Assembly (NCBI GenBank): GCA_013041745.1 | Contig: JABDRN010000040.1 | Location: forward strand, 1 to 45,636 | Source of the DNA: Gammaproteobacteria bacterium | GTDB taxonomy: Bacteria > Pseudomonadota > Gammaproteobacteria > SZUA-229 | Direction: 5' to 3' | DNA: 45,636 bases | Shown here: positions 1-45,636 of the stretch, one piece after another | How the letters are laid out: each line of letters starts with the position of its first letter | Position numbering within the stretch: position 1 is the first letter of the stretch | Program-made: the position numbers and the translations under genes | Notes under the pieces: model-generated | Seen by the model: only the letters and a program-made list of their open reading frames with translations | The model's database searches: none | Told to the model about the DNA's origin: nothing

Positions 1-1291
1 GCATCAGGATCTCGTATGCGTCTGCAACTTCTTCCGCATCATCGGCATAAGGGGCACGCATGATCATCTCTTCGTTGTCAGTGGTAAGACCGGGTTTCTT
101 GGCGTTTAAACGCAGCACGACTCCGCCTTCCGGTTGCAGACGAAAAACCAGGGCATTGGCAGCCGGAACTGAAGCATGGCTATCGAAAAGGTTGAACGGC
201 GGTTTGCGGAAACGGATCATTACCTCCGCCGCTTTTGTCTTCAGGCGTTTGCCTGACCAGAGGATGAACGGCACACCCTGCCAGCGCCAGTTATCGATAT
301 AGAAACGAACCGCTGCGAATGTTTCTGTAGTCGAGTCCGGCGATACATTTTCTTCTGTGACGTAAGCATTTACATCTTCTCCATCGATGTTACCTGAAGC
401 GTATTGTGCGGAGACCGTCTGCAGCTTGATCTGCTCCGGTGCGATGCTGCGGATGGCATGCAGCACTTTGATCTTTTCTTCGCGCACAGCATCTGCGGTA
501 TATTCGACCGGCGGTTCCATGGCGACTAAAGTCATCATCTGCATCAGGTGGCTCTGGATCATGTCACGCAGCGCACCGGATTTATCATAATAATTCGCAC
601 GGTACTCGATACCGAGTGTTTCCGATGTGGATATCTGGATATGGTCGATATAGTTGCGGTTCCATAACGGTTCCATGATGCTGTTGGCGAAACGATAGAC
701 CAGCAGGTTCTGCACACTTTCTTTACCGAGGTAATGATCGATACGGTAGATCTGCTTCTCATCAAATACCGATTGCAGTTCCTTGTTCAGCGCCGAAGCT
801 GACTGGAGATCTTTACCGAAAGGTTTCTCGATCACCAGGCGGCGGTAACCCTGCTCTTCATCTGCCAGTCCGACTTTGTGCAGACCCTGTGCGACCCTGC
901 CATACCAGTCAGGTGGTATCGCGCAATAGAACATCGCATTTTTTTCGCCGCCTAGCATCTGCAGTGCTTCATCCAGACGCTGATAGGTAGCATCATCATC
1001 GAGGGTGCCTTCGACAATATCGAGATGTGATGCAAAATGCTGCCACTTTTCCTCATTGATATCGATATCAGGAGAGTATTGTTCAAAACCATCTCGCAGC
1101 TGCGCCACCCACTCTTCTTTACTGCGATTTCTCAATACACCAAGTATGCGGCTGTCATCATGGATAAGTCCGCAGCAAAGCATACGCATCAGTGCTGGCA
1201 TGAGCTTGCGTTTAGATAGATCACCGGCAGCGCCGAAGATAACGATATTAGTGGGATCAGCTGTATCGATCTCCTGGTCAGCGGTTAACAT
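1..1291 (-). CDS. zwf: Glucose-6-phosphate 1-dehydrogenase (3' end cut by window edge)
   Basis: Oxidises glucose 6-phosphate to 6-phosphogluconolactone with NAD(P), the entry step of the oxidative pentose phosphate and Entner-Doudoroff routes in the cytoplasm. The minus-strand reading starts at 1291 with a good GGAGG site 6 bases upstream. The N-terminal Rossmann motif IVIFGAAGDLSKRKL lies near residues 16-30, EKPFGKDL follows, and the active-site signature RIDHYLGKE is at about positions 715-745. About 430 codons are present against the usual 490, so the C-terminal part lies outside the window. It is the last visible gene of the glycogen-associated minus-strand series, 218 bases after glgP. 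Those 218 bases show no clear terminator, so cotranscription is possible. Identification is secure. Confidence 0.96.
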   Translation of the reverse strand, partial: MLTADQEIDTADPTNIVIFGAAGDLSKRKLMPALMRMLCCGLIHDDSRILGVLRNRSKEEWVAQLRDGFEQYSPDIDINEEKWQHFASHLDIVEGTLDDDATYQRLDEALQMLGGEKNAMFYCAIPPDWYGRVAQGLHKVGLADEEQGYRRLVIEKPFGKDLQSASALNKELQSVFDEKQIYRIDHYLGKESVQNLLVYRFANSIMEPLWNRNYIDHIQISTSETLGIEYRANYYDKSGALRDMIQSHLMQMMTLVAMEPPVEYTADAVREEKIKVLHAIRSIAPEQIKLQTVSAQYASGNIDGEDVNAYVTEENVSPDSTTETFAAVRFYIDNWRWQGVPFILWSGKRLKTKAAEVMIRFRKPPFNLFDSHASVPAANALVFRLQPEGGVVLRLNAKKPGLTTDNEEMIMRAPYADDAEEVADAYEILM

Positions 1292-1509
1292 TGCCTGCCT
1301 CCATTTTTCTCGATGCCTGATATTACATATTTCATTTTAGTTTCCCTGATGGTTTTTCGGCTGTGACTTTATTAACACATTGATGCCGCTAGCCGTCGTC
1401 ATATGCTCAAATCCCGAATCACCTATCTGTCCGTCTGGCAGAACCGGTCGGCACGGAGCCAGCTTTGAATCTGGATCAGAGTAACTCATCTAGTCTGTCT
1501 ATATGGAGA

Positions 1510-3984
1510 CTAAAGCTTCCAGATATCATCGTTATATTCCTGCATGGTACGGTCCGTGGAGAAGTAACCGCTGCAAGCAGTGTTCAGTATGCTCTTGCTT
1601 ATCCATGCTTCCCGATCTCGATAAAGCGCAGCTGCCTGTTTCTGAGCATCGACAAAACTGCGGAAATCAGCAAGCGTCAGCCAGTGGTCATGCGGGCTGC
1701 GGATGGAAGCGATGATGTCGTGGAATATATCAGGTTCGAAAAGGTTGAAATGGCCACTTTCCAGCAGTGACATCACCGCCTGCAGATCAGGGTCATTATC
1801 GATATAACTCTGCGGGTTATAGTGTTGCTGGATCTCGGCGACTTCTTCGGCTTTGAGACCGAACAGGAAGAAGTTATCTTCACCGACATGTTCCAGGATC
1901 TCGATATTGGCACCGTCATAGGTACCGATGGTCAGCGCACCGTTCATCATGAACTTCATGTTACCGGTACCCGATGCTTCTTTACCTGCAGTCGATATCT
2001 GCTCAGAAAGATCTGTGCCAGGTGCGATGACTTCCATCGCTGAGACATTGTAGTTCGGCAGGAACGCGAGTTTAAGTTTCGAGTTGACATCAGGATCACT
2101 ATTGATGATATCAGCCACGTTATTCACCAGTTTTATCAACAGCTTGGCCATATGATATCCCGGTGCAGCCTTTCCGCCGATGAGCACGTTGCGCGGTGTC
2201 CAGTCTTTGGTGTCCCCGTTCTTTATCCGGATATAGAGATGGATCACGTGTAACACGTTGAGCAACTGGCGTTTGTATTCGTGGATACGCTTCACCTGAA
2301 CATCGAACATCGCCTCTGGATCAAACTCGACACCGGTGGCATCCAGCACCATATCAGCAAGCCGCTTCTTATTTTCCTGTTTAATAGCGAACCATTTCTT
2401 ATGAAACTGAGGATTATCAGGGTGTGCACAATCTTTCAGGTAATGGATGTGGCTGAGATCAGATACCCATTCATAACCGATCTGTTCGGTTATCAGCTGC
2501 GTCATCTTCGGGTTCGCACGTGCTATCCAGCGCCGTGGTGTAACGCCGTTGGTCTTGTTGTTAAATTTCTCCGGCCATAACTCATAGAAATCCTTGAACA
2601 GGCCTTCGCAGAGAAGTTCGGAATGCAGCTTGGCAACGCCGTTGACAGAGAAACTGCCGACGATGGCGAGGTATGCCATACGCACCTGCTTGTGTTCACT
2701 CTCTTCGATGATCGACATCCTGGCCTGGCGATGGCTGTCTCCCGGCCACTTGAGTGCAACATCGTGCAGGAACAGTTTATTGATATGGTAGATGATCTCC
2801 ATCAGCCGTGGCAACAGCCGCTCCATGAGAGAAACTGACCAGCGCTCGAGTGCTTCCGGCAACAGGGTATGGTTGGTGTATGCCATGGTCTTCGTGGTGA
2901 TAGTCCAGGCCTCGTCCCACTCCAGGTGTTTTTCATCCAGCAGTATTCGCATCAACTCTGCTACGGCGATGGTCGGATGTGTATCATTCATCTGGAACAC
3001 GTTAAATTCTGCAAAACGTGAGTAATCAGTACTATCATTCTCTTCCCATAACCTGATCACATCCTGGATGCTGGCGGAAGCGAGAAAGTATTGCTGACGT
3101 AGTCGCAGTTCCTTACCGTTCTCACTGGCATCGTTCGGGTACAACACCATGGAGATATGTTCTGCATCATTCTTTGCTTCGACCGCGTCCGAGTAACTTC
3201 CCGCATTAAACTCATCGAGATTAAAAACATTTGTCGACGTCGCTTTCCACAGACGAAGTGTATTGATGGTCTCGTTGCAGTAGCCTGAAATAGGCATGTC
3301 GTACGGAATGGCGATGACGTCATTGGTATCGACCCAGCGTACCCGGTGGATGCCATTCGGATCTGTGAAATGCTCGGTACGACCACCGAATTGTATGGTC
3401 TGCTCATATTCAGGACGAGACACTTCCCAGGGATTGCCGTCACGTAACCAGTGATCAGGTTCTTCCACCTGGTAACCTTCGTGAATATTCTGGCGGAACA
3501 TTCCGTATTCATAGCGTATACCGTAACCGATCACCGGCAGTTCCAATGTAGCGCAGCTATCCATGAAACAGGCAGCCAGCCTGCCCAGGCCACCATTACC
3601 CAGACCGGCATCGGGCTCCTCTTGCAAAAGATCTTCGAGGTCGACCGAAAAATCACATAACGCTTCACGTGTTTCTTTCTCGATATCCAGGTTCAACAGG
3701 TGGTTACCCAGCGCCCGGCCGATGAGGAATTCCAGCGACATGTAATACGCTTTGCGCACACCTGGCTGTTTATGACGCTGCCAGGTGCTGCTCCAACGTG
3801 CCATGATACGATCACGGATAGTCAATGACATGGCCTCGTAGATATAGAACGGCACGCAGCTTAAAAAATGACCGAGGTGGTTTCTCAGGTAACGATGGAA
3901 GCCCTCTGACAACGATCGACTGTCAGCCTGGAGCGGTTCCATCTCAGGAATTTTACTTGTATCTACCCAGTTCTTCTTTGTCAT
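1510..3984 (-). CDS. glgP: Glycogen/starch phosphorylase
   Basis: Releases glucose 1-phosphate from alpha-1,4-glucan ends by phosphorolysis, using pyridoxal phosphate. The 824 residues match the usual family length (about 800-840). Family landmarks are GLGNGGLGRLAACFMDS near residue 110, RIHEYKRQLLN near 560, and the PLP-site region EASGTGNMKFMMNGALTIG near 655, where the family's Schiff-base lysine lies. It follows glgA on the same strand after 179 bases. That gap is larger than the others in the series, so it may have its own promoter. It supplies the degradative arm of the glycogen cycle encoded here. Confidence 0.97.
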   Translation of the reverse strand: MTKKNWVDTSKIPEMEPLQADSRSLSEGFHRYLRNHLGHFLSCVPFYIYEAMSLTIRDRIMARWSSTWQRHKQPGVRKAYYMSLEFLIGRALGNHLLNLDIEKETREALCDFSVDLEDLLQEEPDAGLGNGGLGRLAACFMDSCATLELPVIGYGIRYEYGMFRQNIHEGYQVEEPDHWLRDGNPWEVSRPEYEQTIQFGGRTEHFTDPNGIHRVRWVDTNDVIAIPYDMPISGYCNETINTLRLWKATSTNVFNLDEFNAGSYSDAVEAKNDAEHISMVLYPNDASENGKELRLRQQYFLASASIQDVIRLWEENDSTDYSRFAEFNVFQMNDTHPTIAVAELMRILLDEKHLEWDEAWTITTKTMAYTNHTLLPEALERWSVSLMERLLPRLMEIIYHINKLFLHDVALKWPGDSHRQARMSIIEESEHKQVRMAYLAIVGSFSVNGVAKLHSELLCEGLFKDFYELWPEKFNNKTNGVTPRRWIARANPKMTQLITEQIGYEWVSDLSHIHYLKDCAHPDNPQFHKKWFAIKQENKKRLADMVLDATGVEFDPEAMFDVQVKRIHEYKRQLLNVLHVIHLYIRIKNGDTKDWTPRNVLIGGKAAPGYHMAKLLIKLVNNVADIINSDPDVNSKLKLAFLPNYNVSAMEVIAPGTDLSEQISTAGKEASGTGNMKFMMNGALTIGTYDGANIEILEHVGEDNFFLFGLKAEEVAEIQQHYNPQSYIDNDPDLQAVMSLLESGHFNLFEPDIFHDIIASIRSPHDHWLTLADFRSFVDAQKQAAALYRDREAWISKSILNTACSGYFSTDRTMQEYNDDIWKL

Positions 3985-4163
3985 TGTTATTCTCTTTACG
4001 TAATATATCCGAGTGCGACAGGATCACACGATTGATTGCAGGTTAAGTTTATCGAGGCCATCATTGGCGTGTGTATTTACAGCTACGTGACTGCAATGCG
4101 AAATTGTATCAGTACCCGGTGCTCGCATGAAGATTCATGACCAGTCAACGGCATGCGGTAAGA

Positions 4164-5642
4164 CTACTTATTGTATAATTCCTGATATTTTTTAGCACTC
4201 AACTCCCATCCCAGATCTTGCTGCATGGCAGTCTCGCAGAGCTGTTTCCATCGCTCAGGTTGTCTATATATCTCCAGCCCACGCATGACAGCTGATAACA
4301 GGGCATCAGCATTGACGTCATGAAACACGAAGCCACTTGCTGTTTTTTCCTGTAATGCCATGTCACTGGCATCGGTCACCGTATCAGCCAGCCCACCGGT
4401 GAAATTTACCACAGGTGGCGTGCCATATCTCAGGCTATACATCTGGTTAAGTCCGCATGGCTCGAATCGTGATGGCATCAGGAAAAGATCGCAGCCCGCT
4501 TCGATCTGGTGAGCGAGATCTTCCGAGTATCCAATGTGCACATGCAGCCTGGACGGATATTGTGCCGCCAATGATAGTAATTCTGCCTCATAGGACATAT
4601 GACCAGAACCCAGAATCACCACCATCGCATCCGTGGTACTGAATAATTCAGGCAGCATCGAGGTGACCAGGTCGACGCCCTTCTGCTCTACCAGCCTGCC
4701 GATAAAACCGAGTAATGGCGCCTTACCCTCTGCCAGGCCTTCATATGGTAAAGCGACATCTTTCAACAACGCCTGCTTATTAGCCAGCTTGCCTGCGGCC
4801 CATTGCTTTTTCTTTTTCGCATCGCTGATACCATAGTTCTGCACCAGGTGGCTGTCTGTCTCCGGGTTCCATGTCTCAAGATCAATACCATTGAGAATTC
4901 CACTGAGTTTATCACCAAGACTCTGTAACACACCTTCAAAGCGGTAACCATATTCGGGCGTACAAATCTCCCTTGCATAGGTCGGGCTTACGGTCGTGAC
5001 CTGATCGGAAAAAACCATGCCTGCCTTCAGCATCGAAAAGCCGCCATAGAATTCGACATGATCGGAAGACCACCATTCAGGCGGAAGTCCCAGTGAAGTA
5101 AAGTCGGCGTATGAAAAATGCCCGTCATACGCCATGTTGTGTATAGTAAAGACCGTCTTTGGCCGCGGATAAGACATACTGATAAAAGCAGAGACCAGGC
5201 CGGTCTGCCAGTCATGACTATGCACCACATCAGGCACCCAGTCCGTTCCGGGTATACCTTTAGACAGCTGTGCCACCGCTCTGCTGAAAACGGTAAATCT
5301 TTCAGCATTATCCGGCCAGTTAAATCCACCTGAATGCACGTAGGGGTTGCCTGGTCTGTCGAACAGCGATGGTACGTCGATGAGATACAGGAAGTCACCG
5401 AGCTCATCCTGATGCGCCTGCAATACACGTACACGATGAGTTACGCCGATACCGGGCAGGTCCCAGAAGCCAAGCTCTTTCAATGAATCTACAGAAGCAA
5501 GCACATCACGATAGGCCGGCAGTACCAGACGTACATCCTCCCCCAGCTCATTCAGTGCAATCGGCAGGCTATGTGCTACATCACCCAGGCCACCAGTTTT
5601 TATAAAAGGAAAGGCTTCACTCGCGGCAAACAGAATATTCAC
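4164..5642 (-). CDS. glgA: Glycogen synthase (ADP-glucose type, GT5)
   Basis: Transfers glucose from ADP-glucose to the non-reducing end of a growing alpha-1,4-glucan. The N-terminal ADP-glucose-binding motif KTGGLGDV is at residues 16-23. The C-terminal GT-B half carries GFIGRLVEQKGVDL and the SRFEPCGLNQMYSLRYGT acceptor/nucleotide region. At 492 residues it is slightly longer than Escherichia coli GlgA (477). The ATG overlaps the stop of glgB by 4 bases, so the two are translationally coupled. This is the polymerising step of the glk-glgC-GH57-malQ-glgB-glgA operon. Confidence 0.97.
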   Translation of the reverse strand: MNILFAASEAFPFIKTGGLGDVAHSLPIALNELGEDVRLVLPAYRDVLASVDSLKELGFWDLPGIGVTHRVRVLQAHQDELGDFLYLIDVPSLFDRPGNPYVHSGGFNWPDNAERFTVFSRAVAQLSKGIPGTDWVPDVVHSHDWQTGLVSAFISMSYPRPKTVFTIHNMAYDGHFSYADFTSLGLPPEWWSSDHVEFYGGFSMLKAGMVFSDQVTTVSPTYAREICTPEYGYRFEGVLQSLGDKLSGILNGIDLETWNPETDSHLVQNYGISDAKKKKQWAAGKLANKQALLKDVALPYEGLAEGKAPLLGFIGRLVEQKGVDLVTSMLPELFSTTDAMVVILGSGHMSYEAELLSLAAQYPSRLHVHIGYSEDLAHQIEAGCDLFLMPSRFEPCGLNQMYSLRYGTPPVVNFTGGLADTVTDASDMALQEKTASGFVFHDVNADALLSAVMRGLEIYRQPERWKQLCETAMQQDLGWELSAKKYQELYNK

Positions 5643-7807
5643 ACTTTCTCCTTCTGTATAAACACGCCCGCTAATGGTGGAATAGTAATCGTCAGGGCAT
5701 GATCAAAGCCATGTTCTTTCTGCTCGATGCTGTCCATCTTGCCGCTGTTACTGACATCGGAACCGCCATACCAGGCGGTATCTGAGTTAAATATTTCTTT
5801 ATAGGTACCAGCCTCCGGCACGCCGATGGTGTAATCCTGCAAAGTATTCGGCGTAAAATTAAACACGCAGACAACGGCTTCATAATCCGAGCGGCGGATG
5901 AAGGCCAGCACGGAATTATTGACATCGTCACAGCTCACCCACTGGAAACCCTGAGCATCAAAATCGTAGGTATGCAGAGCGGGATTATCACGATAATGCG
6001 CGTTGAGATCACATAGCATGTTGTACATACCGGCATGTTTGTCCATGCCTGATATCTCCCAGTCCAGCTGCCGGCCTTCACTCCATTCTTCCCATTGACC
6101 AAATTCGCCGCCCATGAACAGCAGTTTCTTGCCCGGATGTGCATAATGATAGGCATACAGCACACGCAGGTTGGCAAATTTCTGCCAGACATCACCCGGC
6201 ATCTTGTCCAGCATGCTGCGTTTCATATGCACCACCTCATCGTGCGACAAAGGCAGCACGAAGTTCTCGCTATAGGCATAGAGCTGGCTAAATGTCAGCT
6301 GGTTCTGGTGGAATCGACGATACAGCGGATCGGTCTGGGCATAGTTCAGGGTATCGTGCATCCAGCCCATATTCCACTTCATGGAGAAACCGAGGCCGCC
6401 ACCATCGGTCGGACGTGAAACCATCGGCCAGTCGGTACTCTCTTCTGCCAGCGTTACTACGCCGGGAAACTCAGCATGTACCACATTGTTCAGGTTTCTC
6501 AGGAAATCGATGGCTTCGAGATGCTCACGACCGCCATAAGCGTTCGGTGACCACTGACCATGTTCACGTGAATAGTCGAGGTACAGCATAGAGGCAACAG
6601 CATCGACACGCAGGCCATCGATATGAAATTCCTCTATCCAGAACACGGCATTGGCGACCAGGAAATTACGTACTTCGTTACGGCTGTAATTAAAAATCAG
6701 GGTTCCCCAGTCGAGGTGTTCCCCTTTGTTAGGGTCACCGTACTCGTAGCAGGCTTCACCGGTAAATCTTGCCAGGGCAAATTCATCACGCGGAAAGTGT
6801 GCCGGTACCCAGTCGAGGATGATACCGATACCGTTCTGATGAGCGGTATCGATCAGGCTACGCAACTCGTCCGCACTGCCATGTCTCGATGTCGGTGAGT
6901 AATAGCCGCTGACCTGGTACCCCCAGGACTCATCCAGCGGATGCTCGGTAAACGGCAGAAACTCGATATGGGTATAACCCAGCTTTTTGACATAGGGTAT
7001 GAGCTGATCGGCGAGTTCTGTGTAACTCAGGAATGAACCATCTTCATGGCGCCGCCAGGAACCGGAATGCACCTCATAGATAGACATCGGTTCATTGAGC
7101 CACTTCCACTGTCGGCGTCTATTAAGCCAGTCACCGTCATTCCATTGGTAATTATCACTACTGGCGATCTTGCTGATAGTGTCAGGACGCAGCCCCATCG
7201 AACGAGCATATGGATCTGTCTTTTGCAGGATCTCATCGCTTTGGGTACGTAACTCAAACTTATAGTTATCCGATGCCTGCAGCCCTGGAATAAACAGCTC
7301 CCATACGCCGGATCCGCCACGGTTACGCATCGGGTGACGCAGACCATGCCAGCCATTGAAATCACCAACCACGCTGACACGTTTTACATTTGGCGCCCAG
7401 ACAGCAAACAGGCAGCCCTCTATACCATCGATAATCCTGAGGCGAGCACCGAGGAAACGATAGACATGCAGGTGGGTGCCTGCTGAGAACAAGCCAAGGT
7501 CAAAATCACTTAGTATCGGCTGAAAGCTGTATGGTGAGACCACCGTACATGCTTCATTACTTCCTTTTTCGATCCAGTTCAGGCGGTAATGATGTGGCAG
7601 GTTTTCCTTCTGCGCTTTACTAATGTTTATCTCGAATGTATCCGTACCCTCATAGCGGGACATCGGCCCGACACCATCGAGTTCGACGCTCTCAGCTGAA
7701 GGCATGAAAGCTCGCACCTTGTAACCGGGACGCCCGGGGTGTACACCCAGCCATTCGAACGGATCATGATGCCAGCCATGTTGTATTCTTGTTAATGCTT
7801 CTACCAT
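5639..7807 (-). CDS. glgB: 1,4-alpha-glucan branching enzyme (GH13)
   Basis: Introduces alpha-1,6 branches into glycogen. It has an N-terminal CBM48-type domain (about residues 15-220) and then a GH13 barrel. The catalytic nucleophile is the Asp of GLRVDAVASM, the acid/base is a Glu of LAEESTDWP, and the transition-state Asp lies in LSHDEVVH. The length of 722 residues is normal for a long-form GlgB. It overlaps glgA by 4 bases and follows malQ after 54 bases. A GH57 enzyme in the same operon might also act on branches, but all GH13 branching-enzyme residues are intact here. Confidence 0.97.
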   Translation of the reverse strand: MVEALTRIQHGWHHDPFEWLGVHPGRPGYKVRAFMPSAESVELDGVGPMSRYEGTDTFEINISKAQKENLPHHYRLNWIEKGSNEACTVVSPYSFQPILSDFDLGLFSAGTHLHVYRFLGARLRIIDGIEGCLFAVWAPNVKRVSVVGDFNGWHGLRHPMRNRGGSGVWELFIPGLQASDNYKFELRTQSDEILQKTDPYARSMGLRPDTISKIASSDNYQWNDGDWLNRRRQWKWLNEPMSIYEVHSGSWRRHEDGSFLSYTELADQLIPYVKKLGYTHIEFLPFTEHPLDESWGYQVSGYYSPTSRHGSADELRSLIDTAHQNGIGIILDWVPAHFPRDEFALARFTGEACYEYGDPNKGEHLDWGTLIFNYSRNEVRNFLVANAVFWIEEFHIDGLRVDAVASMLYLDYSREHGQWSPNAYGGREHLEAIDFLRNLNNVVHAEFPGVVTLAEESTDWPMVSRPTDGGGLGFSMKWNMGWMHDTLNYAQTDPLYRRFHQNQLTFSQLYAYSENFVLPLSHDEVVHMKRSMLDKMPGDVWQKFANLRVLYAYHYAHPGKKLLFMGGEFGQWEEWSEGRQLDWEISGMDKHAGMYNMLCDLNAHYRDNPALHTYDFDAQGFQWVSCDDVNNSVLAFIRRSDYEAVVCVFNFTPNTLQDYTIGVPEAGTYKEIFNSDTAWYGGSDVSNSGKMDSIEQKEHGFDHALTITIPPLAGVFIQKEKV

Positions 7808-7861
7808 CTCTTTATTTATATCTGATTATTGCAGCAGCAAAGTACTTGCTGCTGCAGCTAT

Positions 7862-9355
7862 TTAACTGACTGGCTCGATGAACCTCTGTGTATGCTCATT
7901 TCGCAGTCGCATCTTTTTCATCCGTGCACTATCGTGAGCAAGCTCGATCTGTGACCATTGAAACTGCCAACGCCAGTTGCCATCTATGGTTCCCGGCATA
8001 TTCATCCTCGCTTCCGAACCAAGGTGCAGGCAATCCTGTAACGGTATCATGCAGATTATCGCATGCGAGTGCATGGCGTTATCGATCATGCGTTCGACCA
8101 CGACATCGGCGATATCGATATTGTCATACCAGCAACTGGCCTTGTCTATGTCATTATGACCTTCAACCGGCTCACCTGTATTAAGATGCTCAGCCTCAAA
8201 TTCATCAGCCAGTGGCAGGTTGAGTGTGCGCAAGACGTGATTTTTCATGTCTTCTTCGAGGCTGTTGAACCAGCCTTTCGTAGTATCGTTATCATGCGTA
8301 CCTGTGTATACGACCGTATCTTCAGTTATATTATGCGGTTTATGCGGATTATCTTCAAAGGCATCAAATCCAAACTGCAGTATCGACATGCCCGGCAGAT
8401 GATATTTCTTGCGCAACTCGGTAACTTCGGGCGTGATGATGCCAAGGTCTTCAGCAACGAATGGCAGCTGGCCGCCACACTCTTCTATGCTCTCGTGAAA
8501 AAGTGTCAGCAACTCATCACCGGGCGTATACTGCCAGTGACCATCGATCGCTGTTTCGCACGCCGCATCGATCACCCACGCTGATACCATGCCCCTGAAA
8601 TGGTCGATGCGAACCAGATCAAACAGTTCGAGGTGGTGAATGATCCTTGATCTCCACCACGAGAAGCCATCCTCACGCATGTTGTCCCAGTCATAATGAG
8701 GATTGCCCCAGCGTTGCCCCGTTTCTGAAAAATAATCAGGTGGAACCCCGGTCACAACCGTCATTCGGCCGCCTTCATCCAGCACGAACCATTCCGGATG
8801 CGCCCAGACATCAGCACTGTCATATGCGATAAAAATAGGCATATCACCGAACAGCAAAATATCCATGCCGGCCGCTTTGTCTCTGATCTCATGCCAGCGA
8901 TTATGTAGCTGGTACTGCTGCCATTTTAAAGCCGTTATTTCATCTGCATGTTCTTCACATGATTTCTGTAGTGTATTGCCATCTCGTTTTCTCCAGAGTT
9001 CAGGCCAATCGACCCAGGATTTATCTTCAAACTTCTGTTTTAGCACTTTGAACAAGGCGTAGTCATCCAGCCAGTATTGTTGCTTCTCACAGAAGTCATG
9101 GTAGCCTTTTTCACTCTCTTCAATGGCTCGAATGTCAGACAACAATAATGGGTTGAATGCAAAGGCAGAGGTGCACTGATAAGGTGATAAGCCGTCATGC
9201 GGCTCGCCCAGGGGCAATACCTGCCAGACGCTGAAGCCGGTATCTGCCATCATCTGCAGCCAGCGATCGACGTCACCGTCCAGTTCACCCGAGGGCAATG
9301 ATGTCGGATGCAGCAAGACCCCTGCACGTCTTTTCTGAAGATCTGGTGAAGCCAT
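7862..9355 (-). CDS. malQ: 4-alpha-glucanotransferase (amylomaltase, GH77)
   Basis: Transfers alpha-1,4-glucan segments between chains (disproportionation), recycling short maltodextrins left by phosphorylase. Family signatures visible are GVLLHPTSLPS at residues 12-22, VRIDHFRG with the nucleophile Asp, FVAEDLG with the acid/base Glu, and GTHDNDT with the third acidic residue. At 497 residues it is of plant/bacterial D-enzyme length, shorter than the 694-residue E. coli MalQ. It starts 3 bases after the stop of the GH57 gene, so the two are surely cotranscribed. Confidence 0.95.
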   Translation of the reverse strand: MASPDLQKRRAGVLLHPTSLPSGELDGDVDRWLQMMADTGFSVWQVLPLGEPHDGLSPYQCTSAFAFNPLLLSDIRAIEESEKGYHDFCEKQQYWLDDYALFKVLKQKFEDKSWVDWPELWRKRDGNTLQKSCEEHADEITALKWQQYQLHNRWHEIRDKAAGMDILLFGDMPIFIAYDSADVWAHPEWFVLDEGGRMTVVTGVPPDYFSETGQRWGNPHYDWDNMREDGFSWWRSRIIHHLELFDLVRIDHFRGMVSAWVIDAACETAIDGHWQYTPGDELLTLFHESIEECGGQLPFVAEDLGIITPEVTELRKKYHLPGMSILQFGFDAFEDNPHKPHNITEDTVVYTGTHDNDTTKGWFNSLEEDMKNHVLRTLNLPLADEFEAEHLNTGEPVEGHNDIDKASCWYDNIDIADVVVERMIDNAMHSHAIICMIPLQDCLHLGSEARMNMPGTIDGNWRWQFQWSQIELAHDSARMKKMRLRNEHTQRFIEPVS

Positions 9356-9358
9356 TAA

Positions 9359-11083
9359 TTATCCGATGTTTCTTACCATGGTGCCGGCATTTTCAGCATT
9401 GCCACCACCCAAGGAGAGCGCTTCCTCCAGGTTAGCAGGTGCATCGAGTTTGAGCAGTTTATAGAGGTTTTTCAGTTGCGCGCGAAAAAGCTGATCAAAG
9501 TCATTCACACTTTCCGATGAATTCTTTTCACCGAACCACCAGAACCAGTCGGAGCCCTCACACACGGCCAGCTGACGCGTTGCAATCTCGACTTCTGCAT
9601 CATCCAGCACGCCGGCCGCCATGGTGTCATCGTATGCCATCTTTGCTTCAACCAGCCGGTCCCATGCACGGTTTTTATCGACCTCACCTATCCAGGTAGA
9701 AAATGAACCATATACCCAACTGCCGGCACAAAGCTTTTCTAACTGATGCGTTTTGACCTTCTTATTCAGTTTTGAAAAAGTAGTAGCCTTCACCAGTTTG
9801 TGACCAGATAAACGCTGATAGAGATGGTTTAAGAAATAATAGCCATTGTGCGGATAATATTCCCAGGCATTTTCACCATCGAGGATGACTGGTACCACGT
9901 GCCGGCCTGCACTGTTACCGAGGAAATCTGCGATGTTTTCCAGGTTATGCACCAGGTCATTGGCGGCATCTACTGAATTCATCTTACTGTACTCGAAACC
10001 GACCATGTCTGACAGGCCATCATCACGAAAGTACAGTTTCGCTTCATGCTCGTTCAATACATAGGGGTGGAACAACGCCCGCTTGCTATGCACTTTTTCC
10101 AGGTCATGTGTAGCAAGGTTCATACTATTACGCCATACGCCTTCACCGGAAGCAGTCCATTTAAAATCGAACTCTTCGATCATTGATATAGCATCTTCCG
10201 AGATCGCGCCTTCAGACAGCCAGATACCTTTTGGCCGCATACCAAAATAATGTTGAAAACAGTCTATGCCACGCTGGATATGCCAGCGCGAACGCTCTTC
10301 ACCACCAGGATAAGCATCATATGAAGGTGCCGGGTCATCTGGCTGCGCACAACGCATGTTCTCCATATCGTTTAACAGCGGTATGATAGGATGCCCGTAA
10401 GGTGTCATGGATATCTCTATCTGACCGTCTTCAGCCAGTTTGCGGTAACGGGGAATGAGACCGGAGATACAGTCATACATTAGTTCCAGCAGTGCCCGGC
10501 GATCCTCTTTATCGAAAAGCTGAGCCTTCTTGATCAGCATCTGCGAAGTTTCGGTCTGCTTCAGGGCATGACCGAGCCAGGCGATGTGATACCACACCAG
10601 TACATCGATGAAATACTGTGAATTCAGGTACTGCATGCAAACGGTATCCTGAATACCACATTCACCATCAGGAAACATGAACTTGAATGGCTTCAGCAGA
10701 TTTTTGAAAGCCGGGTAAGGGTCGATCATCTTCTCTGCGTTCGCTCGCTGGCAGTCACATAAAAGCTGGTAGCGTTCATCTGGCGCTTTAGGAACAGCGG
10801 TAGCACCTGATAACAGGTTGAGCATGGGGTCTTTCATGACCTTGCCATCATCCAGCCAGCCTTTCAGCTGCTGCGCATAGTCATCGAGCTGCTCTAGCAG
10901 AACCGGGGCAAAATTCACTACGACATGCATCTTCGGATGTGCTTCGAGATGCATCACCATGTCTTCGTAATCTTTTATCGCATGCAGGTAAACCCATGGC
11001 AATCTGTAATCACCATCGATCCCCTCCTGGTACCAGGGCTGGTGCATGTGCCAGCACAATACAAAATTTAGAGCCTTACTCAT
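9359..11083 (-). CDS. GH57-family glycoside hydrolase (alpha-amylase-like)
   Basis: A 574-residue GH57 enzyme acting on alpha-glucans; the exact reaction (amylase, 4-alpha-glucanotransferase or branching enzyme) cannot be settled by eye. The ordered GH57 motifs are visible: CWHMHQPWY near residue 10, DGQIEISMTPYGHP near 215, the nucleophile region GIWLSEGAI near 290, and VPVILDGENAWEYYP near 410 with the general-acid Asp. It sits between glgC (35 bases away) and malQ (3 bases) in the glycogen operon, so glycogen or maltodextrin is the likely substrate. No signal peptide is seen, so it should be cytoplasmic. Confidence 0.9.
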   Translation of the reverse strand: MSKALNFVLCWHMHQPWYQEGIDGDYRLPWVYLHAIKDYEDMVMHLEAHPKMHVVVNFAPVLLEQLDDYAQQLKGWLDDGKVMKDPMLNLLSGATAVPKAPDERYQLLCDCQRANAEKMIDPYPAFKNLLKPFKFMFPDGECGIQDTVCMQYLNSQYFIDVLVWYHIAWLGHALKQTETSQMLIKKAQLFDKEDRRALLELMYDCISGLIPRYRKLAEDGQIEISMTPYGHPIIPLLNDMENMRCAQPDDPAPSYDAYPGGEERSRWHIQRGIDCFQHYFGMRPKGIWLSEGAISEDAISMIEEFDFKWTASGEGVWRNSMNLATHDLEKVHSKRALFHPYVLNEHEAKLYFRDDGLSDMVGFEYSKMNSVDAANDLVHNLENIADFLGNSAGRHVVPVILDGENAWEYYPHNGYYFLNHLYQRLSGHKLVKATTFSKLNKKVKTHQLEKLCAGSWVYGSFSTWIGEVDKNRAWDRLVEAKMAYDDTMAAGVLDDAEVEIATRQLAVCEGSDWFWWFGEKNSSESVNDFDQLFRAQLKNLYKLLKLDAPANLEEALSLGGGNAENAGTMVRNIG

Positions 11084-11118
11084 CTTAAGATCCGTATTCG
11101 GTTACATTTGAAAAACAT

Positions 11119-12441
11119 CTAGGCAGATTCTTTCAACATCTCTTTATCGACGACATAGAGGTGCTGATCGAGCATCTCGGGCGTGACCAGGACGATACCG
11201 CTCTCGGTCACATGAAAACGCTTCCTGTCTTCTTCGATATCTTCGCCGATTATCGTACCATCTTCTATTCTGCATGCCTTGTCTATTATCGCACGGTTTA
11301 TACGGCAGTTTTTACCGATAGATACTTTTGGCAGAATAACACTATCCTTGATGGCAGTGCCGCGCTCGATCTCTGTGGCGAAGAAGATGACAGAACGTTT
11401 GACCCTGGCACCGGACAGGATACAACCGCCTGAGACCAGTGAATCGATAGCCTGGCCACGCACATTCTCATCATCGAAGATGAATTTTGCTGGTGGATGC
11501 TGTGTCTGGTATGTCCAGATTGGCCAGTCACGGGAATACAGGTTGAGCTCCGGTTCTACATCACACAGCTCTATGTTGGCCTTCCAGTATGAATCGATGG
11601 TACCCACATCGCGCCAGTAGGCAGCATTTCCATCAGCATCCTCGAACGGATAGGCATGGGCCGTACAGGTCGAGATACTCTTGGGCACAATGTCTTTACC
11701 GAAATCGTGAGCGGACTCTTTATCTTCCGCATCGGCGATCAGGCTGGCATAAAGATAGGCCGTGGAAAATATATAGATACCCATCGATGCCAGTGACTTG
11801 TCCGCTTTACCAGGGATCGTGTCCGGATCAGCCGGCTTCTCTGTAAACTTGGTAATCCGGTAATCAGTATCGATCGACATGACGCCAAATTCAGTGGCTT
11901 CTTCTCGTGGTACTTCGATGCAGCCGACAGTAAGATCAGAGCCTGTGCTCACATGCTGATACAGCATCTTCGAATAGTCCATGGTATAGATGTGGTCACC
12001 GCCCAGCACGATGACATTTTCAGGTTCGTGACGTCGGATGATATCGATATTCTGATACAGGGCATCGGCGGTACCGCGATACCACTCACTATCGACTCGT
12101 TGCTGTGCCGGGATAACCTCGACGAACTCACCAATCTCGGCACGCATAAATCCCCAGGCACGTTGCAGGTGCCTGATCAGGGAATGCGACTTGTACTGTG
12201 TCAGCACACCGATACGGCGCAGTCCTGAATTTACGCAATTCGATAATGCAAAATCGATGATGCGGTACTTACCGCCAAATGGCACGGCAGGCTTGGCACG
12301 CCATTTGGTCAGCCCCTTGAGCCTCGACCCCGAACCGCCGGCCAGCACCAGGACCAAGGTTTTACGAGTCAGTTCGCTGCCGGTGTTCGCATCGGTGTAA
12401 TAACGATAGTTTTTTGATTGTGTTTTCGTGGTATTGCTCAT
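11119..12441 (-). CDS. glgC: Glucose-1-phosphate adenylyltransferase
   Basis: Makes ADP-glucose from glucose 1-phosphate and ATP, the committed and usually allosterically controlled step of bacterial glycogen synthesis. The nucleotidyltransferase motif LVLAGGSGSRLKGLT is near residues 31-45, followed by KPAVPFGGKYRIIDFALSN. The fold ends in a left-handed beta-helix with VILPKVSIGKNCRINRAIID. Its 440 residues match the family (about 420-435). The start overlaps the glk stop by 4 bases, coupling sugar phosphorylation to ADP-glucose synthesis. Confidence 0.97.
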   Translation of the reverse strand: MSNTTKTQSKNYRYYTDANTGSELTRKTLVLVLAGGSGSRLKGLTKWRAKPAVPFGGKYRIIDFALSNCVNSGLRRIGVLTQYKSHSLIRHLQRAWGFMRAEIGEFVEVIPAQQRVDSEWYRGTADALYQNIDIIRRHEPENVIVLGGDHIYTMDYSKMLYQHVSTGSDLTVGCIEVPREEATEFGVMSIDTDYRITKFTEKPADPDTIPGKADKSLASMGIYIFSTAYLYASLIADAEDKESAHDFGKDIVPKSISTCTAHAYPFEDADGNAAYWRDVGTIDSYWKANIELCDVEPELNLYSRDWPIWTYQTQHPPAKFIFDDENVRGQAIDSLVSGGCILSGARVKRSVIFFATEIERGTAIKDSVILPKVSIGKNCRINRAIIDKACRIEDGTIIGEDIEEDRKRFHVTESGIVLVTPEMLDQHLYVVDKEMLKESA

Positions 12442-13433
12442 CTCTTTACCCGTTGTGTTTTAACTGCTTCTGACATAGCGCCGAGCACCCCTATTCGTTC
12501 ATCGGTGACCAGATAAACTGTTACCTGCTCGACCAGGTTACGCATCCTTCCCTTGTTAAGGTAAGCATGAATAAATTCTTCAGACTGCATCCGCTGCACC
12601 ATCTTGGCAGCTATACCGCCGGTGATATAGATGCCAGCAGATGGTTTAAATAACATCGCGATGTTGCCGATAAAAGATCCGTAGATCTGTACGAACAGGT
12701 TCATCGCCTCGTCCGCTGCCGCATTATCCAGCGACTGTTCATTTACCCAGCTGGCAGTGATCTCGTCACGCTGCAATTCATCGCCCCGCTCACCGGCACA
12801 AAACTCATAGAGTGAAACCAGGCCGCCGCCGGACAGGATCCTTTCATAAGAAACGTGGCCATGGCGCTCTCGTAAAAACTGCAACAGCCTGATCTGGGTA
12901 TCGTCCACCGGGGCAAAATCGACATGACCACCCTCGGTATCATAAGCACGCACTTCACCGGCATCATCCTGCGCCCATGCGACACCGAGCCCGGTTCCGG
13001 CACCTACTGCCACTCGAGTAGCATTATCGTTCAAATCAGCGGCATTTGAAATGCCTGCGTTCAAAACAATCTGATCTTTTTGCTGCAACTGACCAGTGCC
13101 AAGAGCAGAAGCCTGGAAATCATTCATAAATGACACACTTTTGAAACCGAAAGTGTCTTTCAATGCCTGTTTTTCGATGACCCAGGGTAAGTTGGTCAAT
13201 CGTGCAGAACTCTCGCTGACCAGCCCCGGTAGAGCAAGGACTAGTGACTCCGCCTGGCCGTTGGTCAAGCCACTGTCATCGATGAACGCTTTCAGTAATG
13301 CTTCAAAACTATCAAACTCACCACTGACGTAGCGTGACTCATACAATACCCTGCCCTGATCACCGACATCGGCATAGATCAACCGCGTTTTTGTACCACC
13401 GACGTCTGCCGCAATGAAACTCATTGCATCCAC
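12438..13433 (-). CDS. glk: Glucokinase
   Basis: Phosphorylates glucose with ATP to glucose 6-phosphate in the cytoplasm. The N-terminal phosphate-binding motif ADVGGTKTRLIYAD is at residues 9-22, FMNDFQASALG holds the glucose-contacting Asn/Asp, and VAVGAGTGLGVAW the second phosphate motif. At 331 residues it fits the bacterial Glk family (PF02685) rather than ROK kinases. It is the first gene of the minus-strand glycogen operon. Placing it with glgC and zwf suggests control of the split between storage and oxidation of glucose. Confidence 0.93.
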   Translation of the reverse strand: MDAMSFIAADVGGTKTRLIYADVGDQGRVLYESRYVSGEFDSFEALLKAFIDDSGLTNGQAESLVLALPGLVSESSARLTNLPWVIEKQALKDTFGFKSVSFMNDFQASALGTGQLQQKDQIVLNAGISNAADLNDNATRVAVGAGTGLGVAWAQDDAGEVRAYDTEGGHVDFAPVDDTQIRLLQFLRERHGHVSYERILSGGGLVSLYEFCAGERGDELQRDEITASWVNEQSLDNAAADEAMNLFVQIYGSFIGNIAMLFKPSAGIYITGGIAAKMVQRMQSEEFIHAYLNKGRMRNLVEQVTVYLVTDERIGVLGAMSEAVKTQRVKR

Positions 13434-13551
13434 CCGTCTTTATTGCATGATATAAATGAATTCAATCCTTTTCGCATAAACCTGGATCTGTTTTGATACT
13501 TTATTTTCCAGCCTTCGGCTTGCTTCGATATTGCTAAGCATTCTGGCTACG

Positions 13552-13580
13552 AATATAAAATCTGTGTACTAACAAGGCAA
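13552..13580 (-). promoter_or_regulatory. Candidate sigma-70 promoter of the glk-glg operon
   Basis: On the minus strand a -35-like TTGCCT (13580-13575) is followed after exactly 17 bases by TATATT (13557-13552). This leaves a leader of about 110 bases before the glk ATG at 13433. It is the best sigma-70 match in the 233-base gap between the fnr-like gene and glk. Inference only. Confidence 0.4.
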
Positions 13581-13666
13581 GACATGAAGACGCTGTTCTT
13601 GACCTATGTCTTGAAAAAATCGGACGCGATATTGAACGATCCCGTTGTTACACCATCTTCGAGTTT

Positions 13667-14449
13667 TCATCGTGACACCTGGGTTCCCGCTATCTCCAGC
13701 AGACAGTCAAAGTCATAGATCTGGATCTTACGCCGAGTGACTACCAGCATGCCGCTGTCCTGAAACCGCCTTAATGTCCGACTCACTGTTTCTATGGCGA
13801 GGCCCAGGTAGTTCGCAATATCCTGGCGCGTCATAGTAAGCTCAAATACATCGGCAGACTGGCCAAGCTTTTTGAAGTGCTTTGAGATATTAACCAGGAA
13901 ACTGGCCATACGGCCGTCAGCATCTTTTCTCGCTAGCATCAGCATGAGGTTATGGTCACGTATCAGGCGGTCTGAGACCAGGTGAAGAAACCCTCTGCCA
14001 AGGCCTGCTTCCGGCAGGTTGCTAAGCGGCAACTTGCAGATCGTGCTCGTCTCCAGCGAAATGGCCGATGATATATAGGAATCTGCACCCATACCATCCA
14101 GACCAACAACATCACCAGTGTGGTAAAAGTTCAATACCTGCTCCTCACCATCCTCCATGATGACATAAGATTTTACCGAGCCGCTGCTGACGACGTACAA
14201 CGCATCAGCTTCATCCTCCGCACGGTACATATGTTCACCACGAAGATAGACTTTCCTGTTTTTCATCAGCTGGTATGAGTGGCCATTGCGTATGGTCATC
14301 TGTTCGACGAGACAGTTACCACTGGCATTACAGCTCTTGCAGGATAAAACTTCGAGTGAGGGTTGGGCATACCCCACACCCTCGGTATCAGCCGTACCGT
14401 TTGCTGCGGGGTTAACTGCTTCACTAGACACTGTTTTCTGTAACCGCAT
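13667..14449 (-). CDS. fnr: Crp/Fnr-family oxygen-responsive regulator (Fnr/Anr type)
   Basis: Global transcription factor expected to bind TTGAT-N4-ATCAA sites as a dimer when its 4Fe-4S cluster is intact under low oxygen. All four cluster ligands are visible. C37, C40 and C46 form CX2CX5C, as in E. coli FNR, and C138 lies in TSTICKLP, equivalent to FNR C122. The cyclic-nucleotide-type beta-roll covers about residues 60-170. The helix-turn-helix MTRQDIANYLGLAIETVSR with the E-x2-SR recognition residues lies near 205-225. The start has a GAGAGG site 8 bases upstream. It is divergent from a PAS-type kinase/regulator pair, which suggests a joint oxygen/redox response. Confidence 0.93.
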   Translation of the reverse strand: MRLQKTVSSEAVNPAANGTADTEGVGYAQPSLEVLSCKSCNASGNCLVEQMTIRNGHSYQLMKNRKVYLRGEHMYRAEDEADALYVVSSGSVKSYVIMEDGEEQVLNFYHTGDVVGLDGMGADSYISSAISLETSTICKLPLSNLPEAGLGRGFLHLVSDRLIRDHNLMLMLARKDADGRMASFLVNISKHFKKLGQSADVFELTMTRQDIANYLGLAIETVSRTLRRFQDSGMLVVTRRKIQIYDFDCLLEIAGTQVSR

Positions 14450-14597
14450 TACATTTTCCTCTCATTTCAGCCTGGCGATGACATTCGCCGTTAGCATGGC
14501 CTGTAAATTGCAGGTAGACTATCGGGGATTACCTGATACCCGCATAAGGCGTTCATCGAATAACATTGCGACTATATCACCAGATTGTTAACAAAAC

Positions 14598-15866
14598 GTG
14601 AAAACGACATACACATTCATACTGCTCGCTACGATTACATTCACTGCAACAACGCTCGTTTTCGGCATTTCGATGTTTTCCTTACATTTCGGGCTCATAG
14701 AAACAGCCAGTGTCGAGTCATCGGGAACCTTTGACCTGAAGCAGCTGGATAATCAGATCATGCGTTCGTCCGCTATTGCATTGACGCTGGCTCTGATCAT
14801 AACCATACTGGCGAGCGCCATCTACTTTCGCATCACGCGACCGTTGCTACGCAAGGTAGAACAGCAGGCTGAAACATTTCATACGCTGGCAAAAACTGCA
14901 CATGAAGCGATATTCCTTATCGATATAAACGGCATCATCCAGTTCATGAACCCTGCTGCTGAAGCACTTTTCGGATACACCTCGAAAGAACTGCTGGGAC
15001 ATAATATAAATCAACTGATGCCTTCACCGCACCGTGAAAAGCACGACAGTTATATCACCAAATACCTGAACACCGGTATCAAAAACATCATCGGTACCGG
15101 TCGGCAACTGATAGGTCAGCGAAAAGATGGCAGCCAGTTCCCGATGTACCTGTCTTTAGGAGAGATATCCCTGGCGCACACCCACCTCTTTGCCGGCCTG
15201 ATCATGGATCTCAGCACCCAGCAGAAACTGCAGCGCGAAGTGCTCGCCATACCGGCACGAGAACAGCAACGTATCGGAGAAGAGCTGCATGACGGTCTCG
15301 GTCAGCAACTCACAGGACTTAGCATGCTCGCACAGAGCCTGCTGAACAAGGCAACCAAACCGGAACATGAACTGGCCAGCCAGCTGGCAAACGGGCTGAA
15401 TGAAGCCATGACCCAGGTTCGAGCATTGTCTCGTGGCATGATGCCGATTCAGATCTATGCGGATGGTTTCATGATATCACTCCAGGAGATAACAGAAACC
15501 ATACAGCAGCAGAGCCAGATACCGATAAAACTGCAGATCGATGATGTCGTACTTTTATTCGACGATGCTACCGCCACCCATCTCTACCGTATCGTACAGG
15601 AGTCACTGAACAATGCCGTCAAACATGCTGATGCCAGCCAGATTAATGTTTCACTGCGGGTAGAAGACGATCATGGCTTGCTGGAGATAATCGATAACGG
15701 CATCGGTATACCAGCTGATATCGCCGGTGCGGCGGGCCTCGGATTAAATATCATGAAGCACCGCTGTGGCCTGTTCGACGGAGAGATAGCCATCAACCCG
15801 GCCGGTGAACGCGGCACAAAAGTCAGCTGCCGGTTCCCTCTCAGCCAGCCGGAGGTGGTCGACTGA
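14598..15866 (+). CDS. PAS sensor histidine kinase (FixL-like PAS, NarX-type kinase core)
   Basis: Membrane histidine kinase of 422 residues. TM1 is about residues 7-31 and TM2 about 58-77, with a short periplasmic loop, then a PAS domain (about 93-210). The HisKA_3 dimerisation box REQQRIGEELHDGLGQQLTG carries phosphoacceptor H231, and a HATPase domain with NNAVKHADA and DNGIGIP ends the protein. The PAS domain has HREKHDSYITKYLNTG (H149) and GTGRQLIGQRKDG (R169), matching positions of the haem ligand His200 and the distal Arg220 of Bradyrhizobium FixL. Haem-based oxygen sensing is therefore plausible but unproven. It starts at GTG 14598 and its stop overlaps the next gene's ATG by one base. 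Confidence 0.88.
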   Translation: MKTTYTFILLATITFTATTLVFGISMFSLHFGLIETASVESSGTFDLKQLDNQIMRSSAIALTLALIITILASAIYFRITRPLLRKVEQQAETFHTLAKTAHEAIFLIDINGIIQFMNPAAEALFGYTSKELLGHNINQLMPSPHREKHDSYITKYLNTGIKNIIGTGRQLIGQRKDGSQFPMYLSLGEISLAHTHLFAGLIMDLSTQQKLQREVLAIPAREQQRIGEELHDGLGQQLTGLSMLAQSLLNKATKPEHELASQLANGLNEAMTQVRALSRGMMPIQIYADGFMISLQEITETIQQQSQIPIKLQIDDVVLLFDDATATHLYRIVQESLNNAVKHADASQINVSLRVEDDHGLLEIIDNGIGIPADIAGAAGLGLNIMKHRCGLFDGEIAINPAGERGTKVSCRFPLSQPEVVD

Positions 15867-16504
15867 TGGCACATATAATGATCGTCGACGACCACCCGCT
15901 GGTAAGAGCCGGTTTCGCACAGCTGATCGCAGACACACCCGACCTTAAAGTCTGCGGTGAAGCATCCGACATGGCAACAGCACTCAAACTGATCGAGTCT
16001 ATCTCGCCAGACCTGGCTATTATCGATCTGTCACTTGCATCAGGCAGCGGTCTCGACCTGATTGAACATATCAAAGCCAGGGACAGCGACATGCTGATGC
16101 TGGTGGCCTCGATGCACGAAGAGTCACTTTATGCAGAGCGTGTACTGACTGCCGGTGCCAGGGGCTATATCAACAAGCAGGAGGCACAGGACAAGATAAT
16201 TCAGGCCATTCGACAGGTACTCAGTGGAAAAGTCTACCTGAGTGAGCATATGACCGAACGCATATTGAACAACATGGTAAGCAGCAGTGAAGACAAGCGA
16301 GATATAGAGGCCTTATCCAACCGTGAGCTGCAGGTATTCGAGATGATCGGCCAGGGATTTGCCACCAGTAAAATGGCGGAACAGCTGAACTTGAGTATCA
16401 AGACGATTGAGACCCATCAGGCCCATATCAAGAAGAAACTTAACCTGTCCTCAGCTCACGAGCTGACACACCGCGCTATCCGCTGGATACTTGAACAGGG
16501 CTAG
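15866..16504 (+). CDS. NarL/FixJ-family response regulator
   Basis: 212-residue cytoplasmic regulator, partner of the preceding kinase (TGATG start-stop overlap). The receiver domain (about 1-120) shows the acidic pair in MIVDDHPLVRAG, phosphoacceptor Asp in LAIIDLSLASG, and the Lys in YINKQEA. The C-terminal LuxR-type helix-turn-helix runs LSNRELQVFEMIGQGFATSKMAEQLNLSIKTIETH near 145-185. The neighbourhood (Fnr, FixL-like PAS) suggests control of respiratory or oxygen-dependent genes. Targets are not visible from the window. Confidence 0.93.
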   Translation: MAHIMIVDDHPLVRAGFAQLIADTPDLKVCGEASDMATALKLIESISPDLAIIDLSLASGSGLDLIEHIKARDSDMLMLVASMHEESLYAERVLTAGARGYINKQEAQDKIIQAIRQVLSGKVYLSEHMTERILNNMVSSSEDKRDIEALSNRELQVFEMIGQGFATSKMAEQLNLSIKTIETHQAHIKKKLNLSSAHELTHRAIRWILEQG

Positions 16505-16567
16505 GGTTAAGGGTAAAGACAGGCTAAAGTCGCCATGGAAGAAGAGTATTAACCATCGATTGCGACA

Positions 16568-16861
16568 TCAGCGCTGCTCATTATCCAGTGCCTCATCGCA
16601 GATATCTTTATATAAATGCGACATCGATAGACAGAAGTCCTGTAATTCAGGATAGTTGACTATCAGGTGCATGGCGAGACCTGCATCCTTAAGCTCCTTA
16701 CATAGATATTCAAAATCAACGTCATTGATAGGTTCCCCCCTATCAAGTTTGTCTTTGATCCTGAACAACCTTGGCAGACGATGCTGCTCGAACTCCTGCA
16801 CCAGTGTCTGAATGATGCCTATATGTTGTTCATGTAAATCGATAGCTACTGGTTTTCTCAC
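16568..16861 (-). CDS. Small hypothetical acidic helical protein
   Basis: 97 residues, no signal peptide and no membrane segment. The sequence looks all-helical and charged, with His and Asp/Glu clusters (for example DLHEQHIGIIQ near residue 8 and DFEYLCKELKDAGL near 46), but I recognise no family. Start ATG at 16861. It is convergent with the response regulator and upstream, on the same strand, of nothing obvious. Codon use and charge pattern look like a real gene. Confidence 0.6.
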   Translation of the reverse strand: MRKPVAIDLHEQHIGIIQTLVQEFEQHRLPRLFRIKDKLDRGEPINDVDFEYLCKELKDAGLAMHLIVNYPELQDFCLSMSHLYKDICDEALDNEQR

Positions 16862-16913
16862 TAATCGCTCCTGCTTCCCACTGTTCTGATGCGCGCATCA
16901 ATGCAGATCAAGA

Positions 16914-16939
16914 AAGCAGGCTGAAGCTTCAACCTGCTT
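16914..16939 (-). terminator. Rho-independent terminator of the sulfur-globule-like gene
   Basis: An inverted repeat AAGCAGG...CCTGCTT with an inner palindrome TGAAGCTTCA (one mismatch) lies 20 bases past the stop at 16960. On the minus strand it is followed by a short T-rich run (TTTCTTG). Confidence 0.6.
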
Positions 16940-16959
16940 GTCTATGATCTCAACGATGT

Positions 16960-17364
16960 TTATCGAGCTGCAGGTGCGGCCGGCGCAGCTGGTGGCGGCG
17001 CATAATATCCAGGGCCAGGACCATAGTAGGGACGGTTATAATAACCATTATTATTATAATAACTACTATTGTTATCCCAACGATTGTCCCAGTTGTTATA
17101 ACCGTTACCGTAATGCTGATTACGAGCATCACCACGACCGCTGCCGCGTGCATTACCACTCATATTAAAGTTGAAGCTGCCATCGACATCGCCATCCACA
17201 TCACCAGAACCATCACCGTAACCTGAGCCATAGCCATCATTATTCCAGCGGTTGTTGTTGTTCCAGTTGTTGTTGCTACTACTATTATTGTCATTCCACC
17301 AGGCACTTGCCGATGTAGAAGCAAGCAAAATCGCTGCGGCTGCCGCAGTCAGTAATATTTTCAT
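16960..17364 (-). CDS. Secreted Asn/Gly/Tyr-rich protein, sulfur-globule-protein-like
   Basis: 134 residues. A clear signal peptide (MKILLTAAAAAILLASTSASA) is followed by WWNDNN, a run rich in Asn, Gly, Asp, Tyr and Trp, a middle with GDGSGDVDGDVDGSFNFNMSG, and a Pro/Tyr/Ala C-terminus. This is the composition and layout of the sulfur globule envelope proteins of Allochromatium and related sulfur oxidisers: signal peptide, SAWW start, FNFNM-type core, GY repeats. Such proteins coat periplasmic S0 globules. The RBS GGAGGA is strong, and the gene stands alone with its own terminator, consistent with abundant expression. It could also be another low-complexity secreted protein; the assignment is by pattern. 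Confidence 0.7.
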   Translation of the reverse strand: MKILLTAAAAAILLASTSASAWWNDNNSSSNNNWNNNNRWNNDGYGSGYGDGSGDVDGDVDGSFNFNMSGNARGSGRGDARNQHYGNGYNNWDNRWDNNSSYYNNNGYYNRPYYGPGPGYYAPPPAAPAAPAAR

Positions 17365-17734
17365 TTGTTATCCTCCACGGAACGTTAATTGAAAAACATC
17401 ACAGAATCATCAATGTTCCTGTGAATAACTGGATAAAAACCAGTTTTCTAAACCGGATAGTACCTGAGTTATAAGGCTTATTAATGATGCATGTCAACCA
17501 TTTCCTGTCATAACAGCTCTATTTTTTAATTATTTCTTAGCCTATCTTCGCCATGAAGTATTTTAAAACTTAGAATTTTTATCATTTATCACGAAACTAT
17601 AAAACAATGATACAAAAAAACAATATATTAATTCTGCTTAGCTATGATTGCGATGTATGCTGTACATTTAGGGTTTGTCTCTTAACTGAGACAATCGCTT
17701 GATGACAATGATTTGAAGCTACTGAAAATGAGGC
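17365..17734. other. AT-rich intergenic region upstream of the sulfur-globule-like gene
   Basis: 370 bases without a gene, clearly more AT-rich than its surroundings. It contains the Shine-Dalgarno for the gene at 17364, a small hairpin AACTGG/CCAGTT at 17427-17446 in the presumed 5' leader, and another TGTCTC/GAGACA at 17674-17691 beyond the NUDIX gene. The second lacks a T-run on the relevant strand, so I do not call it a terminator. No convincing -35/-10 pair stands out. Confidence 0.5.
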
Positions 17735-18337
17735 TTACAGCCACTCTTTTCGAATACGCTCACGGTTTAGCCTGAACCACTGCATGGCGATGATGGGCAT
17801 GGCCGAGTCGATCCGTCCGCTATCCAGCCAGTCAAAAGCCTGCTGGCTGGGAACGACATGAACCCTGATGTCTTCGCCTTCTTCATCCAGGCCATGAATA
17901 CCACCGACATCTGAACTATCGGTACGGGCAAAAAATAAAGACACCTGTTCGTTTGATCCGCCCGGGCTGGAATAACATTTGTGCATCAGCTCGACATCAC
18001 TCAATATACAGCCCGCTTCTTCTAATGCTTCACGGTGCACGACGTCTTCTGCCGATTCGCCGGGCTCCTGGTAACCGGCGATAACTTCGATGAGCCACGG
18101 GCCTGCGCTATCTTCACCGGCACCTATCCTGAACTGCTCTATCAGTACCACCTCATCTCGAACCGGGTCATAAGGCAACACTGCAACAGCATGCCCTCTG
18201 TCTATTATCTCCCTGACGAGAACGGGACTTTGACCACCGGCGAACAGGTCATGCTGCAACTCGACTTCAGTCAGTTTGAAGAAACCTCTATAGCGTAACT
18301 TTTTCTTGATGATCGACCATTTCATATTGGCAGGCAT
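17735..18337 (-). CDS. nudF: NUDIX hydrolase, ADP-ribose pyrophosphatase type
   Basis: Hydrolyses ADP-ribose (and related nucleoside diphosphate sugars) to AMP and ribose 5-phosphate. Counting from the TTG at 18346, the Nudix box is complete: G91-x5-E97-x7-R105-E106-x2-E109-E110-x-G112 (GYQEPGESAEDVVHREALEE). The upstream IEQFRIGAG and WLIEVIAG segments are typical of the ADPRase (NudF) subgroup. The frame opens with TTG at 18346. The first ATG is at 18337, which I chose, and another lies at 18325. No strong RBS decides between them. About 200 residues, normal for NudF. Confidence 0.88.
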   Translation of the reverse strand: MPANMKWSIIKKKLRYRGFFKLTEVELQHDLFAGGQSPVLVREIIDRGHAVAVLPYDPVRDEVVLIEQFRIGAGEDSAGPWLIEVIAGYQEPGESAEDVVHREALEEAGCILSDVELMHKCYSSPGGSNEQVSLFFARTDSSDVGGIHGLDEEGEDIRVHVVPSQQAFDWLDSGRIDSAMPIIAMQWFRLNRERIRKEWL

Positions 18338-18397
18338 CTTGCACAATATTTACAGGATAAACAAACGATTACTCATAAACACCTGGAGAGTAGCTGC

Positions 18398-18523
18398 GTG
18401 ATTTTCGATAATCTCACATTAATATCAATAATTACAATAATTTGCTTGATACTTCTAATTTTAGTTCTAGCTGATTGCTGCCGTATAAGAAAAGGCATAT
18501 ACAAACTATTCACCGGCAACTGA
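18398..18523 (+). CDS. 41-residue putative single-pass membrane peptide
   Basis: A short reading frame with GTG start and a GGAGAG site 7 bases upstream. It encodes one strongly hydrophobic stretch (LISIITIICLILLILVLA) followed by DCCRIRKGIYKLFTGN, a positively charged tail consistent with a cytoplasmic C-terminus. It lies between the divergent NUDIX start and the alpha-E gene end, otherwise empty sequence. The vicinal Cys pair at the membrane edge is notable. Family unknown; evidence is RBS plus membrane-protein composition. Confidence 0.45.
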   Translation: MIFDNLTLISIITIICLILLILVLADCCRIRKGIYKLFTGN

Positions 18524-18613
18524 TTGCCGAAAAAGTGCAATAGGCGTCCTGTATGCATCGTTGCGGTGCGGGCCTTGAGAACACACGACAGACTAAAATA
18601 AGAGCTGAACTAA

Positions 18614-19597
18614 CTATGCCGTTTCTTTCACTGCCGGCTCACCATAATAGATTGCAGTTGAAACCTCCCTGCCTTCAAAATATGATGACGTCAGTTCCGC
18701 ATTGATATCGATAAATGCGAGCTGCAGCTGATTGATATAATCATTAAGGCTGTCATTGACTATTTTTTCTACCCTGGCGTTTCTCACCATACGTTGCGCC
18801 TTAACCAGTGCATACTGCGGTGCTTCATTCAATGGCAAGTTACGCAGGCATAGCTCCACCTGGTTGAGGCAATGATTGATAGCACGGGGAAAGTACTTAT
18901 CCTGTAACAGGTAACGTAGCACTTCGACACCACGAACACGCACATGTACATAACGCCTGTACATCTGATAACCAGCCAGAGAGTCGAGCACACTCTTCCA
19001 CTGTATGTCATCGAACGGTTTTAGCTCCTCATCATTCTTTGGCAACAGATTTTCTGCACGCACATCGATGACACGGCTGGTCATATCTGCACGTTCGATA
19101 TTTCGACCCATGCGAACAAACTCGTATATCTGGTCGTGACTCATGGAGGCGGACAATGTACCTGAAATCAGGTGACATGAATCGATCACGTGACGTAAGA
19201 AATCATAACGGCTGCGCCTGGTCAGAACAGCTGACTTGTTCTCCCTGGCATAGTTATACAGATCATTCAGCGTCTCCCAGACCGCACGTGGAAAGATCGC
19301 TCTCGAAGTACGCAGATTCTCTCGCGCATGGGTGATAGAGCTGAGCATGCAGCTCGGATTTTTTGCATCCATGATGATGAAGCTCATCACATTGCGCTCG
19401 GTCGCTTCTTTATGGTTTTCGAAGAATTTATCCGGTATCCCGGTGATAGAGATGATCGGCTCCCAGCCAAGGGTCGAGTTACGCGGCATATCCAGCAGCA
19501 GGTTGTTGTTCACCAGCAGGATCCGTGCCGTGTTCTCCACACGCTCGACATAACGAGCAAACCAGTATACACGTTCAGCAACGCTTGATAACAGCAT
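18614..19597 (-). CDS. Alpha-E domain protein (DUF403)
   Basis: 327-residue all-helical protein of the alpha-E family, with the characteristic start LSSVAERVYWFARYVERVENTARIL and later RSRYDFLRHVIDSC and GRNIERADMTSRVID. Iyer, Aravind and colleagues predicted that alpha-E proteins act with circularly permuted ATP-grasp enzymes and often transglutaminase-like proteins in peptide-bond synthesis or peptide tagging; the biochemistry is not established. The ATG at 19597 has GGAGG 9 bases upstream inside the ATP-grasp stop region. An in-frame GTG at 19603 is too close to that site. It is coupled to the preceding ATP-grasp gene. The usual transglutaminase and proteasome-like (Anbu) partners do not follow. 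Confidence 0.88.
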   Translation of the reverse strand: MLLSSVAERVYWFARYVERVENTARILLVNNNLLLDMPRNSTLGWEPIISITGIPDKFFENHKEATERNVMSFIIMDAKNPSCMLSSITHARENLRTSRAIFPRAVWETLNDLYNYARENKSAVLTRRSRYDFLRHVIDSCHLISGTLSASMSHDQIYEFVRMGRNIERADMTSRVIDVRAENLLPKNDEELKPFDDIQWKSVLDSLAGYQMYRRYVHVRVRGVEVLRYLLQDKYFPRAINHCLNQVELCLRNLPLNEAPQYALVKAQRMVRNARVEKIVNDSLNDYINQLQLAFIDINAELTSSYFEGREVSTAIYYGEPAVKETA

Positions 19598-19599
19598 GA

Positions 19600-21057
19600 T
19601 CACTTACCTCCGCTTTCTACGATCCAGGTATCCTTACTGCCGCCACCCTGGGAAGAGTTAACGACCAGGGAACCTTTCTTCAATGCCACCCGGGTCAGGC
19701 CACCGCGCGTCACATGCTGACCCTCTCCGGAAAGTATGAATGGTCTCAGATCGACGTGCCGGGGTTCGACATTACCGTCACAAAAAGTGGGAACAGTAGA
19801 AAGGGACAATGTCGGTTGCGCGATATAGTTACGCGGATCTTTCTTGATAAGCCCGACAAACTCTTTATGTGTTTTCTTAGTGGCCGCAGGGCCAACCATC
19901 ATGCCATAACCACCAGATTCATTTGCCGGCTTCACCACCATATTCTCTATATTAGAAATGACATACTCACGTTGTTTGTCGTCCATACAGAGATATGTTG
20001 GGACATTAGGAAGTATCGGATCCTGATCAAGGTAGTAACGGATCATCTCCGGCACATAGGCATACACGACCTTGTCATCGGCAACGCCGGCACCTGGTGC
20101 ATTGGCGATCGCGACATTTCCCTTGCTCCAGGCGCGCATGATACCTGGCACGCCCAGTTTCGAGTCAGGATTAAAGACTTCTGGGTCCATAAACAGGTCA
20201 TCGACACGACGGTAGATTACGTCGACCCGCTCTCGACCATTGATGGTACGCATATAGACACAGTCATCTTCACCGACGAACAGATCGCTGCCGCTGACAA
20301 GTTCTACACCCATCTGTTGTGCGAGGTAGGAGTGTTCGAAATACGCCGAGTTATATATTCCCGGGGTGAGCACGACGATGGTAGGAAAATCAGCCGGTCG
20401 CGGTGATAAGGAGGCAAGCATATCGAATAGCCGGGTGGAATATCCATCGATCGGCAGGATACTGCAGTCTTCGAACAACTCCGGGAAAACACGTTTCATC
20501 ACCAGGCGGTTCTCCAGCATGTATGATACGCCGGATGGCACCCTGAGATTATCTTCCAGTACATACATCGTGCCCTTATCATCGCGCACCAGGTCACTAC
20601 CACAGATATGCGCCCATACGCCGTGTATCGGCTTGATTCCCATGCACTGCTCGCGGAAGTTAACCGATTGCGCCAGCACTTCTTTCGGGAAGATGCCGTC
20701 TTTTATGATCTGCTGTTTACCGTATAGATCACCGATAAACATATTGAGCGCCTGTACGCGTTGTTTCAAACCTGCATCTGTCTGGCTCCATTCGCGTGCC
20801 GGTATGATACGAGGAATGATATCGAATGGCCAGACACGGTCGATACCACCCTCGCCTTCTTCGTTATATACGGTGAATGTGATACCCATGACGCGCATAG
20901 CCAGTTCTGCAGCATCGCGACGTTCACGCAGGTCTTCATCACTCAAGCGCCGCATGTATTGCACGATTTTTCCGGAACCTGGTCTGGCTCTGCCGCCAGG
21001 TGTAATCAGTTCATCAAAACTGTCCGTGCTTGAATAGTTTTCCCAGCTGATGGTCAT
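19600..21057 (-). CDS. Circularly permuted type-2 ATP-grasp protein (DUF404/DUF407)
   Basis: 485 residues of the circularly permuted ATP-grasp family, predicted amide ligases that join amino or carboxyl groups using ATP. Visible landmarks are REQCMGIKPIHGVWAHICGSDLVRDDKGTMYVLEDN (about 135-170), NRLVMKRVFPELFE, VVLTPGIYNSAYFEHSYLA, NAPGAGVADDKVVYAYVPEMIRYYL and the late NMVVKPANESGGYGM. First gene of a two-gene unit with the alpha-E gene. The gap upstream (21058-21436) carries a consensus sigma-54 promoter pointing at this gene, so nitrogen or another enhancer-binding-protein signal probably controls it. The substrate is unknown. Confidence 0.9.
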   Translation of the reverse strand: MTISWENYSSTDSFDELITPGGRARPGSGKIVQYMRRLSDEDLRERRDAAELAMRVMGITFTVYNEEGEGGIDRVWPFDIIPRIIPAREWSQTDAGLKQRVQALNMFIGDLYGKQQIIKDGIFPKEVLAQSVNFREQCMGIKPIHGVWAHICGSDLVRDDKGTMYVLEDNLRVPSGVSYMLENRLVMKRVFPELFEDCSILPIDGYSTRLFDMLASLSPRPADFPTIVVLTPGIYNSAYFEHSYLAQQMGVELVSGSDLFVGEDDCVYMRTINGRERVDVIYRRVDDLFMDPEVFNPDSKLGVPGIMRAWSKGNVAIANAPGAGVADDKVVYAYVPEMIRYYLDQDPILPNVPTYLCMDDKQREYVISNIENMVVKPANESGGYGMMVGPAATKKTHKEFVGLIKKDPRNYIAQPTLSLSTVPTFCDGNVEPRHVDLRPFILSGEGQHVTRGGLTRVALKKGSLVVNSSQGGGSKDTWIVESGGK

Positions 21058-21140
21058 ATCTTTAAGACGCCATTGTCGTATTTCAGGCTGTCGAAATAGC
21101 CTTAGTAAAGTCGATTATTGTTATCAATAAATTTATAAAA

Positions 21141-21155
21141 GCAAGGTACGTGCCA
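21141..21155 (-). promoter_or_regulatory. Sigma-54 promoter for the ATP-grasp/alpha-E unit
   Basis: Read on the minus strand this is TGGCACGTACCTTGC followed by T, a full match to the sigma-54 consensus TGGCACG-N4-TTGCW. The expected start of transcription is near 21130, giving a leader of about 73 bases to the ATG at 21057. Confidence 0.75.
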
Positions 21156-21226
21156 AGATAGTGTATCTCTCAAAAGCCCTCTACATGCGTGTCATCAGCA
21201 TTCCAGAAGTAACAGTAAATTAGAGC

Positions 21227-21275
21227 TGCACCAATATAGACACTTCTTCAGTAGCGACTGATAGATAATGGTGCA
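21227..21275. promoter_or_regulatory. Pair of NtrC-like enhancer half-sites between divergent sigma-54 promoters
   Basis: TGCACCA at 21227-21233 and its exact inverse TGGTGCA at 21269-21275 match the two arms of the NtrC consensus (TGCACCA-N4-TGGTGCA). If each is the good half of a degenerate 18-bp site, the site centres are about 31 bp apart. They lie about 105 and 136 bp upstream of the minus-strand start, close to the glnA enhancer geometry, and about 130-165 bp upstream of the plus-strand start. Assignment to NtrC is inference. Confidence 0.5.
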
Positions 21276-21371
21276 AATTCAAAATTTGACAGTTGATATA
21301 CCTCGCTGAGAATTTTTCATAAGTCCTGTTAGATTAAGGCTTTATTATGATTTGATAGAAAAGCATAAATC

Positions 21372-21387
21372 TGGCGTGGTAATTGCT
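21372..21387 (+). promoter_or_regulatory. Sigma-54 promoter for the HPPD-like gene
   Basis: TGGCGTGGTAATTGCT keeps the essential GG and GC with the right spacing and a full TTGCW box, with two mismatches in the -24 box. Transcription would start near 21398, about 40 bases before the ATG at 21437. Confidence 0.6.
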
Positions 21388-21436
21388 TCAACATATCAAA
21401 GACAATTATTTATCGACCGAGAAATAAAACTAAAAA

Positions 21437-22690
21437 ATGACCAACTCTTTATCTTTCGCCCGCCAGGGAGACAAAACAAATTCGAACTTTTTTGAAGAGT
21501 ACCTGGTACGACTACTCGAAGAACGCGATACCAGCGGGCTAACCGATATGGTACACGAGATTGATGCCATCATGATCACCGTCGATCCCGGACACTCGAT
21601 ACGCTACATCGGTGAACTTGCACTGATGACGCCATATCACTACCTGGTAACCCTGGAGAGCGAAGACCACTGGACACATATTCTGCGTGTCGATATGAAT
21701 TCACCGGATATCCTGTTGCGCGAGGTCAAGGATCCCACCATCAAGGGGATCTTCCGCAGCCTCAATGAAGTCTACCCGATCGGCATGCGTAAACCGAACA
21801 GCCGTTACATGGGTGAAGTTCTTCGCGTGACCAACCTGCATGATGTCGTTGAATGCCAGAAAGCCCGTGAGTTTCGTTTCTTCTCCCAGGATCAGATTCG
21901 CAAACTGCAATTACCGGGCAATATCGCTGTCAGCAAACCTTCTCCTTACACACACAACATCGTGGCATATATGGAACGGCCGGTAGACCAGATCCGCACC
22001 TATGCTCTGGGAGTTAGCGCTATTCGCAATGATGTTCAGGATGTATACCTGTCGGCGAAAGCCAAACAGGAAGAGCTGGAGATCAATGACCTGATCATGC
22101 CGATCGACCACCTGGCTACGCGTGTCTACAGCCAGAACCGAGAAGTCGCCCTGCTCGAGTGGCTGTCACTATCCAGTTACTACTACTGGGGTTCTTACGA
22201 CATCCAGAACCAGAACTCTTCGACAAACGTAACCAAGAGTACACACTACTCTAGCGAGATGTTCAGTCCGGCGAAAGTTTTCACCGCCAACAATACACCC
22301 TACTTTGTCAACCACCTGGAGAAACTGCCATCACCGACAGAGACCTTTGTGCGTAACTATGGCCCTCGATTGCATCACATCGCTCTTGCAGTATGTGATG
22401 GTGACCGTCATGGAATGGAAAATATCGACTTCGTCGTCAAACAGATCGCTTCCCAGGGCCGTGATTTTCTGCTCGATGTCATCGGCTCTAAAGATGACGG
22501 CCTGAAACAGATATTCTCCAGTGCTTCAGAACACTCATCGCTGATCGTCGAATACGTGCAACGCTTCGGTGATTTCAATGGTTTCTTCACCAAACATAAC
22601 GTAGCAGAACTGACTCGTGCAGCGGGTGTAGAAGAAGAGCTGCTAGAGATGCAGGCCGAATCACAGGTGACAGAGAACACACCGGCATAA
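21437..22690 (+). CDS. VOC-superfamily protein resembling 4-hydroxyphenylpyruvate dioxygenase
   Basis: 417 residues. The C-terminal half (about 220-395) follows the second vicinal-oxygen-chelate domain of HPPD: MPIDHLATRV, then GPRLHHIALAV, then SSLIVEYVQRFGDFNGFF near the end. The three positions that bind iron in HPPD (His, His, Glu) are occupied by H225, H314 and E372, so a non-haem Fe(II) dioxygenase is plausible. The N-terminal 200 residues do not resemble HPPD and I do not recognise them. The enzyme is divergent from the ATP-grasp/alpha-E unit and shares with it a gap containing sigma-54 promoters, which suggests one pathway. Not a typical HPPD (overall low similarity), so the substrate is open. 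Confidence 0.7.
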   Translation: MTNSLSFARQGDKTNSNFFEEYLVRLLEERDTSGLTDMVHEIDAIMITVDPGHSIRYIGELALMTPYHYLVTLESEDHWTHILRVDMNSPDILLREVKDPTIKGIFRSLNEVYPIGMRKPNSRYMGEVLRVTNLHDVVECQKAREFRFFSQDQIRKLQLPGNIAVSKPSPYTHNIVAYMERPVDQIRTYALGVSAIRNDVQDVYLSAKAKQEELEINDLIMPIDHLATRVYSQNREVALLEWLSLSSYYYWGSYDIQNQNSSTNVTKSTHYSSEMFSPAKVFTANNTPYFVNHLEKLPSPTETFVRNYGPRLHHIALAVCDGDRHGMENIDFVVKQIASQGRDFLLDVIGSKDDGLKQIFSSASEHSSLIVEYVQRFGDFNGFFTKHNVAELTRAAGVEEELLEMQAESQVTENTPA

Positions 22691-22798
22691 CTGATAAAAC
22701 TGAAACTTTACATTAACAAACTGCAGAAAAACCAGAGAAGATAAAAACCATGTAAATGCAAACTAAGTAGACGTCATCAAAAACCAGGGGAAGTCATT

Positions 22799-23059
22799 AT
22801 GAAACCAACGATCATATTACTAACACTTTCATTGTATAGCACAGCCTTACTTGCGGAACAGGCAGACAATAAAAATTTAAATACTGAAGCCAGGTACGGC
22901 TACCTGAATCATGTTTCAAGCATGATGCATCAGTCGACACAGGCTTTCAAAAAAGGACCTCACTTTCGAAAGCTTATACAACCGGTTGAAAAAGAGACAG
23001 ATGTAAAATTGATCAAAGCTGAGTTGCAAACACGGCGATATTTGAAAAGGATGGCCTAG
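22799..23059 (+). CDS. Small exported hypothetical protein
   Basis: 86 residues with a signal peptide (about residues 1-19, STALLA then EQ) and a basic mature part ending QTRRYLKRMA. AGGGGAAG lies 6 bases before the ATG. No family is recognised. It follows the HPPD-like gene after 108 bases on the same strand and may be cotranscribed with it. Confidence 0.6.
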   Translation: MKPTIILLTLSLYSTALLAEQADNKNLNTEARYGYLNHVSSMMHQSTQAFKKGPHFRKLIQPVEKETDVKLIKAELQTRRYLKRMA

Positions 23060-23082
23060 CAGCAGGTTCTGAAACGATAGTG

Positions 23083-23116
23083 AAAAAAAGAGGCATAACT
23101 CGGTGAGTTATGCCTC
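23083..23116 (-). terminator. Rho-independent terminator (minus strand, possibly bidirectional)
   Basis: A perfect 12-bp stem GAGGCATAACTC / GAGTTATGCCTC with a 3-base loop is flanked by seven A on the plus strand, i.e. a seven-T tract on the minus strand. It closes the minus-strand series coming from carH/phrB and could also stop the plus-strand transcript ending at 23059. Confidence 0.85.
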
Positions 23117-23255
23117 ATACCATGTAGTCTCAGCACGATTTAGCACATGAATATTCCTGATGAGGGTTCATTCGTGCTGTGATCACATTGTTCATTACAA
23201 ACCGGGTATTTACTGAAGGATCGAGAACGTCTGTTCTTTACCAGGGAAATGGTGA

Positions 23256-23384
23256 TCAGTCATGAGCTACAGAATTACACTTCTGATCCACCGGTTGATT
23301 CGGAAATGAAGCCAGCATAATTACGACAAATGATAATGCAACTACGACTGTCATTATTGAGTATGTCATCATATCTAATATCAT
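23256..23384 (-). CDS. 42-residue putative membrane peptide
   Basis: A short frame with ATG at 23384 and an AGGAG site 7 bases upstream. It encodes a hydrophobic segment (SIMTVVVALSFVVIMLASF) and a polar tail with one Cys (QKCNSVAHD). It lies alone in the 522-base gap between the 297-residue gene and the terminator at 23083-23116, so it is probably the last gene of the minus-strand transcript or a separate small transcript. The 139 bases between its stop and the terminator hold no convincing gene. Family unknown. Confidence 0.5.
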   Translation of the reverse strand: MILDMMTYSIMTVVVALSFVVIMLASFPNQPVDQKCNSVAHD

Positions 23385-23581
23385 CAGAATACTCCTGAAT
23401 ATTCGTTTAAGAAAAATTTTTACCGCATGAACATACTATAAATTCAGAACATAAATGACTATGATAATTATCAGATTTTTCAATTATTTCGATGATATTG
23501 TTAAATATTTTCTGAACGGCATAGCCAGCAATTGATAGTTATCAATAAAAGTGCTGAGCGATGAAAATAATTTGAGAAATA

Positions 23582-24475
23582 TCATGCCTGCTGCATGCGG
23601 CATTGCACTCTTGCCGCCTTTAGTTTTTTCTCATCGACAATATCAGGATACAGGTGCCAGTGATGCTCAATCGAAACAGCCTGTACATTGAGATTGCTTT
23701 CCAGGCGTTGCCGTTGTGCTGCCGCAAGGTTTTGTAGCGATAATAGCGATGGCGCTATCCAGGCTATGTAATCATTCACCAGGGAAAGCGATTCATCATC
23801 TGGCCAGCTTTCGCTGAGCAGAAAACCGGGCAAGTCATTTTCCGACACAATCTCTCCACTGTGTTCCAGGGTACCGCTGCCATCAGCTTCACGGCTTATC
23901 CAGTATTTCGTGATGTTGGTACTGGCCTTGCGTTCTACCAGGTTTTCCAGCTGTGTAGCTCGCGGGTAACGGTACTGGCTGGCGACACCGTTAGCACCCA
24001 GGCATGATTTCCAGTACTTCGGTTCCGGCGACAACGCTTTATCGCCATGCTTTTGCGAGGCCAATAGTGCAAGCGGTTGATGCTTATCTTTATCAAAAAG
24101 CCATAACTCACGATTATCGATCAGTTTGAAAGGTATGTGTTGCAGACGCTCTTCTATACACTTTATCAGGATGTCGCACTGGGCGATCAATGGATCCCTG
24201 TCCAGATGCGGTGCCAACGGCCGATTGACCAGGCCCTCGTTCGCTGACCAGAGACCAAAACGATAATACACCGCCTCCTTGATATGCTGATTGAGACTAC
24301 CCCACATACCAGATCGTTCGGTACGGAGCTCAATCTCCCATACCACGCCATTACTGCTCACCGCTCTTCCGCCTTGCGTTTCTATCACCTGCAAAACACC
24401 CAGGAACGGATTGACTCGGCGTATCGCATACGCCTTGACTTCCCCTGTCTCCAGATACAGATTATCAGGCATCAC
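23582..24475 (-). CDS. Hypothetical protein, 297 residues
   Basis: Soluble-looking protein without signal peptide or membrane segment. Visible stretches are YAIRRVNPFLGVLQVIETQGGRA near the start and SEPKYWKSCLG-type Trp-rich segments in the middle. I recognise no domain. It starts 2 bases after the stop of the 63-residue gene, so the two are one translation unit. It sits at the end of the carH-phrB-cbiX series, so light or stress regulation is possible by position only. Confidence 0.7.
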   Translation of the reverse strand: MMPDNLYLETGEVKAYAIRRVNPFLGVLQVIETQGGRAVSSNGVVWEIELRTERSGMWGSLNQHIKEAVYYRFGLWSANEGLVNRPLAPHLDRDPLIAQCDILIKCIEERLQHIPFKLIDNRELWLFDKDKHQPLALLASQKHGDKALSPEPKYWKSCLGANGVASQYRYPRATQLENLVERKASTNITKYWISREADGSGTLEHSGEIVSENDLPGFLLSESWPDDESLSLVNDYIAWIAPSLLSLQNLAAAQRQRLESNLNVQAVSIEHHWHLYPDIVDEKKLKAARVQCRMQQA

Positions 24476-24477
24476 TA

Positions 24478-24669
24478 TTATGCAGCATCGGCCAGTTTTT
24501 TACGCAACAGGCTGATCAGTTTCTCAGCATTGTCCTGCATCTCGGGCGGGATCACCTCGAACAGATACTCCAGCTCATCGAGAACTGTCTCTATCTCGTC
24601 CCTCGACGTGATCTCATCCATTTTGATCGCGACCTGCTGCATATACGCATATGGATCAATTCCGTTCAT
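24478..24669 (-). CDS. Small hypothetical helical protein
   Basis: 63 residues, acidic and helix-prone (EITSRDEIETVLDELEYLFE; ending SLLRKKLADAA), with no signal peptide. It lies 34 bases after the chelatase gene and 2 bases before the 297-residue gene, so it belongs to the same operon. No family is recognised with confidence. Confidence 0.65.
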   Translation of the reverse strand: MNGIDPYAYMQQVAIKMDEITSRDEIETVLDELEYLFEVIPPEMQDNAEKLISLLRKKLADAA

Positions 24670-24703
24670 TATGTACCTCGTACTCTAGTGTATTGCCTGA
24701 TTG

Positions 24704-25072
24704 TTAACTGGTTGCATTAGCCGATGAGATGAGCAGATCCATCATCAGGTCTGATGCGCCAAGATGTTTCGCCACCTTGATCTCGATACCTGGATAATGC
24801 GGCCGGGTCTGTTCCACGATGCTTGGAATATCATTTACTACATGAGTTCCCGAGTTAAGAAAATAGGGCAACACGATGATCTCGGTTGCACCATCATCGA
24901 CGCATTGCTTGATGCCGTCAGGAATCAGGGTATCAGCCAGCTCGAGAAATCCTGCATGGACGATACCGTACTGCTCTGAGCAGTTCTGCTTGAGCCTGTC
25001 CGCAAGTAACATGACCTCTTCATTAGACTGTTGTCGTCTACTGCCATGTGCGATAAGTAAAAGTGCTTTCAT
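24704..25072 (-). CDS. cbiX: Sirohydrochlorin chelatase, CbiX/SirB type (short form)
   Basis: 122-residue single-domain chelatase expected to insert cobalt (cobalamin route) or iron (sirohaem route) into sirohydrochlorin. The metal-binding His of AHGSRRQQSNEE is at residue 9 and the second, at residue 77, lies in PYFLNSGTHVVNDIP; both are family hallmarks. The length equals small CbiX-S proteins that act as homodimers. It starts 10 bases after phrB in the same operon as the B12-binding regulator, which favours a cobalamin-related role, but metal choice cannot be read from sequence. Confidence 0.85.
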   Translation of the reverse strand: MKALLLIAHGSRRQQSNEEVMLLADRLKQNCSEQYGIVHAGFLELADTLIPDGIKQCVDDGATEIIVLPYFLNSGTHVVNDIPSIVEQTRPHYPGIEIKVAKHLGASDLMMDLLISSANATS

Positions 25073-25082
25073 AGTTTTTCTC

Positions 25083-26465
25083 CTAAGAACTTATATTCTG
25101 TTTGTATCTATCTAATGCCTGATCACGACTACTGGCCAGGTCGATCATCGGTTGCGGGTAATCCAGCTCGTTATGTTCAGGCAGCCAGGTATTGATATAT
25201 ATGAAGTTGCTATCAAAACGTTTAGTCTGTGTATTTGGATTAAACACTCGATAATATGGTGCGGCATCGACGCCACATCCCGCCACCCATTGCCAGCCCA
25301 GGCTATTGTTTGCCAAATCTGCATCGACCAGCGTATCCCAGAACCAGTTGGCGCCCTGTAACCAGTTGAGGCCAAGATTTTTCGTCAGGAATGAACTCAC
25401 GATCATGCGTACACGATTATGCATCCAGCCTGTCTCCCAGAGCTGCTTCATACCGGCATCGATAATAGGTATGCCGGTCTCGCCTTTGGTCCAGGCATGA
25501 TAGTCTCTTTTACTGCTCCGCCAGAATGATTTTTTATAGCGTTTATCCATCGGCTCAGTAGCCGTTTCAGGAAAATGCCATAACACGTTATGGGCAAATT
25601 CTCGCCACACCAGCTGTTTCAGGAAGACTTCGGCGGACTGTGCTGTTTTTGAATCTCGCTGCCCTTCCAGCAATGGCCAGATACTGTGACAGATCTGTTG
25701 TGCCGTGATCTCACCGAAATGCAGATAAGGTGATAACCGCGATGTGGCTTCGATGGAAGGAATGTCACGTTCTACATCATAATGCGAGATCGCATCATCG
25801 ATGAAAGCATCGAGTAACTCAAAAGCATGGTCTTCACCCGGACGCCAGTGTGAATGTAATTTCTCATGCCAGTTAGGCTCATCGAGCAGATTCAGTGAGA
25901 TGAGAGATTGCGCTGAACTCACTGCTACATCCTTCAGTGATTTTAACCCTGAAGCAAGCGATGCAGAATCATGCTCGACGTGACCCGGTGTCAGTAATGG
26001 CCGGATCTTTTTGTAGAACGGTGTAAAAACCCGGTAAGGCAACTGTTGATTGTTCAGTATCGAACCCGGTGCAAAAAACAGGCTGTTTTCAAAAGGCAGC
26101 ACTTCAATTATTTTCTGCAGTTTTTTCTCGATGCTGAGATCACGCTTATGCAGATGTGGCTCGTATAGACGGTTATAAACAAGGCTGCTGGCATTGGTCT
26201 CTTCGATGATCTTTGAGATCACCGTCTCACTTTCACCGCAGAAATATTTTAGCCTCAAGCCATGATCTGCAAGTTTCTTTTCCAGGGCTAACAGGCTGTT
26301 ATGCAACCACCAGCGAGATGCCGCACCCGGCTGCCAGGGCTTCTCTTCTTGCAGCGAATGGATATAGATCGGAATAACCTGAGTACTGTTGTCACACACC
26401 CACTGAAGAGCCGCATTGTCATGTATACGCAGGTCACGCCTGAACCATAATATTGAGACTGTCAT
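25083..26465 (-). CDS. phrB: Deoxyribodipyrimidine photolyase (class I CPD type)
   Basis: Repairs UV-induced cyclobutane pyrimidine dimers using FADH- and light. The N-terminal antenna domain begins ILWFRRDLRIHDNAAL. The C-terminal FAD domain includes WLQGANWFWDTLVDADLANNSLGWQWVAGCGVDAAPYYRVFNP, the class I signature with the Trp chain and the Asn of the NNSLGWQW segment. At 460 residues it is of normal length. It begins 8 bases after the carH-like gene, so it is cotranscribed with its presumed light-responsive regulator. Confidence 0.95.
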   Translation of the reverse strand: MTVSILWFRRDLRIHDNAALQWVCDNSTQVIPIYIHSLQEEKPWQPGAASRWWLHNSLLALEKKLADHGLRLKYFCGESETVISKIIEETNASSLVYNRLYEPHLHKRDLSIEKKLQKIIEVLPFENSLFFAPGSILNNQQLPYRVFTPFYKKIRPLLTPGHVEHDSASLASGLKSLKDVAVSSAQSLISLNLLDEPNWHEKLHSHWRPGEDHAFELLDAFIDDAISHYDVERDIPSIEATSRLSPYLHFGEITAQQICHSIWPLLEGQRDSKTAQSAEVFLKQLVWREFAHNVLWHFPETATEPMDKRYKKSFWRSSKRDYHAWTKGETGIPIIDAGMKQLWETGWMHNRVRMIVSSFLTKNLGLNWLQGANWFWDTLVDADLANNSLGWQWVAGCGVDAAPYYRVFNPNTQTKRFDSNFIYINTWLPEHNELDYPQPMIDLASSRDQALDRYKQNISS

Positions 26466-26473
26466 GGCAGTGA

Positions 26474-27373
26474 CTACTTCCTGGAGAACGCGGGTATGAT
26501 CGATTCCATGTTCTCGATCGCCTTGACGTGATCAGAACCCAGAACATAAGCGCCCAGTGATTCGAGTTTCTCTCTATGCGCTTCTGACAACTCGCCTCCA
26601 AACATGAACGGGATTTTCATCGACTTGATGTTCTTCTTCAGTTCTACCTCGACATCTTCCTGCCATAATTCGGTTTTGGTGCCTGATAGTAAAACCGCGG
26701 AGACATCGGTTCGCTCTACCACTTTCGACAGCTGCGAAGGCGGCAGGTTAGTTCCCAGGTAGAGGATCTGGTAACCATGTCCGATAGCTGCAATACAGAA
26801 CAGCAGGATTCCTAATTCATGGAATTCTCCAGGCAGGCATGAAACCAGTATCTTGTTGCCGCGGCTGCGATGTGATTCATGGTGCAGACGTGCACCGAGC
26901 TTATTTCTCAGGAAAGCAGAGAAGAAGTGCTCTTCTGCGATACCGGCCTCCCTGTCTTGCCAGCGCTCTCCGAGCTGGTGTAAAACCGGAATAATGACCT
27001 CCTGGGTAACCATGTCGACAGGATATATGGATAATGCTTCGTTATACGTGCTGTCCAGGTTTTGTTCATTGAAGCTCTCGATCGATTTCAGCATGCGTTG
27101 CTGGTAGACAGCCCAGTGGCCCTCGACTTCAGAGCTCGCTATGGCGCTCAACTCCGGATTTTTTATAATCCTGATGGCTTCGCTGATAGTATGATTCGAC
27201 TTAAGAAGTTTTACTATTTCTTTAATCAAATCAATATCTTCGCCACTATATAGACGATGACCCTTGGCCGTACGACTGGGTTTTAACAGGCCGTAGCGGC
27301 GTTCCCAGGCACGTAATGTGGTGGTCGGCACACCAGTTAATTCAGATATTGCTCTAATCGGATAATGGTTCAT
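26474..27373 (-). CDS. MerR-family B12-dependent light-responsive regulator (CarH/LitR type)
   Basis: DNA-binding repressor of 299 residues from the start I chose. Residues 4-72 form a MerR helix-turn-helix (ISELTGVPTTTLRAWERRYGLL). Residues about 85-165 form the B12 four-helix cap, and the rest a Rossmann cobalamin domain. Photoreceptor signatures are present: W138-x9-E148-H149, as in Thermus CarH, and E183-x-H185-x2-G188, with H185 as lower cobalt ligand. Such proteins bind operators with adenosylcobalamin in the dark and release them in light. The frame runs upstream to 27415 into the operator region; ATG 27373 has AGGA 12 bases before it and starts the conserved part. Confidence 0.88.
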   Translation of the reverse strand: MNHYPIRAISELTGVPTTTLRAWERRYGLLKPSRTAKGHRLYSGEDIDLIKEIVKLLKSNHTISEAIRIIKNPELSAIASSEVEGHWAVYQQRMLKSIESFNEQNLDSTYNEALSIYPVDMVTQEVIIPVLHQLGERWQDREAGIAEEHFFSAFLRNKLGARLHHESHRSRGNKILVSCLPGEFHELGILLFCIAAIGHGYQILYLGTNLPPSQLSKVVERTDVSAVLLSGTKTELWQEDVEVELKKNIKSMKIPFMFGGELSEAHREKLESLGAYVLGSDHVKAIENMESIIPAFSRK

Positions 27374-27392
27374 ATTTAGTGTCATTCCTAAA

Positions 27393-27458
27393 TTGTTATA
27401 CACATTGTACAACAATTTACTTGTACATTACAGGATTTTTTGTATAATTGATGTACAA
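27393..27458. promoter_or_regulatory. Divergent promoter with TTGTACA-type operators (carH-phrB / DUF523 operon)
   Basis: Copies of the same motif crowd this gap: ATTGTACAACAA at 27405-27415, TTGTACA at 27421-27427, and TTGTATAATTGATGTACAA at 27440-27458. A plus-strand promoter is embedded, with TTGTAC (27421-27426), 16 bases and a perfect TATAAT (27443-27448), so a bound protein would cover both boxes. The natural candidate is the CarH-like protein encoded beside it. Confidence 0.65.
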
Positions 27459-27481
27459 CTTTTCAATCAGGGTACAAAACG

Positions 27482-28447
27482 ATGACAGATTTAACGAATA
27501 TGATGAAGGACAAACCACAGATAGGCGTTAGCGCATGCCTGGCCAAACAACCCGTTCGTTTCGATGGCTGCTTTATCGCCAATCCTTTTGTTAATAATGA
27601 ATGCTCGGAGTTTTTCGATCTGCACACTATCTGCCCCGAGGTCGAGATGGGTCTTGGCATACCGCGACCTGTTATACAGCTTCGTGATTTTGATGGCGAG
27701 GTAAGACTGGTGTTCTCAAAAAATCCAGAAAAAGACATCACCAATGAAATGCGTGAGTACTCAGAACGCAAACTCGATGCCCTGCCGCCGCTGGATGGCT
27801 ATATCTTCAAAAAAGACTCCCCCAGCTGCGGTGTGTTTAACGTTGCGGTGAAGAATGATAAGACAGGCATGAGAAAACGCAACGGTATCGGTATATTTGC
27901 CCAGGCATTCAAAGACAGGTTCCCCGAGGTACCAACCGAAGATGAAGGCCGTCTCAATGACAAGGGTATACGCGAGAACTTTCTCGAACGCGTATATGCA
28001 CATTATCGCTGGCGCCAGATCGATAGCGCAGTGAACCCGCTGCAGGCATTCAGAGACTTCCATAAAAATTATAAGCTGATACTGATGGCTAAAGATAACA
28101 CTGCCTACCGTCAGCTGGGCCGCATCGCAGCCAGCGTAAACAAGAATAATTTCATGCAAGTAAGACAGGAATATTTTCAGCTATTCATGCAGGCGATGTC
28201 AAAGATCCCTTCTCAGGGTCACCATGTCAATGTGATGATGCATATACTGGGTTATCTGAAAGACCACCTCAATAAAAAAGACAAGATCGAGCTGCTGGAA
28301 TGGTTCGAAACTTATAGAGAAAACCGGGTAACACGAATCACGCCTCTTAGCTTGCTACAACATCATTTCAACCGCCATGAAAATGAATATATCACTGAGC
28401 AGTATTACTTCTCGCCTTTCCCCGGCAAGTTAATGCTACCCCAATAG
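27482..28447 (+). CDS. DUF523 and DUF1722 domain protein (YbgA-like fusion)
   Basis: 321 residues. The DUF523 domain (about 12-150) shows GVSACLAKQPVRFDG, CPEVEMGLGIPRPVIQL and KKDSPSCGVFNV, with conserved Cys residues. The DUF1722 domain (about 185-310) shows YKLILMAKDNTAYRQLGR and GHHVNVMMHILGYLK. This fusion is commonly found beside photolyase and CarH/LitR-type regulators in Proteobacteria; recent work on DUF523 relatives points to thiouracil desulfidation, but function here is not shown. First gene of the rightward operon, directly behind the operator-bearing promoter. Confidence 0.88.
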   Translation: MTDLTNMMKDKPQIGVSACLAKQPVRFDGCFIANPFVNNECSEFFDLHTICPEVEMGLGIPRPVIQLRDFDGEVRLVFSKNPEKDITNEMREYSERKLDALPPLDGYIFKKDSPSCGVFNVAVKNDKTGMRKRNGIGIFAQAFKDRFPEVPTEDEGRLNDKGIRENFLERVYAHYRWRQIDSAVNPLQAFRDFHKNYKLILMAKDNTAYRQLGRIAASVNKNNFMQVRQEYFQLFMQAMSKIPSQGHHVNVMMHILGYLKDHLNKKDKIELLEWFETYRENRVTRITPLSLLQHHFNRHENEYITEQYYFSPFPGKLMLPQ

Positions 28448-28464
28448 CATCAACAGGCTGATGG

Positions 28465-29730
28465 ATGAGGATTACTGATCAGATGACATCATCAACTGAC
28501 GACAAACATAATGATGGCTTCTATTACCGCTTGTCTGTTAACTATGAGAGTGATTACGGAAACCATATAGACTACCTCTACTTACAGGAAGAGAACCTGG
28601 CAGCAGTCATAGATGGACTGCCTGCTGTGATAGGGCATGATTTAAAAAGCTATTATCATGAAATAAACAAAGCCGGTAGCGGCACTGAAGCCAGAACCTT
28701 TGATTACATCAAGGGTAAGTTATTTAATGACGACGAGAAGGTGCAGACTATATCGGTCGCGATGGAGGACTTCATCAGGCACCCCGGTCATAATATAGAT
28801 ATCGAGCCACGCATCGGTCGCTTCTACCCGGCGACCCTGTTCAACTCGGACAGGTTAAGAACAAACAATGCGATGATACCGATTCGTATAGTCGGACTCA
28901 TGTACGAAGAAATACTGGTAAATACCAGCCATGCATTATGCAACTACAATACCAGCGTGACCCTGGAAAGGCTCTATTTACCTTTGGCAGGCTTACCCCT
29001 GGAAGCACGGACTCTACCAGCAAGACAAATTCCTGATTTCATGACCGGTCCAGGAATGCAACTACGCTATGAAGACAGGGCGACTGATTTTTTCAGTGAT
29101 GACCCGTTTTCGCGTGCCGATAACACTATCGACAGTGAGTTCTATTCCCGGCCTCGCCACATCAATCACCTGGATACAGCTGCCCAGGCGCAACTCAAAT
29201 CTGTATATAGAGAGCTCATCCCTGAGGGTGATGAGGTGCTGGACCTGATGTCGAGCATCAACTCTCATATTGATGAAAGCCTCGATATAAAAAAACTGAC
29301 AGGACTGGGATTAAATAAAGCAGAACTCGAAGCCAACCCTGTACTTGACGAGATCGTCATCCATGACATCAACCAGGATCAACGCTTGCCTTTCGATGAT
29401 GCCAGCTTTGACACTGTGATATGCAGCCTCTCTATCGAATACATCACACAGCCATCGATATTATTCGATGAAGCCGCCCGAATCTTGAGGCCCAGCGGTC
29501 GCTTTATAATCAGCTTCTCTAACCGCTGGTTCCCAACCAAAGCGGTACAGGTATGGAACAACCTGCATGATTTTGAACGCATTGGACTGATCATGGAATA
29601 CTTTATAGAGTCCGCTCATTTCGGCGATATAGACACCTGTACATATCGTGGTTTACCAAGACCTGTCGATGACAAACACAACATACCGCTTTCAGACCCG
29701 ATATACGTGGTCTGGGCTAACAGAGTTTAA
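28465..29730 (+). CDS. SAM-dependent methyltransferase with FKBP/SlyD-like N-terminal part
   Basis: 421 residues. The C-terminal part (about 245-420) is a class I methyltransferase: GDEVLDLMSSINSHI in the place of motif I, then LPFDDASFDTVICSLSIEYI and the post-motif LFDEAARILRPSGRFIISFSNR. The usual GxGxG loop is not seen, so SAM binding may be altered. The N-terminal part has a segment (IRIVGLMYEEILVNTSHALCNYNTSVTLERL, about 150-180) that resembles SlyD-type peptidyl-prolyl isomerase domains; this is a weak pattern call. Starts at 28461, 28465 and 28483 are possible. The operon position suggests a light-induced role; substrate unknown. Confidence 0.75.
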   Translation: MRITDQMTSSTDDKHNDGFYYRLSVNYESDYGNHIDYLYLQEENLAAVIDGLPAVIGHDLKSYYHEINKAGSGTEARTFDYIKGKLFNDDEKVQTISVAMEDFIRHPGHNIDIEPRIGRFYPATLFNSDRLRTNNAMIPIRIVGLMYEEILVNTSHALCNYNTSVTLERLYLPLAGLPLEARTLPARQIPDFMTGPGMQLRYEDRATDFFSDDPFSRADNTIDSEFYSRPRHINHLDTAAQAQLKSVYRELIPEGDEVLDLMSSINSHIDESLDIKKLTGLGLNKAELEANPVLDEIVIHDINQDQRLPFDDASFDTVICSLSIEYITQPSILFDEAARILRPSGRFIISFSNRWFPTKAVQVWNNLHDFERIGLIMEYFIESAHFGDIDTCTYRGLPRPVDDKHNIPLSDPIYVVWANRV

Positions 29731-29732
29731 TA

Positions 29733-30629
29733 ATGAATATACTACTCACCGGCTCAACCGGTTTAATAGGTACTGCCCTGAGCAAAAACCTCAAAGCACA
29801 GGGGCATACTTTATACCCTCTACGCAGAAACACGACTGCGGGTAAGCATTTCTGGGAGCCAGATGAAGGTCACATTCATCTCGATGAAGAGACAAAGATC
29901 GACGCTGTAATCCACCTGGCGGGTGAAAATATAGCCGATACACGCTGGACCCAGAAAAAGAAAGAGCGTATCTTGAACAGCAGGGTGCATGGTACACGCC
30001 TGCTGGCAGAAACCCTCTCGCAGCTTAAGCATAAACCTGAAGTCCTCATATCTGGGTCGGCGATCGGTTACTACGGTGACACCGGTAATAATATCGTTGA
30101 CGAAGACTCGCCCAGGGGCGAAGGTTTTCTCAGTGATATAGCAACACAGTGGGAAGCCGCGACACAGGCGGCTGAAGATGCCGGTATAAGGACCATACAC
30201 ATTCGCACGGGTATCGTTTTAAGCCCTGATGGCGGTGTATTACAAAAGATGCTATTTCCTTTTACTATGGGTCTGGGTGGCGTCGTTGGTAACGGACAGC
30301 AGTATATGAGCTGGATCAGTATCGACGATGTCGTCGCGATTATTGAAACCATGCTGCTGAACAAGGAAATGTACGGACCTTACAACCTGGTAGCACCTAA
30401 TCCGGTAACGAACTACACATTCACCAAGAGCCTTGGCAAGGTCCTGCGCCGTCCGACAGTATCGCCTTTGCCAGCGTTCATGGCACGTATAATGTTTGGC
30501 GAAATGGCGGATGCACTGTTATTATCCAGCAGCCGTGTAGCCGCAACGAGATTGAATAAAACAGGATATAAATTCGCAGATACAGATCTGACAGATGCAC
30601 TTACACGGCTACTGAAGAAGAATAACTAA
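29733..30629 (+). CDS. TIGR01777-family epimerase / SDR (YfcH-like)
   Basis: 298-residue extended short-chain dehydrogenase homologue. The NAD(P)-binding glycine motif MNILLTGSTGLIGTALSKNL opens the protein, then VIHLAGENIADTRWTQKKKERILNSRVHGT, GSAIGYYGDTG with the catalytic-type Tyr, and the C-terminal DUF1731 part. It starts 2 bases after the methyltransferase stop. The biochemical reaction of the family is unknown; it recurs in light and singlet-oxygen response clusters with photolyase and lipocalin. Confidence 0.88.
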   Translation: MNILLTGSTGLIGTALSKNLKAQGHTLYPLRRNTTAGKHFWEPDEGHIHLDEETKIDAVIHLAGENIADTRWTQKKKERILNSRVHGTRLLAETLSQLKHKPEVLISGSAIGYYGDTGNNIVDEDSPRGEGFLSDIATQWEAATQAAEDAGIRTIHIRTGIVLSPDGGVLQKMLFPFTMGLGGVVGNGQQYMSWISIDDVVAIIETMLLNKEMYGPYNLVAPNPVTNYTFTKSLGKVLRRPTVSPLPAFMARIMFGEMADALLLSSSRVAATRLNKTGYKFADTDLTDALTRLLKKNN

Positions 30630-30649
30630 ACGCACGGATATATTCGATA

Positions 30650-31207
30650 ATGATCAATGTGAAGATGATTAATTCAAAAGCAGTTCTACTGTTTTCCTCA
30701 CTGTTTATCCTGGCTGCATGCACCGGAAAACCCGATGGTGTCGTCGCAGTAGAAGATTTCGAACTCGATAGATACCTGGGCAAATGGTACGAGATCGCCC
30801 GCCTCGATCATTCTTTCGAGCGCGGCCTGAGCAATATCACCGCCGAGTATTCACTACGCGATGATGGCGGGGTTAAAGTCATCAACAGCGGCTTCTCGAT
30901 AGAGGACAATGAATGGCAGCAAGCTGAAGGCAAGGCTTATTTTGTCAACCAGACTGACAGTGGCCATCTAAAAGTATCTTTCTTCGGTCCTTTTTATGGA
31001 TCCTACATCGTATTTGAACTCGACAAGGAAGATTACCAGTATGCTTTTATTTCAGGTCCAGACACCTCTTACCTATGGCTTTTGGCAAGACAATCTCAGC
31101 TAGACAAGAAAGTTATAGAGCGGTTTGTAAAGCGCTCACAAGAACTCGGTTTCAATACCAGCGAATTAATATATGTTCAACACGACAGGACTGGCGAGTC
31201 ACGCTGA
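30650..31207 (+). CDS. Outer-membrane lipocalin lipoprotein (Blc-like), copy 1
   Basis: 185 residues. A lipoprotein signal has lipobox LAAC with Cys at residue 24, followed by the bacterial lipocalin signature DLDRYLGKWYEIARLDHSFERGLSNITAEYSL and late SYLWLLARQSQLD. Blc-type lipocalins bind lysophospholipids or fatty acids at the outer membrane, in keeping with the lipid-modifying genes nearby. It is 20 bases after the epimerase, last gene of the rightward operon. A second lipocalin lies at 36353-36919. Confidence 0.92.
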   Translation: MINVKMINSKAVLLFSSLFILAACTGKPDGVVAVEDFELDRYLGKWYEIARLDHSFERGLSNITAEYSLRDDGGVKVINSGFSIEDNEWQQAEGKAYFVNQTDSGHLKVSFFGPFYGSYIVFELDKEDYQYAFISGPDTSYLWLLARQSQLDKKVIERFVKRSQELGFNTSELIYVQHDRTGESR

Positions 31208-31296
31208 AGTAATATGACGACTGCATGGTGCACAACCGCGACAATACACCTGCGTCTCATGGCCTAGCCCAGAACCACTATAGCTTCAAGTAAACT

Positions 31297-32406
31297 TTAA
31301 AACACGTAGTTAACAGCAGCAAAACCTTTGATAACATAATCTTCGCTCACTATCGGGCTTGCAGTCACTTCACTGCTTAGTGATTCAGCAGCAAGGTTCA
31401 TTATGATCAACCAGTCACTGGTTATCTCGATAAAGACACCCATACCTGCTTCGACACTAGTTACATCACCCAGAGAATATGCAGGTCTGTCAGCGGTCGC
31501 CTGGTTATCAGACACACCGAAATCATGATTGCTCAACTCTGAGCTGGTCCAGTTAAAAGCAATAGCCGGTGAAAACCTGAATACACCCGCCTGCAGTGAT
31601 TTACTGAATTGTAGACGCGCTTCGCCGCCGCCAATCCGATCCAGCACATCATACTCATAACTTGCTGACAGATCTATACCACCGGGCAACTCTCCCTGTA
31701 TTGCCAGTCCTGCCATAAAAGTGTCTTCGCGATCGCCCATCCCTTGAAGAAAGTCACTATCATCCTCGTTGTAAACGCCGATACGATAACTACCGGTTCC
31801 AGCCAGTCTCAGCTTGCCACTGCCAGCAAGCCCGAGCACCACCTTTGGCCCAAAGATCTGCAGACGATCACCGTTATAAGTAATCGCCGGAATGACCTGG
31901 GAGACAGTACCGTTGTAGTCACGATAAGGACTGCTTCTGAAGATGACACCGGCACCTACACCGATGCGGCCAAATTTACCCAGCGGCCGATAGAGTTCTA
32001 CATCAAAAGAGCGCGACTCGCCCTCTGCCATGGTAAAGGCAGCACGCTTGTATGCTGGCGGCCCCTTGGGACGGTAACGGTTAGAAAAGCCGAGAGGCTC
32101 TTTTGGAATGCCGATAAAGTTCTTATCGATACGCTTATTTCCATTCTCATCGAAGTAAACCATCAAGGCATATTCGCCAGCTCCAACATTCTCGATGAGG
32201 TATTCTTCACGACCATCGAGCTCGTGTATGACAACCTGAAAAGGGTCTCGCAGATCACCGAAAGTATTGGCTGAATCAAATAATACCAGGGCAACCGAAC
32301 CTGACTGCGGCGGATTATCGATGCGTACTATTATGTCTGCAGCAAAGATGTAGCAGCTGTTGAAAAACAATAGTCCGCTGAAAAATACTGTTCTTAGGAT
32401 TTTCAA
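31297..32406 (-). CDS. DUF2141 domain fused to MipA/OmpV-like outer-membrane barrel
   Basis: 369 residues with signal peptide (about 1-22, YIFAADI). An N-terminal DUF2141 domain (about 23-135) shows SVALVLFDSANTFGD, GEYALMVYFDENGNKRIDKNFIGIPKEPLGFSN. A C-terminal membrane barrel resembles MipA/OmpV (GAGVIFRSSPYRDYNGTVSQVIPAITYNGDRL), ending in aromatic VNYVF as outer-membrane proteins do. Joining the two families in one chain is unusual to my knowledge. The gene is convergent with lipocalin 1 and follows two small genes on the same strand. Exact function unknown; the barrel assignment is by pattern. Confidence 0.8.
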   Translation of the reverse strand: MKILRTVFFSGLLFFNSCYIFAADIIVRIDNPPQSGSVALVLFDSANTFGDLRDPFQVVIHELDGREEYLIENVGAGEYALMVYFDENGNKRIDKNFIGIPKEPLGFSNRYRPKGPPAYKRAAFTMAEGESRSFDVELYRPLGKFGRIGVGAGVIFRSSPYRDYNGTVSQVIPAITYNGDRLQIFGPKVVLGLAGSGKLRLAGTGSYRIGVYNEDDSDFLQGMGDREDTFMAGLAIQGELPGGIDLSASYEYDVLDRIGGGEARLQFSKSLQAGVFRFSPAIAFNWTSSELSNHDFGVSDNQATADRPAYSLGDVTSVEAGMGVFIEITSDWLIIMNLAAESLSSEVTASPIVSEDYVIKGFAAVNYVF

Positions 32407-32468
32407 TTTTAATCTTGCCTGAGTCGCAACGCGCTTGAAGCAAGTAGATTGTCGCTATATAGCAAAGT

Positions 32469-32615
32469 TCATTTTACAGCTGCGCTTAACATAGTCCGCC
32501 ATGGTCTACCATCACATCGATCATAGTTCCTGCATGAGCGGGTACATCCTCTACAGGGCAACCTTTCGCCTTTGACTTTAGTTCGTTTATCTATATCCGG
32601 GTTATTCTTACTCAT
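32469..32615 (-). CDS. 48-residue cysteine-rich protein
   Basis: A short basic protein starting at 32615, with GAGG 6 bases upstream. Its core LPCRGCTRSCRNYDRCDGRPWR places four Cys at 21, 24, 28 and 34 (CX2CX3CX5C), a plausible zinc or iron-sulfur binding arrangement. It starts 11 bases after the HNH-like stop and lies 62 bases before the DUF2141 gene, so the three probably form one unit. I recall similar short C-x-GC...NY..C-G-x-x-WR proteins but know no function. Confidence 0.6.
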   Translation of the reverse strand: MSKNNPDIDKRTKVKGERLPCRGCTRSCRNYDRCDGRPWRTMLSAAVK

Positions 32616-32626
32616 CACTGACCTCA

Positions 32627-32902
32627 TTAGACTTTCATCAATTCAAGATGTGCTGGATTGATACAAAGTCGATTGCCACACTGTTGTTTCACCAGGCTCC
32701 CATCAGGAATCGCACCAATAAAGGCGCGGTAACTTGCTGACTGGGCACTGACCATCTGCACGGTTTTATCCTCCTGCATCTGCTTCAGACGGCCATAACC
32801 GCTGTTAGACACCTGCCCCTGCCATATCCAGCAAGCGCTATCGTCAAGCACAATGACAGAGTCATACAACTGTTTCTGTTGTGCTGTCATCTCCTGTTTC
32901 AT
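32627..32902 (-). CDS. Degenerate HNH-nuclease-like small protein
   Basis: 91 residues with the layout of phage-type HNH proteins: CWIWQGQVSNSGYGRL, then SASYRAFIGAIPDGSLV, then CGNRLCINPAHLELM. The position that normally carries the first catalytic His (VxHxC) reads VKQQC, so the nuclease triad looks broken while the structural Cys and the final His remain. It may be a DNA-binding relic or a repurposed protein. Start ATG 32902 has an ideal GGAGGT site 5 bases away; an upstream in-frame TTG is not needed. First gene of the leftward unit. Confidence 0.7.
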   Translation of the reverse strand: MKQEMTAQQKQLYDSVIVLDDSACWIWQGQVSNSGYGRLKQMQEDKTVQMVSAQSASYRAFIGAIPDGSLVKQQCGNRLCINPAHLELMKV

Positions 32903-32938
32903 CAATCACCTCCGAGCTTTCGAGCCTTGTTGTTAATC

Positions 32939-32993
32939 TTCACAAAAATTTCACTGCTATTTGACATCCATTTCACACCAGCATGTCCATAAT
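32939..32993 (+). promoter_or_regulatory. Four 11-bp-phased TTCAC-type repeats with following -10-like box
   Basis: TTCACA (32939), TTCACT (32950), TTGACA (32961) and TTCACA (32972) start exactly 11 bases apart, one helical turn. Ten bases later comes CATAAT (32988-32993). The same array with the same order of variants is found at 40247-40301. Such tandem repeats are typical of OmpR/PhoB-type regulators; the half-site equals the CreB tag TTCAC-N6-TTCAC. The predicted start near 33000 would give a 215-base leader to the gene at 33215. Confidence 0.65.
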
Positions 32994-32998
32994 TAGTC

Positions 32999-33018
32999 TT
33001 GTACAAGTATATGTACAA
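32999..33018. promoter_or_regulatory. TTGTACA-type operator in the divergent gap
   Basis: TTGTACAA, 4 bases, then TGTACAA: two copies of the motif also found at the carH promoter. It overlaps a possible minus-strand promoter for the HNH-like unit (TTGTAC at 33018-33013, 17 bases, TAATTA at 32995-32990) and the predicted start site of the plus-strand promoter at 32988. Confidence 0.55.
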
Positions 33019-33153
33019 CTAGATTGACTGTATAAAGATCGCTTGTTATCTTATTATTATTGCTTAACTTGCTGATATATATAAGGTTTATAAACGTCAA
33101 TCAGGTGTTACATAAATACTCTATTGACTTGGTCAAAAAGAATTGTAGAATTA

Positions 33154-33183
33154 TTGTACACCTTTTGTATAATTAATGTATAA
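33154..33183 (+). promoter_or_regulatory. Promoter of the lipid operon with TTGTACA/TTGTATAAT operator
   Basis: TTGTACA (33154-33160) and TTGTATAATTAATGTATAA (33165-33183) reproduce the DUF523 promoter element at 27440-27458 with few changes, including TATAAT at 33168-33173. A TTGTAG 19 bases before the -10 is the only -35-like box, a MerR-style long spacer. The leader to ATG 33215 is about 35 bases. Confidence 0.6.
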
Positions 33184-33214
33184 TTATTTTCACAACATAG
33201 AAATCGAGGTAATA

Positions 33215-34258
33215 ATGCCAATAACAGCACAAACAGCACTGCAATGGAGCGAACAGGGTTATGTACCGGACAGGGTCATACGTCTCGGTATACACCGCCT
33301 GCTTGCAGAACGTCTCATAGAGATTCAGCACAATGACTGCGAAGCCATGGCCGAGACTGAACATTCCTTTGTAAAGAGCATGAAGGAATCCCCGATCGCA
33401 CTGCTACCAGAAAAAGCTAATGACCAGCATTATGAAGTGCCTGCCGAATTTTTCGACCTGGTATTGGGTAAATACAGAAAGTACAGCTGTTGCTACTGGA
33501 CGAAAGAAACCACTTCACTCGATGATGCAGAAAAAAATGCATTAAACGAGACGTGCAAACATGCAAAGATTGAAAATGGCCAGGACATACTGGAATTGGG
33601 CTGCGGCTGGGGATCTCTAAGTCTGTGGATGGCTGAAAACTTTCCTGAGAGCAATATCACTGCTGTCTCCAATTCAAATTCACAACGACAGCATATAGAA
33701 GCGACTGCTGCTGAACGTAATATCAAAAACCTTGAGATCATCACCTGTGATATGAATGATTTCGACACCGATGCTAAATATGATCGCGTTGTTTCTGTCG
33801 AGATGTTTGAACATATGCGTAACTGGCAAACCCTCTATCAGAAGATAAATCGCTGGCTGAAAGACGATGGCCTGTTCTTCAAGCATATATTCGTCAATCG
33901 TGCTGTGCCTTACCTGTTCCTGGAAGTTGATGACAGTGACTGGATGAGCCGCCACTTTTTTAGTGGTGGCATGATGCCGAGCGACGACCTTGCGCTGCAC
34001 TTTCAACAGGAACTGACACTGCAAAGACAATGGCGTTGGCAGGGTCAGCATTATGAGAAAACGTCAAATGCGTGGCTCGCTAATATGGATAAGAACAAGG
34101 AGAAAGTCTGGCCGATATTAGAAAAAACCTACGGCGCAGATCAGGCGCAGAAATGGTGGATGAGATGGCGCATGTTCTTTATGGCATGTGCTGAACTTTT
34201 CGCTTATAACAACGGGCAGGAATGGTACGTTTCACATTACCTGTTCTCCAGCAAATAG
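33215..34258 (+). CDS. Cyclopropane-fatty-acid-synthase-like methyltransferase
   Basis: 347 residues from ATG 33215, which has GAGGT 6 bases upstream; the upstream extension to 33176 lies in the promoter. It is a class I methyltransferase of the CFA/mycolic-acid type: NDQHYEVPAEFFDLVLGKYRKYSCCYW, motif I ILELGCGWGSLSLWMAENFPES, ITCDMNDF and VSVEMFEHMRNW. It lacks the C-terminal GGF-x-RNS signature of true CFA synthases (present in the gene at 38959), so it probably methylates another lipid or an unsaturated acyl chain without ring closure. The UfaM-type methyltransferase of furan fatty acid synthesis is one possible relative. First gene of an eight-gene operon. Confidence 0.88.
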   Translation: MPITAQTALQWSEQGYVPDRVIRLGIHRLLAERLIEIQHNDCEAMAETEHSFVKSMKESPIALLPEKANDQHYEVPAEFFDLVLGKYRKYSCCYWTKETTSLDDAEKNALNETCKHAKIENGQDILELGCGWGSLSLWMAENFPESNITAVSNSNSQRQHIEATAAERNIKNLEIITCDMNDFDTDAKYDRVVSVEMFEHMRNWQTLYQKINRWLKDDGLFFKHIFVNRAVPYLFLEVDDSDWMSRHFFSGGMMPSDDLALHFQQELTLQRQWRWQGQHYEKTSNAWLANMDKNKEKVWPILEKTYGADQAQKWWMRWRMFFMACAELFAYNNGQEWYVSHYLFSSK

Positions 34259-34272
34259 ATCAGGACTTTGAA

Positions 34273-34839
34273 GTGAACAAATCGATCATTACCAACTTTC
34301 TACTGTTCCAGCTCGGCTGGTTTGCCTGCGTGCTTGGCGGTGCCTATGGTTATCCCCTGCTCGGCAGCCTGGTAGCCCTTGTCATCATTACTTACCACTG
34401 CTACCGAGCTCCTGATATAGTTCAGGAAAGCCGTCTGCTATTGCTGGCGCTCATAGTCGGACTGATCTTTGAATCGATTATCACATCACAGGGCCTTGCC
34501 AGATACAGCAATGGCCAGGTACTCGACTTCATCGCACCGCTATGGATGATCTTGATGTGGCCGCTATTTGCAACCACCCTGAACCTGTCGATGCGCTGGA
34601 TGAAGGGACTCGCTCCCATATTTGTAGCTATTGCCGGTGCTGTATTTGCCCCGCTTGCCTATTATGCCGGCAGCCAGCTCGGTGCAGTAAGCTACGACGA
34701 TCAAATAGTTTCACTTTCGGTGATTGCGATTGCATGGGCATTACTGCTTCCATCGCTGGTGATCATGTCGATGAAACTTGATGGCTATAACACATCACCA
34801 GTTAAATCAGCAGTAAAGGAGTACCCGCAACATGTTTAA
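34273..34839 (+). CDS. DUF2878 multi-spanning membrane protein
   Basis: 188 residues from GTG 34273, with AGGA 7 bases before it; an ATG at 34222 would overlap the preceding gene by 37 bases and is less likely. About six hydrophobic segments are visible (for example FLLFQLGWFACVLGGAYGYPLLGSLVALVIITYH and LLLLALIVGLIFESII). The PLWMILMWPLFATTLNLSMRWM stretch is typical of DUF2878. Function unknown; the family often accompanies CFA-type methyltransferases and DUF1295 proteins. Confidence 0.82.
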   Translation: MNKSIITNFLLFQLGWFACVLGGAYGYPLLGSLVALVIITYHCYRAPDIVQESRLLLLALIVGLIFESIITSQGLARYSNGQVLDFIAPLWMILMWPLFATTLNLSMRWMKGLAPIFVAIAGAVFAPLAYYAGSQLGAVSYDDQIVSLSVIAIAWALLLPSLVIMSMKLDGYNTSPVKSAVKEYPQHV

Positions 34840-35620
34840 TATGGAGATATTTTTCTACACCCTGGGCGTGATGTTCATATTCGCCGTGGCGTTATGGGTA
34901 GTCAGCCGGATCAAACACGACGTTGGCATAGTAGATAGTTTCTGGTCACTGCTGATACTTGCCGCTGGCTTATGCTTCCTGTTTTTTACGGATAATGTAA
35001 TAACAGAAAAACATATCATCATCACCCTGCTGCTTGCAGCCTGGGCGATACGCTTGTCAGCACACATCACATGGCGGAACTGGGGACAGGAAGAAGACAG
35101 CCGTTACCAGGAGATAAGAAAGAACAACGAACCCAACTTCGAGTTTAAAAGTCTCTATATCGTATTCCTGTTACAGGCTTTCCTGGCCCTGATCGTAGCA
35201 TTGCCACTGATGAGCATCTATTCAAGTGACTCTGCCATATCAACTCTGGATTATATTGCATTGACACTCTGGCTATTCGGTATGTTCTTTGAGGCAGTCA
35301 GCGACATGCAGCTGGCACGTTTCAAAGCGTCAAACAGTAACCGGGGCAAAGTACTGAACACCGGGCTCTGGCGATACAGCCGTCACCCTAACTACTTCGG
35401 TGAATTCTGTATCTGGTGGGCGTTCTTCCTGTTTGCCTTAGCTTCTGGTCATTGGTGGAGTATCGTATCACCGCTGTTAGTGTCGGTACTATTATTGAAA
35501 GTATCCGGTGTAAGCCTGCTCGAGAGCACCATCTCTGAGCGACGTCCTAAGTATGCCGAGTATCGCAAAACGACAAACGCGTTTTTTCCCTGGTTTCCAA
35601 AAAAATTTCTTGAACTATGA
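34832..35620 (+). CDS. DUF1295 membrane protein (steroid 5-alpha-reductase-like)
   Basis: 262-residue integral membrane protein related to steroid 5-alpha reductases and isoprenylcysteine methyltransferases. The C-terminal signature NTGLWRYSRHPNYFGEFCIWW (near residue 172) is the cofactor-binding region of the family, and at least six hydrophobic segments are visible. It overlaps DUF2878 by 8 bases and ends in an ATGA overlap with the next gene. Likely a lipid-modifying reductase or methyltransferase; the substrate is unknown. Confidence 0.9.
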   Translation: MFNMEIFFYTLGVMFIFAVALWVVSRIKHDVGIVDSFWSLLILAAGLCFLFFTDNVITEKHIIITLLLAAWAIRLSAHITWRNWGQEEDSRYQEIRKNNEPNFEFKSLYIVFLLQAFLALIVALPLMSIYSSDSAISTLDYIALTLWLFGMFFEAVSDMQLARFKASNSNRGKVLNTGLWRYSRHPNYFGEFCIWWAFFLFALASGHWWSIVSPLLVSVLLLKVSGVSLLESTISERRPKYAEYRKTTNAFFPWFPKKFLEL

Positions 35621-36336
35621 GTCTGAACAATGAGCATGGGTTAAATCTTATGAAGAATATATTTCAACAGTTCATTACGGGCTGCAACGGACTAAAACAT
35701 AGCATATATAGAGTTGCCCTGGTGGTATCAGTGGGCATTTTTAACTCTGCACAGGCCAGTAACAGCGTAGACAAGAGCTGGGATTTCAAAGTTTACCTGG
35801 ATGGCGATGAGATAGGTTTTCATAACTTCTCGGTGGTGCACAAAGAAACTCATCAGGAGATCTACAGCAGCGCTCGTTTTGATGTCAAATTTCTGTTTTT
35901 TAATGCATATAGCTATGAACACGACAACGTCGAGCACTGGCGAGGCCAGTGTCTGAAAAGCATCAATGCTGTAACCAATGATAATGGTGATAGATACAAC
36001 GTTTCAGGACAAGTCGATAATGACGGATTTATCGTTGAGACACTAGACAACAAAAGCAGCTATCAGCCGTGCATCAAGACCTTTGCTTACTGGGACCCCG
36101 ATTTTCTCAAGGAGAGCAGATTACTCAACTCACAGACGGGAGAAATGGTCAAAGTGAAAAGCCAGTTCATCGGCAATGAAACCATGACACACATGGGCAA
36201 AGAGACCGAAGCCAGACGTTACCGTCTGACCGGAGAAAATTTACAGATCGACCTGTGGTACTCAGATGACGACCAATGGCTGGCACTGGAATCACTAACC
36301 GAAGGCGGCCGTGTGGTCCGATACGAAATACCATAA
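35617..36336 (+). CDS. Exported DUF6134-like protein
   Basis: 239 residues from the ATGA-coupled start; a second start at 35650 would give a cleaner signal peptide ending SAQA. The mature part is beta-rich, with SWDFKVYLDGDEIGFHNFSVVHKE and, near the end, YRLTGENLQIDLWYSDDDQWLALES. These resemble DUF6134/DUF3108-type periplasmic proteins thought to bind lipids or polymers. It lies inside the lipid operon, so periplasmic handling of the product is a guess. Confidence 0.72.
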   Translation: MSLNNEHGLNLMKNIFQQFITGCNGLKHSIYRVALVVSVGIFNSAQASNSVDKSWDFKVYLDGDEIGFHNFSVVHKETHQEIYSSARFDVKFLFFNAYSYEHDNVEHWRGQCLKSINAVTNDNGDRYNVSGQVDNDGFIVETLDNKSSYQPCIKTFAYWDPDFLKESRLLNSQTGEMVKVKSQFIGNETMTHMGKETEARRYRLTGENLQIDLWYSDDDQWLALESLTEGGRVVRYEIP

Positions 36337-36352
36337 CATGGATTATATAACT

Positions 36353-36919
36353 ATGAAAAACATTATATTGCTATCACTGACGATGTTTCTAAGCGCATGC
36401 GGGAGTCAGAATGTGAAACCGATAAACACTGTAGATTATGTCGACCTTGATAAATTCATGGGGGACTGGTATGTCATCGCAAACATACCAACGTTTATCG
36501 AAACCGATGCCTATAACGCTATAGAGACGTATGCGATGAATGATGATGGCACTATCGCAACAACGTTCACCTTCCATGACAGCTCACCTGATGGTGAGCT
36601 AAAAAAATATGAACCAACGGGTTTCATCGTCGATGAGCAATCGAATGCCCTGTGGGATATGCAGTTCATCTGGCCTTTCAAAGCTGAGTATCGTGTCATA
36701 TACCTTGATGACGATTATGAGACCACCATCATCGGACGCACAAAGCGTGACTATGTCTGGCTGATGTCACGGCAATCAAGCATCGACGAAGACAGTTACG
36801 CATCGCTGCTCGCATATATCGAATCCCAGGGTTACGACATAAGCAAAGTACAGAAAGTACCACAGGTATGGAAAGAAGAAACAACAGGCATCGATAACAA
36901 GCAGGAGAACATGCAATGA
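36353..36919 (+). CDS. Outer-membrane lipocalin lipoprotein (Blc-like), copy 2
   Basis: 188 residues from ATG 36353, giving a compact lipoprotein signal with lipobox LSAC; ATG 36338 is also possible. The lipocalin signature DLDKFMGDWYVIANIPTFIE and late YVWLMSRQSSIDE are clear. It is only moderately similar to copy 1 at 30650, so not a recent duplication. The stop overlaps the start of the FAD oxidoreductase (ATGA). Confidence 0.92.
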   Translation: MKNIILLSLTMFLSACGSQNVKPINTVDYVDLDKFMGDWYVIANIPTFIETDAYNAIETYAMNDDGTIATTFTFHDSSPDGELKKYEPTGFIVDEQSNALWDMQFIWPFKAEYRVIYLDDDYETTIIGRTKRDYVWLMSRQSSIDEDSYASLLAYIESQGYDISKVQKVPQVWKEETTGIDNKQENMQ

Positions 36920-38196
36920 AGATCGCCATCATCGGCAGTGGCATCGCGGGGAATGTTGCCGCCTATCATCTGAACAAAGAACACGATATCACATTATTCG
37001 AACAGAATAGCCATATCGGTGGCCATACGCATACCCACTCTATCGAAGATGCAGCGGGAGATCTGAACATAGACACTGGTTTTATCGTGTTGAACGACAG
37101 GACCTATCCTAACTTCATCAAATTACTGGAAGACCTCGAGGTCGATATCCAGGAGACCGAGATGAGTTTCAGCGTCAAATGCGAAAATACCGGACTCGAA
37201 TATAATGGTAATAACCTGAATACACTGTTCGCCCAACGCAGCAACCTGTTCAGACCCGTGTTCTACAGGATGATCTCTGATATCTTGCGTTTCAACCGCG
37301 AAGCGACTGAAGCCATCAACAGCACAAGCGTGGATCAGAGCCTGGGTGAATTCCTTGATAACGGAAATTACAGTGAAATCTTCATCAACAAATACATCGT
37401 TCCTATGGGTGCAGCTATCTGGTCGAGCAAGCCAGAAGACATGTTCGCTTTCCCTGCGAGATTTTTCTTCAGGTTTTTCCTCAACCATGGTCTGCTCAGT
37501 GTCAATAACAGGCCACAGTGGTATGTCATCAAGGGCGGTTCAAATAGCTATGTAAAAAAACTCATCGCGGATTTCGAGGACAAGATACGGACCAATTGCC
37601 CGGTTGAAAACATCGTTCGCTATGATGACCATGTTGAAGTACATAGCCGCAGCCATGGTATCGAAAGATTTGATTATGTCTTTATCGCCTCGCACAGCGA
37701 CCAGGCATTAAATATGCTGCAGCATCCTTCTGCTCAGGAACACGAAACATTGTCGGCTATCGAGTATCAAAAAAATGAAGCAGTTCTACATACTGACAGT
37801 TCACTATTACCGGTCAGGAATAAAGCCTGGGCTTCCTGGAATTACCATATTCCTGAAGATGCCAGATCAAATGTCGCGTTAACCTACAATATGAACATCC
37901 TGCAGGGTTTAAAAACGGATAACACCTATTGTGTAACACTTAACTATACTGACCAGATCGATGCGGCTAAGATATTAAAGACAATAGAATACCATCATCC
38001 GATCTTCACACCGAAGAGTATCGTTGCGCAGGAAAACCACCGCCTTGTCAATGGCACCAGCAGAACCTACTATTGTGGTGCTTACTGGCGAAACGGGTTC
38101 CATGAAGACGGAGTGGTCAGCGCACTGAATGCTTTATCACATTTCACACAGGACATTAGCAATGAAAAAGAGCTGCCTTTACGTCGGGCAAGTTAG
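36916..38196 (+). CDS. FAD/NAD(P)-dependent amine-oxidase-like oxidoreductase
   Basis: 426-residue flavoprotein. The dinucleotide motif MKIAIIGSGIAGNVAAYHL opens the protein, followed by the EQNSHIGGHTHTHS loop; ALTYNMNILQG and ENHRLVNGTSRTYYCGAYW form the C-terminal FAD part. The family is regularly found with DUF1365 and CFA synthase. In Rhodobacter sphaeroides a related flavoprotein (UfaD) desaturates methylated acyl chains on the way to furan fatty acids, so a lipid acyl-chain desaturase is the best guess. It overlaps both neighbours. Confidence 0.9.
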   Translation: MKIAIIGSGIAGNVAAYHLNKEHDITLFEQNSHIGGHTHTHSIEDAAGDLNIDTGFIVLNDRTYPNFIKLLEDLEVDIQETEMSFSVKCENTGLEYNGNNLNTLFAQRSNLFRPVFYRMISDILRFNREATEAINSTSVDQSLGEFLDNGNYSEIFINKYIVPMGAAIWSSKPEDMFAFPARFFFRFFLNHGLLSVNNRPQWYVIKGGSNSYVKKLIADFEDKIRTNCPVENIVRYDDHVEVHSRSHGIERFDYVFIASHSDQALNMLQHPSAQEHETLSAIEYQKNEAVLHTDSSLLPVRNKAWASWNYHIPEDARSNVALTYNMNILQGLKTDNTYCVTLNYTDQIDAAKILKTIEYHHPIFTPKSIVAQENHRLVNGTSRTYYCGAYWRNGFHEDGVVSALNALSHFTQDISNEKELPLRRAS

Positions 38197-38962
38197 GCAT
38201 CGCCGCTTTACCCCAAAGTCACATCAGTTCAGTTACAAACTGTTCCTGATGTACCTGGACCTGTCAGAGCTGCCATCTGTTTTCGATCGCTTCTGGCTAT
38301 GGTCTATCGAAAAAGCGAATATCGCTACGTTTCGCCGTAAGGATCATCTGGGTGATAAAGATATTCCCCTCGATACCTGTGTGCGAAATCATATCGAGGA
38401 TGAGACCGGCCGTCGACCAACAGGGCCGATTCGTCTGTTGACACATCTTAGCTACTATGGCTTCAGGTTTAATCCTGTAAGCTTCTATTACTGTTACGAT
38501 GAAGAAGATGAAAATCTGGATTTCATTGTAGCCGAAGTCAATAACACGCCATGGGGTGAACAGTACTGCTATGTACTTGACTCCAATGACAACCAGTCTG
38601 TGGACAAACTAACTGGCAACAAAACAAAACTACATCGTTATTTTGAAAATAAACGTTTCCATGTATCGCCATTCATGCCCATGGATATGCAATATGACTG
38701 GCGCTTCTCAACACCAGCAGAAGCATTGTCGGTACATATGGAAAACTATCAGCATGATAAAAAAGTTTTTGATGCAACATTAAAGCTCAAGCAACGCCAG
38801 ATCAGCGGGAAAAATCTAGCCATGGCTTTATTACAGTTCCCGTTCATAACCATGAAAATAGTGGCAGCGATCTATTACCAGGCACTATTGATATGGCTAA
38901 AAAGAATACCCTTTGTTAACCACCCAAAAGTCGAGGCACCAGAGTCGGTGAAATCAGCATGA
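38162..38962 (+). CDS. DUF1365 domain protein
   Basis: 266 residues from ATG 38162 (AGGA 9 bases before it), inside the end of the FAD gene. Typical DUF1365 motifs are visible: CLYVGQVRHRRFTPKSHQFSYKLFLMYLDLSEL, LTHLSYYGFRFNPVSFYYCYD and FHVSPFMPMDMQYDWRFSTP. The conserved order FAD oxidoreductase-DUF1365-CFA synthase is found in many Proteobacteria. Biochemical role unknown. The stop overlaps the next start (ATGA). Confidence 0.92.
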   Translation: MKKSCLYVGQVRHRRFTPKSHQFSYKLFLMYLDLSELPSVFDRFWLWSIEKANIATFRRKDHLGDKDIPLDTCVRNHIEDETGRRPTGPIRLLTHLSYYGFRFNPVSFYYCYDEEDENLDFIVAEVNNTPWGEQYCYVLDSNDNQSVDKLTGNKTKLHRYFENKRFHVSPFMPMDMQYDWRFSTPAEALSVHMENYQHDKKVFDATLKLKQRQISGKNLAMALLQFPFITMKIVAAIYYQALLIWLKRIPFVNHPKVEAPESVKSA

Positions 38963-40245
38963 AGTCGAATACTATCGCACTTACCAGTCCACAAGATTCA
39001 ACATCAACATATCGCTGGATCGATCAGTTTGCAAAAAAGATATTCCTGGCAAAGTTCAGTGAAATAAAACATGGCACTATCACGCTGAAAGAAGGACATC
39101 ACGAATATGTATTCGGGGAACACGATTGTGACTTCAATGCACATGCAACCGTCATCGTACATGAAGCAAGCTTCTACAGTGATATCATTTTCGGTGGTAC
39201 AGTGGGTTCAGGTGAAGCCTATATGGCACGGAGCTGGGATTGTCATGAACTAACCGATCTGGTAAGAATCATCCTGCGAAATGAACACGTATTAAACTCT
39301 ATCGATGGTGGCTTCGGCAAACTGATGCTGCCATTACATAAAGCATTTCACTTGCTGCATCGCAATTCCCTGTCAGGCAGCAGAAAGAACATCGAAGCTC
39401 ACTACGACCTCGGAAACGATATGTTCGAACAGTTCCTGGATCCGACCATGATGTACTCAAGCGGTATATTTGAACATCAGGATATGAACATGCAGCAGGC
39501 CAGCATAGCCAAGCTGGACAGGATCTGTCAGAAATTGCAGCTGGATGAAAACGATCATCTTCTGGAGATCGGCAGCGGCTGGGGCGGATTCGCAATATAT
39601 GCAGCCAAGAACTATGGTTGCGAGGTGACAACGACAACTATCTCACGTCAACAGTTTGAGTATGCCGAACAGAGGATAAAGGATGAAGGCCTCGCTGACA
39701 GGATAACACTACTCTGTGAAGACTACCGGAACCTCACTGGCCAGTATGACAAACTCGTCTCTATCGAGATGATCGAGGCCGTCGGTCATGCCTACTACAA
39801 AAACTATTTCCAGCACTGCAGTAAGCTGCTTAAACCTGAAGGTATGATGTTACTTCAGTCTATCACCATCGCAGATCAACGTTATGACGCGGCCAGCAAA
39901 GAAGTTGATTTCATACAACGTTATATATTCCCTGGTGGCTCGCTACCTTCGGTGAATGCGATCGCTAAGAATGTTGCCGAATATACCGATATGCGTTTCT
40001 ACCAGCTGGAAGACATCGGTGCGCATTATGCCACTACCCTGGCCAAATGGCGCGAACGTTTCTTCAATAATATCGAAAACATACAGAGGCTGGGTTACTC
40101 GGAGACATTCACTCGTATGTGGGATTTCTATCTTTGCTACTGCGAAGGCGGCTTCAGAGAAAATTCGATCGGTACTATACAGTTGTTATTAACAAAACCT
40201 CTTTGTCGACGTGAGCCTGCATTAAATTTTAAAAATAGTATGTAA
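38959..40245 (+). CDS. cfa: Cyclopropane-fatty-acyl-phospholipid synthase
   Basis: Adds a methylene from SAM across a cis double bond of membrane phospholipid acyl chains, or a related methylation. 428 residues (E. coli Cfa has 382). Visible motifs: NIEAHYDLGNDMFEQFLDPTMMYSSGIF, motif I LLEIGSGWGGFAIYAA, SIEMIEAVGHAYY with the conserved Glu, and the C-terminal CEGGFRENSIGTIQLLL. Last gene of the lipid operon; the next regulatory array starts 2 bases after its stop. Confidence 0.94.
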   Translation: MKSNTIALTSPQDSTSTYRWIDQFAKKIFLAKFSEIKHGTITLKEGHHEYVFGEHDCDFNAHATVIVHEASFYSDIIFGGTVGSGEAYMARSWDCHELTDLVRIILRNEHVLNSIDGGFGKLMLPLHKAFHLLHRNSLSGSRKNIEAHYDLGNDMFEQFLDPTMMYSSGIFEHQDMNMQQASIAKLDRICQKLQLDENDHLLEIGSGWGGFAIYAAKNYGCEVTTTTISRQQFEYAEQRIKDEGLADRITLLCEDYRNLTGQYDKLVSIEMIEAVGHAYYKNYFQHCSKLLKPEGMMLLQSITIADQRYDAASKEVDFIQRYIFPGGSLPSVNAIAKNVAEYTDMRFYQLEDIGAHYATTLAKWRERFFNNIENIQRLGYSETFTRMWDFYLCYCEGGFRENSIGTIQLLLTKPLCRREPALNFKNSM

Positions 40246-40246
40246 A

Positions 40247-40301
40247 TTCACATAATTTTCACATCTGATTGACGCTGCCTTCACATCGGCATGGATAAAC
40301 T
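40247..40301 (+). promoter_or_regulatory. Second array of four 11-bp-phased TTCAC-type repeats with -10-like box
   Basis: TTCACA (40247), TTCACA (40258), TTGACG (40269) and TTCACA (40280) start exactly 11 bases apart. Ten bases later comes TAAACT (40296-40301). The order of variants (third repeat TTGAC) and the GCATG directly after the last repeat are the same as at 32939-32993. It lies upstream of the DUF4397 gene at 40348; the OmpR-type regulator at 41515 is the likely binder. Confidence 0.7.
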
Positions 40302-40347
40302 GTTAGCATAAATTATCCACTCCTGATCTTTTAGGGAGGATGCAAGA

Positions 40348-41409
40348 ATGAAATTAAACAGAAGCAAACTAATCGCTAGTAGCGTCATTATGTTCGCAAC
40401 ACTGATGACAGGTTGCAGCGGTTATGACACCGGCACAGATACAAACTTCTCATTAGACTTCAAGGGTCAGAGCGACGCCGCTGCGTTAACTGCTGATGAA
40501 TACCAGATAATTGTGGTCGCTGGTGACGGCACTGCAAATTCAGCCTATGATTCCGCTACAGCTGATATGATTGGCTTTACCGGACAAAAACTGCCGTTAC
40601 TCGCTGTCAATACCGTCAATTCGACAACACAGGACGCTTCGCCAGAAAAGTTAGCAGCCTACACCGATACAACCCAGGTGGACCAATATAGCTCGGGTGG
40701 AGTTGATCAATACCAGGACGACAGCTGGCGCCAGGGTCGTCCATTTATCACCCGATGCCGGAGCAGTAGAAGTGTTTGCTTCTAGTGATGCTTTGGCATC
40801 AGGTGTTGAGATAATCGATTCTTTTAGCTGTATAGAGACTGATGCGACAGACAGCATCAGTTATTCAGATGTCCCAGCAGATGATTATACTCTTGATCTT
40901 GCTGCCGCTTATACCAGTATCGGAAGAAGCAGCTTACCGATAGCGATATCCAGTGTGCAATTGAATATAGCTTCTGGTTACACTTTAGTTGCTGCAGGTT
41001 ATTTTTCTACAGGATATCCCGTATTCGACCTGCTGGCTACTGCAGACAGTAACCGCTCAATCGTAACCCAGGCAAGCGTCAAGCTTGTCCATGGTGCACC
41101 ACTGGCCGCTACTGTTGGTGTCTTTGTTACACCAGCGGATGATTTCAGCAAAAACGAAGTAGAGAGCGCTGCCACCGGCGCACCATTACTGGATGTTTTC
41201 ACTCTTGCTGCAATGACCGATTATGTGCCTTTTCCACCAGGAGATTATGAGATCGGCGATGCAACGAAATACGATACAGGAATAGCTGCAATCAATATTG
41301 CAGGTTTCAACCTGGCAGCACAGGTTCAGTAGCAACAGTGATCGCAAATGAGCCGGTTAGCGGCGGTGACCAAGCTGATTTCGATCTATTTATATTAGTC
41401 AACCAGTAA
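40348..41409 (+). pseudogene. DUF4397 lipoprotein gene with two compensating frameshifts
   Basis: Starts with a strong GGGAGG site and a lipoprotein signal (lipobox MTGC near residue 23). The first frame runs to a stop at 40785. DUF4397 sequence (GARVVHLSPDAGAVEVFASSDAL, later ASVKLVHGAPLAATVGVF) continues in the next frame from about 40728 to a stop at 41332. The last part (GSVATVIANEPVSGGDQADF) is back in the first frame and ends at 41409. An extra base near 40728 and an extra CA near 41320 would explain it; together they add 3, and the whole span is 354 codons. Either assembly errors or a real broken gene. Intact, it would be an outer-membrane or cell-surface lipoprotein. Confidence 0.75.
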
Positions 41410-41514
41410 TTGAGAGACAGTGTAATATTAACAACTTGAAACAGATGACCGGCTAGGCCTGAGACCCACAGGTCATTATTATTTTACTAAACAACCATAT
41501 TATAACGGTATGCG

Positions 41515-42219
41515 ATGAATCCAGGCGAAGCAAAGAGTGTATTACTGATCGAAGACCATGCAGATATTGCAGAGATGGTTGGCGCTTACCTGGAAAACAG
41601 GGATTACATCGTCGACTACGCTGCTGATGGCATCACTGGTTTACACCTTGCAGTCAGTAACGAGTATGACGCTATTATCCTCGACCTGATGCTTCCGGGT
41701 ATGGACGGTCTCGAGGTATGCCAGAAGATTCGAGATGATGCAAAAAGTGATGTGCCGATCATCATGCTAACCGCAAGAGACACATTGGACGACAAGATTT
41801 CTGGTCTCGATAAAGGTGCGGACGATTACCTGATCAAACCATTTGCCATACAGGAACTGGAAGCACGTGTGCGGTCACTTATCAGACGATATTCCGGCGA
41901 CATCAAAAAAGAGATAATCACTGTAGGTGATTTATCCATAGACACTTCGACACTCAAAGTTCAGCGCGGAGACAAAGATCTGGCGATTACACCCATAGGC
42001 CTGAAGATACTGTCGGTGCTGATGCGCGCATCTCCGGCTGTGGTCAGCCGCAGAGAACTGGAACGTCAGGTATGGGGAGATATCCTGCCCGATAGCGACA
42101 CGCTGCGCAGCCATCTATACAACCTGCGAAAGATCGTCGACAAACCGTTCGAGAAGAAAATCCTGGTGACCGTGCAAGGCAATGGTTTCAAGATCATCGA
42201 TTCCAATGAATCCGCATAG
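41515..42219 (+). CDS. OmpR-family response regulator
   Basis: 234 residues. The receiver domain (about 9-125) has LLIEDHADIAEMVGAYL with the acidic pair, LDLMLPGMDGLEVC with the phosphoacceptor Asp, and KPF with the conserved Lys. The winged-helix domain (about 135-230) includes LRSHLYNLRKIVDKPFEKKILVTVQGNGFKI. It overlaps the kinase gene. The two phased repeat arrays (32939 and 40247) are of the type such regulators bind, and one lies just upstream of the preceding gene. Confidence 0.94.
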   Translation: MNPGEAKSVLLIEDHADIAEMVGAYLENRDYIVDYAADGITGLHLAVSNEYDAIILDLMLPGMDGLEVCQKIRDDAKSDVPIIMLTARDTLDDKISGLDKGADDYLIKPFAIQELEARVRSLIRRYSGDIKKEIITVGDLSIDTSTLKVQRGDKDLAITPIGLKILSVLMRASPAVVSRRELERQVWGDILPDSDTLRSHLYNLRKIVDKPFEKKILVTVQGNGFKIIDSNESA

Positions 42220-43489
42220 AGGTCTGATCCATAGGATAAATCGAGCCTTTATCGTACAGGCGTTGTTTATCAGCATCGCAGCATTACTCAGTGTATTCTT
42301 CGCTAAAGTGGTCCTCGAAGAAACACTTATCAAGGAAGCCATCAAGCAGGAGGCTGAATATTTCTGGCAGCGATATCAATCTGATGAAAGTTTTCCGCTT
42401 CCTGATACGCAGAACCTGACCGGTTATTTTGATATCGAAAAATTACCCGATGATATAAGAACAGGATTACCACTGAGCGATGGATTCCACGAGAGCATCG
42501 AGCAACATATCGTGGTATACAAATCCAGGCAAGGTGACAATAACCTCTATCTGCTGTTTTACCGTGACCAGGTGGATTCCCTGGCGATGTATTACGGCCT
42601 GTTCCCGTTAACCCTGATACTGATATTCCTCTACACGACGTTATGGTTTTCCTATCGCTTCAGCCGTCGCATGGTATCGCCCGTCAGCTGGCTGGCAAGC
42701 CAGGTCAACAACATCGACTTCAAATCGAACGAGATATCCCCGATAAAGCTCAATGAGATCCCATTTGAGACTGATACCGAGATTCAGCTGCTCGCTAACT
42801 CCATCGTACACCTCGGTGAAAGGGTGGATAAATTTATCGAGCGAGAAAGAAACTTTACCCGTGATGCCAGCCATGAGTTAAGAAGTCCGCTAACCGTCAT
42901 CCGTATCGCAACCGATATGTTACAGAGTGAACAGTCTTTGTCTGCACTCGCGACAAGCAGCCTGCAGAAGATAAGACGCGCTGCTGATGACATGGCAGAT
43001 CTTACCGAAGCGTTCCTGCTGCTGGCGAGAGAGTCAGATGATGCCCTGACCATTGACTCGGTAAATGTAAACGATATCGTACATGAAGAAGTCGACAGGG
43101 CCGAGCTGTTTAACCGGGTGAAGAAACTGCCCATTTCTGTTAACGAACAGAGCCAGCTAGAGATACATGCTTCTGATAAAGTATTGTCGGTGTTACTCGG
43201 CAACCTGATCAGAAACGCTATCCTGTATACAGAAACAGGCACGATACAGGTTACCGTAACAGCAATAAGCGTCATCATCGAAGATAGCGGTGTCGGCATG
43301 AGCAAGGAAGAGGTCGACAATATTTTCATGCCATATTACCGCGCGAAAAACGGTAACAATGTCGGTCATGGCGTCGGGCTGACAATAGTGAAACGCCTGT
43401 CAGAACGATTTAACTGGCCACTCAGAGTAAAAAGCTTTCCCGGTGAAGGCACGCGTATCGAAGTCATCTTCAACAACGCTGAGTTATAA
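42206..43489 (+). CDS. Sensor histidine kinase (OmpR-system partner)
   Basis: 427 residues from ATG 42206, which overlaps the regulator's stop; an in-frame ATG at 42182 is also possible. TM1 (FIVQALFISIAALLSVFFAKVVL) and TM2 (LFPLTLILIFLYTTLWFSYRF) enclose a periplasmic sensor of about 100 residues, then HAMP and the HisKA box FTRDASHELRSPLTVIRIATDML. The HATPase domain has GNLIRNAILYTETG, IEDSGVGMS and GHGVGLTIVKRL. The input signal is not evident; the periplasmic domain is not one I recognise. Confidence 0.93.
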   Translation: MNPHRGLIHRINRAFIVQALFISIAALLSVFFAKVVLEETLIKEAIKQEAEYFWQRYQSDESFPLPDTQNLTGYFDIEKLPDDIRTGLPLSDGFHESIEQHIVVYKSRQGDNNLYLLFYRDQVDSLAMYYGLFPLTLILIFLYTTLWFSYRFSRRMVSPVSWLASQVNNIDFKSNEISPIKLNEIPFETDTEIQLLANSIVHLGERVDKFIERERNFTRDASHELRSPLTVIRIATDMLQSEQSLSALATSSLQKIRRAADDMADLTEAFLLLARESDDALTIDSVNVNDIVHEEVDRAELFNRVKKLPISVNEQSQLEIHASDKVLSVLLGNLIRNAILYTETGTIQVTVTAISVIIEDSGVGMSKEEVDNIFMPYYRAKNGNNVGHGVGLTIVKRLSERFNWPLRVKSFPGEGTRIEVIFNNAEL

Positions 43490-43745
43490 AAATCATTCGA
43501 AGAGATATTTTTAGCACTGGAAATTTTTTGACTATGCTGAACAAGATAAATCTACTATATCAAGCCATTATACTCTTCATCTCGTGCTGAGAAAAAACCT
43601 TAGCCACCTGTTACTGAAATCCGCAAGCTGTCGTCTTTATCATCATGGTGACAGCTGTCTATCCTAAGTTCTTTTACCGTATTTCTGTTACCACCCCTGA
43701 TTTTGCGCTCGACATCGCAGTCATATACACTTTCTTAGCACACAT

Positions 43746-43772
43746 AAAAAGCCCCTCCTTAACAGGAGGGGC
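43746..43772 (-). terminator. Rho-independent terminator of katG
   Basis: A perfect 9-bp GC-rich stem GCCCCTCCT / AGGAGGGGC with loop TAAC, preceded on the plus strand by AAAAA (a T-run on the minus strand). It lies 25 bases past the katG stop. The rest of the 43490-43797 gap shows nothing else I can support. Confidence 0.88.
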
Positions 43773-43797
43773 TTCTCATGTTGGCGAATAACTATCT

Positions 43798-45636
43798 TCA
43801 GATATCGAAGCGGTCGTTGTTCATAACCTTGGTCCAGGCCTTGACGAAGTCATCGATGAACTTCTTCTCACCATCCTGCGAAGCATAAACTTCCGAGACA
43901 GCCCTGAGCTCCGAGTTCGAACCGAACACCAGGTCAACAGCTGTCGCCGTATACTTCAGCTTGCCGCTATTGCGGTCACGGCCTTCATAGATACCCTCAG
44001 TTTTCGCCGGAGACCACTTGGTGGATATATCGAGCAGATTGACGAAGAAGTCGTTGCTCAGATGCCCGGGCTTATCGGTGAACACACCATGCTTCGAGCC
44101 ACCAGCATTTGCAGCCAATGCACGCATACCACCAAGCAGAGCAGTCATCTCAGGTACAGTCAGAGTCAACAGGTCAGATTTCTCTACCAGCATATCAGTC
44201 GGAGAGCCGTAGGCACCTTCGTTGTAGTAGTTACGGAAGGCGTCTGCCCTCGGCTCCAGTACGGCAAATGATTCTGCATCGGTCATCTTGGCTGTCGCAT
44301 CACCACGGCCGGATCTAAACGGAACCTTAACTTCATGGCCGGCATCTTTTGCTGCTTTCTCGATCGCGGCGGCACCGCCGAGCACGATCAGGTCAGCCAT
44401 GGAGACCTTGCTACCTGAGTCTTTCTTGATGCTCTCAAGCTTCTTGAGCACCTTGGCCAGCTCTTCCGGGTCGTTGGCTTGCCAGTCTTTCTGCGGAGCA
44501 AGTCTGATTCGAGAACCGTTGGCACCACCGCGCATATCGGAGCCCCGATAGGTAGATGCAGATGCCCATGCTGCCCTGATCAGTTCTGAAACGCTGAGAC
44601 CGGAGTCCATGATCTGCGCTTTCAGCTTGTCTGCTTCGCCGTCACTGATGGCCTCGCCCGCAGGAACCGGATCCTGCCAGATGAAGACTTCATCTGGAAT
44701 TTCACTACCCACGTAACGTTCACGTGGACCTAAATCACGATGCGTCAGTTTGAACCAGGCTTTAGCAAAGGCCATGTCGAACTCTTTCGGATTCTTCCAG
44801 AAACGTTCAGCTATCTTGCGAAACGCCGGATCTTCCTTCAGTGACAGGTCCGTGGTCAGCATGATCGGCGGATTACGTTTACCTTCCACATGTGCGTCCG
44901 GTACCGCGGTATGCATCGACTCATCGGTAGGCACCCAGACTGTGCCGCCACCAGCCGACTTCTGTTTTTTCCAGTCGAAACGGAACAGGTTATCAAGGTA
45001 CAGTATTGACCATGCGGTCGGCGTCTGGGTCCAGGCACCTTCCAGACCCGAGGTCATGGTGTCTTCAGAGTGTCCCTTGCCGCACTTGTTCTTCCAGCCA
45101 AGCCCCTGTTGTTCGGTAGGTGCAGCAGCCGGTTCCGGGCCTATACAGTCAGCCTTACGTGCACCATGGACCTTGCCCAGGGTGTGGCCACCTGCAATCA
45201 GTGCAACGATCTCTTCATCGTTCATCGCCATACGGCCGAACGACAGGCGGATGTCATTAGCGGCAGAGACAGGATCGTGATTACCACCTGGGCCTTCTGG
45301 ATTCACATAGATCAGCCCCATCTGCACTGCAGCCAGCGGTTTCTCCAGACTGCCTTCTTTCTTGTAGCGTTTGTCATTGCCGAGCCACTTCGTTTCAGGT
45401 CCCCAGTAGACCAGGTCAGATTCGAAGTCGTCTGTACGTCCGCCGGCGAAGCCCAGGGTTTCAAAACCCATTGACTCGAGTGAGACATTACCGGCAAGGA
45501 TCATCAGGTCGGCCCATGATACATTACGACCATATTTCTGCTTGACCGGCCACAATAGTCTTTTTGCCTTATCGAGGTTGGCATTATCAGGCCAGCTATT
45601 CAGCGGCTCCAGGCGATGCTGACCACCGTCGGCACC
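43798..45636 (-). CDS. katG: Catalase-peroxidase (5' end cut by window edge)
   Basis: Haem enzyme that removes hydrogen peroxide by catalase and peroxidase reactions. The window holds 612 residues of the usual 720-740; the reading is open to the right edge, where it reads [18 protein letters not shown], a near-N-terminal KatG stretch. The proximal haem ligand His lies in [14 protein letters not shown], the Tyr of the Met-Tyr-Trp adduct in [11 protein letters not shown], and [25 protein letters not shown] follows. The duplicated C-terminal domain is present. It has its own terminator, so it is a separate transcription unit. Confidence 0.97.

Follow-up and report, generated by a model that had tools for sequence, protein, structure and literature searches.

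Related regulatory systems

Parts of the locus examined here recall several regulatory systems described in other bacteria. In Pseudomonas, the response regulator ColR recognizes a box of the form (T/C)(T/C)NA(C/G)NN(T/C)TTTTT(C/G)AC (PMC2689224, PMC4074579), and the tag of CreB/BlrA is TTCACN6TTCAC (PMC4689548). The furan-lipid genes of Rhodobacter, whose expression rises when ChrR is lost, are connected with the sigmaE-ChrR singlet-oxygen regulon (PMC7380195). The LitR regulon of Pseudomonas mendocina includes ufaM, phrB, and folXEM, with TGTACA as the published LitR half-site (PmlR2; PMC9758184), and the operators of Myxococcus and Thermus CarH consist of three to four 11-bp direct repeats (PMC8156234).

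The window analyzed here is a 45,636-nt stretch of contig JABDRN010000040.1 from the gammaproteobacterial assembly GCA_013041745.1. It contains two TTCAC arrays, which are very probably the operators of a ColR-type regulator encoded at 41515 that would activate a lipid operon, a DUF4397 gene together with the two-component genes, and fol, fasciclin, and SOUL genes elsewhere in the genome. At its other end (1510 to 13433), the window carries what appears from its sequence to be a glycogen/maltodextrin gene cluster (glgP, glgA, glgB, malQ, GH57, glgC, and glk).

Array sequence and promoter geometry

Both arrays lie on the forward strand and share the four-repeat pattern TTCAC-N6-TTCAC-N6-TTGAC-N6-TTCAC. 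Array 1 (32939 to 32976) has repeats starting at 32939, 32950, 32961, and 32972, separated by AAAAAT, TGCTAT, and ATCCAT; array 2 (40247 to 40284) has repeats starting at 40247, 40258, 40269, and 40280, separated by ATAATT, ATCTGA, and GCTGCC. The pitch is thus exactly 11 bp, and the positions, the spacing, and the TTGAC variant in the third repeat are all as the initial annotation had described them. Array 1 is predicted to serve as the ColR-type box of P1, the first promoter of the lipid operon, and is conserved in the related genome G029, and array 2, which precedes the DUF4397 gene and the two-component genes, is conserved in G029, G042, and G051. Apart from these two, the window contains no match to even three TTSAC repeats at 11-bp pitch.

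For a wider comparison, we gathered 34 arrays, those of the window and others at related loci in many gammaproteobacterial families, which were picked by repeat score alone and never by their −10 element. TTGAC mostly occupies repeat 3 in these arrays and TTCAC mostly the other positions, so the asymmetry first spotted in the window is a conserved property. The GCATG that follows the last repeat is a different matter; it is present in both window arrays, as claimed, but is missing from the folX copy described below and from the G029 orthologues, and we regard it as incidental rather than as a shared element.

The −10-like box proposed in the initial annotation proved to be real and its placement more regular than had been claimed. 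In 26 of the 34 arrays, a TANNNT element begins exactly 16 nt from where the fourth repeat starts, and any other offset accounts for three at most (binomial P of about 1e-37, a value that treats related sequences as independent and is hence too strong). In the window, CATAAT (32988 to 32993, a weak match, in P1) and TAAACT (40296 to 40301, after array 2) both stand on the forward strand at this offset. No −35 box is found at the usual distance from the conserved −10. The TTGAC of repeat 3 was considered for this role and rejected, as the conserved −10 is 21 nt away, which is too far. OmpR-family activators such as PhoB or PmrA carry out class II activation, in which the regulator substitutes for the −35 element. 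Because a −35 box is lacking at the usual distance, and with the repeats standing in its place at a fixed spacing from the −10 as at class II promoters of this family, we take the geometry to indicate class II activation: the regulator would replace the −35 and presumably contact sigma.

A ColR-type regulator at 41515

The gene at 41515 to 42219 (forward strand) encodes an OmpR-family response regulator that, from its kinship and recognition helix, is the predicted binder of both arrays. The OmpR-type pair of which it is part had been labeled an orphan, a term that does not apply to what is a regulator-kinase pair (41515 and 42182). We compared the regulator with Pseudomonas ColR proteins defined by their gene neighbors, namely, a PP0903-type methyltransferase, an InaA kinase, and PAP2 (PP0900), none of which occurs in the window. 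Identity to these synteny-defined ColR proteins is about 50% (48 to 54%), versus 31.5% to Escherichia coli CreB and 34% to PhoB. In a quick tree, the 41515 regulator and synteny-defined ColR form one clade (99% SH-aLRT), within which the former is sister to the Pseudomonas ColR group rather than inside it, in a clade holding most of the lipid-operon-linked members. The recognition helix, PDSDxLRxH, is nearly the same in the two and is absent from CreB and PhoB. The assignment of the 41515 regulator as ColR-type, and not CreB-like, is therefore well supported by sequence comparison.

The binding sites point in the same direction. All seven published P. putida ColR footprints resolve into TT(C/G)AC repeats at 11-bp pitch, with a signal far stronger than at other spacings, and the PP0900 and PP0737 sites contain three or more such repeats; the half-site and pitch of the window arrays match these footprints in sequence. 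Further, in Pseudomonas and Alloalcanivorax, an array with the same −10 offset precedes the methyltransferase gene downstream of colRS. The window system thus resembles ColRS in clade, recognition helix, half-site, pitch, and membrane-related targets. It differs in that the Pseudomonas sites have a T-track between half-sites, whereas the window arrays are four regular repeats without one, and in that the targets predicted here are photo-oxidative and lipid genes.

The arrays might instead be bound by another OmpR-family regulator, and CreB and PhoB are the obvious candidates, as the CreB tag has the same half-site and spacing and PhoB also uses 11-bp repeats (the pho box has two 7-nt repeats with a 4-nt spacer). 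The resemblance to the CreB tag, pointed out in the initial annotation, holds for the half-site but does not extend to the protein. The 41515 regulator scores 131.1 bits against the CreB equivalogue model, below its cut-off of 273; no creD was seen; and the genome yielded no CreB equivalogue, its best CreB-like protein being a PhoB equivalogue with phoR, phoU, and pstB as neighboring genes. PhoB, for its part, is present in many genomes of the same genus that have no arrays. We therefore rejected both candidates and, going by these two, consider it improbable that an OmpR-family regulator other than the ColR-type one is the binder.

The partner kinase

The adjoining gene, at 42182 to 43489 (forward strand), encodes the partner histidine kinase, which is only 27 to 29% identical to ColS. 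In an alignment with Pseudomonas ColS, the ExxE motif (FExRE), on which zinc and iron sensing by ColS depends, is replaced by RDQVDSLAM. The periplasmic segment of the kinase is conserved within its own clade (FPLPDTxNLTGY and GFHE) and is predicted to form a PAS/Cache-like domain. An AlphaFold model of this sensor domain (pLDDT of 83) gave no Foldseek match below an E value of 1e-3, and VIA-align matched it to Mlp24 with a Z score of 10.8 (root mean square deviation [rmsd] of 2.2 over 93 residues) and to CpxA with a Z score of 6.0 (rmsd of 3.2 over 85 residues). These moderate structural matches make a PAS/Cache-like fold a lead rather than an assignment.

Co-occurrence of arrays and regulator

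Among 95 relatives, arrays were found in G029, G042, G051, and G053 and once, weakly, in G037, and close orthologues of the 41515 regulator (73 to 87% identity) were found in exactly the first four of these genomes (P of about 2e-6, overstated in significance because related genomes are treated as independent). In a sample of 368 other genomes drawn from across the class, 7 carry arrays, and all 7 have a homologue of the 41515 regulator at an E value of ≤1e-45, compared with 84 genomes overall (P of about 3e-5, overstated for the same reason). An array is often found within a few kilobases of the regulator gene, adjacent to it or in the interval that separates it from the lipid operon. The same regulator clade adjoins this operon in Kangiella, Thioalkalivibrio, Thiotrichaceae, and others, and a relative of the system is present in Kangiella aquimarina.

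The association is looser in places. In G037, whose genome is 92% complete, the array precedes a litR-lipid operon and no close regulator orthologue was found (best identity, 41%), and in G266 an array is accompanied by a weak regulator homologue. Some members of the regulator clade (many Xanthomonadaceae, and Kangiella) have no array in the 20 kb fetched; the box is therefore not a constant feature of that clade. Two distant genomes (L099 and L152) have a SulP-type transporter gene next to the regulator, and close to this gene stands an array whose −10 is at the usual offset; targets therefore differ between lineages. In Aquimonas (L117), a gene for a DUF4397-like protein is also located downstream of the regulator-kinase pair. 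A second regulator copy in G053 (contig C131) and the DNA around it are almost the same as in an Arenicellales MAG, so that G053 may be contaminated.

LitR and the second promoter

A LitR/CarH-type MerR regulator with B12-binding domains is encoded on the reverse strand at 26474 to 27415. TGTAYA repeats occur in three places on the forward strand: a TGTATA/TGTACA pair with a pitch of 11 bp in the interval from litR to a DUF523 gene (27441 to 27457, also in G029), a TGTACA-N6-TGTACA pair directly downstream of the P1 −10 element (33000 to 33017), and three repeats at 11-bp pitch (33155 to 33182, conserved in G029) that form a LitR/CarH-like operator over the start of a second promoter, P2. The latter, TTGACT-N16-TAGAAT (33124 to 33151, forward strand), has the equivalent TTGACA-N16-TAATAT in G029. 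All three sets of repeats are likely LitR sites, and most likely the lipid operon has a second control input at P2, exerted by LitR.

With litR in the same window, it could be asked whether LitR also reads the TTCAC arrays, and there are reasons to ask: CarH operators have the same 11-bp pitch and a similar number of repeats, the CarH consensus nAnnTnnACAn is partly fitted by TTCACA, and furan-lipid and fol genes belong to LitR regulons. There is also a likeness to LitR/CarH light regulons in the presence of a LitR gene, TGTACA sites, and shared targets (furan-lipid genes, the fol operon, and phr). The published LitR half-site, however, is fitted by the separate TGTAYA repeats next to litR and upstream of the lipid operon. 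The TTCAC arrays differ from these, do not fit that half-site, and do not follow the distribution of LitR. G011, a 98% complete genome of the same genus, encodes LitR at 87% identity and yet shows neither an array nor a close regulator; it has kept litR and its neighbors, with no lipid operon on the stretch fetched. Conversely, G042 and G053 carry arrays and have no LitR match at an E value of ≤1e-40. Arrays also occur at colRS promoters in Pseudomonas, and the fixed −10 spacing suits an activator, not a repressor. As both distribution and site type disagree, we rejected LitR as the array binder and judge this reading very unlikely.

Genome-wide copies and the predicted regulon

The draft genome (2.97 Mb, about 96% complete) was searched with exact and one- or two-mismatch patterns. 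Three exact copies of the array were found on both strands together, against about 1e-5 expected from base counting, and a reversed control pattern gave none. The array is thus not frequent at random places in the genome, in agreement with the initial view that its architecture is very unlikely to be a product of chance. The third exact copy precedes a folX-folE-folM operon (names assigned by reading the translations, without a family search). A promoter-like copy with one mismatch (C20) precedes a gene for a fasciclin-domain lipoprotein, and a more degenerate fifth copy (TTCAC, TTTCT, TTCAC, TTCAC, and then TATATT) precedes a gene for a SOUL heme-binding protein. Another one-mismatch copy (C41) is intragenic and is also present in G029, again within coding sequence; we rejected it as a regulatory array, as it is probably a coding coincidence. 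Although C41 speaks in its favor, chance, or a repeat element without a regulatory role, is scarcely credible for the arrays as a whole given their number, their promoter position, and the conservation of arrays and −10 spacing across families.

Returning to the ColR-type regulator as the binder, its predicted regulon includes the lipid operon and the gene before the regulator, as initially proposed, but appears to be wider, with the fol operon, the fasciclin protein, and the SOUL protein added. These targets recur behind arrays: the lipid operon or a litR-lipid operon in about six genomes, DUF4397 genes in five, folX in three that represent as many families, SOUL genes likewise in three, and fasciclin genes in two or three.

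The lipid operon comprises eight genes on the forward strand, encoding a CMAS-family methyltransferase (33176 to 34258, translation probably starting at 33215), DUF2878 (34222 to 34839), DUF1295 (34832 to 35620), and DUF6134 (35617 to 36336) proteins, a lipocalin (36311 to 36919), an FAD amine-oxidase-type oxidoreductase (36916 to 38196), a DUF1365 protein (38129 to 38962; the domain is found in UfaO), and a cyclopropane-fatty-acid-synthase-like methyltransferase (38959 to 40245). With regard to the furan fatty acid (Ufa) pathway of UfaM, UfaD, and UfaO, the operon contains CMAS methyltransferases, an FAD oxidoreductase, and a DUF1365 protein, which by family are candidate counterparts. The gene behind array 2 encodes a DUF4397 lipoprotein (40348 to 41332, forward strand), and its reading frame is broken relative to that of its relatives. 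Over 40348 to 41412, it is spread over two frames and broken again near 41320, whereas relatives have a single frame of about 474 to 526 codons; either sequencing error or decay could account for the breaks.

The gene content suggests a regulon for photo-oxidative and membrane protection. In this respect, it overlaps in kinds of genes (a fatty-acyl methyltransferase and a DUF1365 protein) with the sigmaE-ChrR regulon of Rhodobacter (PMC7380195), whereas control here would be exerted by a two-component system. A search of the genome for ChrR (TIGR02451) gave only cupin-like matches below the family cut-off and thus no sign of ChrR, although a divergent one might escape such a search.

Proposed mechanism and implications

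We propose that the kinase at 42182 phosphorylates the regulator at 41515, dimers of which would then align head to tail on the TT(C/G)AC half-sites, 11 bp apart along one side of the double helix. Of these half-sites, the last would occupy the −35 position, 11 bp before the TANNNT −10 element, and the bound regulator would recruit sigma70 RNA polymerase to promoters that have no −35 of their own. Control of the DUF4397 and two-component genes by their own regulator would constitute positive feedback, and the eight-gene lipid operon, the folX-folE-folM operon, and the genes for the fasciclin lipoprotein and the SOUL heme-binding protein would be further targets. That the pair at 41515 to 43489 activates the lipid operon and the gene preceding the pair had been suggested in the initial annotation, and this suggestion is supported at the sequence level by the co-occurrence of arrays and regulator, the adjacency of their genes, the phylogeny, the ColR footprints in the literature, and the fixed promoter geometry.

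What looks new is that a ColR-type regulator would, by our inference, control photo-oxidative and lipid genes, which as a rule are placed under sigmaE-ChrR or LitR; in the open literature, within the incomplete coverage of our search, no report ties ColR-type regulators to such genes. More tentatively, it is possible, though we would not favor it strongly, that a ColR-derived system with its own periplasmic sensor took over the photo-oxidative/furan-lipid response, elsewhere controlled by sigmaE-ChrR, in several gammaproteobacterial families, beside the B12 photoreceptor LitR, and that its signal is a membrane or periplasmic photo-oxidation product rather than a metal.

The analysis predicts a controller for a lipid operon that had no previous regulator assignment and yields a promoter code, four TTSAC repeats at 11 bp followed by TANNNT at +16, that is searchable in many genomes. 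If the predicted regulon is true, a response credited until now to sigmaE-ChrR and LitR would gain a two-component route, and the ColR family would have been reused with a different sensor.
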